From positions 1-64,000 of the forward strand of contig WHVD01000246.1 in assembly GCA_015178975.1 (NCBI GenBank): a stretch of DNA of 64,000 bases, given 5' to 3'. Of the stretch, positions 1 through 64,000 are shown one piece after another. The position numbers and the translations under genes were made by a program. The notes under the pieces were generated by a model, which did not search any database, was not told where the DNA came from, and was given only the letters and a program-made list of their open reading frames with translations. Position 1 is the stretch's first letter; each line of letters begins with the position of its first letter. This stretch comes from Hysterangium stoloniferum (lineage: Eukaryota > Basidiomycota > Agaricomycetes > Hysterangiales > Hysterangiaceae).

Positions 1-372
1 TCTTTTAAAAAATTCTTTTTCCACAGCTCCTATTCTGTCGCATTGGAAAACCGGACTTCCCGCTCATTGTTGAAACGGACGCCTCCGACTATGCACTTGG
101 AGCCATTCTCTCTATCCAGGACTCCGACGGAGAAGTTCACCCCGTGGCTTTTCTGTCCCGGACTTTTACCGGAGCAGAGCTCAACTACGACGTTCATGAT
201 AAAGAACTTCTGGCAATCTTTTCAGCTTTCAAAGCATGGCGACACTATTTGGAAGGTTCAGGAGCTCCTATTGACGTTGTAACAGATCACAAAAACCTGG
301 AATACTTTTCTACCACAAAACTCTTGAACCCGTCGGCAGGCCCGCTGGTCTGAATATCTCTCCGCCTTCAAC
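1..372 (+). pseudogene. pol: RNase H fragment of Ty3/gypsy pol (element A)
   Basis: The left edge cuts into the end of reverse transcriptase/RNase H of a chromovirus. Read with frame changes, the region gives the typical Ty3 RNase H blocks: ETDASDYALGAILS near 90-130, VAFLSRTF near 145-165, NYDVHDKELLAIF near 183-220 and DVVTDHKNLEYFS near 275-310. Two single-base insertions break it, one in the CCC run near 58-60 and one in TTGAACCC near 327-331. Removing each would restore the frame, so they are either very recent mutations or assembly errors. The 5' LTR, gag, protease and most of RT lie outside the window. Confidence 0.85.
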
Positions 373-2061
373 ATGATTATCCATTTTCGACCCGGCCGTC
401 TCGGCGGCAAACCCGACGCTTTAACTAGACGATGGGACGTCTATCCTAAAGAGGGGAGCAACGACTATGCAACGGTAAATCCGCACAACCTGAAACCTAT
501 CTTCACGAATCAACAACTTACCGCATCGGTCCGCGCAACTTTCCTCGTCAATCCCATTGTCCGTGGAATTATCATTATGGATATCGAAAAGTTACATCAA
601 GATATTCTATCGGCAATTCCGCTAGACCCAGTTACTAAAGCTCATCTGGACAATCCCGTGGACCCTGATCAACCTCGGTGGTCTCTTGATCAACATGGTT
701 TCATTAGACTTGACGATCGTATCTATGTACCGGACTCCGGCGGCCTCCGCCTCAGGATCCTTCAATACAAACATGATCATCCACTCTCAGGACATTTCAG
801 GTACAACAAGACTCTATCATTAATAAGAAGAGAATATACTTGGCCCGGACTCCGTGGATTCATTAAGCACTATTGTAAATCTTGCACTACTTGTCCCCGC
901 TCGAAATCTCAGCGACACAAGCCATACGGCCTTTTGAAACAACTCCCGGTACCGGAACACCCGTGGAATTCTATATCTATGGATTTCATTGAACACCTAC
1001 CGGATTCCGAAGGCTTTTCCGCTATCCTAGTCGTTGTTGACAGATTCTCAAAACAAGGTATATTCATCCCTACTTATGATACAATTACGTCCGTGCAGTT
1101 AGCGGAACTTTTTATTATCCACATATTTTCCAAGCACGGAGTTCCGTCCCACGTGACTTCCGATCGAGGATCAGAGTTCGTGTCTCACTTCTTTAGATCC
1201 CTCGGAAAATCCTTGGACATGACATTACATTTCACGTCCGGACATCACCCGGAAGGTGACGGACAAACCGAACGCGTCAACCAGACATTGGAACAATACC
1301 TCCGCGTATATTGCAACTATCAACAGGACAATTGGAAAACCTTGTTACCACTTGCAGAGTTTGCTTACAACAATGCACCCTCGGCCACTACTGGCGTTTC
1401 CCCGTTCTTTGCAAATAAAGGATATAATCCAAATATTACAGTACATCCAGAACGAAATCTCGCCTCTGGTCGTGCTCAAGAGTTCACCACGGACCTCCAC
1501 GAGCTCCACGAGGAACTCCGGACTGCAATATTGTCCGCCCAAGAGCAATACCAACATTCAGCGGACAAACACCGGATCCCGCCACCAAACTTCAAGATTG
1601 GCGACCGTGTTTATGTCAAAGCTCAATTCTTCCGGACTACCCGTCCATCAAAGAAGCTTGCTGAAAAATATTTAGGTCCCTTTGAAATTATCGCACAAGT
1701 AGGTTCAGTTTCTTGGACTCTACGGCTTCCGGATAGCATGCGCACGGTACACCCGGTATTTCATGTCTCTATGCTAGAACCTTGTACTGCTAACACTATC
1801 CCGGATCGCGTGCAATCTCCGCCTCCTCCTGTCGTCATTGACGGAGAACCCGAGTTTGAAATCTCTCAGATTTTAGATTCAAAAATTGACAAGCGTCGAC
1901 GCACTTGTAAACTGCTTTACTTGGTCAAGTGGGCGGGTTACGAGGGCACCGATGAAGAAACCTCATGGATTTTGGCCACGGAACTCGGTAATGCCACGGA
2001 AATTGTTACTGACTTTCATACAGCTTACCCACTCAAACCTGGACCATTATCGTCTCTCTGA
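373..2061 (+). CDS. pol: Integrase and chromodomain part of chromovirus pol (element A)
   Basis: This 562-codon open stretch is the continuation of the RNase H above, not a separate gene; its first ATG is internal to Pol. Integrase inserts the cDNA into the host chromosome. Visible parts: an H2C2 zinc domain at about residues 130-180 (HDHPLSGHF, then CKSCTTC), and the integrase core with its acidic triad in SMDFIEHL (about residue 203), SDRGSEF (about 263) and DGQTERVN (about 298). A C-terminal GPFEII/HPVFHVSML segment follows, then a chromodomain at about 493-540 (EFEISQIL, YLVKWAGY, SWILATEL), which in this clade guides integration to modified histones. It is free of stops and CpG-rich, so element A is young. 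The stop at 2059-2061 lies 203 bp from the end of the convergent antisense gene. Confidence 0.9.
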   Translation: MIIHFRPGRLGGKPDALTRRWDVYPKEGSNDYATVNPHNLKPIFTNQQLTASVRATFLVNPIVRGIIIMDIEKLHQDILSAIPLDPVTKAHLDNPVDPDQPRWSLDQHGFIRLDDRIYVPDSGGLRLRILQYKHDHPLSGHFRYNKTLSLIRREYTWPGLRGFIKHYCKSCTTCPRSKSQRHKPYGLLKQLPVPEHPWNSISMDFIEHLPDSEGFSAILVVVDRFSKQGIFIPTYDTITSVQLAELFIIHIFSKHGVPSHVTSDRGSEFVSHFFRSLGKSLDMTLHFTSGHHPEGDGQTERVNQTLEQYLRVYCNYQQDNWKTLLPLAEFAYNNAPSATTGVSPFFANKGYNPNITVHPERNLASGRAQEFTTDLHELHEELRTAILSAQEQYQHSADKHRIPPPNFKIGDRVYVKAQFFRTTRPSKKLAEKYLGPFEIIAQVGSVSWTLRLPDSMRTVHPVFHVSMLEPCTANTIPDRVQSPPPPVVIDGEPEFEISQILDSKIDKRRRTCKLLYLVKWAGYEGTDEETSWILATELGNATEIVTDFHTAYPLKPGPLSSL

Positions 2062-2264
2062 CCACACTCCGCGGACCCCGTGTTACGTTTGGACTCATTT
2101 TCATTTTTCCCTGTCGCCCTATGTCTCTCTTTGCTTTTACAGGTTCTAACATGTCTGGTCAAGTCTTCAAGCGGATTCTCCGTGGACTTTGGCTTTGACT
2201 TTTATTTTTTATGTTTTTCACGCTTTACTTTTATGTTCAATTACTTTTATTTCTATATTACTTT

Positions 2265-3247
2265 TCAGTCTACATTTATGGGACTATGTTTTTTCCCCTC
2301 TGCCTCAGCTACCTCCTCAGGGAGCTCCGCGACCTCCGCGGCAACCCCGTCCTCATCCGATCCGGCATCCTCGGAACTCCCGACTTGCGGCTCTTCAAAG
2401 ACATAGCCGCCATACTCTGCCAGGAACTTCCAAAACTCCTCGCGGAGTCCGGACAGCTCCTTTGCCACCACAATTTGGACTTTGTTGCTCTTCCGGAGCA
2501 ACTCGTTTTGGGCCTCGATGCCCTCGGCGATCCGTCCAAGGACCTCGTCCAACCCGGACAACCCGTCCGTCCCGCTTATGTCTCGCGCCCCGGATCCCGT
2601 GGCCTGCTCGTGCACAAGCGAGCACCTCGCCTTGAGGTGCGCGCATTGATAACATCCCGGCCCCCGGCCGGCCTTTCGGTTGCATTCCGTGTTCCGGTCA
2701 TTGCAACCGGAACACCGCGGCTCGTTCCGCGTTGGAAGACGGACTGGCGCCGCCTTCCTTGCCTTCTGTTGAGTTGGTCAGTCTCCGCGGGTATTCCATG
2801 GACATGAGGCCTACCTTTTGGGGGCTCTCTGGCTCCCCCTCGGACTCGGACTCCACCTCTGTCGCTTTGCGCTGAAAATCACAAGTCAGTAAAAAATCGA
2901 CAAGTGAATTTGGGACTTACTTTTCCCGCAACAATGGCGGCCCTCTCCGCGGCCAACCGGGCTTTCTCTGCAGCCACCCGGGCGTTCTCCGCGGCCACTC
3001 GCGCAGCCTCCTCCGCCTCACGTTCCCTCTCCTTTGCGGCCTCTTCCTCCGCGGCCAATGCTTCCTGGTACTCTTTGTCCAGGGCCTCCTCAGCCTCCCT
3101 CGCCTCTCTCTCTGCTGCTTCACGAAGCTGGCGCTGCTCTTCTCGCCGCGCCAACAATTGGGCTGCCGTCCACGGTGCCCGATACGGAGTGCCCGTGGAG
3201 GGCCCTGCTGTCGGCATTGGCTTGCGTGGTGTTGGTTTTGGTCCCAT
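2265..3247 (-). CDS. Antisense spliced accessory gene: coiled-coil plus Zn2Cys6 protein
   Basis: This gene lies inside element A between pol and the 3' LTR but runs opposite to pol. I read three exons: 3247-2921 (109 codons), 2871-2815 (19 codons) and 2765-2265 (166 codons plus stop). The two introns are 49 bp each (2920-2872 and 2814-2766), with GT...AG ends (GTAAGT donor in intron 1), and all junctions keep phase 0. The 294-aa product starts MGPKPTPRKP. A long charged Ala/Glu-rich coiled coil spans about residues 25-108 and an acidic stretch about 112-125. At 145-175 the cysteines follow CX2CX6CX9CX2CX6C, the pattern of the fungal Gal4-type binuclear zinc cluster, a DNA-binding domain. A second helical, acidic C-terminal half follows. 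No stop or frameshift is present. The start was chosen because homologues at 41556 and 52849 start at the matching place, each about 50 nt after a TATA box. Function is unknown; DNA binding and regulation of the element are inferences. Confidence 0.8.
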
Positions 3248-3294
3248 AGTGACGAAGATGGGGGTAATAAAGAAGAAGAAATTTCTATTTTTCA

Positions 3295-3307
3295 ATTTTT
3301 TATATAG
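3295..3307 (-). promoter_or_regulatory. TATA box of the antisense gene
   Basis: On the minus strand this reads CCTATATAAAAAA, about 50 nt upstream of the ATG at 3247. The equivalent genes at 41556 and 52849 have TATATAAA at 41503-41510 and ATATAAAA near 52790-52798, with the same spacing to their start codons. This argues for a dedicated promoter rather than read-through from the LTR. Confidence 0.65.
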
Positions 3308-3340
3308 GCTCGTCGCATTTGAACCTTACCTTCCAGATCA

Positions 3341-3396
3341 CATGACTCTTTGACACATACGTGTAACCGACATGACTTTTGACACATGCGCGTAGC
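3341..3396 (-). promoter_or_regulatory. Tandem ~28-bp motif upstream of the antisense promoter
   Basis: Two direct copies (3341-3367 and 3371-3396) of a unit with a palindrome-like core ACAYRCGYGT next to TTGACACAT and CATGACT. Two tandem 30-bp copies with core ACACATATGTGTCA lie at the same position before the homologous gene (41409-41468), and one looser copy lies before the family-B gene (about 52738-52775). Conservation in old and young copies suggests a regulatory site; the binding factor is unknown. Confidence 0.5.
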
Positions 3397-3443
3397 CAAC
3401 AAGAACCTTATTTAGGTCTAGAGCCTCTTTGGGACTTCGGCAT

Positions 3444-3456
3444 AAAGGGAGGATAC
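3444..3456 (+). other. Polypurine tract of element A
   Basis: AAAGGGAGGATAC directly abuts the 3' LTR, the normal place of the plus-strand primer of LTR retroelements. The inverted old copy has the matching AAAGGGAGGGTAC at 41354-41366. Confidence 0.75.
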
Positions 3457-4065
3457 TGTTACGACCGGGCAAATCCCGCCGGACTCCGGGCACTAACTCG
3501 TACGCCCCCACGCGCTACAAGCACCAATCGTCTGTTTATAGGATTTCCCGCCCGGACTCCGTTACGTCAAGACTCGTTACGTTCGACCTCATTAAGACAC
3601 ATATCAGTCACTGGACTTCCCCCGGACCCCGTCTCTGTCTATGTCCGTCTTCGTCCCACGCATCAGTCACCGGACCCGCTTAGAATCCCGTCACCGCTCT
3701 AATCGAGCCCCGTTCCCGTTTTAGTCAAATGACCTGTCACGATTTAGGACTCCGCTCCCGCTCCGTTTCCCGTTATGGGTTATGCTTTGTCACGATTCGG
3801 ACTCCGCTCCGTTCCGTCCCGTTCCTAACACCAATTTGGTGTTTACTATTCCCGTTCTATGTTTTGCTCGTTTCGTCTCATTATTACTGGATTCGGTATG
3901 TCATGCATTCCACGGTCTATATAAACTGGCAGATGTTGTACATACAATCCAGTCAGAAAATTAGCTTAGATTCCCCCCAGTAATCTAATACATTTTCCTC
4001 TCTAAAACCCTACTCTTATCAGACCGCTCGCACTAGTCGGAGCCCACGGGCTCCGGCGCATCTAT

Positions 4066-4139
4066 CTCTCTCGACTATCTCGATTCACGACTCTCGACTC
4101 ACGACTCTCGACTCACGACCTACGACTCACGACCCACGA
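4066..4139 (+). repeat. CGACTCTCGACTCA short tandem repeat in LTR A
   Basis: Imperfect tandem repeats of 7-14 bp (CGACTC, TCACGA, CTCTCGACTCA) in the transcribed part of the LTR. A shorter, diverged version lies near 56535-56585 in the solo copy, so repeat number varies between copies. Confidence 0.6.
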
Positions 4140-4185
4140 ACCCCCGCCCGGACTCCCCGGGATTCCCGTCCACCTGTCTGAAATT

Positions 4186-4234
4186 GGACAACACGATCTA
4201 GCGAGGGTGCAGCCTATAAGCTGAAGCCAAGTCC
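4186..4234 (+). other. Conserved ~50-nt LTR fold, representative copy
   Basis: Arrangement: GGAC, about 18-25 variable nt, GGGTGCAGC, a six-base loop usually ending AUAA, GCTGAAGCC, AA, GTCC. GGAC pairs with GTCC, GGY with GCC and CAGC with GCUG. Copies with both ends: 4186-4234, 4586-4638, 9235-9287(-), 12645-12692, 37489-37541, 39018-39069(-), 40672-40720(-), 49535-49587(-), 52015-52066, 56633-56681 and 63928-63980. Partial copies: 10738-10775, 14365-14398, 35955-36010 and 40403-40438(-). The LTRs otherwise differ widely. Hairpin changes from CAGC/GCUG to CAAC/GUUG (14365, 40403) keep pairing, so a folded RNA is likely. Function unknown. Confidence 0.6.
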
Positions 4235-4289
4235 TACCGGATATCCTGCGGGTTTCTCCGGAAACCCGGCCTGAGTGTGTATCCTAACA

Positions 4290-4692
4290 CTTATTTGTCA
4301 ATACCGCTTTCCACTCTTCTCCTAGTTAGTATTTTCTAGACGCTCAATATTTGTATATGAACCTGCTGTAGTTGTAGTTACTAGGCAATCAGAATATCGA
4401 CTCAGAATACCCTATTACACCTCTAGCAGTCTCATACTAAGTACTCCACTATCTGCCTCCACGTGCGCTTGCCCACTCTCAGTCTCCACCCCCTCAGCCC
4501 GACACTCAACTTATCCTTCAGTTCCGATTGGTAGTCTTACCAAGAGGTATTTGTTAGGACTAGTCTTTGACCATCCGAAATTTAAGGACACCTGATGGAT
4601 AATTGCAAGGGTGCAGCACATAAGCTGAAGCCAAGTCCTTCCGATCAGTCCCTGTCAGCCTACCCACATTAGTCAATTTTCAGTTCTTAACA
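4290..4692 (+). repeat. Right half of a family-B LTR interrupted by element A
   Basis: Matches the last ~400 bp of the full B LTRs at 36873-37594 and 63314-64000 and ends TTCTTAACA. Element A inserted at CTTAT within it. The B LTR itself sits in the copia-type gag relic after CATGT, which matches the uninterrupted sequence near 15450. Its left half is outside the window. Confidence 0.8.
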
Positions 4693-5230
4693 CATGTGTT
4701 CATTGAAAAACAACAACTTGCACAATCGGAACTCATCCTTGGCATTGAACTGGAGCAAATTCCATCATCTCTTGGGAAAATTTGGGCCAAGTGCATGTCA
4801 CCTGCAGATTCACATCACATCACACTCTTTGCTGCCACTTCCTAACCATGAAGAAAGATGACACACAGAGGATGCAGCTATGGATTGCCACTGTGAAGTT
4901 CACAATGCTGACACTACCCTCCATCATTGGCTCAAAACCCGTGAAGAAGAAAAAATGATTCTAGTCCTCACCAACAGCCTTGATGACTCATATGACAAGT
5001 TCATTGTCAGCTTGGATTACATTCTGCCTGAACAACTCACCCTCAAATATATCATCAATTGTCAACTCAACAAGGAGCTGGGCCAGCTTGGCCCTCATAC
5101 TTTATCTATACTTAATAATCATTTTGAAACCCAGGCCCTTTTCACTGCCCATGGCTGTACAGTTTAGTGCCCCCTAAATGTCCAATGTTTTAATTATGTA
5201 TGGTGGATGAGGTCATGATGGGACTGACTG
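4693..5230 (+). pseudogene. gag: Copia-type gag relic (copy 1)
   Basis: The reading-frame piece with MILVLTNSLDDSYDKFIV and LPEQLTLKYIINCQLNKE resembles the UBN2/copia Gag pattern (a Leu-rich segment after a Ser-Tyr-Asp core). Downstream a zinc-knuckle remnant (CFNY...GTDC) is visible but broken. Stops and frameshifts occur throughout. It is about 90% identical by eye to 15447-16065 and belongs to the duplicated segment. Confidence 0.6.
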
Positions 5231-6059
5231 CCCCAGCCCTAGGGCCTCCGCCAACACAAATGTTGCCGACTCCCATAATATCATTGAAGCAAGCAGCACC
5301 GCAGAGTATGCAATGGGTATGTATCACGCGACTACCAGTCATATTCTAAGGAGTGTCATCGACGTCTCGATTAAAGGGGTGTGTTGAAGTTTTAGCCGTT
5401 CGGGACATAATGACACTTGTGGGTCTTAGTATATTTCACGCTAAGCTACATGGTTCTATACAGTACCTTAGTAATATTAACGCTTTTTGTTCGCGTCCAC
5501 TGTGTACCGACGTATCCCCTCCCCCTCCCCTTCGCGTCAACACCGCTTCCCCAGTTCAGTTCATTTGTTGCTTCATCCTCACTCATTTTTGCTTCCACCG
5601 GCTTCATCTCAGGCCGCACAAGAGAATGGTGACGCAATATAGTTTGCTTGTCCACACGATGGACAGAGAATGGGGATGAAAAGGGGCGGAGGAGGAATCC
5701 AAAATGCCTGAAAAGGTTAGACCGCGGTCACCAGACTATTTTTTATCCGTGCCATTCTTAGTCCCAATGTGGGCGGGGTCTATTGTACTTCTCGCGCGTA
5801 TGAAGATCTGACAACTCGGTAGAAACATCGGGAAGCTTTGGAATGCTTTAGGCATAGTGAAAGCCAGTAGGGATACGTGACACTCAGGGCCCATTGATAA
5901 GGAAGAGCCTGCGTGGCGCCCGCTGTCAAGGAAATAATGCAAAGAAGCCCCTGATAATTCATTTACATTCATTCACCTGGACCTAAGAGCCTACAAAACC
6001 TTGCGTGAACCGCCTTTTCACCACTCCCATCTTTATCCCCTTTATTTTCCTTGAACCAA

Positions 6060-6710
6060 ATGATCATTCCGCAAGATATAGCGGAGATATATCACGATGC
6101 GTATGCCTTTTTCATCATTCATCGCTCGCACTCTCATTTTTTACCCCAGTACTTATATGCCGCGGCCTATTACTCCTCCCCCTCCCCCTCCCCCTCCTCC
6201 CCCCCCTCCATCGCCTGAGCTTGCTGCGACCGCGCCGGGGACACCGGCGACCACCACCGGCAGCAGCGACGACGACGTTCCTGATGATGGAGCATATTTG
6301 AATGAGGAGTATGTATTGAGCTACAAACTAAAACTACTCGTATATTATATTGACAAATCCATTACAGATCTGGGACGCGTTGTGCAGTAAGAATGATGGC
6401 CGCAAAGGTTGGTCACGGGCAAGGTACAAGTATCATATCCCTAAATATCTAGCATATTAACTATTTCCAATAGCATCGCCCACCAACCCCCTTAAACAAT
6501 AGATCTCATGGGGCCACTGTGGAGCAATGCGCTTCCTATCAGCCCATGAGAATGCAAGAGAGTGGTTAGGCGGTATTAATGATCACTGCCTCGTATATGT
6601 ATCATTTGTATCTCTTCCTCTCGTTCACAAACTACCAGCCCGCTCGCTTCATCCTTAATAAAAGAGACATCAAAACTACTTTATCCAAATTTGTAAACAA
6701 AATGTACTGA
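6060..6710 (+). pseudogene. Four-exon H gene, copy 1 (frameshifted in exon 4)
   Basis: Same exon plan as the intact copy at 17323-17949: exon 1 6060-6100, intron 6101-6149, exon 2 6150-6312 with a longer proline run, intron 6313-6367, exon 3 6368-6423, intron 6424-6473, exon 4 from 6474. One additional C in the CCCCC run near 6483-6490 puts exon 4 out of frame and gives an early stop. Otherwise the product would start MIIPQDIAEIYHDA, then a Pro tract and an acidic Ser/Asp stretch, then IWDALCSKNDGRKGW. I do not recognise the family. Confidence 0.55.
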
Positions 6711-7166
6711 CTTCATATCCTCACTGTGGGCTGTGTAGGGTGTGCAGGGCAAAGGCGGACAGCCAGCACACTTGCATGGATTTGTTTGCGCATGGTGTGT
6801 CCCTCACAAGCACGTGAAATCACTGCTTCGTGACTTCTTGATTTTGAGCACTGGTATTAATTATGTGACACCATTGATCACTAATTAAGGATATCGCAAG
6901 TGACGGTTCAGAAACAGCTGTTTTATCATATATCTCATAGGATAATATATTGTGTTTTCCGATGGTTGTAGATATGATATCACCTAGCACTCAGGATCTA
7001 GCGCATACTATCCGGGACTCTGACTTCCCAGGTTCAAGATAAGATGGCAACTAACCTGACCACATGTCAATATTGGCCTCTAACGTACACCGTCCACAGA
7101 TGCGAAAATGTTCGATTACAGTTCATTTTCTCCCGGGCCTGCCAAGTACTGCTGTCAGTCTGGATG

Positions 7167-7451
7167 TAAAGACGTTTAAGTATCTCAGCGAATAAACGTT
7201 CGCTATATTATACAATACCTAAAGACGTTTAAGTACTAAATACATAGATAAGTTTTGTTTCATGATGAGGCAATAAACATATCACTTACTCTCAGCGAAT
7301 AAACGTTCGCTGAGAGATTCCCTAGCTATACTACGCGTATATAATAGTACATTCGAGAGGAGATTGAACAATACGATGCGTCTTTTCGAGACATTTTGTC
7401 TCACCTTTTTCATACGCGCGCTTACTTCTGCAATACTCGTTATACCTAATA
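7167..7451. mobile_element. 285-bp insertion with palindromes, flanked by GGATG
   Basis: Absent from the other H copy (junction at 18416-18422). Flanked by GGATG at 7162-7166 and 7452-7456. It contains two copies of TAAAGACGTTTAAGTA (from 7167 and near 7220), two copies of CTCAGCGAATAAACGTTCGC, and a hairpin CTCTCAGCGAA/TTCGCTGAGAG around 7290-7317. No ORF. It is probably a small non-autonomous element; the class is not clear. Confidence 0.6.
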
Positions 7452-8240
7452 GGATGCAAGAAGCGAATTTTGAATAATGAGCTCAGACCACATATATTGT
7501 TATCTCTTTCCGCATCTTAATGCTTTATGCCTTCTACAAAACTTCAATTTCGTCGGTCATGTCCCTCGATTCCTTCAGCACTTCGGATTCCTCTTCTCCC
7601 GTCAACTTGAAAGGGAAGTGCCATCATGGACATGACAGATCACCACGTCCCCTCCTTGTTTTCTCTCCGAAGCCATGTGGTGCTTACAATATCTTGTTGT
7701 CGTACCGGTCTAGCACGAGCCAAGTAGATCCAGGGACGACGTGCCCACTGAACGGCATCAAGCTCGTGAGGAGACAAGTGAACCGTCAAATACAATAATG
7801 CTCTCATGCATCATTACATTTACACTCATAGGGCGCATTGTTTTGTGAGCGGTGTTCAGTGAGTGTTGTGGGATGTATCTGATTATTCACTAGGAATAAC
7901 ACGGGATTTGTGCTAACATTTTCAGCCAATATCACTTATATAATATGATTTCGATGACTCCCTAGGTGTCGGTGTGTCTCGCTGCGAGCATATCCAACCA
8001 TTTATGCTGCCGTCTTTTGCATTTCTATGTGGATATCCCCTCCCTGCGCTGACCCCCAACGGCACTACCACTGGCACCGACGATGATGGGTCCCTCGCAG
8101 GACAGAGTCCGATGCCTGCCTGCTGTTAAAGGGAAGCCATCGATTGCTCATTCGCATCCATTCGTCTGTGGGAGGTAGGGGCTAACAAAAACCTCGGCGA
8201 TGCCCGTAAAACACACTCAGTGTGTATCTGATACCATAAT

Positions 8241-8580
8241 ACAGCATAGAGATATCACAATGCGTGTGGTGTATTATTTATAGTCCCTCATGGCTTGCAT
8301 CCTCATTTCTTTCTCCAGGATTTATGTCTCGGAAGCAGCCGCCGAATACTGCCCGCCTCTCGATGTCTCTGCCACGACACAGAACACACTAGCGACCACT
8401 ACTACCATGGCAGTGGTGGTGATGATTTTCCTGACGATGAGGTGTACTTGAATGACGGGTAGTATGTCCTGAAGTTAAAGCTATTCATATATTATATTGA
8501 CAGATCCATTACAGACCTGGGACGCAGTACGAGAGGGCCAGAGCTGGAAGACTTGCTACTTTCGATTAAATCAGTGTAAG
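8241..8580 (+). pseudogene. Decayed paralogue of the H gene (copy 1)
   Basis: Repeats the exon logic of the gene 2 kb upstream: an intron-like stretch after ATCACAATGC ending TTTCTCCAG, an exon whose frames include LATTT and DDFPDDEVYLND, then a second intron ending ATTACAG before ACCTGGGACGC, readable as TWDAV. These match DDVPDDGAYLNE and IWDAL of the upstream gene. Frameshifts and a TAG after YLNDG break it. So unit H carried a tandem pair before it was duplicated. Confidence 0.45.
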
Positions 8581-9066
8581 CTTAGCCAAAAATTAGAGGG
8601 TCATCTTGAGACTGTGACTATAAGCTCCTTGAGTATAAATGAATGACTCACAAAGGAAACTACTAGATAGTTCTATATTACTATTATTAGATCTTTCAAG
8701 TGCTAATAAGTCTCACAAGATTCCATAAATTGATGTACTAGTGCATTCTCTGAAATATACATATTTCATGCATGAATCATGACGCCAGTGTCCGATATGT
8801 GGCAACTTGTTGTTCACAGATATTCCATGCTGCACACTATCCAAAAAGAAAAATGGTGAATAAGTTAATATAGTCACTGTATAGATTGGCTATGAGCCGT
8901 CCGAGATTGACACTAATAGTTCTAGACTCGTTCAGATCCGGCGATGGGTTCGGATCAAGTCTGTGGCCTGAGGTTTGATCTAATTATGTATGCCAACTGA
9001 TCAAGAACAACTATGAACGCAACCTCCACCTCGTAGGGCCATCTATAGGTGAACTAGTGCTGAGTA

Positions 9067-10144
9067 TGTCAACATCCACATTGGCATGTCACTTTCCCCA
9101 TATCCAAAATAGATCCTTTCCACAAAGGGATTACTATCTACATTGCCACTGTTGATGCCACCACATGTACAGTGAAGGTGTGTTAAGAACTGAAAACTGA
9201 CTAATGTCGGTAGGCTGACGGGGACTGATCAGAAGGACTTGGTTTCAGCTTATATGCTGCACCCTCACAATTATCCATCGGGTGTCCTTAAATTTCGGAC
9301 GGGTGGAGACTAATCCTAACGAATTCCTCCCGGTGAGCTACCGATCAGGACTGAAGGATAAGTCAAGTGTCGGGCCAAGGGGTCAGAAGCTGAGAGTGGG
9401 TGAGCGCACACAAAGGCAGATAGTGGAGTACTTAGTATGAGACTTCTAGAGGTGTGAGAGGGTATTCTGAGTCGATATTCTGATTGCCTAGTAACTACAA
9501 CTACAGCGGGTTCATATACAAATATTCAGCGTCTAGAAAATACTAACTAGGAGAAGAGCGGAAAACGGTATGACAAATAAGCTTGACTAGGAACGGGAAG
9601 GTTACAATTAGTTCAGAGGCTGTGAGATAACCGAGAGTGGGATTACGAGAAAAGGAAATAGTCTGAGGGTTACAAGTATATATAGACATGTGTGAAACAT
9701 AGAGTAGAATGGATCATCATAATAAAAGGGACATATCAGAGTTTAACCAGATAGTACAAGTATATTTGACATGGGTGTAAATGGGGTTTGATCACCACAA
9801 AGGCATACGTCAGCATCGGGAGACCGTCGGTTTCTGATGTGAGGACTTGAACAATGACTTGAATCATTGATAGGTGGCGATAACCTTGGGGACCATCGGG
9901 TTGCGACATGGTCATAACAAGGTGTTGTGTTATCTTTTTGTCACTCACCCCCCCATTCACCGATGCTGATGGATCCCCCTTACACTACTCAGTCTTCCTT
10001 TCTTCAATGCAGGAGCCCTTACTAAAAGCAAGCTACAATCCTGCCTCCTTTGCAGGGCACTCCTTCTGGCAAGGTGCTGCCTCCACTGCAGGAGAAGCAG
10101 GCTTTTCCACCATGAGGTTCATGTTGAAACAGCTCAATATGTAG
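9067..10144 (+). pseudogene. Fungal tyrosine-recombinase pseudogene split by a B LTR
   Basis: The 5' part (to 9180) reads VTFPISKIDPFHKGITIYI; the part after the LTR (9920-10144) reads PFTDADGSPLHYS, NPASFAGHSFWQGAASTAG and ends near LKQLNM. This matches the C-terminal catalytic region of eukaryotic tyrosine recombinases of DIRS/Crypton type, where the usual GHSFRRGAA box carries the conserved His and Arg. Here the two Arg positions read W and Q, as expected from CGG/CGA decay, so the enzyme would be dead. A frameshift lies near the C run at 9947-9955. The B LTR sits exactly in the frame with AGGTG duplicated. The stretch 8837-9066 shows nothing I can name. Confidence 0.65.
9181..9919 (-). 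repeat. Solo LTR, family B (739 bp), TSD AGGTG
   Basis: Inverted B LTR with tips TGTTAAGAAC and GTCATAACA, flanked on both sides by AGGTG (9176-9180 and 9920-9924). No internal region is attached, so it arose by LTR-LTR recombination. The shared fold lies at 9235-9287. Confidence 0.9.
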
Positions 10145-10202
10145 CTGAAGATCACCCAGAACACTGAGGGATGAGATGAAAGCAAGCTCTAAGGTTGCTT
10201 TC

Positions 10203-10864
10203 TGTCAGGATCCTATCATCAGACCCCTGCAACTTGGTTTTACCCTCATCAATATCCCCAACCATGGTGTCACCACCTGTGGCATCCCAAGACATGTTTC
10301 TCTGTAGATTTCCTTTTTGGGCATCCTGTCCTGTCTCTGTCCCACCACTCCCCCATTATCTGTGTCTATGTGTATGCTTTATTTGCCACCTCACAACCTT
10401 TAGAATACTTGTGGTTCATCATATTTAGTCTTAGTTTGATCCTCCTGCTTCCCTTGACCCATCACAACTTCTTGCTTATTTGATTGGCCTTCTGATCATC
10501 CATTATACTTTTGTATAAAAGCCCTATCATGTATGCTATAGTTCTTCAGTCCAAATATTGACTTAGATTACCCCTTTGTGTTTAAGCCCCTTTGCTTTCT
10601 CCAAATGCTCTTGAAGACATCATTGGCCAGCTGTGACACTTACCTCCTTGACCCTTAGCATTTCAGCCTTCCAGTTGATTCAGCTAAGTATCATACTACT
10701 TGCTCTTCTCAACATACTGCAGCACCCTAATAGTTTGTTTAAGGGTGCAGCACATAGGTTGAAGCCAAGCTCCACTTGTTTTGTAGCATTGGACCTCCCA
10801 GTTAAGTATGAAATACCCATCAACCCTCCAACATCATTTCCCCTCTTGATTTTAGAGCTTAACA
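10203..10864 (+). repeat. LTR, family C (copy 1)
   Basis: Starts TGTCAGGATC and ends GAGCTTAACA. It has GTATAAAAGCCC near 10513-10524 as a likely TATA box, and the shared fold at 10738-10775 with the hairpin as CAGC/GUUG. It is related to 14062-14494 and to the inverted 40302-40610. No target duplication is visible, and the sequence is AT-rich and old. The left border is set by the TGTCAGG start alone. Confidence 0.5.
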
Positions 10865-12287
10865 GGTGTGATGATGCACTGGGCACTTATCCAAGTGCCC
10901 AGGTTCCCAGGAATTTACAATAGTTGCCTACCTAGGTAATTCACTAACTACTACACCTACAGTGCTAGAGAAAATACTACAAATATTAGAAAGATATAGA
11001 GAGTAGCATAGAACATCATAAAGCTGTAATATCATACTCTAACAGTTCAGCTGGGTAAAGTGGGGCTTATACAGTAAGCTTTACTGTACATCAACCCTTC
11101 ACATTCCCAAGTCCCCAACTTGTCTACTCTTCTCCATTGGAGGATAGTCATAATTCATTGAATATGCAAAATTTTATGAAAAAGTCCTCATATTTTTAAG
11201 TGAGACTATTTCCTTTGGCTATGACTACTTGTTTTAGGAGTTTATATTTCAGTACCCCAAAATTTTATCTTTAACACTTGTATGGTCTTTTAAAATATAC
11301 ACAAATGTCATGATTGAACAAGATTATCTGGATTGTTACCTAATCTTTGGGATAAGATGCATTCTCTAGTATCTCTGTGACTTTTAAAATATCCACAAAC
11401 ATCATAGTTAAACAAGATTATTTGGGCCATGATTTAATCTTTGGGATAAGATGCATTCTCTTGTATATGTATATGCAAAATTTCAAATATAGTTCATATA
11501 ATTTAAATTTATTTGGTTTAGAAAGTTAACCAGAACTATCTGGCCAACCAATCCATGTTATGGAATTTATCCCTAAAAGGATAATCTATATAATGTTTGT
11601 TTGACTAACTTTTGCTTTTGTCAGATACAAGATAAATATTAATATTTCCTTATTCTCCAGAATGTCATCTGATAGACTGAATTTGATTAAATCATAATTC
11701 TACAGCAAACAATATAAATATATATACTTTAGTGGATAAATAACTTTTAAAGTTTTGGGTTATCCTCCATTGGGCTGTGCCCATTCCTTAGCCTCCCAAT
11801 CCACTGGACCTTCACTTTGTCTGCCTGTTGGGAAGGGTAACCTCAATAGGGCCTGTAGACCTCACACAAGGCTAGTAGAAGGCCACAGTATACTAAGTAG
11901 CTACATTATATATATAGGATGAAAAACTACTCACCTAGCAGAGGCATATCTAAAGAGAAAAGGATAATGGGGGGCTTCTGCCAGGTGCTTCATAATATGG
12001 GGTGTCTACAAACAGAATGACAGCTCACCCCAAATGGGCACTAACTATTTACTTTACCTTAGAGATATTCCTAGAGGGTGTACTACATAGCTATTGGAAA
12101 AACATGAGAAAAGTACAGGGAGTAATACTAAAAAAAGTCTCTAATGGTAAAACCACTCAGAAGAATTTATGGGAGAGTTAGTGGCTCTAGGAGGGGATTT
12201 AAAGCTGTAAATAATTGTGAACTTGGTTAAAACATATATAGAAATGATACAGAATTAAAATGTGCAAGAAATTGAATGTCCAATTAC
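10865..12287. other. AT-rich stretch without recognisable gene
   Basis: I see no coding region. It holds a perfect hairpin CTGGGCACTT-atcc-AAGTGCCCAG at 10879-10902, and a diverged tandem duplication with a ~100-bp period (about 11287-11386 and 11387-11470, sharing TTGGGATAAGATGCATTC). CpG is almost absent. Probably decayed transposon interior. Confidence 0.5.
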
Positions 12288-12753
12288 TGTTATGACCAGA
12301 AAACCTGCCAGGACCTGGACCCCATCATACATACACCTGACTCTATATCTTACAAATGATGCACTGGACCCTACCCGGATATTCCAGAATCCCTTGTTTC
12401 CAATTTGTCCTTGCCCGTTTGTTATCTGGTTCAGTATTACCTTTGTTCCTGATTAGTTTTGACACCTGGTTTATTGTATTATTGTATTCCTGTTATGTCT
12501 TTTTGTATGTCTGAATTAATAGTACAATAAACTACTAGTCTATATAGCTAAGTAGTTATTTGTCCATACAATCCAATCAGAAAATCGACTTAGCATCTAC
12601 TTGTCTTTTGCCCATGGGTTTCCTGTCCACCCCCATTTGAAATTGGACAACACAATCTGTGAAGGTACAGCACATAAGCTGAAGCTGAGTCCATTCTTGG
12701 AACTTCCATGGGTTTCCCCCAGAGACTCACCTGTGAGCCTTGCACACTTGACA
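12288..12753 (+). repeat. Old degenerate LTR, family A
   Basis: Starts TGTTATGACC and ends CACTTGACA. It keeps the family-A order: a CACCTGG/CCGG-type stretch with its CpGs lost, a TATA-like CTATATAGCTAAG near 12540-12550, then CCAATCAGAAAATCGACTTAG, then the fold at 12645-12692. Shorter than the young copies by internal deletion. Confidence 0.65.
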
Positions 12754-13110
12754 GTGGGAACTTCAAGATAGCATTGCTGTACTCAATGAATGGTGTGTTA
12801 ACTCCAGAGGTACTTAGCTGTTGTAATGGTGAGTGCCATTCTGATGGACCAGAGAATTGCTAGTCAACTGTTTAGCTTCAATATGAGGAGAACTTTCAAT
12901 AGAAGCTGGCCTTTGAGAAGTCAATGAGGGTTTTCTCATTGTAACATTGCTGGGCAGTTCAAGCCCAGGGGGTCTTCATTGTGGAAGAGAATTGCTCAGT
13001 ATCATTGATGGCTGCTCCTTACCCATCATCATTTTTGGTTACCTAGAGGTAAATCCAAAGGAGTAAAATCTTTCTTCATAGCAAAGGAATGGTCCAGTCC
13101 AGATCACCAC
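12754..13110 (-). pseudogene. gag: Remnant of the 5' gag region of an F-type element
   Basis: Resembles the leader and first gag codons of element F at 32150-32426, including the stretch before the LTR (GGTCCAGTCCAGATCACCAC versus GGTCCGGCCCGGATCGCCAC). Many CpG-type changes are present. It directly abuts an F-type LTR on its right, as expected for the 5' end of a minus-strand element. Confidence 0.5.
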
Positions 13111-14058
13111 TGTGAAGAGTTGTAGAAGTTCTGACCACTCAATATACAAAGAATATCGACCCTCTAGGTACAATAATGTTATATTGACTATTGAAGTACA
13201 ATATAAGTAGGAAGAGAGGAATAATCATCATAAGCAACTGTAAGGGAGCTGGAGGTGATTAAGACAATAAGTGGAATTGACCCTTATGGTACAATTCAGA
13301 TGGAAAGAGTCCAATGAAATGGAATAAAGTAAGAATGGTTTTCGAGAAAGAAAGAAAGAAAAAAAGAGAAAAATGCAAAGAGGTGCAAGCAATGATGAGT
13401 GAGTTTGAGTAGATGGTCCTGGGTTTTGATGGTAAGTATGAAGCTCAGAGAAAAGGTGAGATGTAGCTTATAGCTGTTAGAGACAGCTGAGACAATACCC
13501 CAATCATGGCTTACAGGACACTTTAAATGATGTCTTGGGCAAGTTGTGGTTATATTAAAAACAGTATGAGTTGACTTATTGTAATACACAATCTACAAGT
13601 GGGTAATAGACTTGTAATAATAGTACTTGTTTGTCAATCAATGTGTCAGTTAGTGAATCACCTTCTGACATGATAGGTAGGGTGCTAGTTTAGGTGTACA
13701 CTGGTTCTGGCATGCATTAACCTCAGAAAACATGGTCCACAATTAGCATCCTCCTATGAAAAAGTGAAGAAATGGGTGAACCACCCAGGAAAAGGGTGGT
13801 TTCATCACCAATTCCACCAGGTTACAGGGTAAAAAGGGTCTGATTCTCTAGTTATGCCCACTAGTGTATATAAGACAACACTAAATATGTGCCCATAAGA
13901 GTCTATGTACCCACAAGCATACATAGATCTTCAAACTAATGTAAATGTGTGTAATTGAAGAATTATGTAGTCAAAAAATAGTGGGAAAATAAGAAAGAAA
14001 TATAGGAAATATAATATGATGAAATGATTACATTTCCCAGAAAGGGGTACCTCTCACA
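13111..14058 (-). repeat. F-type 5' LTR, old, with a ~300-bp internal insertion
   Basis: Tips TGTGAAGAG and CCTCTCACA match the LTRs of element F (21611-22240, 32427-33056). The extra length comes from sequence between about 13555 and 13840 that has no match in the F LTRs. Downstream it regains CATACATAGATC and the AATATAATATGATGAA-like 3' part. The homopurine run at 13345-13370 is within it. Confidence 0.55.
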
Positions 14059-14061
14059 ACC

Positions 14062-14494
14062 TGTCATGGCTTCTTGCTTCCCTGATCAGCCTTTAGATCA
14101 TCAATTATACTTTTTTATAAAAACCCTATCTTGTATGTATGCTATAGTTCTGCAGTTCTAATATCAACTGAGATTACCCTCCTTTGTGTTAAAGCCCCTT
14201 TGCTTTCTCCTAATTCTCTGGAAGATGTCATTGGCCAGCCATGACTCTTATCCCCACAACCCTTAGCATTTTGGGCTCCCAGTTGATTCAGCTAAGTATC
14301 ATCTTCAATCCAAAATTGTACTACTTGCTCTTGTCAAAATACTGGAACATCCTAACAGTTTGTGCAAGGTGCAACATATAAGTTGAAGCCAAGGGCCACT
14401 TGTTTTGTAGAATCAGACCTCCCAGTTGAGTACAAAATACCCATCACCCCTCCAACATCACTTCCCCTTTGTCTTTAGACCTTAGATTTTAACA
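14062..14494 (+). repeat. LTR fragment, family C (copy 2)
   Basis: Collinear with 10465-10864, including TTTATAAAAACCC (TATA) near 14110, TTAAAGCCCCTTTGCTTTCTCC, and an end ATTTTAACA. The fold at 14365-14398 carries the double change CAAC/GUUG. The 5' part is missing, apparently removed where the F-type LTR abuts. Confidence 0.55.
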
Positions 14495-14859
14495 GTATAT
14501 TAGAACTCAAGCTCACACAATGTTATTCTCTAGTCATGGACAACCAAAACCCTCTTGACTCAAGACAAGAAGCTATCAGAAGGATTACTCTCTATACTAC
14601 TGATTGACAATATGTAGGATCCCTGCTAATGACACTCCTAGATTATGTTTCAAATGTGTGAACCCTGGCAAGCCTGCCACAACCTCTCCTTCCCCCAAGT
14701 GCTTGTGGTAGTGTTTTCCAATATGTATGTCCCACCCCCTCCTCCATCAATTCACACAATCCACAATAGTTCATATCACAGTAGTCATCCCAGTGGCAGC
14801 CCATCTAGCTTGGACCTCTGAGTTCCCATCATAGGTCCCACTACAGTTCTGATCCTAGC

Positions 14860-15360
14860 TCTCACCATAGTAGTCATGGTGGCAGACCTCCAAGTTCTCC
14901 CCACCATAGCTCACATCACAGTTCTTCTCATTCTGGCAATACCTCAGCAGGCACATCTCATAGTCCCACATCAATTCCTGAATGCAGTCTCAGGACAGCA
15001 CTTGAAGGGCTCACCACCTTCCTTGAAAACAATCAAGGGAAGTCTGCCTGGCATGCCAAGGTCAAGGAACCTGATGTTTTTCATGGAACTGACACTTCAA
15101 GGTTGTGGCCATTGCATATGCAGTGCAACCTCAACTTCAATGACTGCCCTGACAAATTTTCCACCAACAGAAGCAAGGTTATGTTCCCTTTATTGTTTCT
15201 TTGGTGCATTGCCATGAATTGAGTCAAGCCTGCACTCAACAACCTTGATGATTATCAACCTGGCTGGCATCAACAACTACTCATCCTTCATCACAGAAAT
15301 TAGACTTCATTTTGGGCCCCATGATGCTGTCAGCAATGCCAAAGCTGCTTTTGGTGTGTT
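14860..15360 (+). pseudogene. gag: Ty3/gypsy Gag (capsid) pseudogene
   Basis: After a Ser/His-rich lead (SSHHSSHGG, SPHHSSHHSS) frames give VKEPDVFHGTDTSRLW, QCNLNFNDCPDKF, VKPALNNLDDY and SSFITEIRLHFGPHD. This is the order seen in basidiomycete gypsy capsid domains (EPDxFxGSD..., LNF.DRP, FGPHDP). At least one stop (after IAMN) and one frameshift. The capsid breaks off soon after FGPHDAVSNAKAAF and runs into the copia-type piece. 14495-14860 has no clear gene. Confidence 0.65.
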
Positions 15361-15363
15361 TAC

Positions 15364-16065
15364 ATGGGAGCACTTCTCACTCTCAAGGATGTGTGGGACA
15401 TCATCAATGGTTTGGAAACTCAACTGCCTGGTTCACCCTCTTCAAAATTGGTCCATGTGTTCACTAAAAAACAACAACTTGCACATTTGGAACTCATCCT
15501 TGGCATTGAACTGGAGCAAATCCCTCACCTCTATGAAAATGATCCTATCATCTCTTGGGAAAATTTGTGCCCAGTGCATGTCATCTGCAGATTCACACCT
15601 CATCTCACTCTTTGCTGCCACTTCCTAACCATGAAGAAAGATGACACATAGAGGGTGCAGCTATAAATTGCCACTGTGAAGCACACCTCACAATGCCTTA
15701 GCCATTGTGACCAGTCCTCCATCAAATGACATGGACACTACCCTCCATCATTGGTCAAAACCTGTGAAGAAGAAGAAACAATTTTAGTCCTCACCAACAG
15801 CCTTGATGACTCATATGACAAGTTCATTGTCAGCTTGGATTCCATTCTGCCTGAACAACTCACCCTCAAATATGTCATCAATTGTCAACTCAACAAGGAG
15901 CCAGGCCAGCTTGGCCCTCATACTTTATCTATAGTTAATAACAATTTTGGAACTCAGGCCCTTTTCACTGCCTGTGGCTGTACAGTTTACTGCCCCCCGA
16001 ATGTCCAATGTTTTAATTATGGTGGATAAAGTCATTATGGGACTGACTGCCCCCAGCCCTAGGGC
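15364..16065 (+). pseudogene. gag: Copia-type gag relic with zinc knuckle (copy 2)
   Basis: Contains LKDVWDIINGLETQLPGS, LTNSLDDSYDKFIVSLDS and LPEQLTLKYVINCQLNKE, the last two typical of UBN2/copia Gag. The knuckle near 16005-16050 reads CFNYGG, a stop, then SHYGTDC: CX2CX4HX4C with the second Cys changed to Tyr and a stop inside. It is non-functional and is the homologue of 4693-5230. Confidence 0.6.
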
Positions 16066-16753
16066 CTCCACCAACAAAAATGTTGCTGACTCCCATGATA
16101 TCATCGAAGCAAGCACCGCAGAGTATGCAATGGGTATGTATCATGCGACTACCATTCATATTCTAAGGAGTGTCATCGACGTCTCGATTACAGGAGTGTG
16201 TTGAAGTTTTAGCCGTTCGGGAATAATCTCGACATAATGACACTTGCGGGTCTTAGTATATTTCACGTTAAGCTACATGGTTCTATACAGTACCTTAGTA
16301 ATATTTTTGTTCGCGTCCACTGTGTACCGACGTATACCCCCTTCCCCCCTTCGCCCCTTTGCGTCGACACCGCTTCCCCAGTTCAGTTTATTTGTTGCTT
16401 CATCCCCACACATTTTTGCTTCCACCGGCTTCATCTCCGGCCGCACAAGAGAGTGGCGACGCAATATAGTTTGCTTGTCCACCTCCACACGGACAGAGAA
16501 TGGGGATGAAGGGGCGAGGGAGGAATCCAAAATGTCTGAAAAGGTTAGACCGCGGTCACCAGACTATTTTTTATCCGTTCCATCTTTAGTCCCAATGTGG
16601 GCGGGGTCTATTGTACTTCTCGCGCGTATGAAGATCTGACAACTCGGTAGAAACACCGGGAAGCTTTAGAATGCTTTAGGCATAGTGGAAGCCAGTAGGG
16701 ATACGTGACACTCAGGGCCTATTGTAAGGAAGAGCCTTCGTGGCGCCCGCTGT

Positions 16754-17140
16754 CAAGGAAATAATGCAAAGAAGCCTTGATAATTCATTTACATTCATTC
16801 ACCTGGACCTCAGAGCCTACAAAACCTTGCGTGAACTGCCTTTTCACCACTCCCATCTTTATCCCCTTTATTTTTCTTCAACCATATGATCATTCCACAA
16901 GATATAGCAGAGATATATCACGATGCGTATGCCTTTTTCATCAGAGTGCGAGCTGAAAAAGGCATACGCATCGTGATATATCTCCGCTATATCTTGTGGA
17001 ATGATCATATGGTTGAAGAAAAATAAAGGGGATAAAGATGGGAGTGGTGAAAAGGCAGTTCACGCAAGGTTTTGTAGGCTCTGAGGTCCAGGTGAATGAA
17101 TGTAAATGAATTATCAAGGCTTCTTTGCATTATTTCCTTG
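16754..17140. repeat. Near-perfect 187-bp inverted duplication with 13-bp spacer
   Basis: The arm 16754-16940 is repeated in reverse complement at 16954-17140 with one mismatch that I can find. After the second arm the direct sequence starts again (17142 onwards repeats 16683 onwards), giving the order direct, inverted, direct. The arm covers the H-gene 5' flank and its first exon. Transcription across it would give a long hairpin RNA. Confidence 0.85.
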
Positions 17141-17322
17141 AAGCCAGTAAGGATACGTGACACTCAGGGCCTATTGATAAGGAAGAGCCTTCGTGGCGCC
17201 CGCTGTCAAGGGCCTTGATAATTCATTTACATTCATTCACCTGGACCTCAGAGCCTACAAAACCTTGCGTGAACTGCCTTTTCACCGCTCCCATCTTTAT
17301 CCCTTTATTTTTCTTCAACCAT

Positions 17323-17949
17323 ATGATCATTCCACAAGATATAGCGGAGATATATCACGATGCGTATGCCTTTTTCATCATTCATCGCGCGCACTCTCAT
17401 TTTTTACCCCAGTACTTATATGCCGCGGGCAACTACTCCTCCCCCTCCCCCTCCCCCTCCATTGCCCGAGCTCGCTGCGACCGCGCCGGGGACACCGGCG
17501 ACCACCACCGGCAGCAGCGACGACGACGTTCCTGATGATGGAGCATATTTGAATGAGGAGTATGTATTGAGCTACACTCGTATATTATATTGACAAATCC
17601 ATTACAGATCTGGGACGCGTTGCGCAGTAACAATAATAGCCGCAAAGGTTGGTCACGGGCAAGGTACAAGTATCATATCCCTAAATATCTAGCATACTAA
17701 CTATTTCAAAATAGCATCGCTCACCAACCCCTTAAACTAAAGATCTCATGGGGCCACTGCGGAGCAACGCGCTTCCTATCAGCCCATGAGAATGCAAGAG
17801 AGTGGTTAGGTATTAATGATCACTGCCTCGTATATGTATCATTTGTAAATCTCTTCCTCTCGTCCACAAACTACCACCCCGGTCGCTTCATCCTTAATAA
17901 AAGAGACATCAAAACTACTTTATCCAAATTTGTAAACAAAATGTACTGA
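17323..17949 (+). CDS. Intact four-exon gene of unknown function (H gene, copy 2)
   Basis: Exons 17323-17363, 17413-17563, 17608-17663 and 17715-17949. Introns are 49, 44 and 51 bp with GT...AG ends, and phases 2, 0 and 2 fit together, giving 160 aa with no stop. The start MIIPQDIAEIYHDA was chosen because it is kept in copies at 6060 and 34038. Then come a Pro-rich tract (about 20-27), an Ala/Thr/Pro segment, an acidic SSDDDVPDD stretch (about 48-56), AYLNEEY, IWDAL, RKGWSRA, and a C-terminal block with SWGHCGATRFLSAHENA, REWLGINDHCLVYVSF and a basic end. No signal peptide or membrane segment. I do not recognise the family. It could be a host gene captured by a repeat or a transposon gene. 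Intron 2 uses GTATTG, so that junction is the least certain. Confidence 0.6.
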
Positions 17950-19189
17950 CTTCATATCCGCACTGTGGGCTGTGTAGGTGTGGCAGGGCAAAGGCGGACA
18001 GCCAGCACACTTGCATGGATTTGTTTGCGCATGGTGTGTCCCTCACAAGCACGTGAAATCACTGCTTCGACGACTTCTTGATTTTGAGCACAGGTATTAA
18101 TTATATGACACCATCGATCACTAATTATGGATGTCGCAAGTGACGGTTCAGAAACAGTTGGTTTATCATAGGTGATGCAGATATATCTCATAGGATAATA
18201 TATCATGTTTTCCGATGGTTGTAGATATGATATCACCTAGCACTCAGGATCTAGCGCATACTATCCGGGACTCTGACTTCCTAGTTCAAGATAAGATGGC
18301 AACTAACCTGACCACATGTCAATATTGGCCTCTAACGTACACCGTCCACAGATGCGAAAATGTTCGATTGCAGTTCATTTTCTCTCGGGCCTGCCAAGTA
18401 CTATTGTCAGTCTGGATGCAAGAAGCGAATTTTGAATAATGAACTCAGACCACATATATTGTTATCTCTTTCCGCATCTTAATGCATGCTTTATCCCTTC
18501 TACAAAACTTCAATTTCGTCGGTCATGTCCCTCGATTCCCTCAGCACTTCGGATTCCTCTTCTCCCCTCAACTTGAAAGGGAACTGCCATCATGGACATG
18601 ATAGATCACCACGTCCCCCCCTTGTTATCTCTCCGAAGCCATGTGATGCTTACAATATCTTGTTGTCGTACCAGTCTAGCACGAGCCAAGTAGATCCAGG
18701 GATGACGTGCCCGCTGAACGGCATCAACCTCGTGAGGAGACAAGTGAACCGTCAAATACAATATTGCTCTCATGCATCATTACATTTACACTCATAGGGG
18801 GCATTTTTTTGTGAGTGGTGTTCGGTGAGTGTTGTGGGATATATTTGATTATTCACTAGGAATAACAGGGATTTGTGTTAACATTTTCACCCAATATCAC
18901 TTATATAATATGGTATTCGATGACTACCTAGGTGTCGGTGTGTCTCGCTGCGAGCATATCCAACCATTTATGCTGCCGTCTTTTGCATTTCTATGCGGAT
19001 ATCCCCTCCCTGCGCTGACCCCCCACGGCACTACCACTGGCACCTACGATGATGGGTCCCTCGTAGGACAGAGTCCGATGCCTGCCCGCTGTTAAAGGGA
19101 AGCCTTCGATTGCTCATTCGCATCCATTCGTCTGTGGGAGGTAGGGGCGGCGATGCCCGTAAAACACACTCAGTGTGTATCTGATACCA

Positions 19190-19540
19190 TAATACAGCAT
19201 AAAGATATCACAATGCGTGTGGTGTATTATTTATAGTCCTTCATGGCTTGCATCCTCATTTTTTTCTCCAGGATTTATGTCTCAGAAGCAGCCGCCGAAT
19301 ATTACCCGCCTCTCGATGTCTCTGCCACGACACAGAACACACTAGCGACCACTACTGCCATGGCAGTGGTGATGATGATTTTCCTGACGATGAGGCGTAC
19401 TTGAATGACGGGTAGCATGTCCTGAAGTTAAAGCTATTCATATATTATATTGACAGATCCATTACAGACCTGGGACGCAGTACGAGAGGGCCAGAGCTGG
19501 AAGACTTTCTACTTTCGATTAAATCAGTGTAAGCTTAGCC
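19190..19540 (+). pseudogene. Decayed paralogue of the H gene (copy 2)
   Basis: Matches 8241-8580: exon with SDHYCHGSGDDDFPDDEAYLND in one frame, preceded in another frame by YVSEAAAEYYPPLDVSATT. A frameshift separates the two halves and a TAG follows YLNDG. An ATTACAG acceptor precedes ACCTGGGACGC (TWDAV). Confidence 0.4.
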
Positions 19541-19789
19541 AAAAATTAGAGGGTTATCTCGAGACTGTGACTATAAGCTCCTTGAGTATAAATGAATGAC
19601 TCACAAAGGAAACTACTAGATAGTTCTATATTACTATTATTAGATCTTTCAAGTGCTAATAAGTCTCACAAGATTCCATAAATTGATGTACTAGTGCATT
19701 CTCTGAAATATACATATTTCATGCATGAATCATGACGCCAGTGTCCGATATGTGGCAACTTGTTGTTCACAGATATTCCATGCTGCACA

Positions 19790-20133
19790 TTGATGTATAA
19801 TCCTCCTTTAATCAATAGGGGAAAGCTTGGAAGGACATCCTCCTTTCAGGTTTTATTTGTCCATGCCCATCTCCTGACCAATTCTAATTATTAGTAGACT
19901 TGCTAAGACCTATTATAGAGGCCACATTCCTATTGGAGAGTCCAGTTTGGAGGAGAGAGATGGCCTATCCTCTTTTGAGAGGAGAAACAGCTTTCATGAT
20001 GAGAGAAATAGTTGAAATGTGACTGTGACAGTCACATATCAATTAGAACATTGAATATATGTCACATGTTTTATTTTGGAATTTTTCCATTCCTCTAGTG
20101 GATGCTATGATAGAGTAAAATCAGTGAAAAGAG
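19790..20133. other. Unassigned AT-rich stretch
   Basis: Between the end of unit H and the first Tc1-type tip. I see no gene or repeat I can name here. Confidence 0.4.
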
Positions 20134-20465
20134 CAGGGGACACAACTGTCCCAATGATTGGTTATTTTTTAATATTCACTGTGATACCAATTCCCATCAG
20201 AATTATGTCATCTTTGGATATGTGAGGATTAGTATGTTCAGGTACAGTTGGTCAAAAAACTGCCCCAATGTTTGTGCATTTTAGAAAGATTGATATTGTG
20301 TGAAGGAATGACATCAGCAAAATTTCTGAAGAATTCACATGATATACTAGAACATGTTGGCTATCTACCAACTTAAGAAATAATGTGATTCCGATCAAAA
20401 CTCTTTGCTCAATAAATCAAACAAAATAATCACTCATTGGGGCAGTTTTTTGACCCTCTATTATT

Positions 20466-21491
20466 TTACAATCTAATACTTTGTATGACCCCCTTTGCCT
20501 TTAAAACTGCCTGTATCCTCCTAGGCATGCTTTCTATTAGCTTCTGGCATGTCTCTGGTGGTATTTCAGTCCACTCCTTTGCCACCCTGTCCCATAATTC
20601 ATGTACTCCTTTGGGTGGTATGTCATATTGTTGGAGTTTGGCCTTGAGGTGTTGCCAGAGGTGTTCAATGGGATTTAGATCAGGGGATTGGGCAGGCCAC
20701 TTCATGGGAATTATGTTATTGTCAGAAAACCACTGGTCTGCCTTTTTTGAGGTATGTTTTGGATCATTGTCTTGTTGGAAGTACCAGTTATCCTCAGCCA
20801 TCTCCAAACTTTCAATGCTCTCCTCCACTCCCTCCTCCAAAATCTCACAATACTGCACTGCATCCATGTTCCCCTGCATCTCTATCAGCTTCCCCACCCC
20901 ATTCCAGCCCATCAACCCCCAAACCATCAAGTTATTCCCCCCTCCATGTTTGACAGTTGGTGTGGTGGTCCCATCTGATACTGGTTCCTCTTGTTGCTTC
21001 CAAACATATACCTTCCCATCTGACCCAATCCTATTCATTTTTGTCTCATCAGTCCACAACACCATCTTCCAGTCCTCCATAGTCCAATTTTTATGGTATT
21101 GGGCAAACTTTAGATGTTGCTGATGATGAGACCCCTTGAGCATAGGGACTTTCTTCTTTGTTGCTGACCTAAAGCCAGCTTCCTTCAACACATTCCTAAC
21201 AGTCTGAGGAGTGACAGAGGTAGATATGATGGAATTTATGAATTGGGTGGCTTGGACAGCATTGTCAAGCTTCCCAGAGCTGATTTGACAGATAATTGAC
21301 TGTTTATTATAAGGGAAAAGCTTGGAAGAATGGCCGTCAGGATGATTTTCCTTATCCCTCTCTACCTCCCTACTGATCCTGCCAATAGTACCCTTCCCCA
21401 GGCCAGTCCTAGGTTGAATTTGACAATGGGAATACCCCTCACTGAGGAGAGAAACAACAGAAGAATACTTTTCAGCAGAGATGGATTTCAT
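20466..21491 (-). CDS. Tc1/mariner transposase, DD34E, 341 aa, uninterrupted
   Basis: Cut-and-paste transposase. The N-terminal third (about residues 5-120) has two helix-turn-helix-like segments (KYSSVVSLLSEG..., TPQTVRNVLKEAGF) that bind the inverted repeats. The catalytic core shows D in LWTDETKMN (about 150), D in YFQQDNDPKHTS (about 245) and E in SPDLNPIEHLW 34 residues later, with WGLMGW between. Length is typical and no stop or frameshift is present, so the protein could be active. However, element F splits the upstream part of the transposon between the gene start and the right terminal repeat, so this copy probably cannot move normally though it might act in trans. Confidence 0.9.
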   Translation of the reverse strand: MKSISAEKYSSVVSLLSEGYSHCQIQPRTGLGKGTIGRISREVERDKENHPDGHSSKLFPYNKQSIICQISSGKLDNAVQATQFINSIISTSVTPQTVRNVLKEAGFRSATKKKVPMLKGSHHQQHLKFAQYHKNWTMEDWKMVLWTDETKMNRIGSDGKVYVWKQQEEPVSDGTTTPTVKHGGGNNLMVWGLMGWNGVGKLIEMQGNMDAVQYCEILEEGVEESIESLEMAEDNWYFQQDNDPKHTSKKADQWFSDNNIIPMKWPAQSPDLNPIEHLWQHLKAKLQQYDIPPKGVHELWDRVAKEWTEIPPETCQKLIESMPRRIQAVLKAKGVIQSIRL

Positions 21492-21610
21492 AGTGGTGGT
21501 AAGGAGTCAAGGAGATGAATGAACAAAGATAAACATGCCAAATTGATACAAATAAGGTCACATGACATGTTGATGATTCACATGACCCACCCCTACCTTA
21601 TACTAGTGTG

Positions 21611-22240
21611 TGTGAAGAGTAGTGGAAGTTCTAACCGTTCTATATACGAAGAATATCGACCATTTAGGTACGACACTAAGATGTATTGACTGTCGAAGTC
21701 TAATACAGAATGAACGCGTATTGACTACTTAGTTCAATATGGTAGAAGGAAGTAGCTATCTAGAATAAGGTAGAGAGCTAAAACGAATAAGTAGAATCGA
21801 CTGTCAAGTGCGATTCTGAACGACTGCTCGAGAGTAAAGTAGAGTACTAGAGAGTCGAATAATAGAATAGTGTGGATGTGGTCCATGCGAGTTGCGATAA
21901 GGATTGAGTTTCGACTGGTACAGTTCGAAACTCTGATAGAGTAGATAGCTAAAGCCCATCTGTGACGGTCGAGACAATACACCAATCACAACTTACAGGA
22001 CACTAATGGGTGTCTGGGTAAGTCGTGGTTGCGGTGTAAAAAGTGTCTGAGTTCTAAACTACGGGCGCTAGAATACATAAGTCTGGTGTGTGTGCGCCCA
22101 CAAGAGTCGATGTACCACATACATAGGTCGTCGAACTAATTATAGATATAATAAAAGAGAGAAAATAGAAATAATAAAGGAAATATAGTAAGAGCTCATA
22201 CGACTATATTTCCTGAGTGTATTTTGCCATACCTCTCACA
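21611..22240 (-). repeat. 3' LTR of element F
   Basis: Tips TGTGAAGAG and CCTCTCACA. Adjoins the polypurine tract at its right end and the GTGTG duplication at its left. It does not contain the fold shared by families A, B, C, D and M. Confidence 0.95.
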
Positions 22241-22251
22241 GTGCCTCCCAG
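22241..22251 (-). other. Polypurine tract of element F
   Basis: Minus strand CTGGGAGGCAC directly before the 3' LTR, similar to the GGGAGGATAC tract of element A. Confidence 0.6.
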
Positions 22252-22265
22252 GTCGAAGAGCTATG

Positions 22266-23087
22266 TCAAAGAAGATGTCGAAGGACGCTTGGAACTCCTC
22301 CCCATGCATCCTGTGATGAACCCCCAAGGTGTAGGATAGCGTTGCCCCAGGCGAGACGCTTGGCACGAAAGGAAAGAACGATGTCCTCCCGCCTTGAAGC
22401 ATCATTGACGGATGTCAACCCATCCAGTTTTTGGATCGATGAGACCCAACGACCGTAGGGCTTCTGGTGCATTCAAATTATGGCGCGAACGCGATCAGTG
22501 GAAGCATCAGTAATACGGGCAATGAGAGGGGGTCAAGGGTGTAGTGATGGCGGGGTAGGAGTGATGAGCAGTGTGGAGCTCATGTCTCCCCCAGGGGGGA
22601 TTCCTCTCGAGGTGTCCAAATCCGGCAACAGTTGCTCCAACAAGTCAACGAGGTCCACTGCAGAGTGGGTTGGTGTGTGGTCAGGAAGAACACAAGAAGA
22701 GTTGACAAGTAAGGACCGAAACATGGAGAGTTCCACCCGTTCGATATCCTCCGCTAAACGCAGCTGTTCCTTAGGGTCGTTGACACATAAATAAAATGCA
22801 CTCATGCGGACCGACAACGTGAGAGACTCGCTATACCCCTGGATATGCCCTTTAAGAAGGGGGTGCCGCAGGGTTGGTCCCAGTCGCATTAATGTGCGTC
22901 CCATAGTGAAGATGTCGGAGGGGTAATTAATGGACACGCGCATCCAACTTGATGGAAAGGGATGGGAGGGGCCAGCCGTATCCTCAGAGTGGAGGGGAGA
23001 GGACGGCTGCAGTGGGGGGCTGCAAATGGGGTGGGCCGGGGGGGGTCCATGACAAGGGGCTTGTTGGCCTGAGTATCGGTTCTTCAT
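22266..23087 (-). pseudogene. End of the 3' accessory coding region of F (part b)
   Basis: Starts MKNRYSGQQ and runs in one frame to LHLGGSSQDAWGGVPSVLRHLL just before the polypurine tract, with two TGA stops (near 22533 and 22473). Homologous to 55231-54638, which ends LDLGGSSQEAWGGVPNALRHLV. Conserved blocks include VSINYPSD, SMFRSLLV and VDLVDLLE. Function unknown; the position is that of env genes but I see no signal peptide or membrane segment. In the relative this part is in the same frame as part a, so the split here probably comes from a frame change. Confidence 0.6.
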
Positions 23088-24745
23088 TTCCCTTTTGCTT
23101 TTTCACTTAAGGGGGGAGGCTCCTCAAAGGCTTCCATTGCTGGGGGGGGTTCCTTGAAGACATCTGTGGCTGAGAGAGGCGTCTCGAGGATTTCCTCCAT
23201 AGGTGTTGCGAGAACGTCCGGGATAGGGTGATCAATATCCATTAATGTATCATTAGGATGCTGAATGGGGCTTCCCAGAGAAACACAAGGGGAGTAGGGA
23301 GAGGTGGGCGGTGGACTCTGCATTGTCAAGGAAGTGAGGGGAATGTTAGACACCGCAGGGACTAAAGGCGTCAGAGTAGAGTGGGAGGCGACGAGAAGGT
23401 CAGGTGATGTGCGGAGGGGTGAGATTGGCTGTGGTGCTGGAGAAGGCTTGGGTATGGATGAGGACGGTGATATAAGGGAATGTCCTGCGAAGGGGAGGGG
23501 TAGTGGTATAGGGGGAAGAGAAGGCAGCTCGGCAGATGGTACAAGACTTCCCGGTAACTCTGAAAAGGGTGTAAAGCACTGTAATGTGGGTACGGAAGAG
23601 ACCGGCGGAGGTGGAGGGAGATGAGAGGAACTGGATGGGGTCACAGAGTCTGCTGGACGATACCCTCTCCAAACTCTGATGGAAGTTGGTAGCTTTCGTC
23701 GTTGGTTAGGATCACTCGTGAAGAAGTGAATGTTGTCAGGGAGTAGGAAACCTTCATGGCAGTCAGCACCGAGGTACTTGCTGTCGTAGGTGGGGTAGCA
23801 AGATTGGTTGTCCTCCGAGTCAGATGAAAGATCACCGGGCCCCATCCGGTAGGTCCGTTCCTGAGGTCCATGTTGTGAAGGGGGTCTGGGAGGTAGTGCA
23901 ACTCCATCTCCACGTCACAATGCAATGCTTTGTAATTTGATCCTTCGTACTTTGTCCCAATCGTAGAAGGTGACCCCATCTTTTCCTTTCCTACTTTTTT
24001 GTCCTACACTCTGAACACATGGCGTGCCCCCATCACTGCAATCCATTTCAGCGAAATCCGTCCATTTATGACCCGAAGGGGGAGCGATGATTGAAGGATT
24101 ATCGTGCCCTTCCATTCTCCTCCATTCCTGCCATGTCCACCTTGAAGGGACATTATCCCTAGCCCCCATCCTCTGCTGTCCTTCCAAGTACTCCTCTCTC
24201 CTCTTCCGTTTAAGCGTTTTCAATTCCTCCTGAACCTGCGCAGAGAAAGCCTCAGACTGCTGTTTCTTTTTGATCTCCTCTTCGGTAGAAGGGAAAATAC
24301 TATGAGAAGGTGGTGAGGTTTCACTCCATGTTCCCGAGGGAGCCCCCCAAGTATTAGAGGACCATGGTGCAGCTTTTGAAATGGAGTCCGTCCGTGTAGG
24401 ATTTGTGGACGATGAGGTCTCCTCCACACGCTCGACAGTTTCTGTTCGAGGTGATGGGGTAGAAGGAACTGTAGTTTGAGGTCGAGGTATTCTTTTAAAA
24501 TTGGGAAATCGGGGTCTGGGAAGAGGAGCGTATGGAGTAAAGGCGGTTCCGTTCCCCGAGTTGGTGGACGTTCCCGCGATGTCGCCCTGCACAGCGGAGG
24601 GTATTGGCAAAGGCGTTCCAGAATTACTCATGGAGTGCTCGACTTGTTCAGTACGAGATGGCGTGGTAGAGGTATTAATAGGTTGAGGTCGCGGTATTCT
24701 TTTGAAGTTGGGGAACTTGGGTTTGGGTTGTTGCTCCTGCGACAT
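23084..24745 (-). pseudogene. 3' accessory coding region of F (part a)
   Basis: One frame from MSQEQQPKPKF to SEKAKGK with a single stop near 23915-23917. Proline- and serine-rich. The motif FPNFKRIPRPQ occurs twice (about residues 11-21 and 79-89). A charged helix with KTLKRKRREEYLEGQQR lies around 180-200. A block conserved with the relative at 55873-56000 and 56742-56960 reads GVTFYDWDKVRRIKL, then YLGADCHEGFLLP, TSDPNQ and VWRG. Conservation in two diverged elements argues for a real protein. No known domain recognised. Confidence 0.6.
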
Positions 24746-24940
24746 AGTGTACTGATTAGAGAGGTTGATGTGGAGGGAAGAGATAGGGGGAATAAAATTT
24801 TCTTTAGTGAATTTACGTATTTTATATTAATTTCAAGCTCTGCTCGGTTATTGAAGTGAAAGGCCGAGGGGGAAGAAAGTGGGGGGGTAGAGCTATAAGT
24901 AGATAAACAGTGTTGTCGTCGTAAGGATGTGAAATGATCA

Positions 24941-27900
24941 TTAAATTCGATAAATAGTCTTGTAAGCTCTAAGAAGAGCGGGAGCGTTACAAAGGTCATT
25001 GCCGTTTAACCAAGTGTCCTCCTCCGGTCCATATCCTTTCTATCGAACCTGGAAAAGGAGTCGATTTCGATGCTTTTTGTGCCCTACTCTAGCTTCTACT
25101 TCGTACTCCTCGTCGTTACGATTGAGTTCTCGAGGGTTCTCGAGTAGCTCCCTGGATCCGAATTCCTTAGGGGAGAGGTGGTACTTTTTAAGATGGTCTT
25201 GATTAATCACTGGATGTAATTGATATTCCGAGGGAATGCGGAGTCGGAAGACTTGAGGATTGATCTTTTCCAAGACCTCAAATGGCCCTATCCGTCTTTG
25301 TATAAGTTTTCTTCCGGGTCCTTTGGCTTCGATGAGCTCGAGAGAATGGGGATTAATCAGAACATAATCTCCCTCTGAGATATCTTCCACTAATCTCCGT
25401 CTCTTGTTGTAACTGCGAGCTTGGGTTTCTTGTGCTCACGCAATTGAATCCCATGCTGCTTGTTGGTGATTTTCCAATTCTAAGATCCATTGGTCGGCTA
25501 CAGGGCTATCTGATAATTCTCTGGGAACCACAGGGTCGTCCCCTCCCAGACAGCTAGACATTCCTCTTGGTAAGTAGCCCATCAGCAAAAACGCTGGCGC
25601 ATAGCTCATCGAGCTTTGAACCATCGAATTGTAGGTATGAGCCACTACTTGAGTCCATTTAGACCATTCCTCCTTCGAAGAGGTGCAGTACGCTCTGAGC
25701 ATTTGCTCCACAATAGCATCAGTGTTCTCCATTTGACCGTCGGTCTGAGGATGGTGGGACGAGGATACTGCAAGGGCACTTCCGTATACTTTGCAGACTT
25801 CTCTCCAGAACCTACAGGTCCACGTCTTATCTCGATCACAGATTATCCTTGAAGGCAGGCTGAAAGGAGCGGCTACTTTATTCACGAAGATTTGCATGAA
25901 TCCTTCTGCAGATAGATCTGAAGTGGTGGGTTCACAGATTAAGAAATGCGTGAGTTTATCCACGGTGACGAAGATGGTGGAATAACCACCCTCTGTAGAA
26001 GGAGGCAATCTGGTAATCAGGTCCATCGAGACAACCTCAAACGGCCTTAGGGGTACATCCACGGGTCGAAGAGCTCCTTGTCGAGCGGAATGATCAATTT
26101 TAGTTTTCTGGCATATGTCGCAGCTGCAAGCGTACACCACGCAGTCATGCAACATCCTCGGCCAGAAGAAGTGGTCTTTCATCAGATTAAAGAGCCTGTG
26201 GCTGCCTGCATGAGCTCCTTTGAAAGGATTATCATGTATCAGCTTGAGTATGGTTGTCGTCATGCTGCTAGGAACGCAGATTCGACTTTTCCAGTCCGAA
26301 TCTCGAAAGAACAATAACTTATTCTTGCCGATGAAATAATGCGAAGGAGTAGTTACCATGTTTGGAGAAATGGGATCGGTGGCGTAATGATTTCTGAAGG
26401 TGGGATCCTTCTGGTATCCATCGCGAAGTTCTTTAGCGTAATTTTCGTCAATCTCTATAAGCAATTGTGGATTCGAGAGAGCAAAATTCGCTTCATCGGT
26501 TTCATCATTTCTGGGGAGATTGTGCAAGTCCCATTTCGTTTGGGGGACCTCTTCCATGGTTCCGACTGGTTCGACTAACTCATGATGAGTGAGAAAGACG
26601 GCTTTTTCCGCTGGTTTGTTCTCCCATAACGTCTCATTGTCATTCCGGTTATAAGAATCCGCTAAGATCGGTAAAAGGTCGTCTCTCGTGGGGCTAATAT
26701 AGTCCGGTACTCGAGGAAGTCTGGACAGTGGGTCAACATTGCTATGTATTCATCCTGCTCTATGTAGGATTTCCAGACCGGGGTATGCAGCGTTTACCGC
26801 CCCCCATGCAGCCAGTCGACGATTAGTATTCTCGTAAGATCTGGCCCATTGTAATGCCGCATGGTCAGTGATCAGAAGGATATGTTCGCCTTTGATAAAG
26901 GGCTGGAAATGGACTAATCCTTCTTTAGCGGCTAACGCTTCTCGCTCTGTGGCTGAATAGTTACATTCTGCTTTCTTGAGCATATGGCTCCAATAGGCGA
27001 TAACGCATTCGACCGTGACACTGGTGTCGTCAAAATTTGCGGCCCAGGAATCCGTCCAGGTGAATTCCAGCTCCTTGGTTTTATAACGAGTAATGAAAAT
27101 GGGCACGTCTCGTGATTGATCAAAGGCTACTCGTGCTTGGGCATAAATCTTTGTATCCTTAAGGTCTTTAAGCGTCATTTTCTGTATTTGTTGGAGACAA
27201 CATCCTAGCACAAAGTCTGAAGCATCTGTGTATAACCGATAAGGCATACTGCTCGCGGGGTGTCCAAGTACTGGAGCTGAGCTCAACACAACCTTGATGT
27301 CCTCAAAAGCTCAGGCATGTTCAGAATCCCAATTCCAATGAACTCCTTTCTTCAAGAGGTTGAAAAGTGGAGCGACCGTCCAGGAGTAAAATGGTATGTA
27401 CGCGGAGAAGTACAGAACCATTCCTAGAAAACATTGAAGATCTGCTATCTTAGAGGGCGTCGCCAATTCTAATATAGCGGCGACCTTTTCTTGATGGGTC
27501 GAAAAGCCGAGTCTAGACACCTTATGTCCTAGTAGTAGAATCGAATTATACCCCACATAGCACTTTTTGGGTGAGAGAGTGATTCCCGCAGCAATTATGG
27601 CTTGTAAAATTTGATCTAAATGTTCTAGATGATCGTCCCATGTCTTAGAAAAGATCATGATGTCGTCAATATAAACCAGGCAGAATATCAATAAGTAAGG
27701 TGCAAGTACAGTTTGCATAACCCTTTGGAATATAGAAGGTCCATTACGAAGTCCAAAGGGCATTCTCCTGAATTGCCACAGTCCTCGATGGGATCTGAAG
27801 GCGGTCTTCGGCTTGTCTTCCTCTAACATTTCAAGTTGGGTAAAACCAGCTAGTGCATCGAAGGAAGACAAGATGTTGGAGCCCGAAAGCGCTTGCATGA

Positions 27901-29341
27901 TTTCCGACTGGCGTGGCAGTGGGAATTCGTCGGGAACTGTTAGACTGTTCAACTTTCTATAGTCGATCACTACTCGTGGTTTCCCATTGCGATAGATGAC
28001 AAAGGCTGGCGCCCCCCAAGGACTCTTGGACGGTTCGATTACTCCCTGTTGGAACCAAGTATCCATTTGTTCATCAATGACTTTCCTATTAGCTGGGGAG
28101 GTTGGGAACATTGACATTGAAATAGGTTGCGTGCCCTCTTTCAATGGGACATTGACCTTGACATCCACTTGTCCCAGTCGCCTGTCCACTCCGAAGGCTA
28201 GGACATTCTTAGTTAATACCGACTCCAAGTGGGAGGAGACATCGGTAGGGATGTCAGGTCCTAAGTTAACTAGCTTATGCAGATCTTCTGCACGAAACGT
28301 TTCCATGGTGGCAACCTCTGACGTTTTAGGACCTGCCGGGTCGAAATCGTCTGTGAGTTCCCATTCTGGGGGCAGTCCGGAGGATTGAGGATTAAGGACA
28401 CACTCCTCTTCTATTTTTGATAGACTCTCGATGAGATGGGCGATCTTGGTTGCCGTTGACTGCATCGATGCTTTCTCAGTCGAAGATCTAGGAGTCTGGG
28501 CCCATTTGTTCGCGTCGTGAATTAATCCAACAGTTTCCCCTCGTCTGATGATTCTTGGCATCAGAGAGGGATTAGCGAGAGGTATCGCGGCACGTTCCCT
28601 AGAGATGGTGGTGGTGGGAGCAGCTAGTATACTCCCATCGTTGTTCTGCAAGATAACTCCCTCGACTATCCATTGGTCACCAATAAGATCTCCTACAAAG
28701 ATTGGTACTAATCGAGCCGATTCCGGTTCTATAGTACAATCTTGTAAGGCCCATGCGACTCTTTCAGTACGCACTCCTTTGTCTGGTTTGGAAGTCAATT
28801 CAGGCGAGTCATTGGCTAATTCCTCAAAGGGGATCTTGCTAATCAAAAAGGTTAAAGGCTGCAGCTCCTTGGAAGAACTGGCTGGGATAGATCCTGCTCT
28901 CCCAGGCAAAATCAATCTGGAACCCAGCGGTTGGTCTCGCAGTGTCCCGATCTCATAGTTCACATGAAAGTCTTCTCCAAGAAGGATCGGGACGGTCATA
29001 CCTCGGACAACGTACGTTTCAGCGGTAAATTTAAGGAGTATACCGGTGTCATCCTCGAGATAAATGGGGACATTGACGTATCCTAATACTTTGGCATTAC
29101 CGGTAAGTTGTACGAGGCACAGCTTGAGTCCTTGCTTGAGTTTAGGGCGGTCCTCTAGTTCCTTATAGAAATCCTCTGAGATTAAGGAGAGGTCAGCTCT
29201 GGTGTCCAGCCTGATTTTAATAGGATTTGAGGCTTCTGAATTCCCTACGCATCCGTAGACGTGTAATGCTGAAATCCCAATACTGGAATATCCACCCGGA
29301 GGGTCCCTTCTGTGATAGATAATAGTCGAATCCTCTTTCAT
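24941..29341 (-). pseudogene. pol: Pol of element F: protease, RT, RNase H, integrase, chromodomain
   Basis: A single frame of about 1,466 codons with four internal stops (27311-27313 TGA, 26750-26752 TGA, 25436-25438 TGA, 25040-25042 TAG). The protease active site reads DTRA instead of DTGA (near 29200). RT (about 28130-27450) shows PWGAPAFVIYRNGKPR, RMPFGLRN and the catalytic YIDD. RNase H (27240-26800) shows LYTDASDF and TDHAALQW. Integrase shows HAG...CDICQKTK, then DLITRLP, CDRDKTW and DGQMENTD with all three acidic residues. A C-terminal chromodomain (EYEVEARVG, GYGPEEDTW) ends at 24941. The ATG overlaps the gag stop as ATGA. Confidence 0.85.
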
Positions 29342-32300
29342 AAGTCGACTGGATCAGGGGTATTGAATCTAGGTCTTTTGCTTTCTTTTCTTGCAGCCAG
29401 TTTGACGTTCCTCCTGATACATCTACCGTTAGGTACCTTGGGAGTGACGTTCGAAATAGAGTCGTCCACTTCAGAGTCTGACTCATCGCAAGGAATTAAG
29501 TCGGGTAATTGCCCTGGGTCAAAGGGGAAGCTCTCCTCCTCCAATCCCTCTGACTCAGAGGGGTCTTCTATAACATAGGTCTGACTTATTTCCTTAGATC
29601 GGTTTGCAAATGCGTCCTTGTCGACGATTTCCTCAATGGTGGGAGGTTCAGGTCGCGATAAAACTCTCATCTCAGTCAGACCTTCACGGTTCTGACGATG
29701 AGCGTCTAGCCAGTCTCCTTTCTCGAGAAAATCATGGTCTGATATAGAAACATAAACTTGCGATGTCTCGTTCTCATTCGAGGATGCTTTCACGTCTGAA
29801 ACGATGTTGTCCTCTGGCTGAGGAAGGTAGACAGAAATGAAAATCGATTCCTCATCAATGTTATGTACTTGTCCCTGTACACTTAATCCATAAACCATTT
29901 CATAAGCCCTTTGATCCTCTGCCTCCTCCATTGGGTTCTGCGTGGAGCACTTGTTAATAGAGACATAGTGCGACATCCTGCCCGCATGGGGGCAGTTGAT
30001 CTTGAAATGCTCTAAACTCCCACAAATCCAACACTCCTTCAGAGGTTTGGCGATGCTTTTCTTGTCACTTCGTTCGAAAAAGAACTTGCCATGTTTCTTA
30101 CCCTGCTTAGTGTTCAATCTCCTAGGGACAGTTTTATCCTCGAGTTCGCCGAGGAGGACGTGACTTTGGTTAGTGGGGTCGATTCCTCCAGAGTGTTCTT
30201 CCTCATGCCAGGGATCCGACTCGTCTTGCTCAGCGATCATGACTCTAGGCTTTTGGAACTGATAACACTCTCGATGTGTTTGAACCCAAGCATTAATCAG
30301 AGCCTCTTGTAAATTGTTCGCATAAGTCTGCAAGCTCATGATGTCATCGATAGGTTGTCCCTGTAGAAGGTAAAGCCATTCCGTGGGCAGTGTCAGGATA
30401 AGTCTGTGCGTTTCGTCCTTCCGGTTTTGGTGGAACCCATACAAGAATCGATAGAGCTTGACCCTTCGCTGAATGTAATGAATGGGTGTCTCATGATTGT
30501 GACCGGCCTGTCGAAATTTCATGGCTTCCCATTCTAGAGCCAAGGATTCGCGCCAACGAGTTCCAAGTAATCCTTCTACGATGCCCCAAAGAAACGATCC
30601 GTGAGATCGACTAAATTCAGTGCGATGTTCACGGTCTAGGGTGCTCCACCAGATCTTAGCACTGCTGGTGAGTCGTCTTGGCAGAGCGACTCCCAACAAT
30701 GTACTCATGGAGTCAGAGATCTCCGAGAGGCTCATAATATCCATGATGTAATCCAACGCCTTGGATTGAGTCCCATCGTATTCGGGAAGGTCTGACCATT
30801 TGATCTTGATGTCGTTGGTGTTAAGAGCGATCCTTTTATCCTTAGGTAAGTCATCGATAGGCACACTGGCTCGAGGCTGCATCGGAGTTTGAAAGGGAGA
30901 GTTAGGTACTCTACTGTGATGCCCCCCCACGTCCCGAATTCCCTCCATAGCTTGAGGTACTAGAACTCCCAGATGAATTACTAGGAGGTCCTCCCGATGG
31001 CAGAAAGGGATTGGAGGAGATCGGCAGGGAATGGCGAGGATTGACTGGATTCAGCGATCCTCGACCAGCAACCTGACCAGCTATACCCTCGGTGAATGCA
31101 GTGGAGAAAGACGGTCGACCCCTGTTGGCGACTGATCGATTCCTAGTCGTAGTTGGTTCATCGCCTATGTTCGTATTACCAGGGATTCATTTGAACGCGA
31201 CGTGAGAGTGGTGAATTTCCTGATGGGGGGTAGGGCTAGGTTCCATCGCGATCCCTCTCTCGATTTCGACCGTATTCAAAGGTCGACGAGGTTGGGGTTG
31301 ATAGAGGGGGATGCATATTTCCATTCCTTTTTCCTGAAGACGTTCCGCAACTTGCATCCTCATGTCTGACAGGAAGTCTTGCAAAATAATGGGACGATTG
31401 AGTGAATGAAGGAAACGAGTGTCGGGAGATCCATTCAGGGTACGAACAAACGAACTGGTTGTGGAGATGGGCGAATCAGGTACCTAAATGGAATCACCAT
31501 AAGGGTGAAGCACCTCCAAAACCATCTTATCGAGTCTTCTCTGATTTCGCCTTAACTGACCCCTTAAGGTAAAATACGCAAATGAAGAATTCCGAGTAAT
31601 CCCGTTAAGAGACTCCTCCAGCATCTGAATGTATATATACTGGTAGTCGACTTTGGAAACAATGTGATCCCCACCGAGTAGGACATGAAGGATTTGTAAC
31701 ACATCATCGTGCGTGCGGAGCGCTTCGAGGAATGAAGAGAACACTTCTTGTTTAAGAACCATCCTCCCTCCTTCCATGACAGAAGTAACTTCACTCGACC
31801 ATTCGGGAATCGAGCGAGTCAAATCCTCAAGGGTTCCAGGTCGTGTGAATAGATCCTGTGCCAATAAAATAGCCTGATAACGACCTAACCAGACTGCTAC
31901 AGTCACCGGTAAGAGGGGGTAGTCCATATTGTACTCCTCCACAAAGGGAGTAACCTGATCCGTAGAAATTCGATCAGCATAGTACGCATCCCATTGTAAG
32001 TCGATGGGCTGGGTGTAAATCATATGACCCCTAAAGAATTGCTTAAGGATGACCTGTTTAGGCGGGAACGAGAGAACGGGTTCAGGAGCACGGGTAGTTT
32101 CAACATTAGCTCCGGGGACGTTCAACTGCTCAGTTGACGGATGTTCTTCTCATGGACTTGGAGGGGCATCCATTGACAGTCCAACTACTGCTTCAACGGA
32201 ACTTCCGGGAGGAGCTGGTTTTTGAAAAGTCAATGAAGACTTCCTCATGGTGATGTTACGGGGTGGTTCCAGACTTGCAGGTCTTTGACGAGGTTTTGAA

Positions 32301-32350
32301 CTACTCGGGGTCATCGAAGATCTCGGCATTTGGTTCTTGCCAGTGGTCAT
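29338..32350 (-). pseudogene. gag: Gag of element F
   Basis: About 1,000 codons once the breaks are taken into account. The N-terminal part (32350-31187) has in-frame TGA near 32150, TAG at 31484-31486 and TGA at 31187-31189. A change of frame occurs at the G7 run (C7 on plus, 30922-30928). The capsid part includes WSDLPEYDGTQSKALDY, KIWWSTLDREHR, WREWS-like WRESLALEWEAMKF and HYIQRRVKLYRFLYG. The zinc knuckle CWICGSLEHFKINC (CX2CX4HX4C) lies near 30030-29990. The last codons overlap the pol start by ATGA. The stops are explained by C-to-T change at CGA or CAG codons. Confidence 0.75.
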
Positions 32351-32407
32351 TTACATGCTTAGAATTTGATAGTTGAAATAAATGTTTTTCTTCATAGGGA
32401 AAGAGCG

Positions 32408-32425
32408 GTCCGGCCCGGATCGCCA
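32408..32425 (-). other. Candidate primer-binding site of element F
   Basis: One base inside the 5' LTR the minus strand reads TGGCGATCCGGGCCGGAC, starting with the TGG expected for pairing with a tRNA 3' CCA. I cannot say which tRNA. Confidence 0.5.
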
Positions 32426-32426
32426 C

Positions 32427-33056
32427 TGTGAAGAGTAGTGGAAGTTCTAACTGTTCTATATACGAAGAATATCGACCGTTTAGGTACGACACTAAGATGT
32501 ATTGACTGTTGAAGTCTAATACAGAATGAATGTGTATTGACTACTTAGTTCAATACAGTAGAAGGAAGTAGCTATCTAGAATAAGGTAGAGAGCTAAAAT
32601 GAATAAGTAGAATCGACTGTCAAGTGCGATTCTGAATGACTGCTCGAGAGTAAAGTAGAGTACTAGAGAGTCGAATAATAGAATAGCGTGGATGTGGTCC
32701 ACACGAGTTGCGATAAGGATTGAGTTTTGACTGGTACAGTTCGAAACTCTGATAGAGTAGATAGCTAAAGCCCGTCTGTGATGGTCAAGATGATACACCA
32801 ATCACAACTTACAGGACACTAATGGGTGTCTGGGTAAGTCGTGGTTGCGGTGTAAAAAGTGTCTGAGTTCTAAACTACGGGCGCTAGAATACATAAGTCT
32901 GGCGTGTGTGTGCCCACAAGAGTCAATGTACCACATACATAGGTCGTCAAACTAATTATAGATATAATAAAAGAGAGAAAATAGAAATAATAAAGGAAAT
33001 ATAGTAAGAGCTCATCCGACTATATTTCCTGAGTGTATTTCGCCATACCTCTCACA
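32427..33056 (-). repeat. 5' LTR of element F
   Basis: Same length as the left LTR, with the same tips and followed by GTGTG. Differences from the left LTR are almost only transitions, for example AACGCG versus AATGTG and GTCGAAG versus GTTGAAG. Confidence 0.95.
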
Positions 33057-34037
33057 GTGTGTAACATTGAAAAGCAGAGAAAATATGTAATAGAGGGTCA
33101 AAAGACTGCCCCAATGAGTGATCATTTTGTTTGATTTATTGAACAAAGAGTTTTGATTGGAATCACATGATTACTTACGTTGGTAGATAGCCAACATGTT
33201 TTAGTATATCATGTGAATTTTTCAGAATTTTTGCTGATATCATTTCTTCACACAATATCAATCTTTCTAAAATGCACAAACATTGGGGCAGTTTTTTGAC
33301 CAATTGTATATCTGAGAATACCTCCACAATTTTAGGAAATTTATTTGACCAGTAATAAACCATTTAATCAGAATTAACAAAACATTGGAACAGTTTTGTC
33401 CCCTACTGTATATTTCATGCTAAGCTACATGGTTCTATACAGTAGTAATATTAATGCTTTTTGTTCATGTCCACTGTGTACTGATGTATACCCTCTCCTC
33501 CCCTTCCCCTTTGTGTCAGCACCGCTTCCCCAGTTCAGTTCATTTGTTGCTTCATCCTCACACATTTTTGCTTTCACCAGCTTCATCTCTGGCCACACAA
33601 GAGAATGGGGATGCAATATAGTTTGCTTGTCCATCTCACACATGATGGACAGAGATTGGGGGTGAAGGGGTGAGGGAAGAATCCAAAATGCCTAAAACTG
33701 TAAGACCACGGTCACCAGACTATTGTTTATCCATTCCATTCCCAATGTGGGTGGGGTCTATTGTACTTCTCATGTGTATGAAGATCTGACAACTCGGTAG
33801 AAACACCAGGAAGCTTTGGAATGCTTTAGGCATAGTGAAAGCCAGTAGGGATATGTGACACTCAGGGCCCATTGATAAGGAAGAGCCTTCATGGTGCCCA
33901 CTGTCAAGGAAATAATACAAAGAAGCCCCTGATAATTAATTTACATTCATTCACCTGGACCTAAGAGCCTACAAAACCTTGCACGAACTGCCTTTTCACC
34001 ACTCCCATCTTTGTCCCCTTTATTTTTCTTCAACCAT

Positions 34038-34675
34038 ATGATCATTCCACAAGATATAGCAGAGATATATCATGATGCATATGCCTTTTTCATCATTCAT
34101 TGCTTGCACTCTTATTTTTTACCCCAGCCTGCAGCCTATTACTCCTCCCCCTCCCCCTCCCCCTCATTGCCTGAGCTCCCTGCAACCACACCAGGGACAC
34201 TGGCAACCACCACCAGCAACAGTGATGATGACAACAATGTTCCTGATGATGAAGCATACTTGAATGAGTATGTATTGAGCTACAAACTAAACCTACTTGT
34301 ATATTATATTGACAAATCCATTACAGATCTGGGATGTGTTATGCTGTAACAATCATAGCCTCAAAGGTTGGTCATGGGCAAGGTACAAGTATCATATCCC
34401 TAAATGTCTAGTATAATAACTATTTCCAATAGCGTCGCCCACCAACCAACCCTTACAAATGATATCTCATGGGGTCACTGTGGAGCAATGGGCTTCCTAC
34501 CAGCCCATGAGAATGCAAGAGAGTGGTTAGGTGATGATTAATGATCATTGTCTTGTATATGTATGATTTGTAAATCTCTTTCCTCTCATCCACAAACTGC
34601 CAGCCCAGTTGTTTCATCCTTAATAAAAGAGCCATCAAAACTATTTTATCCAAAATTGTAAACAAAATGTACTGA
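34038..34675 (+). pseudogene. H gene, copy 3
   Basis: Starts with the same MIIPQDIAEIYHDA exon, but the first intron donor GTATGC has become ATATGC through a CpG change. The acidic stretch has an expansion (SDDDNNVPDD). Exon 3 carries TGG GAT GTG in place of TGG GAC GCG. Exon 4 is recognisable (SWGHCGAMGFLPAHENA) up to TGA at 34673. Not functional. Confidence 0.5.
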
Positions 34676-35389
34676 CTTCATATCCTCACTGTGGGCCGTG
34701 TAGGGTGTGCAGGGCAAAGGCAGACATGGCTTTGTTTGCACATGGTGTGTCCCTCACAAGCATGTGGAATCACTGCTTCAATGACTTCTTGATTTTGAGC
34801 ACTGGTATTAATTATATGACACCATCGATCACTAATTATGGATGTTATAAGTGACAGTTCAGAAACAGCTGTTTTATCATAGGTAATGCAGATATATCTT
34901 CATAGGATAATATATTTTGTTTTCTGATGGTTGTAGATATGATATCACCTAGCACTCAGGATCTAGTGCATACTATCCTGGACTCTGACATCCCAGGTTC
35001 AAGATGAGATAGCAACTAATTTCACCACATGTTGATGTTGGCCTTTAATGTACACTGTCCATATATGCAAAAATGTTCAACTACAGTTCATTTTCTCCCA
35101 GGCCTGCCAAGTACTGCTGTCAGTCTGGATGCAAGAAGTGAATTTTGAATAATGAGTTCAGACCACATATATTGTTATCTCTTTCCGCATCTTAATGGAT
35201 GCTTTATGCCTTCTACCAAACTTCAATTTCATTGGTCATGTCCCTCGATTCCCTTGGCACTCAGATTCCTCTTCCCCTGTCAACTTGAAAGGGAACTGCC
35301 ACTATGGATATGTCATTTGTTTACTACTACTATACCTAATTATGAGACATGATAAATCACTATGTCCCCCCCTTGCTATCTCCCCAAAG

Positions 35390-36344
35390 TGTGAAGAGTG
35401 GTAGAAGTTCTGACTGTTCTATATACGAAGAAATGAGTAGAATGGGAAGAAGGATGATTTGAGTGGAGGCCTCGACTGCTATAGTTCGAGGTCTGAAGTG
35501 TTAGATAGCTCAGATAATGCTACCTATGTGGTAGCTGACACGCGTTACCACCTGTTCCCAGATGTTTCAATATCCGACTTCCGATCTCCGACTATGGAAC
35601 ATCATAGTTACCGTATCTTCCGCATTCTTCCCTTGTTCCACATTTGGTAATTTGTCCATTGACAAGTATTCACTCATTTGTTTATTATATTCCCATTTCA
35701 GAATATCGTCTCCCTGATATGTCTTATTGTATTTCCGTTTTAAGAATACTTCCATTTCCATCTTCTTATGGTCTCAGTTTGTAGGACAATAATGAGAAGA
35801 CTTATATTAGTTTCCGCAAATTTGTATTTTACCTTAGATCTGATATCGACTTAGTTTCTTATTCCTTCTTCCGTCTTTCTGTATGCTTGATATTTAAAAC
35901 TCTTCGGAACTCTGAATATCCATATCTTCCATCGTAAGTCTCACTTCTGAAATTAAGGACTTTGAGCATTTGCGTAGAGGCGCAGCACATAAACTGAAGC
36001 CAACATCCTGACCCTATCCGATAGTTCCTGACTTCCCGGTGACTTTCCGATAGTTCCGGCATAAGTTCCCGACACAGCACTTAACAACACGTTACCCTGA
36101 TCACTGCTCACTGTAGACCTAGTTTATGTCTTATGAGTGGTGGTGCTTGGGTAAAAGTCTGTCTGAGTTCTATTTGGTGCTGAGTGCACCCACAAGTATA
36201 CACAGAGCTTCAAACTAATAAAATGGTACAATATTCAAAGAATATAAAAGATAGAAAAATATGAATAAAATGTGTAAAATATAAATCAAATAAAAGGAGT
36301 GTTTTACCACAATGAAACTGTGGTAAAAGCATACTCCTCACACA
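35390..36344 (-). repeat. Solo LTR, family L, TSD CAAAG, with a nested LTR
   Basis: Tips TGTGAAGAG and ACTCCTCACA, flanked by CAAAG (35385-35389, 36345-36349). A relative of the F LTRs by its tips and the CTATATACGAAGAA block. Without the nested LTR at 35544-36086 it has the same length as the second copy at 37788-38191. Orientation is taken from element F. Confidence 0.85.
35544..36086 (+). repeat. Solo LTR, family M, nested in the L LTR, TSD ACACG
   Basis: Ends CACTTAACA and starts CGTTACCACC (probably a changed TGTTACC). Flanked by ACACG (35539-35543, 36087-36091), and the empty site is seen in the second L copy. It carries the shared fold around 35955-36010 with a weakened hairpin. An inverted, older copy lies at 38876-39919. 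Confidence 0.75.
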
Positions 36345-36565
36345 AAGCCATGTGATGCTACAGTATCTTGTCGTCATACTGGTCTAGCATGAACCAAGTA
36401 GATCCAGGGATGATGTGCCCACTGAAAGGTGTCAACCTCATGAGGAGATAAGTGAACTGCCAAATACAATACTGCTCCTATGCATCATTATATCTACCCT
36501 CATCGGGCACATTTTTCGATGAGTGGTGTTTGGTGAGTGTTGTGAGATATATCTGATTATTCACT

Positions 36566-36872
36566 GGGTAGAAACATCAGGAAGCTTTGGAATATGTTAG
36601 GCATAGTGAAAGTCAGTAGGGATACATCTCACTCAGGCACTGATAAGGAAAAGCCTTTGTGGTACTATCAAGGAAATAAAGCAAAGAAGGCCTTGATCAT
36701 TCATTTACATTCATTCACCCTGGACCTAGGAGCCTACAAAACCTTGCATGAACCCCCTTTTTACTACCCCCATCTTTATTCCCTTCAGTTTTCTTGAACC
36801 ATATTATTGTTTCAGATTTTATCTTTCAAAAGTGGTTTCTCATCCCAGCAATGCTATTGGTGTATGCCCCCA
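36566..36872 (+). repeat. Fragment of unit H 5' part (copy 4) and flank
   Basis: 36566-36820 matches the H sequence around 5815-6060 (GGTAGAAACATC...GAAGCTTTGGAAT..., then CCTACAAAACCTTGC). From 36820 an unassigned sequence leads to the B LTR. Confidence 0.6.
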
Positions 36873-37594
36873 TGTTACGACCGTGTCGCAATCCTATCGG
36901 CCCCGAGGTTATCGCCACTTGTCAACGTTTCAAGTCATTCTCTTGGAAACCATCGGCCCCGAAGCTGACGAATGTTTCGCGAAGATCAAACTCCATTTAC
37001 GCCCACGTCAAATAACTCGTATTGTCTGGTCAAACTTTGATACGTCCCCTTTATTATGTTGATCCGTTCAATCTTATGTTTTCGCATATGTCTATCTATA
37101 TTTGTAGTCCTCGAACCATTTCCTTTTACCGTAATCCCGCTCTCGGTTATCATCGGCCTCTGAACTAATCATAAACTTCCCGTTCCTAGTCAAGCTTATT
37201 GTTAACACCGTGTTCCGCCCTTCTCCCCATTAGTATTTTCCAGACGCCTGTTACTTGTATATGAACCCGCTGTAATTGTAGTTACTAGGCAATCAGAATA
37301 TCGACTCAGAATACCCTCATACACCTGTATCAGTCTCATAACTAAGAATCCCCCCATCCGCCTTCGCGTGCGCTCGCCCACTCCCGGCCCCGACCCCTTG
37401 GCCCGACGCTCGACTTGTCCTTCGATTCCGATCGGTATCACGCCGAAAGGTACTCACTAGGATTAGTCTTCGCCCGCCCGAAATTTAAGGACAACCTACG
37501 GATATTTGCGAGGGCGCAGCATATAAGCTGAAGCCAAGTCCTTCCGATCGGTCCCCGTCGGCCACCGACATTAGTCAGTTTCCAGTTCTTAACA
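36873..37594 (+). repeat. Solo LTR, family B (722 bp), TSD CCCCA
   Basis: Tips TGTTACGACC and TTCTTAACA with perfect CCCCA on both sides (36868-36872, 37595-37599). CpG-rich and therefore young. The shared fold is at 37489-37541. Confidence 0.95.
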
Positions 37595-37787
37595 CCCCAT
37601 CAAAAAGGCCACCCATGAGCTGGCCATCATTGATGGGAAGCTTTATATGATAAGCAAAATTTTATGTATTCTAAAGAATTCTCCAGACATTTTACTGTCA
37701 ATATCAGCCTCCCCAATAAAACCTAGAGATAACCTTGAACCATTTGGACCATTGCATAATCCATATATGAAGTCTCTTCCACCACTG
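37595..37787 (+). other. Unassigned, possibly old coding sequence
   Basis: One frame reads KKATHELAIIDGKLYMISK and LEPFGPLHNPYMKSLPPL without stops, continuing from before the B LTR. It may be a piece of a transposon or host gene; I cannot identify it. Confidence 0.3.
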
Positions 37788-38191
37788 TGTGAAGAGTGGT
37801 AGAAGTTCTGACCATTCTATATACGAAGAAATGAGTAGAATGGGAAGAAGGATGATTCAAGTGGAGGCCTTGACTGCTATAGTTCAAGGCCAGAAGTGTT
37901 TGCTAGCTCAGATAATGCTACCTATGTGGTAGCTGACATGTTACCCTGATCACTGCTCACTGTAGACCTAGTTTGTGTCTTACAAGTGGTGGTGCTTGGG
38001 TAAAAGTGTGTCTGAGTTCCATTTGGTGCTGAGTGCACCCACAAGTATACACAGAGCTTCGAACTAATGAAATGGTGCAATATTTGAAGAATATAAAGGA
38101 TAGAAAAATATGAATGAAATGTGTAAAATATAAATAAAATAAAAGGGGTGTTTTACCACAATGAAACTGTGGTAAAAGCATACTCCTCACA
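37788..38191 (-). repeat. Solo LTR, family L (404 bp), TSD CACTG
   Basis: Tips TGTGAAGAG and ACTCCTCACA with CACTG on both sides (37783-37787, 38192-38196). It gives the empty-site form of the L LTR at 35390. 38192-38628 holds nothing I can name. Confidence 0.85.
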
Positions 38192-38628
38192 CACTGCCAT
38201 AGTAACATTGGATCAACTCTAAGGTCTATCCACCTTGGTCTGATGGTATTTTTGAGCCTTGTGCTTTCATTCTGTTCAAGTTCTGATATAATATGTTGAG
38301 TGGATGCTCTGACTCTGGTGACTTTCTAAGCCATGTCTTCAACATTGCTTTCAGTATGAGTCATATTGCCTCTTTTTAAAACCAAAACTATCATTGATAA
38401 TACTTTGGCTTTGAAGTCTAGGTCAGAAATTCTGGATGAATGTTCATGTGCCTCAAGACTGATTCTGTTAGAATTGGAAATACAATATCTATCTAGTTGT
38501 ATTTATGTGTGTGTATGGCATAGTGGACAAGTCTGGATAAAAAAGAGCAAAAGAGGACCTACATATATTTGGATATGATACAGTTGATGCTCTATATACA
38601 ATAATCCATCATATAGCACTAGACCTGA

Positions 38629-38709
38629 GGTCCAGCAGCTCAGTGGCTAGAATACCAGCATATATGTATGTATAGCCAGGAAGTCCTAGGTTCAATCCCA
38701 GGTTGGGTC
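38629..38709 (+). repeat. tRNA-like sequence (possible SINE head)
   Basis: GGTCCAG at the start can pair over seven positions with TTGGGTC at the end (with GU pairs). It has an A-box-like AGCTCAGTGGCTAG and a B-box GGTTCAATCCC, with a T-arm stem of four pairs out of five and the loop TTCAATC. The D and anticodon parts are degenerate and longer than in a tRNA. It is more likely a tRNA-derived SINE head or tRNA pseudogene than a functional tRNA gene. Confidence 0.5.
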
Positions 38710-38875
38710 AATTCTCTTCTATACCTTTAACAGATTCACTATTGAATCATTTCAGATTTTAATTTACTTCTCAAAAAAAGAATAGAACAAAATGAAAAAC
38801 CATTTGAACAAAGGTAATTGTTTGAAAAATGGTGACAAATTATGATTGTAAGTTGCTATGTGTTTTCTGAGGCAC

Positions 38876-39919
38876 TGTTAAGTTCTGGATCTCAGGGCAG
38901 AATTTCTGGTGGATATTCTGGACACTTCCTGGAACATGTCCACAGAGTTTCAGAGAATTAGTCCAGGAGTTTCTGGGGATTAGTTCAGGAGTATCAGAAT
39001 ATTACCAGAGTACAGATGGACTTGGCTTCAGCTTATGTGCTGCACCTTCATGCACTCACTTGGATGTCCATATTTGACACAAATCAAATTTTACTCCATA
39101 AAGTTGAATAAACAATTGAAGAATATTCAACAATATCAAATACAGATGCCTCATTTGACGAAGTATTAATTCATCCTGTTGATAAAGTGTGAGGCAAATA
39201 TAGGACACAAAGGCTCATGAATAATTAAGTTGAAGAAAATCTCAGAGAAGTTCAATGATTATATAATACAGTAATAATATAATTATTGTACAGGTTTTCT
39301 GACTGACTTCCTTCGTTCCTATCATTGTCCTTTATACTATATGTATATTATTTACCTATGATGATAATATGATATCAAAATGAAATCATCAATGACATCA
39401 AACTGGAACAAGTCAAAGATATTCAAGATTGTTGAAGAATAGTTGAGTTGGAAGTTGAGTTGGAAATTGAGTTGAAAAGTCAAAGGAATGTTGAAGAAAT
39501 ATTAAATTGAATATTATTGAAATTTGAGTTTGTATGTTCATGACAATATTTCAGAGGGCAGATATATACCAGAGTGTTTGTGGATACTTGGAGTTCTGGG
39601 GAGTCTGGATGTCTGGATTCTGGAGAGTTCCAGATATCAAGTGTACAGAAAGATGGAAGGGATAAGACACTAAGTTGAGATACAAACTAATTTGAGATTA
39701 AAACTAAGGAGTAAGTACATGACTATGGAAGACTACATATATAGATGTTATTGCTATTGTACTACAAACTAGGGTCACAATAAGGATGAAGATTCTGAAA
39801 TGGGAATACAACAACAAATGAATGAATACTTGTCAACTGACAAGTTACCAAATGCAGAACAAGGATGAGGATTGGAAATATGGAAACTATAAATGTTCCA
39901 TGGATGAAAGTCAGGTTGG
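38876..39919 (-). repeat. Old LTR, family M, inverted, interrupted by an I LTR
   Basis: Starts TGTTAAGTTC (inverted end). The fold is at 39018-39069. After the I LTR it continues with sequence matching 35570-35800 inverted (TTGTCAACTGACAAGTTACC). It contains a 16-bp tandem GTTGAGTTGGAA-type repeat inside the I part near 39430-39480. The right border merges with a MITE. Confidence 0.5.
39075..39545. repeat. Solo LTR, family I, TSD ATATT
   Basis: Tips TGACACAAATC and GTTCATGACA, flanked by ATATT (39070-39074, 39546-39550). Resembles 43428-43927 (shared ATCAAATACAGATGCCTCATT-like block). No coding content. Confidence 0.7.
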
Positions 39920-40210
39920 AAGAATCAGCTCCCCTGCCCCAATCACACCCTTTTTGGTCAGAATATTGGCTTGGATGGTCTTATATACAATATCTAAATT
40001 TCTAAAAAATGATTGGAGGCTTATATGATGGTAATATTAGTAGTACAGAATACTCACACTAGTACTACATACAAGTGTGCCCTTCACTATGATTTGTGTT
40101 GTACAACCCTCTAAACATTTTTAGACATTTAGATATGCTATATAAAATCATCATACAAACCAAGATTTGGACCAAAAAGATGTGAAGTTGTGGCAGGGGA
40201 GCTGATTCTT
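39920..40210. mobile_element. 291-bp MITE with 19-bp perfect terminal inverted repeats
   Basis: AAGAATCAGCTCCCCTGCC at 39920-39938 and its exact complement at 40192-40210. Similarity continues inward with mismatches for about 50 bp (TTTTTGGTC on both sides). No clear target duplication and no ORF. Confidence 0.65.
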
Positions 40211-40301
40211 GCAGAGGTCCAAATTTTAAATAATAGTTTATAAGACATTTTTCAGAATAGATTGCCCCATATATATATTTTTTTTTAAATACAAGGTTTC
40301 T

Positions 40302-40610
40302 GTTAAGATCTAAGCAAGGGGTAAGAGGGGGCTCTATATCAGGGGGCCAATGATAGAGATCATACTAGTCAGGAGGTCTGACTCTATAAAACAGGTGGGG
40401 CTTGGCTTCAACTTATGTGTTGCACCTTCATAGGAACTGTTAAGGTGCTCCAGTATTTTGAACAGAGCAGATACTACACTAACAACACTTAGCTCACCTG
40501 ACAAGGGGGCCAATATACATACCAAGAGTTGTAAGGTAGAGGGTTACAGCTTGCCAATGACACCTTAGAGGGTATTAGAGAGGGAGTAAGTAGACTGAAG
40601 AGTAGGTAGC
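40302..40610 (-). repeat. LTR fragment, family C, inverted
   Basis: Starts TGTTAAGATCTAAG and matches the 3' part of the C LTRs inverted. The fold at 40403-40438 has the CAAC/GUUG hairpin form. It is truncated near 40610, before the A LTR. 40211-40301 is AT-rich with a T run and has no gene. Confidence 0.45.
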
Positions 40611-40632
40611 TGTCAAGGGTCATGCAAAGCTT

Positions 40633-41353
40633 AGTGGAGGGTTTCTGGAGAAACCCACAGATATTCCGGTAGGACTCAGCTTCAGCTTATAGGTTGTGCC
40701 CTCATGAGATTGTTGTGTCCAACTTCAGATGGGTGGATGGGAAACCCAGGGAGTCTGGGTGTAGATGATTGGTTGGAGGTTGATGTTGAAGGACCAGTCA
40801 GAAAGCCTGCAGGCTCTGATGAGGTCAAGTGTTGTGAGATGGAGATGGAGCGGGTATGTAAAGTAACTGGGGGAGGATTTAGTCTGAAAAATTAGTTGAT
40901 TTTCTGACCAGATTGTATGTACAACATTAGCTAGGTTATATAGACTTTAGAATGTATGCAATACCAAGTCCGGTAATAATGAGATCCAAACAAGTAATCA
41001 TAAAACAAGATAAGTAAACACCAAATTTGGTGTTAACAGAACAGAGTGGAGGTGGAGCCCGACACATTTGACCATAATGGGAATGGGACTCAGTTAGAGC
41101 ACAGATGGGTTTGCCGGGCAGAGTCCGGTGACTGATGTGTGGGACAGGGTCAGAGATAGACAGATACAACATGTGCAGGTCCCAGGTGGGTATTCTGGTG
41201 ACTGATACATGAGATATGTAATGGAGGTTGGGCATGGACAGGTCTGACATCTGGGTTCCAGCGGGTATTCCAGTAAACTGATAACTGGTGTGTAAAGGGT
41301 GTGGATGCCTATAGGGTGGTTCCCAGAGTCCAGCGGGTTTTCTGGTCATAACA
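40633..41353 (-). repeat. 3' LTR of the old inverted element A (A-old)
   Basis: Right tip GGTCATAACA is followed by the polypurine tract at 41354-41366 (minus strand AAAGGGAGGGTAC). It contains the A-type block GGTTTCTGGAGAAACC, the fold at 40672-40720 and repeated CCAGCGGG/CCGGTG words. The outer end of the LTR is missing. CpGs are mostly lost. Confidence 0.75.
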
Positions 41354-41408
41354 GTACCCTCCCTTTATGCCGAAGTCCCAAAGAGGCTCTAGAACATGAT
41401 AAAGTTTG

Positions 41409-41468
41409 TCAGTTACACATATGTGTCAAAGAATCATGTCAGTTACACATATATGTCAAGAGGTCATG
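41409..41468 (+). promoter_or_regulatory. Two tandem 30-bp motifs before the accessory gene (A-old)
   Basis: Units 41409-41438 and 41439-41468, each TCAGTTACACATATRTGTCA followed by a CATG-containing tail. Same position as 3341-3396 in element A. The TATATAAA at 41503-41510 follows. Confidence 0.5.
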
Positions 41469-41555
41469 TGATCTGGAAGGTAAGGTTCAAATGCAACAAG
41501 CCTATATAAAAATTTGAAATAATAAATTTTCTTCTTCTTTATTACCCCCATCATC

Positions 41556-42467
41556 ATGGGTCCAAAACCAATGCCTTGCAGGCCAATCTCCAGTGGCGGG
41601 CCCTCCATGGGCTCCCTATATCAGGCTCCACTCACTGCTGCCCAAATCTTGGCACAGTGGGAGGAGCAGTGTCGACAAAGGGAGGAAGTGGAGAAAAAGG
41701 CCAAAGAGGCTGGGGAGGACTTGGAGAGGGAGTATCAGGTGGCACTGGTTTTGGAGAAGGAGGCTGAGGAGCAGAGAAAGAGAGATGAGGAGGAGGTGGT
41801 GTGGGTTGCTGTGGAGCAGGCCAAAACAGTCATGGAGAGAGCCATGGTTGCCATGGGGAAGGTAAGTCCCAAAAATTTCACATAGTAGTCCTTGCCGACT
41901 TTTAGTTTCTAGCACAAGGCAGTAGAAGTAGAGTCTGAGTCTGAGGGAGAGGCCGGGAGCCCTCAAAAGGTAAGTGGCAGGTCCACGGGAATGTCTGGGG
42001 ACTCACCACTCTAACAGAAAACAAGGAAAATGGTTCCAGTCCACTTGGAGGTGAAGAATGACCTGCAGTGCTCCAGTTATAATGACTGGAACACTGACTG
42101 TCATCCAAAGTCTGGGTGAGGACCAGGCTGTTGGCCATGTGTGCACCTCAAAGTGAGGTGCTCACTGGTTCACGAGTTCACAGGGTCCATGGCACAGGAA
42201 GCAGGTGGTTCAGACAGGCCTGGAGGCTTGGATGCAGTTTTGGGGTAGATAGCTGTGGGCATAGAGGCCCAGAACCAGTTGCTTGAAGAGAGCAACCAGA
42301 TGCAGGGGAATGTGGTGGAGATGCTCCAGGAACTCCATGGGGAGTTCTTGGTGGAGTATGGAAGGTATGTGTATGTAGAACTGCAGATTGGGAGTTCCAA
42401 GGGGCCCAGTGAGGATGTGGATGGGGTCCCCAAGGAGATGGCAGAACTCCACAAGGAGTATGTATAA
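41556..42467 (+). pseudogene. Antisense coiled-coil/Zn2Cys6 gene of A-old
   Basis: Exons 41556-41861, 41913-41969 and from 42018; introns 41862-41912 and 41970-42017 at the same places as in element A, donors GTAAGT. Coiled coil in exon 1 (REEVEKKAKEAGEDLEREY). The zinc cluster reads C-SS-Y-x6-C-x9-C-x2-C-x6-C: the second Cys is Tyr and a TGA lies inside, plus TAG near 42247. The C-terminal part (GIEAQNQLLEESN, FLVEYGRYVYVE) is well kept. The gene is dead in this copy. Confidence 0.7.
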
Positions 42468-43427
42468 TGAAAGTGGGCAGAAGCATAGCCCCATAAATGT
42501 AGATTGAAAGAACAAATAATAAAGTTTAATAATTTTTTTTTTTTTTTAAATAAAAACTTGAAACATAAAAGTCCATGGGGTGTCTGCTAAGACTTAAATA
42601 AACAAGTCAGAAACCTGTAAAAGCAAAGAAAGACATAGGGTGACAGGGGTGAATCCAATGTATACACAGGGTCCATGGAATGCAGTTAGAGAGACAATAG
42701 TGGTCTGGGTTTGAGTGGGTAAGCTGTGTGAAAGTCAGTAACAATCTCCATGGCATTACTGAGTTCCAAGGCCAAAATTCATGATGTTTCCTCATCAGTG
42801 CCCTCGTCACCTGCCCACTTGACCAAGTAAAGCAGTTTAAAGTGCATGGACACTTATCTATTTTTGAGTCTAAAATTTGTGAGATTTCAAACTCAGGTTC
42901 TCCATCAATAATGACTGGAGGGGGCAGAGATTGCATGTGATCTGGGATAGTGTTAGCAGTACACAGTTCTAGTATAGAAACATGAAATACCAGGTGTACC
43001 GTGTGCATACTATCCAGAAGCTGTAGGGTCCATGAAACTGAACCTACTTGTGCTATTAACTCAAATGGACCTAAATATTTTTCAGTGAGTTTCTTTGATG
43101 GATGGGTAGTCTGGAAGAATTGAGCTTTGACAAAAACATGATCACCAATTTTGAAGTTAGGTGGTGGAATCTGGTTTCTGTCCACTGAACGTTGATATTG
43201 CTCTTGTGTGGATTTGATTGCCGTCTGGAGTTCCTTGTGGAGCTCGTGGAGGTCCATGATGAACTCTTGAGCACAAGCAGAGGTGAGATTTCATTCTGAA
43301 TGTACCATAATATTTGAATTGTATCCTTTATTTGCAAAGAATGGGGAAACACCGGTAGTGGCCAAGGGTGCATTGTTGTAAGCAAATTCTGCAAGTGGTA
43401 ACAGGGATTTCCAATTGTCCTGTTGAT

Positions 43428-43927
43428 TGACATGAATTGAATTTCCTTCAATTAAGTCAAATAATAATCGTAATTTATTCTACTAAACCAAATACAGAAG
43501 CCTCATTTGACAAAGTATAGATTCACCCTGTCAATGAAGTGAGAGACTAATACCAGTCATGAAGGCTCACAGATGTTAATGTCGAAGAGATTCGACAATC
43601 ACAAAAGATAAGATCGAGAGGTAGATTAATAATACAGATAACTAATATACAATGGAGAGATTTTCTGACTGAAGTCCTTCACTCTTCTGATTGCCCTTTT
43701 ATGCCTTTTTTCAGTAAACTATGATTAAACTATGACCTATGAATGAAATCATATATGATGTTGAAATGAGACAAGTCAAATGTAAGTCAAATGAATTCAA
43801 GGGTGTCAAAGATGTCAAATCAGAATTTGTGTCAAAGATAAATCAATGTGTCAAAGACGAGTTGAAGAGTTGTCGAAAGTTACCTTGAATATTTTGTGAC
43901 AATGTTGTGACAGTGACAGTTGTGACA
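43428..43927. repeat. Solo LTR, family I (500 bp), TSD TTGAT
   Basis: Tips TGACATGAATTG and AGTTGTGACA, flanked by TTGAT (43423-43427, 43928-43932). It splits the integrase codons of A-old; the intact reference is near 1300-1330. No coding content. Confidence 0.85.
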
Positions 43928-44508
43928 TTGATAGTTACAATATACGTGGAGGTATTGTTCCAATGTCTGATTGACATGTTCAGTTTGTCCATCACCTTCC
44001 AGGTGATGTCCAGATGTGAAGTGTAACTTCATGTCCAAGGATTTCCCCAGGGATCTAAAGAAGTTACATGGGATGGAACTCCATGCTTGGAAAATACATT
44101 GATAATAAAAAGTTCTGCTAACTGCACAGATATGATGGTATCATGTGTAGGGATGAAAATCCCTTGTTTTGAGAATCTGTCAACAATGACTAGAATGGCA
44201 GAAAAGCCTTCAGAGTCCAGTAGGTGTTCAATGAAATCCATAGAGATGGAATTCCATGGGTGTTCTGGTACTGGGAGTTGTTTCAAAAGGCCATATGGCT
44301 TGTGATGCTGTGATTTAGAGCATGGTCAAGTAATGCAAGATTTACAATAGTGCTTAATGAATTCTCGGAGTCTGGGCCAAGTATATTCTCTTCTTATCAT
44401 TGATAGAGTCTTGTTAAACCCAAAATGTCCCAAGAGTGGATGGTCATGTTTGTACTGGAGAATCCTGAGGTGGAGGCCATTGGAGTCCAGTACATATATG
44501 TGATCATC

Positions 44509-45267
44509 TGTTAGGGCAACACTAACAAGGCTACCAAACACAAGATAAAACACAGAAATATGAAGTGAAGAGGGGATAGCTCAATGACAGGGGATATCAC
44601 ACTTGTTTTAGTGGGATTCCCAAGAGATTGAAACTAAAGACTAGCTATGTACATGCCCCCTATTTATACTATTTATTTAATATTTAATATTTATTAGAAA
44701 CTTGAGAAAAATACTAAAAATGGATTGTATGCACCCTACAGTGCATAGCCATGCTTTCGGCACTTATGTAAGCCCACCCGGTGCTGTGTAGATCCACATG
44801 GCATGCCAGCATTTGCATAGGCTCCGACTGCAGTTGCAGTGCTGATGCACCAGGAGGCCTCTATGGGCACACAGTGTGAAGCACTGTGTGTCTGTCGGAG
44901 CGTAGGCAGCGGCATTGGCCTTGAGTTGGTTGCTATCATCTGGCCGTGCTGATGCTGCGTTGCATCGTTATATCACTGCACAGCCATATTCAGGATGTAG
45001 GCAACACCATCATCATTATGTCAGCACTGTCGCTTGGTTGTGTCACCGCACTGTGCACGCATATTGTGACTCTGCGATGCACGCACATTGTGAGTGCACA
45101 GTGCACGCATGTGTCACGATGGTGTGACTGCTTTCAATGGTGGTGGTGGCAGCGCAATTACATAATCATTCTCACATCGTGCCTGTCTGCTACATGTAGC
45201 TATAATTAAAATAAACTAAAATCCAAAATAAATGGCAAAAATATATATTATATATATTGCCCTGACA
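44509..45267. mobile_element. 759-bp element with 11-bp inverted tips, TSD TCATC
   Basis: Tips TGTTAGGGCAA and TTGCCCTGACA (one mismatch) and flanks TCATC (44504-44508, 45268-45272), splitting the integrase sequence of A-old. Near 44575-44640 it has an A-box-like TAGCTCAATGACAGG and a weak B-box AGATTGAAACT. A CpG-rich part with GTGCACGCAT repeats lies at 44910-45130. No convincing ORF. It could be a short LTR or a SINE-containing LTR. Confidence 0.65.
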
Positions 45268-47002
45268 TCATCAAGTCTAATGAAACCATGCTGGTCGAGA
45301 GACCACTGGGGTTGACTGGGGTCCATGGGATTGTCAAGGTGTGCTTTAGTTATCAGATCTAGTGGAATTGCCGATAGAATATCTTAATGTAACTTCTCAA
45401 TATCCATAATGATAATTCCATGGATGATGGGATGAATGAGACAATGTGGTAAGCTGCTGATTTGTGAAAATGGGTTTCAAGTTGTGCAGGTTTACCATGG
45501 CATAGTTGTTGCTCCCCTCTTTAGGATAGATGTCCCATTGTCTAGTTAAAGTGTCAGGTTTGCCACCAAGGTGACTGGGTCAAAAACAGATAATCATATT
45601 AAAGGCAGACAGGTATTCAGACCAGTGGGCCTGCCAGTGAATCAAAAGTTTCATGGTTGAAAAGTATTCCAGGTTCTTGTGATCAGTTACAACATCAACC
45701 AGAATTCCTGAGCATGATTTGAAAGCTGAAAAAACTGCTAGGAGTTCCTTGTCATGAATGTCATAATTGAGCTCTGGTCCAGTGAAAGTCCAGGATAGAA
45801 AAGCCATGGGGTGAACTTCTCTGTTGGAGTCCTGGATAGACAGAATGGCTCCAAGTGCATAGTCTGAGGCATCCATCTCAACAATGAGTGGAATGTCTGG
45901 TTTCCAATGTGAATGAATTGGAGCTGAAGAAAAAGAATCTTTTAAAAGATTGAAAGCTTTTTGACACTTATCATCAAAATTCCATGGAGCACCCTTGCAT
46001 GTAAGACAAGTAAGGGGGACCATGATTTCGGAATATCCATGGATAAACTATCAGTAAAAATTGGCAAAGCTGAGGAAAGATTGTATATCTTTGACTTTTC
46101 TGGGTTCTGGCCAATCCTTGATGACTTGTACTTTGGTTATGAAACCTAGATACTCTACAGAGTCTGTGTCAAAAGTACATTTTTTTCCATTTGCAAATAA
46201 ACCATGTTGTCTGAGTCTCTGGAGAACTTTGCGGACCTGTTTGTCATGTACTGTGGGGTCCTCAGAGTAGATAAAAATGTCATCCAAGTAAACAATGATG
46301 CATACATCAAGCATGTCAGAGAAAATATCATTAATAAATGTTGAAAAACAGACAGAGCATTGGTGAGCCCAAAGGGCATCACCAACCACTCAAAGGCCCC
46401 ATAATGTGTTCTGAAAATGGTTTTCCACTTGTCTCCTGTGGAGATCCAGACCAAATGGTATGCATGTTTAAGGTCTATTTTGGTATAAATCTGGGCATTT
46501 CATGGAGCATCAAGCAGGTCAGATATAAGTGGGAGTGGATATTTATCCTTCCATGTGACAGCATTGAGTCCTCTGAAATCAACACATAGCTGAAGGGATC
46601 CATCCTTTTTCTTAACAAACAAAACAGGTGCCCCAAAAGAAGACTTTGAGGGTCTGATAAAACCTATGGACAAATGTTCATCCAGGAAATCCAAGATTGT
46701 GGAAATTTCTGTGGAAGACAGCGGGTAAATACATATGTCCAAGGGGTGGCTGGGTGCCTTCTTTGAGGTTGATTTTTAAGTCATACTCTCTGTGGGGCAG
46801 AAGCTGGTCAGCTTTTCACTTACTAAAAACATCTGCAAAATCATGGTATGTCTCCAGGATGCCTTCTAGATCAGTGGTTTGCTCAGATGCCAGAGTTGAA
46901 AAACAACCAGTTGCTTCATCAATTTTCAAATTGATAGTGAACACCTGGGATCCATCCATTTTTGTAGCCCTGATAAATGCTGCAGCATTAATGAGAGAAA
47001 TA

Positions 47003-48571
47003 CAGTAGGCAACAAAACTGTTTGGATGTTTCTTTGTTTTGAAAAGATCCTTTAGCATTAGCCCAAAATAAATTCTACAAATTCTGAATAAATTGTGATA
47101 GATGCTCTAATATCACTAGATGTTGATTACATAACCATGATGTCATATGTCCATTTATGGTGATTTAATAATAGGATTAATGAAGCTTGTACATCCGAAC
47201 GGTTTTGTTGCCTGTATTTTAAAAACTCTATATACTAAACTAGTACTTGGTATACCCTCCCTTGGCCTTAATTACAGCTTCAACTCTTCTAGGCATACTA
47301 TCTATCAAGTTCTGACTCACTTCCTTTGGTATCTCTTCCCATTCCACTTGACAGTGCTCCCAAAGCTCCTCCACTTCACTAGGTAGTGTTTCATAGTCAG
47401 CTAGCCTCCTTTTCAAGGGTTTAGATCTGGAGACTGTGCTGGCCATTTCATAACAGTGTAGTCATGGTCATCAAACCACTTTTGAGCTAGTTTGTTAGTA
47501 TGCTTTGGATCATTATCCTGCTAGAAGATGATATCAGATGGAGTTTTTTTGTAAAACTCAAGGGATTGCTGAAGTTCATCCTCAAAGATGGAGCAGTAAA
47601 GCTGTGAATCCATCTTCCCTTCAATTCTAGTGGCATATCCAATGCCATCCCAAAGTATGCAGCCCCACACCATCACACTACCACCACCAAACTTCAATGT
47701 TCCCTCCACCTGCCTATCAGTCAACCCCTCCCACCACCCTTTTCTACACCCACTTCCTTCTATCTGACCCAAGATCATTTATTTTGGTTTCATAAGAGAA
47801 TACAATTCTCTTCCAGTCCTCCAGAGTGTACTTCTGATGTCCTCCTGTGAGATCATCTCAGAAGAGGGCACTTCTTCTTCACCACAGGTTTTAGGCCAGC
47901 CTTCTGTAAGACACGACAAACAGTTTGGGAGGAGAGGGACTTATTCCTGAAGTGACTTGGTAACTTACACTGCATTATCAGATTTCTGCCTGCAAATGAG
48001 ATGCTTAGCATAGCTGATATCAGCATATGTAAGCTTAGTTGGATGACCACCAGAGGACTTGAAAGCCTCAGGACAGTATTTAGAGTGCATTTTTGAGATA
48101 GTTCCAATACTAACACCAGTGGTCTGATGAATAGAGTGCCCAAAGACATTAGAGAGGGGCAGAGTAATGATGTGTTCATGAATAGCAGGGAGAATAGTGT
48201 GCATAGTGAATTGTGGGGACAAGCATGCTAAAAGGCCTTGTATTTATACTTGAATATGAACAAATCATGTGACTTTGGGGTTTAAGGTTTATTTTTTAGG
48301 TTGTGGAAGTAAAGTCATGTGATCATGAATATTTTTAGACCACTTCTTTGCTCTGTGAATCTTGGCAACAAAACTGTTCAGATGTACAAGCTTATTAATC
48401 CTATTATTACATCACCATAAATGGATATATGACATCATGGTTATGTAATCAACATTTAGTGATGTTAGAGCATCTATCATAATTTATTCAGAATTTTTGG
48501 AATTTAATTTGGGCTAATGCTAAAGATCTTTTCAAAACAAAGAAACATCCAAATGGTTTTGTTGCCTACTG
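47003..48571 (-). mobile_element. Tc1/mariner element (1,569 bp), TA duplication
   Basis: Tips CAGTAGGCAACAAAAC at 47003 and complement ending 48571, flanked by TA (47001-47002, 48572-48573), inserted between protease and RT of A-old. Terminal inverted repeats of about 212 bp (47003-47214, 48360-48571) are nearly identical. Each ends inward with an inverted copy of the tip (GGTTTTGTTGCC near 47200). Confidence 0.9.
47240..48222 (-). pseudogene. Tc1/mariner transposase pseudogene
   Basis: Pieces in several frames: N-terminal HTH part (ETTGVSIGTISKMHSKY-like near 48120-48060, LCRVLQKAGLKPVVKKK near 47920-47870), core FGGGSVMVWGCILWDG (about 47680-47640), and C-terminus EEIPKEVSQNLIDSMPRR followed by a KGGYTKY end at 47240. 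The E region reads NPLKRRL, so the last acidic residue is lost. At least two frameshifts. Confidence 0.75.
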
Positions 48572-49791
48572 TAGATGGAGGTGCCATGGGTTCCGGGGAA
48601 GCCATGGGTGCCATAGGGATCACAGGGGCCAATGAGGCCACAGGTGCCAGGAAGGCCCTGGGTGCCATGGAGGCCATGTTGGATACAGTTATCTCAGGAG
48701 CTGCAGGTGTCCAGAAAGTTATACTGTTTGATACCCAGTCAATCAACAGATTGTATCGGGTAAGCCAGTTATGTCCTAGGACAACTGAGCAACTTGACTC
48801 TAACTGGGTCACATAGAAAGTGACCAACTGAGATGTTCCACACAGGAACTGGATGGATAAATTGCAAGCTTGGGTGATAACCAAATTGCTTGTGCCATCA
48901 AAAAGTTGGAGTGGATTTATCAGATAAGTTGACAACAGATTTTTTGTATGAATTTTGTGTCTAAAAAACAATGAGTCAAAGAATCTATGAGTGCTGAAAA
49001 AATGAATTTCGGGATCATATTTGACATAAGTTTAATAAAAAATGAGTCAGAGTTCAAAACAGTGGATGTGTTGAGACAAGTAAGCTCATGAATGTGCAGA
49101 GAGGTAATGCAACCCCCAACCTGTGTGGAGTCTGTGGGGTTGCTTACTCTTTTTTCGAGTTGGAAGCCAGTTTGTCTTTTGATGGGGATTCCATGGAGGA
49201 AGTCTTGGCTGTTCAACCTTTTGCAGAGTTTGCTTTTGCCAATGGACATTCCGGAACTCAATGACTGGGTTTTCCACACAAGAGACAAAGGCTATTGTCC
49301 ATATGATGTTGTCTTTCTTGTGGGGTCAGTTTGCCATCAGGTCTGAGCTTGCCTGTAAGGTCAGGTTTTCTGGTTTGCTTGCTGGACTGCTGACCTTTGT
49401 TGTTGTTGTTGGAAGACTTCTTGTCATTCTTCCGATCGGATTGTGTGGAATTTTGGTTGCTGGTAGATGGGGTGTTGTTGTGTTAAGAACTGAAAACTGA
49501 CTAATGTTGGTAGGCCGATGGGGACCGATCAGAAGGACTTGGCTTCAGCTTATATGCTGCGCCCTCACAAATATCTGTCGGGTGTCCTTAAATTTTGGAC
49601 GGGCAAAGACTAGTCCTAACGAGTACCTCTTGGCGAGTTACTGATTGGGACTGAAGGATAAGTCAAGTGTCAGGCCAAGGGGTTGGGAACCAAGAGTGGG
49701 CAAGTGGGATACTTAGTATAAGACTTCTAGAGATGTATGAGGGTATTCTGAGTCGATATTCTGATTGCCTAGTAACTACAACTACAGCAGG

Positions 49792-52259
49792 TGTCAGGAA
49801 CCAGAAAGCCCGCTGGCCTCCGGGCCCCCGGACCCCGTCCTACATGCTCCCGACCCTCTATATTGTATAGTAACAACAGGAGTTCCCACAGGAGCCTGCA
49901 TGTCAACTTGTTTATGCCTGACTCTCTGTACGCACCCCACCTGTCTGCACCTAACCCTCTGTGTCTCATACACCAGTCCTCGGACTCCACCGGACTCCGG
50001 ACTCCACTTTATGTACACCCGACACTCTGTGTCTTATGTACCAGTCACCGGACTCCGACCGGACTCCTGGAACCACTCTAACAGAGCATAGAACCCTGCT
50101 CCTGTTATCTGTCTCTGCGTCTCACACACCAGTCATCAGAAAACCCACCGGACTCCACCGGACCTCCTGCACATCAAGCCTGTCTATACCCGACACTATC
50201 TTGTGCACCAAGTCACCGGACTCTGACCGGACTTCCGGAACCCCTCTAACTGAGCCCCGCTCCAGTTATGGTTAAATGATGTGTCATGATTTGTTCTCCG
50301 CTCCTGTAATGTATTCAGGGGATTCTCTTAGATAGCTCAATATATGCTATAGTGTCACAGAGCTTCAACAATAAAACAAGCAAAGGTCCAGTAATTTAAA
50401 TACTGATAGATTAATGAGCTGCGCTATTAAGCTTAAACAACTCAAATCAATGCTTATTTTGATTATTGAAAGGTTCAATAGAACTGTGTATGACTCTTTT
50501 AGCAAATAAAAGAACTATTCCTTGAGAATAAGGGCTGGAAGCTGAATATATGCGCAGTAACTTGGCTGAGACTTCATATAAGAGCTTCGGATTTTTGTAT
50601 GCTTATTTGTAACTATTAATAGTTATTTAACAAGGTGTTAAATAATTTATTAATAGAGAAAATAATGTGTATTGGATTATCTGAGTGCTTGTACTTGATT
50701 AATTCAATAAACTTAGGGCTAGGCCTTGAGTAATCTAGTATTGGCAGGGATTTCAGTAAGGATACTTAGATACTTATTAGGTTTATTATCTAATTAATAA
50801 GCCTAAAGGGTAGCTGTGAGGCTGGGGAACTTAGATGATTAGCTAAGTCCAAGAGTTGCTGACAAAGATTCAAGATGCTGCAAGTGTAGGTGCTTGCAGT
50901 GAGTGTATCAGACTAAGGCTATTATTGTCCTTAGGATGATGAGGTAAGCTTCTGTGCTGTACTGTAAAATATGTGTGTGATAGATTGGTTTTATTGGAAA
51001 CTTGGCCCTCCTTATATACATTTTGATAACTCAATGATTAGCTAACTATTTAGTTTATGAGGTCATTAGTTAGATCATAATGACCTCATATTCTACTCAT
51101 TATTTACCCTTTGTTTATCATGTGATTCCCTTCTCTGAGACAAGGGTTCTAACCTCTTGCTTGAACAGGAAGGTTCAAGGCCGCGGTCCCGGGATGGAAG
51201 CAAACGATGAGTCGGCGGAATCTAATAATGACTCGGGTAGTCACATCCGTGACTTGTGTGACATCCCGACACCGGACTGTGACTTGTGTGACATCTTGTA
51301 ATTGTCACCTGCTGACAAATCATTCCCTCAATCTCAAATTTGAAGCACCGGGCATGAATGATGACATAATGTGTTCCTGTGCTTCCACTGGAGGCTTATT
51401 TAATAAGTCCCGTGACTAGTGTTACAGTCACTTGTGTGACTAAATGCTAGTCACTAGTGTGAAAGCAAAGCAATGTGCCGGGCAGTAATAACTAAGTAAA
51501 TAAAATATAAATAATTAGTTAAAAATTATAATAATTTAATTAAGTAATAATAGCATAATATGAGTCCATATATGCTATTATTTATGCGAAGTTAAAAGGA
51601 ATAAGGCCTATTTTTCACAATAAACATAATAAAAATACAATAAAAATTCGAGAAAATATTAAGTAATTCACAGAAAATTAAGAGAATATTATGAGATAAG
51701 GCTGATACCTCACAGCTCCCGTTCCGTTCTGTCCCTAATTCCCAGTTTAGTATTTACTTGTTTCGTTTTATGTTTAATAGTTCTGCCTCTCATTAATACC
51801 GGATTTGGTATTATTATATTTCACAGTCTATATAAGTCTGCTATATTCATGTACTTAGAATACAGTTTCAATCTCGAACTAGTTTTCCCCCGAACAAGTT
51901 TGACCCTTGAACAGTCTCTAGTCCTCTTGTCTGTCTGCACGCTCAATTCCCAGAACTCCCACAGGAACTCCGGAATCTATATCTTCCTGTATGCATTCTG
52001 TCAGCTTGAAATATGGACACCCGAATGACTGTACGAGGGTGCAGCCTATAAGCTGAAGCCAAGTCCATCTCAGTCGTTCACCATACTTTCTGATAATTAT
52101 TCTGATACCACCGTTCCTTGTACTAATATCCCCGGAACGTTCCCGGGACCTATTACCCGGGGACTCCATGGGACAATTCCCGGAAGCAAGTGTGTGTTCG
52201 GAATAGTCACCGGAAACCTCCGTGGGACTATCTGTGGAGTTTTGTTTGGGAACTTAACA
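49792..52259 (+). repeat. Solo LTR, family D (about 1,053 bp without insert), TSD GCAGG
   Basis: Tips TGTCAGGAAC and GGAACTTAACA; GCAGG on both sides (49787-49791, 52260-52264). TATATAAG at 51829-51836 and the fold at 52015-52066. The U3 part is rich in CCGGACTCC words, with CGG-N3-CCG at 49829-49837, 49991-49999 and 50049-50057. Interrupted by LTR E. Confidence 0.9.
50305..51714 (-). repeat. Solo LTR, family E (1,410 bp), TSD GCTCC, copy 1
   Basis: Inverted relative to 60290-61698 and nearly identical to it, so both are recent. Tips TGTAATG and ACCTCACA; GCTCC on both sides (50300-50304, 51715-51719). The short identical frames in both copies (around a TGACTTGTGTGACATC direct repeat) have no coding character. 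Orientation is set by the TATA box seen in copy 2. Confidence 0.9.
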
Positions 52260-52848
52260 GCAGGTTCATATACAAGTATTCAGCATCTAGAAAATACTAA
52301 CTAGGAGAAGAGCGGAAAACATTATTGACAAATAAGCTTGACTAGGAACAGGAAGGTTATGATTAGTTCGGAGGCCGTGATTAACTGAGAGTGGGATTAC
52401 GAGAAAAGGAAATAGTCCAAGGGTTACAAGTATATATAGGCATATGTGAAACATAGAGTAGAATAGATCATCATAATAAAAAGGACATATCAGAGTATAA
52501 CCAGATAGTATGAGTATATTTTGACGGGGGCATAAATGGAGTTTGATCACCATGAAAGCATACGTCAGCATCAGGAGACTGACAGTTTCCAATGTGATGA
52601 CTTGAGCGATAACTTGAAATCTCAATAGGTGGCAATATCCTCCGGGACCGTCAGGTTGTGACACAGTCATAACAGTATCCCCCCATTTGGCTGAAATCCC
52701 AAGGAGGCCAAAAATCTAGATTCCATACATAAAAAACATGTCAGGTACGGGTGGTGTGTCAAAACATCATGTGACTCAGTAAAAATTTACATATAAAAAT
52801 TCAAGGGGTGCTGGTGCTTGATTTTTTACTTCTCTTCCCTCAACCACC

Positions 52849-53834
52849 ATGACCATTGGCTCGGGGTCAAAGCCCTTCCCGGTTCAGTTAATGGTCGCTC
52901 CCATGTCGGCTCCGAGTGGACCATCAAATGCTCAAGAGCATTGACATCTTCTTGAGGAGAGAAGGAAAGTGTGTGAGGAGAAGGAGCATAAGGAGAAAGA
53001 GGAGCTGGCAGCTATAGAGGTGGAGGAGAAGAAACTGGCAGCAGAAGAGGCTGCGCACAAGCACTGGGATGTGGTGCTTGCGAAGAAAAAACAGTGGGAG
53101 GCCGATCGGGCATGAGAGGAGGAGGCGAAGAAGAAGCGGGAGGGTAAAGTAAGTCAGATTCCCTTTTCTTTTGTGAATTTTGCTGACTTTTTCCACAGTG
53201 CAAGGCAGCGATGCCTTCAGAGTCCAATGACAAGGAGGACAAGGAGGGTGAGGAGGGTGTACTGGGGCTGTCAAGCCAAGGTGGGTTCGAGTTCCTTAAT
53301 TTTATAAATTCTTTTTGATTATAGAAACAAAAACAGGCCCCCAAGGTGGGGCCCAAAAATGACCCAAAGTGCAACTGGTGCACTAAATGGGGTTGGACTT
53401 GCCATCCATGGGCAAGTGGTCAGGGCCACACCTGTCAAGAGTGCACCAACCAAAAGCTTGGGTGCATATTCCCAGATGCCGATGGGAACGGGTCCTACCA
53501 AGAATGGCAGGCCGATGCATTAGAGGAGCAAAATTGCCTCATGCACACCTATTTCTTGGAGATGACTCGGTTCTGATTCAAGACACTGTGACAACAAGGT
53601 CTGATGACCGAACAACTGCAACTTTTGGACGTGGGGCTGGAGAAACAAACCAGCACCATAGAGTCTCTTGGGGAGCAACTCAAGCAGTATTTAGAAGTAT
53701 CAAGTTGCGATGGAGTTGGGCCTGGAGTTGGGGTATTGGAAAAGGTCAGTGAGGAGGTGTCAGTGGTCATTGGTGAGGGAGAAGGTTTGGAGGCCAGAGA
53801 AGAAGGAGAGGTTGTAGAGGAAACCTTTAGGTAG
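52849..53834 (+). pseudogene. Antisense coiled-coil/Zn2Cys6 gene of element B
   Basis: Same layout as in element A: TATA-like ATATAAAA, ATG at 52849 (MTIGSGSKPFP), coiled coil with KEKEELAAIEVEEKKL, intron 53149-53198 (GTAAGT...CACAG), short acidic exon (SESNDKEDKEGEEG), intron 53281-53324, then the cluster CX2CX6CX10CX2CX6C with all six cysteines (KCNWCTKWGWTC, TCQECTNQKLGC). After this, two TGA stops near 53574 and 53589, then a coiled-coil C-terminus (EKQTSTIESLGEQLKQYL) ending at 53834. TGA also interrupts exon 1 twice. All stops fit CGA-to-TGA. The protein differs strongly from the element-A protein, so the gene is old in both families. Confidence 0.75.
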
Positions 53835-53972
53835 TAAAAATATAATGGTTTTAAAACAAACAAACATAGTGTGAAATCATAAGACATAGTCAGAAAAAGG
53901 TTGGGTACCAGTGAGATCACTATGAAGAATTCAAAGGACCAGGTTTGTTCGGATAAGCTTGATAAAACCCTT
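53835..53972. other. Last remains of element B interior
   Basis: A-rich sequence after the accessory gene; pol of element B is missing because the F-type LTR begins at 53973. Confidence 0.4.
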
Positions 53973-54612
53973 TGTGAAGAGTCGATAGATTCTGACCGCT
54001 CGATATATGAAGAATAGTGTTTATTCAACTACTATTAGTAAGTATTGACCATTCAGTACAATACAGTAGGTTACTAGACTGATAGTACTAGTAGAGAGGT
54101 GCACTACATGTCACAAGAGCAACTGTAGAGTTGCTCGTGATGACTAGAACAAAAGAATAGAAGGGTTGACCTTTACGGTACAACTTGTAGCTAGAAGTGA
54201 GAGAGATAATCAGCGAAAGACTGAATATCTAGGGTAGAGAGATAGCAGCACGAGTCGACTACAGTGTTGACGAGCGCAAAGACTTGAGAGTGGGACTCGA
54301 CCTTCACAGTTCAAGTCCAAAGACTATTAGTATGCGAGAAAACACTACCTTTATAGGTAGCTGAGATGTTACCCTTGACACCTCTCGCTATTTGATGTCT
54401 GGATCGTTACAAGGTGGTGTCTGCTGGGTAAAAAGTGTCTTGTCTTCTGGCGCCGAGTGCACCCACAGGTATACACAAAGCTTTGAACTAAGAAATAAAG
54501 GTACGCTCGAAAAGTATAAGGAATTAAAGAAAGGAAACAATACTAGATAATAATGTACTATAATATGTCTAATATTTAACAGCCTGATCATGATATATGC
54601 ATACCCTTCACA
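53973..54612 (-). repeat. 3' LTR of the F-related element (F2)
   Basis: Tips TGTGAAGAG and ACCCTTCACA, 640 bp. Related to the F LTR at the tips and in the GAACTAAGAAATAA region but diverged elsewhere. The accessory coding region ends 26 bp to its right, as in F. GTGCCCCCCAG (a purine tract on the minus strand) lies between. Confidence 0.8.
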
Positions 54613-54637
54613 GTGCCCCCCAGTTCGAAGGGATGTG

Positions 54638-56960
54638 CTATACAAGGTGCCGAAGAGCATTTGGGACGCCACCCCAAGCTTCCTGTGAGGATCCCCCAAG
54701 GTCCAAAATGAAGTTTCCCCACCATTCCCTTTTCACTCTGAAGGATTTGGCTATTCTCACCTGAGCTAAATTACTAGAGTCCCTGTGCAAGGAGTCGGCC
54801 CAGCATCTGTAGGCCTTCTCTCTGCAGTGAATGACTGCAGGGACACTAACTGGTGGAGCGGAAATCTGCACAAGAAGAGGAGCATTAGGAAGGGGAGATG
54901 AAGATGCGGGTAGCGGGGCAGGAACATGTGGCTGCGTAGTGGTCTCTGTGGGAGGCATCAGGGCAAGGGCCTCGAGTAAATCTACAAGGCCAGCGATAGA
55001 GAGAACACTCGCTGAGTCTGGGGGTAGACAGTGTGGTTCCACTATGATGTGCTGGAACATAGAGAGTTTAATCTCCTGAGCTGCTCGTGCAAAGTTCTCC
55101 CCCTCCGCAGGATCCTCGAAGGAGAGATAGAAGTCCTCCATAATCTCAGACAATGGAGCAAGACCATGACAACCCTTAAGGCTCCCTTGAAGGAGTGGTT
55201 GCTGGAGTACCAGCACCAGCTGCGATAGCACCCTTCCGACGGGAAACTGTTCAGAAGGGTAGTTGACAGCTACTCGCGTCCAGAAAGTGGTGCAGATGGG
55301 CTCAGTTGGGGGAAGTGAGTTGTCAGGGATGGGAATAGGGGATCACTCTGGGAGAGGGGTGGTAGCCTTCTGTATCTCCTGTGCCTTTCCGCTCGTCGGG
55401 GGAATGATGATGTCTGGTGTAAGAGGGTCCAAGTTGACATCCATTCGCTCCTGTGGATGATCATGGATAGGACTACCTAGGGACATGCAATATGAATATA
55501 GAGAGTCGGGAGGGATAGCTGGTGACGGCGGAAGTGGGGTTGGTACCGGTATAGCCTTGGGGGAAGGGGGTAGATGAGGCGCTAGAATCGGGGCCGAGGG
55601 TGTGTGTGCTAGGTGGAGGATGGGAGGGGGCCTCGAAGTTGGCGAAGGGTGTGGGACTGGAGTCAGGGAAGGTTCGCATTCCTGTGACGGTTGACTAGGG
55701 TGATGACCCCTCCATACTTTGGATGACGGTTTCCGCGTTTGTTGCTGATTGGGGTCACTGGTCACGAAGCAAACTTTCGAGGGGAGGAGGAACCCTTCAT
55801 GACAATCCTCTCCCAGATATCGAATGCTATACACATCATTCCTATCCTCGCCTTCCTCCTCATCCTCATCCAAGGAAAAATCGATTGGTCCCCTACGATA
55901 TCCTTTTTCTCATTGGGTGTTACGACTGGACAATCCTGCCGGACTCCGGGCACTAACCTGTACGCCCCCACGCACTACAAGCACCAATTGTCTGTTTATA
56001 GGATTTCCTGCCCGGACTCCATACATCAAGACTTGTTACATTTGACCTCATTACGACACATATCAGTTACCGGACTTCCCCTGGACTCTGTCTCTGTCTA
56101 TGTCCGTCTTTGTCCCACACATCAGTCACCGGACCCCACTTAGAATCCCATCACCACTCTAATCAAGCCCCATTCCCGTTTTAGTCAAATGACCTGTCAC
56201 AATTTAGGACTCCGCTCCCACTCCGTTTCCCGTTATGGGTTATGCTTTGTCACGATTCGGACTCCGCTCCATTCCGTTCCGTGCCTAACACCAAACTTGG
56301 TGTTTATTATTCCTGTTTTATGTTTTGTTAGTTTCATTTCATCATTACTGGATTTGGTATGTCATTCACTCCACGGTCTATATAAACTGGCAGATGTTGT
56401 ACATACAATCCAGTCAGAAAATTAGCTTAGATTCCCCCCAGTAATCTAATAACATTTTCCGCTCTAAAAACCTACTTGATTCACACCGCTCACACTAGTC
56501 GGAGCCCACGGGCTCCGGTGCATCTATCTCTCCCAACTATCTCGACTCACAACCCACGACCTCTGACCTATGACCTATGACTCACAAACCCCACCCAGAC
56601 TCCCCGGGATTCCCGTCCACCTGTTTGAAATTGGACAACATGATCTAGCGAGGGCACAGCCTATAAGCTGAAGCCAAGTCCTACTGGATATCCCGCAGGT
56701 TTCTCCGGAGACCCGCCCTGTGTGTGTATCCTAACATTGGGGCAGTGCTTGACCATCCCCTCGAGTAAGGGTTATCTGGCGCAGCTTAATACACTGAAGC
56801 AATTCCCAGTCATAGAAGATGGTGCCCTCCTTTTCTTTCCAGCTCTTGGTTCCGTCGTTCTAATGCAAGGCATCCCACCCTTGCTATCATCTGTCTCTGT
56901 GAAGTTGGCCCATTTCTCTCCTGGGGGAGGAAGGATCAGCGCGGTGTAGAGAGTTCAATC
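54638..56960 (-). pseudogene. 3' accessory coding region of F2, split by an A LTR
   Basis: Minus strand: a piece right of the A LTR (56960-56742; KEKEGTIFYDWELLQCIKL), then 55917-55343 (YLGEDCHEGFLLP, TSDPNQ, VWRGHH, Pro-rich), stop, then on in the same frame to 55231-54638 (VNYPSEQFPVGRVL, LDLGGSSQEAWGGVPNALRHLV). Homologous over its length to 22266-24745 of element F, so this is a conserved product in env position. Function unknown. Its beginning lies at 58690-58795. Confidence 0.65.
55918..56736 (+). repeat. Solo LTR, family A (819 bp), TSD TTGGG
   Basis: Tips TGTTACGACT and ATCCTAACA with TTGGG on both sides (55913-55917, 56737-56741). TATATAAA near 56379, fold at 56633-56681. It interrupts the accessory coding region of F2. 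Confidence 0.95.
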
Positions 56961-57089
56961 GGAAAGAGACTAATATGGCAATAGTTTCAAGTCACGTCAC
57001 AAGCACAAATTCTTATATATACTTTGGCACTCAAGACGACTTCTACACAGCCAAATCAGTTTCATCAAACAGACGACCAAAACTCCATC

Positions 57090-57563
57090 ATGTTCAACAC
57101 TGCATCATCCTCCAAAGTAACCCTCAGTTCCTACTCGAAACCGACTCTTCACTCCCAAATAGAACTCCAGCCAATAACGTCTCGATTCTCCTCATCCTCA
57201 GACATCATTTCCAAGCCCCTACCAGCCCACCAATGCTCCTCCAAGAAATACCATCGTTTCCTCCGTCGACAAGGTATTCGACTCCCATATGCTCCAGACG
57301 ATCCTGTCTTCATTCGTATAGAGCACTATGATGGCTCCTCCGAAATCCTCCACTATCGATTCAATCGAGTGTTCCACCAGGACTGTTCCCCACCATCATC
57401 GGGAATCTATTACATGGCAACGTTCACTCCAGTAGGAGATCACAGAGGACCCAAGTTATTTAGGACCCCGGTTCCAGAGGGAAGTCAAGTAGAGCCTCGT
57501 CGAGGTCGTCGTCGATTCGTGTTCCTTGCGTGGTTGTGGAGCCTACTCACCACCTGGTTCTAA
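57090..57563 (+). CDS. Intact 157-aa ORF of unknown function inside F2
   Basis: Uninterrupted reading frame from ATG at 57090 (MFNTASSSKVTLSSYSK) to TAA, on the strand opposite to F2, within an insertion that splits the F2 accessory region. TTATATATACTTT at 57012-57024 is a possible TATA box. The protein has a Ser-rich N-terminus, a middle with YHRFLRRQGIRLPYAPDD, VFIRIEHYDGSSE, YRFNRVFHQDC and GIYYMATFTPVGD, and a basic stretch RRGRRR followed by a hydrophobic, Trp-rich C-terminus (FVFLAWLWSLLTTWF) that could anchor in a membrane. No family recognised. Its openness among decayed neighbours suggests recent arrival or constraint. Confidence 0.5.
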   Translation: MFNTASSSKVTLSSYSKPTLHSQIELQPITSRFSSSSDIISKPLPAHQCSSKKYHRFLRRQGIRLPYAPDDPVFIRIEHYDGSSEILHYRFNRVFHQDCSPPSSGIYYMATFTPVGDHRGPKLFRTPVPEGSQVEPRRGRRRFVFLAWLWSLLTTWF

Positions 57564-58690
57564 ATGGTCATTGATTGTGTCCCCTCCTTATACTGCAAAA
57601 CTAGGAACACAATACGTCCAATCTCGGTTCATCAATTGGTAATATTGTCAAGATTTCGAAATCAAGCATAGCATTTGAGGGTGACGCATTATCGTGGGAT
57701 TCTTGTGTTTCTGACTCATGTCATCGATGTTTCATCAGCCATCACTTCTATTACTCCATCATCCCTATTGTCTGACTCACTTCCCCTATTGTTCTATTGT
57801 GTTTCCCCATTTATCCGTATCACATGTCTGATCTCATCTTTTGTTTGTCATTCTCTTATTGTTCAGCGCAGCCTCCCCCTATTATTGTTCACAGCTTTAC
57901 TAACACTCCTATTGTGATGACTCAGAGATGACTCACACCATATCGCATCGTTATTGTGTCGTTGTTTGTAGATGTTTGATTTGACCTGTGCTCTCTCATG
58001 TATATAAGGGCCTCTCTTTTGCCCACTATTGAACAAGCAATTTCGTTGTATCTCATTTCGAAGCTCATTCTTAAGGACAATCTCTTAAGTCTTACTCTCA
58101 GTCTCACTCCTACGGCCAGTAAGGGATACTGTAGTGTCTCTTATTGTTGAAGTTCTACACTCCTCGACATTAGGCTTACGTCAGCCTTTTGATATCATCT
58201 TCGTTTACGTCATCCAAGGTCCGATCTCTAGCCTCTCGCTCCGAGTGTGTTTGGTTATAGACTGGTTTCAAGAACGACTGTGTCAGTGACCGTCATAAAG
58301 ACTTGACCGTTGCGCGCAGGTTATTAGGTCTTTTCCTAGTAACGAACTTACAGCGGAGGTTCTGTCTCCGAATCATACTCAGTCCTCACGCCGCTGTCAC
58401 TTGGAGGGGACTCCCTCTCTTGCTCCCCTTGCCTCCTGCTGACTCCTATACTCAGTGTGTCTTTCTCTTTTGCGGGTGAGCCACCTCGCATTATGTTCTT
58501 CTATAAACATTTCCTGCTGCCACCGCATCGTAGCAGCGACTTCCTCTGATGATGGTCTGAAAGAGTGCCCTAACAGCTTACTCTAGTCAGTACTGCTGTC
58601 TCCCCCGGCTCAGCACCAAAGGGAAAGGTCGGCAGGGGAGTTGGTCCTAGGGTACCACAACTGCTCTCGACATTGTCTGTACAAGGCACG
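57564..58690 (+). other. Rest of the insertion in F2, LTR-like
   Basis: No gene seen. GTATATAAGGGCC at 58002-58014 looks like a promoter, followed by a pyrimidine-rich transcribed-type region. It may be an LTR of the element that also carries the 157-aa ORF, but I could not find a matching pair of tips or a target duplication. Confidence 0.35.
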
Positions 58691-58795
58691 TGGGTAATAA
58701 TGCCCCACTAGTCATGGACGTACTAGCTACCAGGGCCCACGGGACCCTTTTGAACTTAGGGAGGACTTGCTTGTTTTGTTGGAATGGGAGCATTG
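58690..58795 (-). pseudogene. Start of the F2 accessory coding region
   Basis: Minus strand MLPFQQNKQVLPKFKRVPW... aligns with MSQEQQPKPKFPNFKRIPRPQ at the start of the F region (24745). Between here and the pol end (59130) the AATTTACGTRTA...TTTTATAT block seen near 24800 in F is conserved. This shows that about 1.7 kb (about 56960-58690) is an insertion. Confidence 0.55.
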
Positions 58796-59129
58796 TAGCA
58801 TGGCAAGGTGGTGGAGTTGAAAGTGGGGGAAGAACTGCAGATAGGTGAAGGATGTGGTATGAAAGATAAAGAAAATTTATGCGAATTTACGTGTACTTTT
58901 TTATATATATATTGAATTGAAACTCTGCTTGGCTGGACGTTAAACGAGATTCATTAATTGTGGCTGGGTTTTGGGTAAATGTGTCCACCGCCAATGAATG
59001 ATCGTCCCCACTGATCGGAAGGAGAGAAAAAATGAAAGAGAATAAAAACCCCATGAAATGGCTCACTGAACGACTGAGATGTTTCTGAAAGGAAGTTACG
59101 AAAGAAATGGAATAAAAGATAGAATAGAT

Positions 59130-62100
59130 GGCTCCTCGATCACATACATTCTGTTAGATTTTGAACAGCACCTTGTATGCCCTCAGAAGTGCCAGAGTGT
59201 TTCTGAGATTAGCACCGTTTAACCACGAATCCTCTTCAGGTCCATAACCTTTCCAGCACACCCTAAATAGCAGACAGTTTCACTGTTTTCGATGTCCAAC
59301 AATAGCTTCGACCTCATATTCTTCATGATCTGGTTTCAACTCTCTTAGGTTCTCGAGTTGGGGTCTTGGACCGAGGTTGGGAGGAGAGGGTTGGTATTTC
59401 CGTAGATGGTCCCGGTTAATGACTGGATGCATCAAATACTCTGGGGGAATCTTAAGCCTAAACCTTGAGGGTTCAGTTTCTCCAGGACCTTGAACGGTCC
59501 AATCTGTCTTTGTATTAGTTTCTTCCCAGTTCCCTTGGCTTCCACCAGTTCGAGGGAGTGGGGGTTCACCAATACGAGGTCTCCCTCAGAGATGTCTTCT
59601 ACAGGTCTTTGCTTCTTGTTATACACTTGTGCTTGAATTTCTTGGGCTTGAGCAATTGAATCCCATGCCATCTGTCGATGATTTTCCAGTTCGAGAATCC
59701 ATTGGTCGGCCATAGGGCTGTCTGATAGTTCTCTAGGGACTAGGGGTTCGTCACCTCCTAGAACTCGAGACATTCCTCTCGGAAGGTATCCCATTAATAG
59801 GAAGGCTGGAGCGTAGTTCGTGGAACTGTGAACAGTTGAGTTGTATGTGTGGACAACCACCTCAATCCATTGGGACCAGCTCTCCCTAGTGGAAGCACAA
59901 TAGGCTCGAAGCATCTGTTCTATGGTCACATTCATATTCTCTGTTTGTCCATCCATCTGGGGATGGTGAGCTGAAGATACCATGAGGGTGGTACCATAAA
60001 TCTTACAGACTTCCCACCAGAACCTGCAGGTCCATCTCTTGTCCCGATCACAGATTATTCGAGAGGGCAGTCTGAAGGGGCTGGCTACCTGTTTGACAAA
60101 TATTCATGCAAATCCTTCTGCCGTAAGGTTCAAGAAAGTAGGTATTGAAATAGCGAAGCGAGTCAATTTATCAACAGTGACAAAGACTGCGGAATACACA
60201 TCCTTTCCTGAGTCAGGTAGTCCAGTGATCAAGTCCATAGAAACTACTTTGAAAGGCCTAAAAGGTATGTCAGCAGGTCTGAGGGCTCCTGTGAGGTATT
60301 AGCCTTATCTCATAATATTCTCTTAATTTTCTGTGAATTACTTAATATTTTCTCGAATTTTTATTGTATTTTTATTATGTTTATTGTGAAAAATAGGCCT
60401 TATTCCTTTTAACTTCGCATAAATAATAGCATATATGGACTCATATTATGCTATTATTACTTAATTAAATTATTATAATTTTTAACTAATTATTTATATT
60501 TTATTTACTTAGTTATTACTGCCCGGCACATTGCTTTGCTTTCACACTAGTGACTAGCATTTAGTCACACAAGTGACTGTAACACTAGTCACGGGACTTA
60601 TTAAATAAGCCTCCAGTGGAAGCACAGGAACACATTATGTCATCATTCATGCCCGGTGCTTCAAATTTGAGATTGAGGGAATGATTTGTCAGCAGGTGAC
60701 AATTACAAGATGTCACACAAGTCACAGTCCGGTGTCGGGATGTCACACAAGTCACGGATGTGACTACCCGAGTCATTATTAGATTCCGCCGACTCATCGT
60801 TTGCTTCCATCCCGGGACCGCGGCCTTGAACCTTCCTGTTCAAGCAAGAGGTTAGAACCCTTGTCTCAGAGAAGGGAATCACATGATAAACAAAGGGTAA
60901 ATAATGAGTAGAATATGAGGTCATTATGATCTAACTAATGACCTCATAAACTAAATAGTTAGCTAATCATTGAGTTATCAAAATGTATATAAGGAGGGCC
61001 AAGTTTCCAATAAAACCAATCTATATCTCACACATTTTACAGTACAGCACAGAAGCTTACCTCATCATCCTAAGGACAATAATAGCCTTAGTCTGATACA
61101 CTCACTGCAAGCACCTACACTTGCAGCATCTTGAATCTTTGTCAGCAACTCTTGGACTTAGCTAATCATCTAAGTTCCCCAGCCTCACAGCTACCCTTTA
61201 GGCTTATTAATTAGATAATAAACCTAATAAGTATCTAAGTATCCTTACTGAAATCCCTGCCAATACTAGATTACTCAAGGCCCAGCCCTAAGTTTATTGA
61301 ATTAATCAAGTACAAGCACTCAGATAATCCAATACATATTATTTTCTCTATTAATAAATTATTTAACACCTTGTTAAATAACTATTAATAGTTATAAATA
61401 AGCATACAAGAATCCGAAGCTCTTATATCAAGTCTCTGCCAAGTTACTGCGCATATATTCAGCTTCCAGCCCCTATTCTCAAGGAATAGTTCTTTTATTG
61501 CTAAAAGAGTCATACACAGTTCTATTGAACCTTTCAATAATCAAAATAAGCATTGATTTGAGTTGTTTAAGCTTAATAGCGCAGCTCATTAATCTATCAG
61601 TATTTAAATTACTGGACCTTTGCTTGTTTTATTGTTGAAGCTCTGTGACACTATAGCATATATTGAGCTATCTAAGAGAATCCCCTGAATACATTACAGC
61701 TCCTTGATGAGCAGTGCGATCAACCTTGGTCTTTTGGCAAATGTCGCAGGTACACACGTATGACACGCAATCTTGCAGCATTTTTGGCCAAAAGAACTGG
61801 TCTTTCATTAGCTTGAACAACTGCTGACCTCCGGCGTGTGCTCCCTCAAAAGGGTTATCATGTACCAACTTTAAGATAGAGTTAGTCATGGTACCGGGTA
61901 CACAGATTCGACTTTTCCAGTCTGAGTCACGAAAGTACAGGAGTCTGTTTGCTCCCACAAAGTAGTGAGAAGGAGTAACAACCACATTGGGTGAAGGGGT
62001 ATCTAGGGCATAGAGATTCCTGAAAACGGGGTCTTTCGAGTAACCCTCTAGAAATTTCTTTATGTATTCCTCCTCAATCCTGATTAGCAACTGAGGGTGA

Positions 62101-62150
62101 TGCAATGCAAAGTCAGACTTGTCTTCCTGATTGTCCCCGAAATGTCCCGA
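59130..62150 (-). pseudogene. pol: Integrase-chromodomain part of F2 pol, split by an E LTR
   Basis: Minus strand: 62150-61699 (SHYFVGANRLLYFRDSDWK, HAGGQQLF, CDICQKTK), E LTR, then 60289-59130 (DLITGLPDSGK, ICDRDKRW, DGQTENMN, all three acidic residues kept; PRELSDSPMADQW; YEVEAIVGHRK, GYGPEEDSW). One TGA near 60108 and a frameshift near 59465. Upstream of 62150 the same frame continues into A-type pol. Confidence 0.8.
60290..61698 (+). repeat. Solo LTR, family E (1,409 bp), TSD GCTCC, copy 2
   Basis: Tips TGTGAGGT and ACATTACA, flanked by GCTCC (60285-60289, 61699-61703). TATATAAGG at 60986-60994 gives the orientation. Nearly identical to the inverted copy at 50305-51714. Confidence 0.95.
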
Positions 62151-63258
62151 GATTGGGTGATCATGCTTATGTTGTAGGATTCACAGCCAAAGGGTGTCGG
62201 AATCGGGTACATAGATGCAGTTGTCAAGTCTAATGAAACCTTGTGAGTCTAGTGACCATCGGGGCTGATCGGGGTCAGACAGGTTATCGAGGTGTGCTTT
62301 GGTGACTGGGTCTAATGGAATTGCTGATAGTATATCTTGATGTAACTTTTCGGTATCCATAAGGATAACACTTCGCAAGACTGGATGAATGAGGTAAGTG
62401 GCTCGGATAGACATGGACAGTTGTTCCGATGAAAAAATTATGTGGATTAACTGTGGCATAGTCGCTACTCCCCTCTTTAATATAGACATCCCATCGTCTA
62501 GTCATAGCGTTGGGTTTTCCACCAAGGTGGCCGGGACGGAAGCAGATTACCATATTAAAGGTGGAGAGGAATTCGGACCATCAGGCTTGCTGAGAGGTGA
62601 GTAGTTTTGTGGTTGAAAAGTAAACCAAGTTTTTGTGGTCAGTTATAACATCCATCAGGTGAGCTGATCCTTCCAAATAATGTCGCCATGTTTTGAAAGC
62701 TTCAAATATCACGAGTAGTCCTTTATCGTGAACATTGTAGTTGAGTTTGGGTGCCAAAAAGGTGTGAGACAAAAAAGCTACTGGGTGAACTTCACCGTCA
62801 GTGTCCAGAATGGACAATATCGCAGCGAGCGCATAATCTGAGGCATCAGTTTCCACAATGAGTTGAACATTGGGCTTCCAGTGCGACAAAATAGGGGCAG
62901 ATGTAAATGCACTTTTCAATTCTGGGAATGCCGTTCGGCATTCTTTGGAGAAATTCCATGGGGTGTCTTTATGAGTAAGACGAGTAAGCAGAACAGCAAT
63001 TTTTGAGTAGTTGTGAATGAAATGACGATAAAAATTGGTGAAGCCTAAAAAGGACTGAATATCTTTAACCTTTTGGGGTTCTGGCCAATCTTGAATGACT
63101 TGAATTTTAGAGTTGTCCATGTGGAGACTGTCGGGTCCCATCATGAAATCTAAATATTCAACTGTGTTGACATCAAAAGAACATTTTTTACCATTCACAA
63201 AAAGACCATGTTTTTGGAGTCTTCAGAGAAATTCATGGACATGTTCATCATGAAGTAT
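62151..63258 (-). pseudogene. pol: A-type pol fragment (RT end, RNase H, integrase start) fused to F2
   Basis: Minus strand: NGKKCSFDVNTVEYLDF, QSFLGFTNFYRHFI, VETDASDYALAAILS, VHDKGLLVIF and VITDHKNLVYFS (RNase H), then EKLHQDILSAIPLDPVTKAH and IYVPDSD...LQHKHDHPISGHFG, then directly F2 integrase (DNQEDKSDF). Close to element A over the same stretch. One TGA at 62181 within the fused frame. It ends abruptly at about 63258 in AT-rich sequence (63259-63313, nothing recognised). Confidence 0.75.
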
Positions 63259-63313
63259 GGAGGGTGTTTATAATTACTATAATCTCAAATATTTACTAAT
63301 AAAAGTCTTATTT

Positions 63314-64000
63314 TGTTACGACCGTGTCGCAACCCTATCGGCCCCGAGGTTATCGCCACTTGTCAACGTTTCAAGTCGTCCCCTCGGAAACCATCGGCCC
63401 CGAAGCTGACGAATGCTTCGCGAAGATCAAACTCCATTTACGCCCACGTCAAATAACTCGTATTGTCTGGTCAAACTTTGATACGTCCCCTTTATTATGT
63501 TGATCCGTTCAATCTTATGTTTCGCATATGTCTATCTATATTTGTAGTCCTCGAACCATTTCCTTTTATCGTAATTCTGCTCTCGGTTATCATCGGCCTC
63601 CGAACTAATCATAAACTTCCCGTTCCTAGTCAAGCTTATTGTTAATACCGTGTTCCGCCCTTCTCCCCATTAGTATTTTCCAGACGCCTGTTACTTGTAT
63701 ATGAACCCGCTGTAATTGTAGTTACTAGACAATCAGAATATCGACTCAGAATACCCTCATACACCTGTATCAGTCTCATACTAAGACTTCCCCCATCCGC
63801 CTTCGCGTGCGCTCGCCCACTCCCGGCCCCGACCCCTTGGCCCGACGCTCGACTTGTCCTTCGATTCCGATCGGTATCACGCCGAAAGGTACTCACTAGG
63901 ACTAGTCTTCGCCCGCCCGAAATTTAAGGACATCCTGCGGATATTTGCGAGGGCGCAGCCCATAAGCTGAAGCCAAGTCCTTCCGATCGGTCCCTGTCGG
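63314..64000 (+). repeat. LTR, family B, running off the right edge
   Basis: Starts TGTTACGACCGTG and matches 36873-37560 closely. The fold is at 63928-63980. The last ~35 bp and the flank are outside the window, so solo or full-length status is unknown. Confidence 0.9.

Follow-up and report, generated by a model that had tools for sequence, protein, structure and literature searches.

The fungal LTR element Boty/BcGypsy1 of Botrytis cinerea is said to carry an additional gene in antisense orientation, brtn, according to Zhao et al. 2011. The gene is mentioned in the accessible parts of four further papers (PMC7264820, PMC8365987, PMC4227169, PMC5987419), one of which includes a chromodomain in the Gag-Pol of Boty (PMC4227169). 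In plants, the available text of PMC7264820 and PMC11963269 describes antisense open reading frames (aORFs) such as gene23 of maize Grande, that of rice RIRE2 and the TRP28 ORFs of Retand. Most of the antisense ORFs of the Retand clusters have a TRP28 domain which is predicted to bind DNA (PMC11963269, in part), and gene23 of Grande is credited with a promoter of its own and a product that is nuclear (PMC7264820, PMC11963269). Outside retrotransposons, HTLV-1 has a spliced antisense gene, HBZ, whose nuclear product contains a DNA-binding-type domain and lowers expression from the 5' LTR, and HTLV-2 to -4 encode antisense APH proteins, as stated in the accessible portion of PMC10186651. Finally, nuclear rDNA group I introns can contain antisense homing endonuclease genes which have spliceosomal introns of their own (PMC9548176, available text). 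PMC7264820, in its accessible part, gives the roles that antisense genes play in LTR retrotransposons as undetermined; the gene described here adds a case with clear protein-level selection, two introns, a cysteine cluster and a candidate promoter.

The host element and the layout of the antisense gene

The window, by which we mean the whole stretch of 64,000 nucleotides that was analysed, is the start of contig WHVD01000246.1 (labelled G000:C164 in the 111-Mb assembly that was searched) of the basidiomycete Hysterangium stoloniferum, which belongs to the Hysterangiales, an order within the Phallomycetidae. The 5' part of the element is absent from the window because the contig starts inside pol. 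The remaining pol end gave Pfam matches to PF17921 (3.9e-18), PF00665 (5e-11), PF24626 (5.4e-21) and PF00385 (9.4e-07), and complete elements of about 8.1 kb, with pol between paired LTRs, were found elsewhere in the genome (C1:2162777-2170874 and C119:98910-107018). By its integrase, C-terminal chromodomain and paired LTRs, the host element is a Ty3-type chromovirus.

The antisense gene occupies 2265-3247 on the reverse strand, with the chromodomain end of pol on one side and the 3' LTR on the other. Its spliced coding sequence of 885 nt, starting with the ATG at 3247, encodes 294 aa. An opposite-strand gene of this length, with two phase-0 introns of 49 nt in the interval between a chromovirus pol and its 3' LTR, had been proposed in an earlier note made from the letters of the window, and both the gene model and an alignment of 110 copies bear it out. 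The features of the locus are listed in Table 1.

Table 1 Features of the element end and of the antisense gene (positions in the window).
Feature	Position	Strand	Basis
pol 3' end: integrase zinc-binding (H2C2), integrase core, SH3-like, C-terminal chromodomain	328..2061	+	ORF, Pfam
Antisense exon 3: six-cysteine cluster 146-176, linker, amphipathic helix ~196-247, acidic tail, stop	2265..2765	-	gene model, copies
Intron 2, 49 nt, phase 0, GTAGGC..CAG	2766..2814	-	gene model, copies
Antisense exon 2: Ser/Glu/Pro-rich, flanked by basic clusters KRK and KKARK	2815..2871	-	gene model
Intron 1, 49 nt, phase 0, GTAAGT..CAG	2872..2920	-	gene model, copies
Antisense exon 1: residues 1-109, Pro/Thr-rich start, then Ala/Glu/Arg-rich stretch	2921..3247	-	gene model, copies
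TATA box (TATATA from 3306), 59 nt upstream of the antisense ATG	3301..3306	-	copies
Upstream block, predicted antisense promoter; contains a pair of 27-29-nt direct repeats (3349-3375, 3378-3404)	3311..3440	-	divergence, repeats
Polypurine tract preceding the 3' LTR	3441..3456	+	by eye
3' LTR, TG..CA; search query 3458-4289; sense TATA 3918-3925	3457..4289	+	ends and TATA by eye, searches

Several other features of the window were recorded. Inside the LTR, a 14-nt unit (TCTCGACTCACGAC) is present four times in tandem at 4078-4133, and the LTR is flanked by diverged direct and inverted repeats (4693-5174 with 15454-15997, and 4301-4694 with 9179-9571); a frame at 4862-5167 looks, by eye, like a copia-type Gag. 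A second Ty3-type element lies on the reverse strand at 21611-32726, bounded by 300-nt direct repeats which are 96% alike (21611-21910 and 32427-32726), with a reverse transcriptase ORF at 27314-29353 and an integrase at 25439-26749. Downstream of its integrase are two frames on the same strand as its other genes, 23915-24826 (303 codons) and 23084-23914 (276 codons), which have no Pfam match and are possibly sense accessory ORFs. A further reverse-strand frame, at 20469-21506, contains DDE_3 and HTH_Tnp_Tc3_2 domains and corresponds to a Tc1-like transposase.

Copies of the gene, selection and splice sites

Within this one genome, copies of the antisense gene number well above one hundred. 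A protein search of the species' own assembly gave at least 199 match pieces (133 scored of 2115 candidates), and a search with the exon 3 piece gave at least 150 places (150 scored of 1245 candidates). The alignment used throughout comprises 110 loci, the window copy (L005) and 109 others, with further and mostly weaker places left out; rows L032 and L077 are clipped by contig ends and some rows are near-identical. An ATG-to-stop frame of 275-310 residues with both introns is intact in 64 of these 110 copies, which represent 60 distinct coding sequences and 52 distinct proteins.

The gene is closely tied to pol. A pol end was present at 108 of the 110 loci, on the strand opposite to the antisense gene in all 108, and an LTR start was found in 105 of the 110 stretches around the gene copies. 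Distances between copies of the gene correlated with those between the corresponding pol ends (104 loci; Mantel r 0.963, 0/999 permutations). Starting from the best 76 pol copies (76 scored of 6418 candidates), we found the gene within 2.5 kb downstream on the opposite strand in 70, and in none of the 76 was there a same-strand gene place downstream of pol among the gene places listed. The six without a listed gene place are a copy on C32, near a contig end, an element on C2 and four more. The C2 element (G000:C2:319504-326980) has both LTRs, which score alike against the window LTR, as well as pol and the upstream block, and is about 613 nt shorter between the pol end and the block. The absent stretch most likely belongs to the antisense gene. 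This element is probably a derivative in which the gene was deleted naturally, and it may have been mobilised in trans; as it lacks these ~613 nt, the antisense gene may be dispensable in cis.

Diversity among copies was 0.062, 0.064 and 0.161 at codon positions 1, 2 and 3, and 0.144 and 0.165 in the two introns, variation at third positions resembling that of the introns. Pairwise omega was 0.211 among 8 intact representatives (28 pairs) and 0.198 among 30 representatives (435 pairs), and four of the other five frames gave 1.1-1.6; the fifth, a sense frame which shares its third positions with the gene, gave 0.29-0.30 and contains three to four stops per copy. On a codon tree of the 60 intact sequences omega was 0.278, or 0.365 with transition bias (kappa 7.9), and a fit with omega fixed at 1 was worse by 171 log units (~105 with kappa near its best). 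By the same pairwise method, over 300 pairs, omega was 0.20 for the gene and 0.27 for the pol end. Decay of CpG was considered as a cause of the low omega, or of the high synonymous divergence of the gene (below), and rejected, as masking of CpG codons lowered omega to 0.14-0.15 and left dS high. The antisense frame is therefore under purifying selection, within one genome. The earlier note had named a dN/dS near 1 across copies in several species as speaking against the gene; within this genome such a value was not seen, omega being 0.20-0.37.

Synonymous divergence over the same pairs was about three times higher in the gene than in the pol end (0.68 and 0.195, the latter for the pol region 1300-2061). 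At four-fold sites of 15 older representatives, the values were 0.371 for the gene and 0.138 for the pol end, with introns at 0.25 and 0.34. Subfamilies may have exchanged segments of pol, or mutation may be faster near the 3' end; either could account for the excess.

The splice sites are conserved as well. Intron 2 begins with GT and ends with AG in 110 of 110 copies and intron 1 in 108 of 110, the exceptions being L052, which is without intron 1, and L077, which is shifted at a contig edge. Lengths of intron 1 range from 48 to 72 in 109 copies (0 in L052), and in the 64 intact copies they leave a remainder of 1, 2 or 0 after division by three in 35, 17 and 12 cases, respectively. As all three classes occur, nothing but the removal of intron 1 preserves the frame downstream of it. 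Furthermore, with dead copies included, only 4 of 183 indels in introns are divisible by three, as against 45 of 161 in exons. Splicing of both introns is predicted from the sequence. A genomic RNA of the sense strand would keep them, because they lie on the other strand, and therefore each new copy would carry the gene, its introns and its promoter. The earlier note had made the same argument that the introns stay in place as the element moves, and the conservation of both pairs of splice sites is as expected for travel in sense RNA. The locus illustrates a way in which an element can transport a gene with introns and still retain them.

That the open frame and its GT-AG sites arose by chance hardly deserves consideration. 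The region is GC-rich and other frames are open too in the window copy, but the signatures at splice sites and codon positions, the omega values and the shared divergence with pol refute such an origin in practice. It is also very unlikely that the antisense RNA alone matters, as a double-stranded RNA controlling copy number, with the frame being incidental. A regulatory role in LTR retrotransposons for antisense transcripts that form double-stranded RNA is discussed in the available text of PMC7264820; nevertheless, the codon evidence (omega 0.2-0.37) contradicts this explanation, and both the cysteines of the protein and the splice sites are conserved.

Upstream of the gene, the TATAWA motif is kept in 107 of 110 copies, in agreement with the proposal of the earlier note that the gene has a TATA box of its own. 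In 18 older copies, the difference from the window was 0.072 in the upstream block (3311-3440), 0.080 in pol, 0.130 in the spacer between pol and the gene, 0.116-0.184 in the LTR, and 0.129 and 0.247 in the introns. Across all 109 other copies, which are mostly young, the block (0.031) differed less than the spacer (0.074) and the introns (0.050 and 0.096) and was not below two of the three LTR parts (0.031-0.049). Constraint on the block is therefore visible in the older copies only, since over all 109 it is similar to the LTR. We predict from this pattern that the upstream block is the antisense promoter, although the sense strand may account for some of the constraint, through the polypurine tract and the 3' untranslated RNA.

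The encoded protein and its proposed function

From the N-terminus, the protein consists of a Pro/Thr-rich region, an Ala/Glu/Arg-rich region, the KRK cluster, the acidic segment of exon 2, the KKARK cluster, the cysteine cluster, a linker, a helix and an acidic tail. Its only cysteines are those of the motif CX2CX6CX9CX2CX6C, at residues 146, 149, 156, 166, 169 and 176, and each of the six is kept in 109-110 of the 110 copies; the earlier note had read the same pattern, placing it one residue too early (145-175). Of the two basic clusters, one residue of the first (109-111) is kept in 0.77 of copies, and the second (128-132) is conserved at 0.98 or above. In the helix (196-247), 80% of a/d positions are hydrophobic in the best of 7 registers, compared with 44% overall, and the acidic tail has a net charge of -10. 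The coiled coil which the earlier note had put ahead of the cysteines is suggested by composition, but the heptad signal of the exon 1 stretch is weak (0.55 vs 0.47 overall). Based on these features, the antisense protein is predicted to bind zinc through its six cysteines, to dimerise through the helix that follows the cluster and to be imported to the nucleus.

Fungal regulators of the Gal4 type have a Zn2Cys6 cluster with the spacing CX2CX6CX5-12CX2CX6-8C, and in Gal4 basic residues lie between the second and third cysteines. The spacing in the antisense protein fits this pattern, and the linker and helix after the cluster and the acidic end are also as in Gal4-type regulators (PF00172). 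It differs from them in that the cluster is internal and in scoring below the Pfam cut-off. Basic residues between Cys2 and Cys3 are few, the stretch NDRNTE including a single Arg (conserved in 0.81 of copies), and K159, K173 and R175 hardly vary. That the zinc pattern is Gal4-type, as the earlier note had it, is consequently sustained for the spacing and not for the family. The HMM search against PF00172, on which that assignment was to be judged, gave an E of 4.2 with the whole protein, which is below cut-off, and weak matches, likewise below cut-off, in 27 of 32 exon 3 members (best E 0.022), most members thus touching the family. When residues were shuffled with the cysteines fixed, 2 of 9 shuffles matched PF00172 (E 0.04 and 0.29; real piece 0.19). 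AlphaFold models of exon 3 and of the 60-aa cluster had mean pLDDT of 55.6 and 56.2, the former placing helices, at low confidence, at exon 3 residues 36-49 and 69-118. Foldseek found no match in the PDB for the 60-aa cluster model, which is a poor model, and a profile search of PDB sequences matched the helix alone, to Talin-1 (E 0.16). With a Gal4-like cysteine layout, but a PF00172 score below cut-off, cysteine-fixed shuffles that score alike and no support from PDB sequences or the low-confidence models, we did not file the protein in the Gal4 family.

The genome does contain 42 PF00172 matches above cut-off. These true domains, together with the host-like introns, would suit a host transcription factor gene that was recently captured and is passively carried. 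Against it, none of the 42 lies at a gene copy, as judged by eye among the places listed, and no host homologue was found in the nr searches. Moreover, because the gene diverges together with pol and is under selection, it is neither recent nor passive, which makes such a capture highly improbable; an ancient capture of a host gene is possible.

We also looked for binding sites of the Gal4 kind. Per kb, CGG and CCG triplets together reach 69.2 in the gene, 62.5 in the LTR and 46.1 in pol, as opposed to 12.1 in the remainder of the window and 9.5 in the upstream block. These three parts of the element are about 4-6 times richer in the triplets than the remainder of the window, and the upstream block is poor in them. 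The palindrome CGGN3CCG exceeds shuffled expectation in the LTR (5 vs 0.5) and in pol too (6 vs 0.5). Across 27 full LTRs, CGG/CCG and CGGN3CCG sites were kept no better (0.952-0.956) than positions overall (0.954), CpG outside the triplets being kept at 0.884 compared with 0.912 for CpG overall, a slight hint in the opposite direction. The LTR of the window has 5 CGGN3CCG sites; of three old LTRs, one has a single such site and the other two have none. LTR-specific CGG/CCG binding sites were therefore discarded as a candidate, the triplets being dense across the element and CGGN3CCG in excess in pol too.

Taken together, these features suggest a selected accessory gene whose twice-spliced mRNA would encode a nuclear, dimeric, zinc-binding regulator of the element's own transcription, a reading to which we assign a probability of roughly 0.5. 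The upstream promoter of the gene would produce an antisense transcript, which would undergo two splicing events before translation. A promoter and mRNA separate from those of the sense strand would allow a nuclear protein to be made apart from Gag-Pol, and the simplest role for a nuclear dimeric protein would be to tune transcription of the element itself. Should it bind DNA in the LTR or in the upstream block, the element would have a feedback control comparable to the one that HBZ provides in HTLV-1; that the protein binds DNA, and that its target is the element, we infer only. More specifically, the family could encode a zinc-cluster transcription factor acting as a feedback switch, HBZ-like and independently evolved in Ty3-type elements, a proposal that we make tentatively, as one falling somewhat short of an even bet.

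VANC of a plant DNA transposon is an anti-silencing factor. In the same way, the nuclear factor described here could act on host silencing or chromatin rather than on the element's own promoter, an alternative we consider doubtful but still deserving weight. Silencing pressure is plausible given the high copy number and the strong transition bias among copies (kappa 7.9), and the LTR has no clear binding-site signature; nothing, however, points to host targets, and searches of Pfam and nr found no described protein related by sequence. Somewhat more unlikely is a structural or RNA/cDNA-binding accessory protein, involved in particle assembly or nuclear import of cDNA. Zinc clusters can bind RNA or protein, the basic clusters and helices would suit this role, and neither the structure models nor PF00172 confirmed a Gal4-type fold. 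Production from a separate antisense mRNA would nevertheless set the protein apart from the parts of Gag-Pol, and the cysteine spacing, together with the linker, the helix and the acidic end of the protein, is reminiscent of transcription factors.

Relatives and comparison with known antisense genes

No homologue outside Hysterangium was found in the nr protein searches (the first of which scored the 7997 candidates sharing most words), and none among IMG/VR viral contigs. The nr matches were two Hysterangium stoloniferum proteins only, of 201 and 163 aa, both unlike the gene model; that more than 100 genomic copies should correspond to two such records is a warning for annotators. Since transposon genes are frequently masked ahead of annotation, a lack of matches in protein databases is weak evidence, and the family may be wider than Hysterangium, hidden by annotated protein sets.

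The earlier note knew of no retroelement with such a gene. This stands in so far as none with both a zinc-cluster motif and introns was found, but antisense genes are known elsewhere, in Boty and in plants, so that the kind is known. No retroelement with a zinc-cluster antisense gene is named in the titles and abstract openings of the literature searched, which leaves out most subscription journals. As far as that literature shows, what is new is the combination of a zinc-cluster-like motif, two introns and a basidiomycete chromovirus.

The locus resembles Boty/BcGypsy1 in being a fungal LTR element with a chromodomain Gag-Pol and an additional antisense gene (PMC4227169, accessible part). The likeness is one of description, and the host of Boty is an ascomycete; in the accessible portions of PMC7264820, PMC8365987, PMC4227169 and PMC5987419, neither a zinc cluster nor introns are mentioned for brtn. 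With the plant aORFs, the gene shares its place, its strand and its presence in most copies, according to the available text of PMC7264820 and PMC11963269. Of the features of aORF-3R, a site between pol and the 3' LTR, opposite orientation, presence in most copies and pol-like conservation were found here, and a promoter of its own is predicted from the TATA box and the upstream block. In contrast, the protein families differ, and neither source uses the word 'intron' or 'zinc' anywhere in its main text (PMC7264820, PMC11963269). The homing endonuclease genes of rDNA are likewise antisense, within a mobile element and interrupted by spliceosomal introns, the group I intron being otherwise unrelated (PMC9548176, available text).

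Like HBZ and the APH genes, the gene is antisense, has splice sites and lies near the 3' LTR of its element (PMC10186651, accessible part). HBZ is a bZIP protein whose gene is transcribed from inside the 3' LTR (same source, PMC10186651), whereas the TATA box of the present gene is internal to the element, some 150 nt away from the LTR, and its protein has a six-cysteine cluster; Pfam gave no match to a bZIP domain in the 294 aa. If the proposed role is true, the strategy of HBZ would be placed outside retroviruses.
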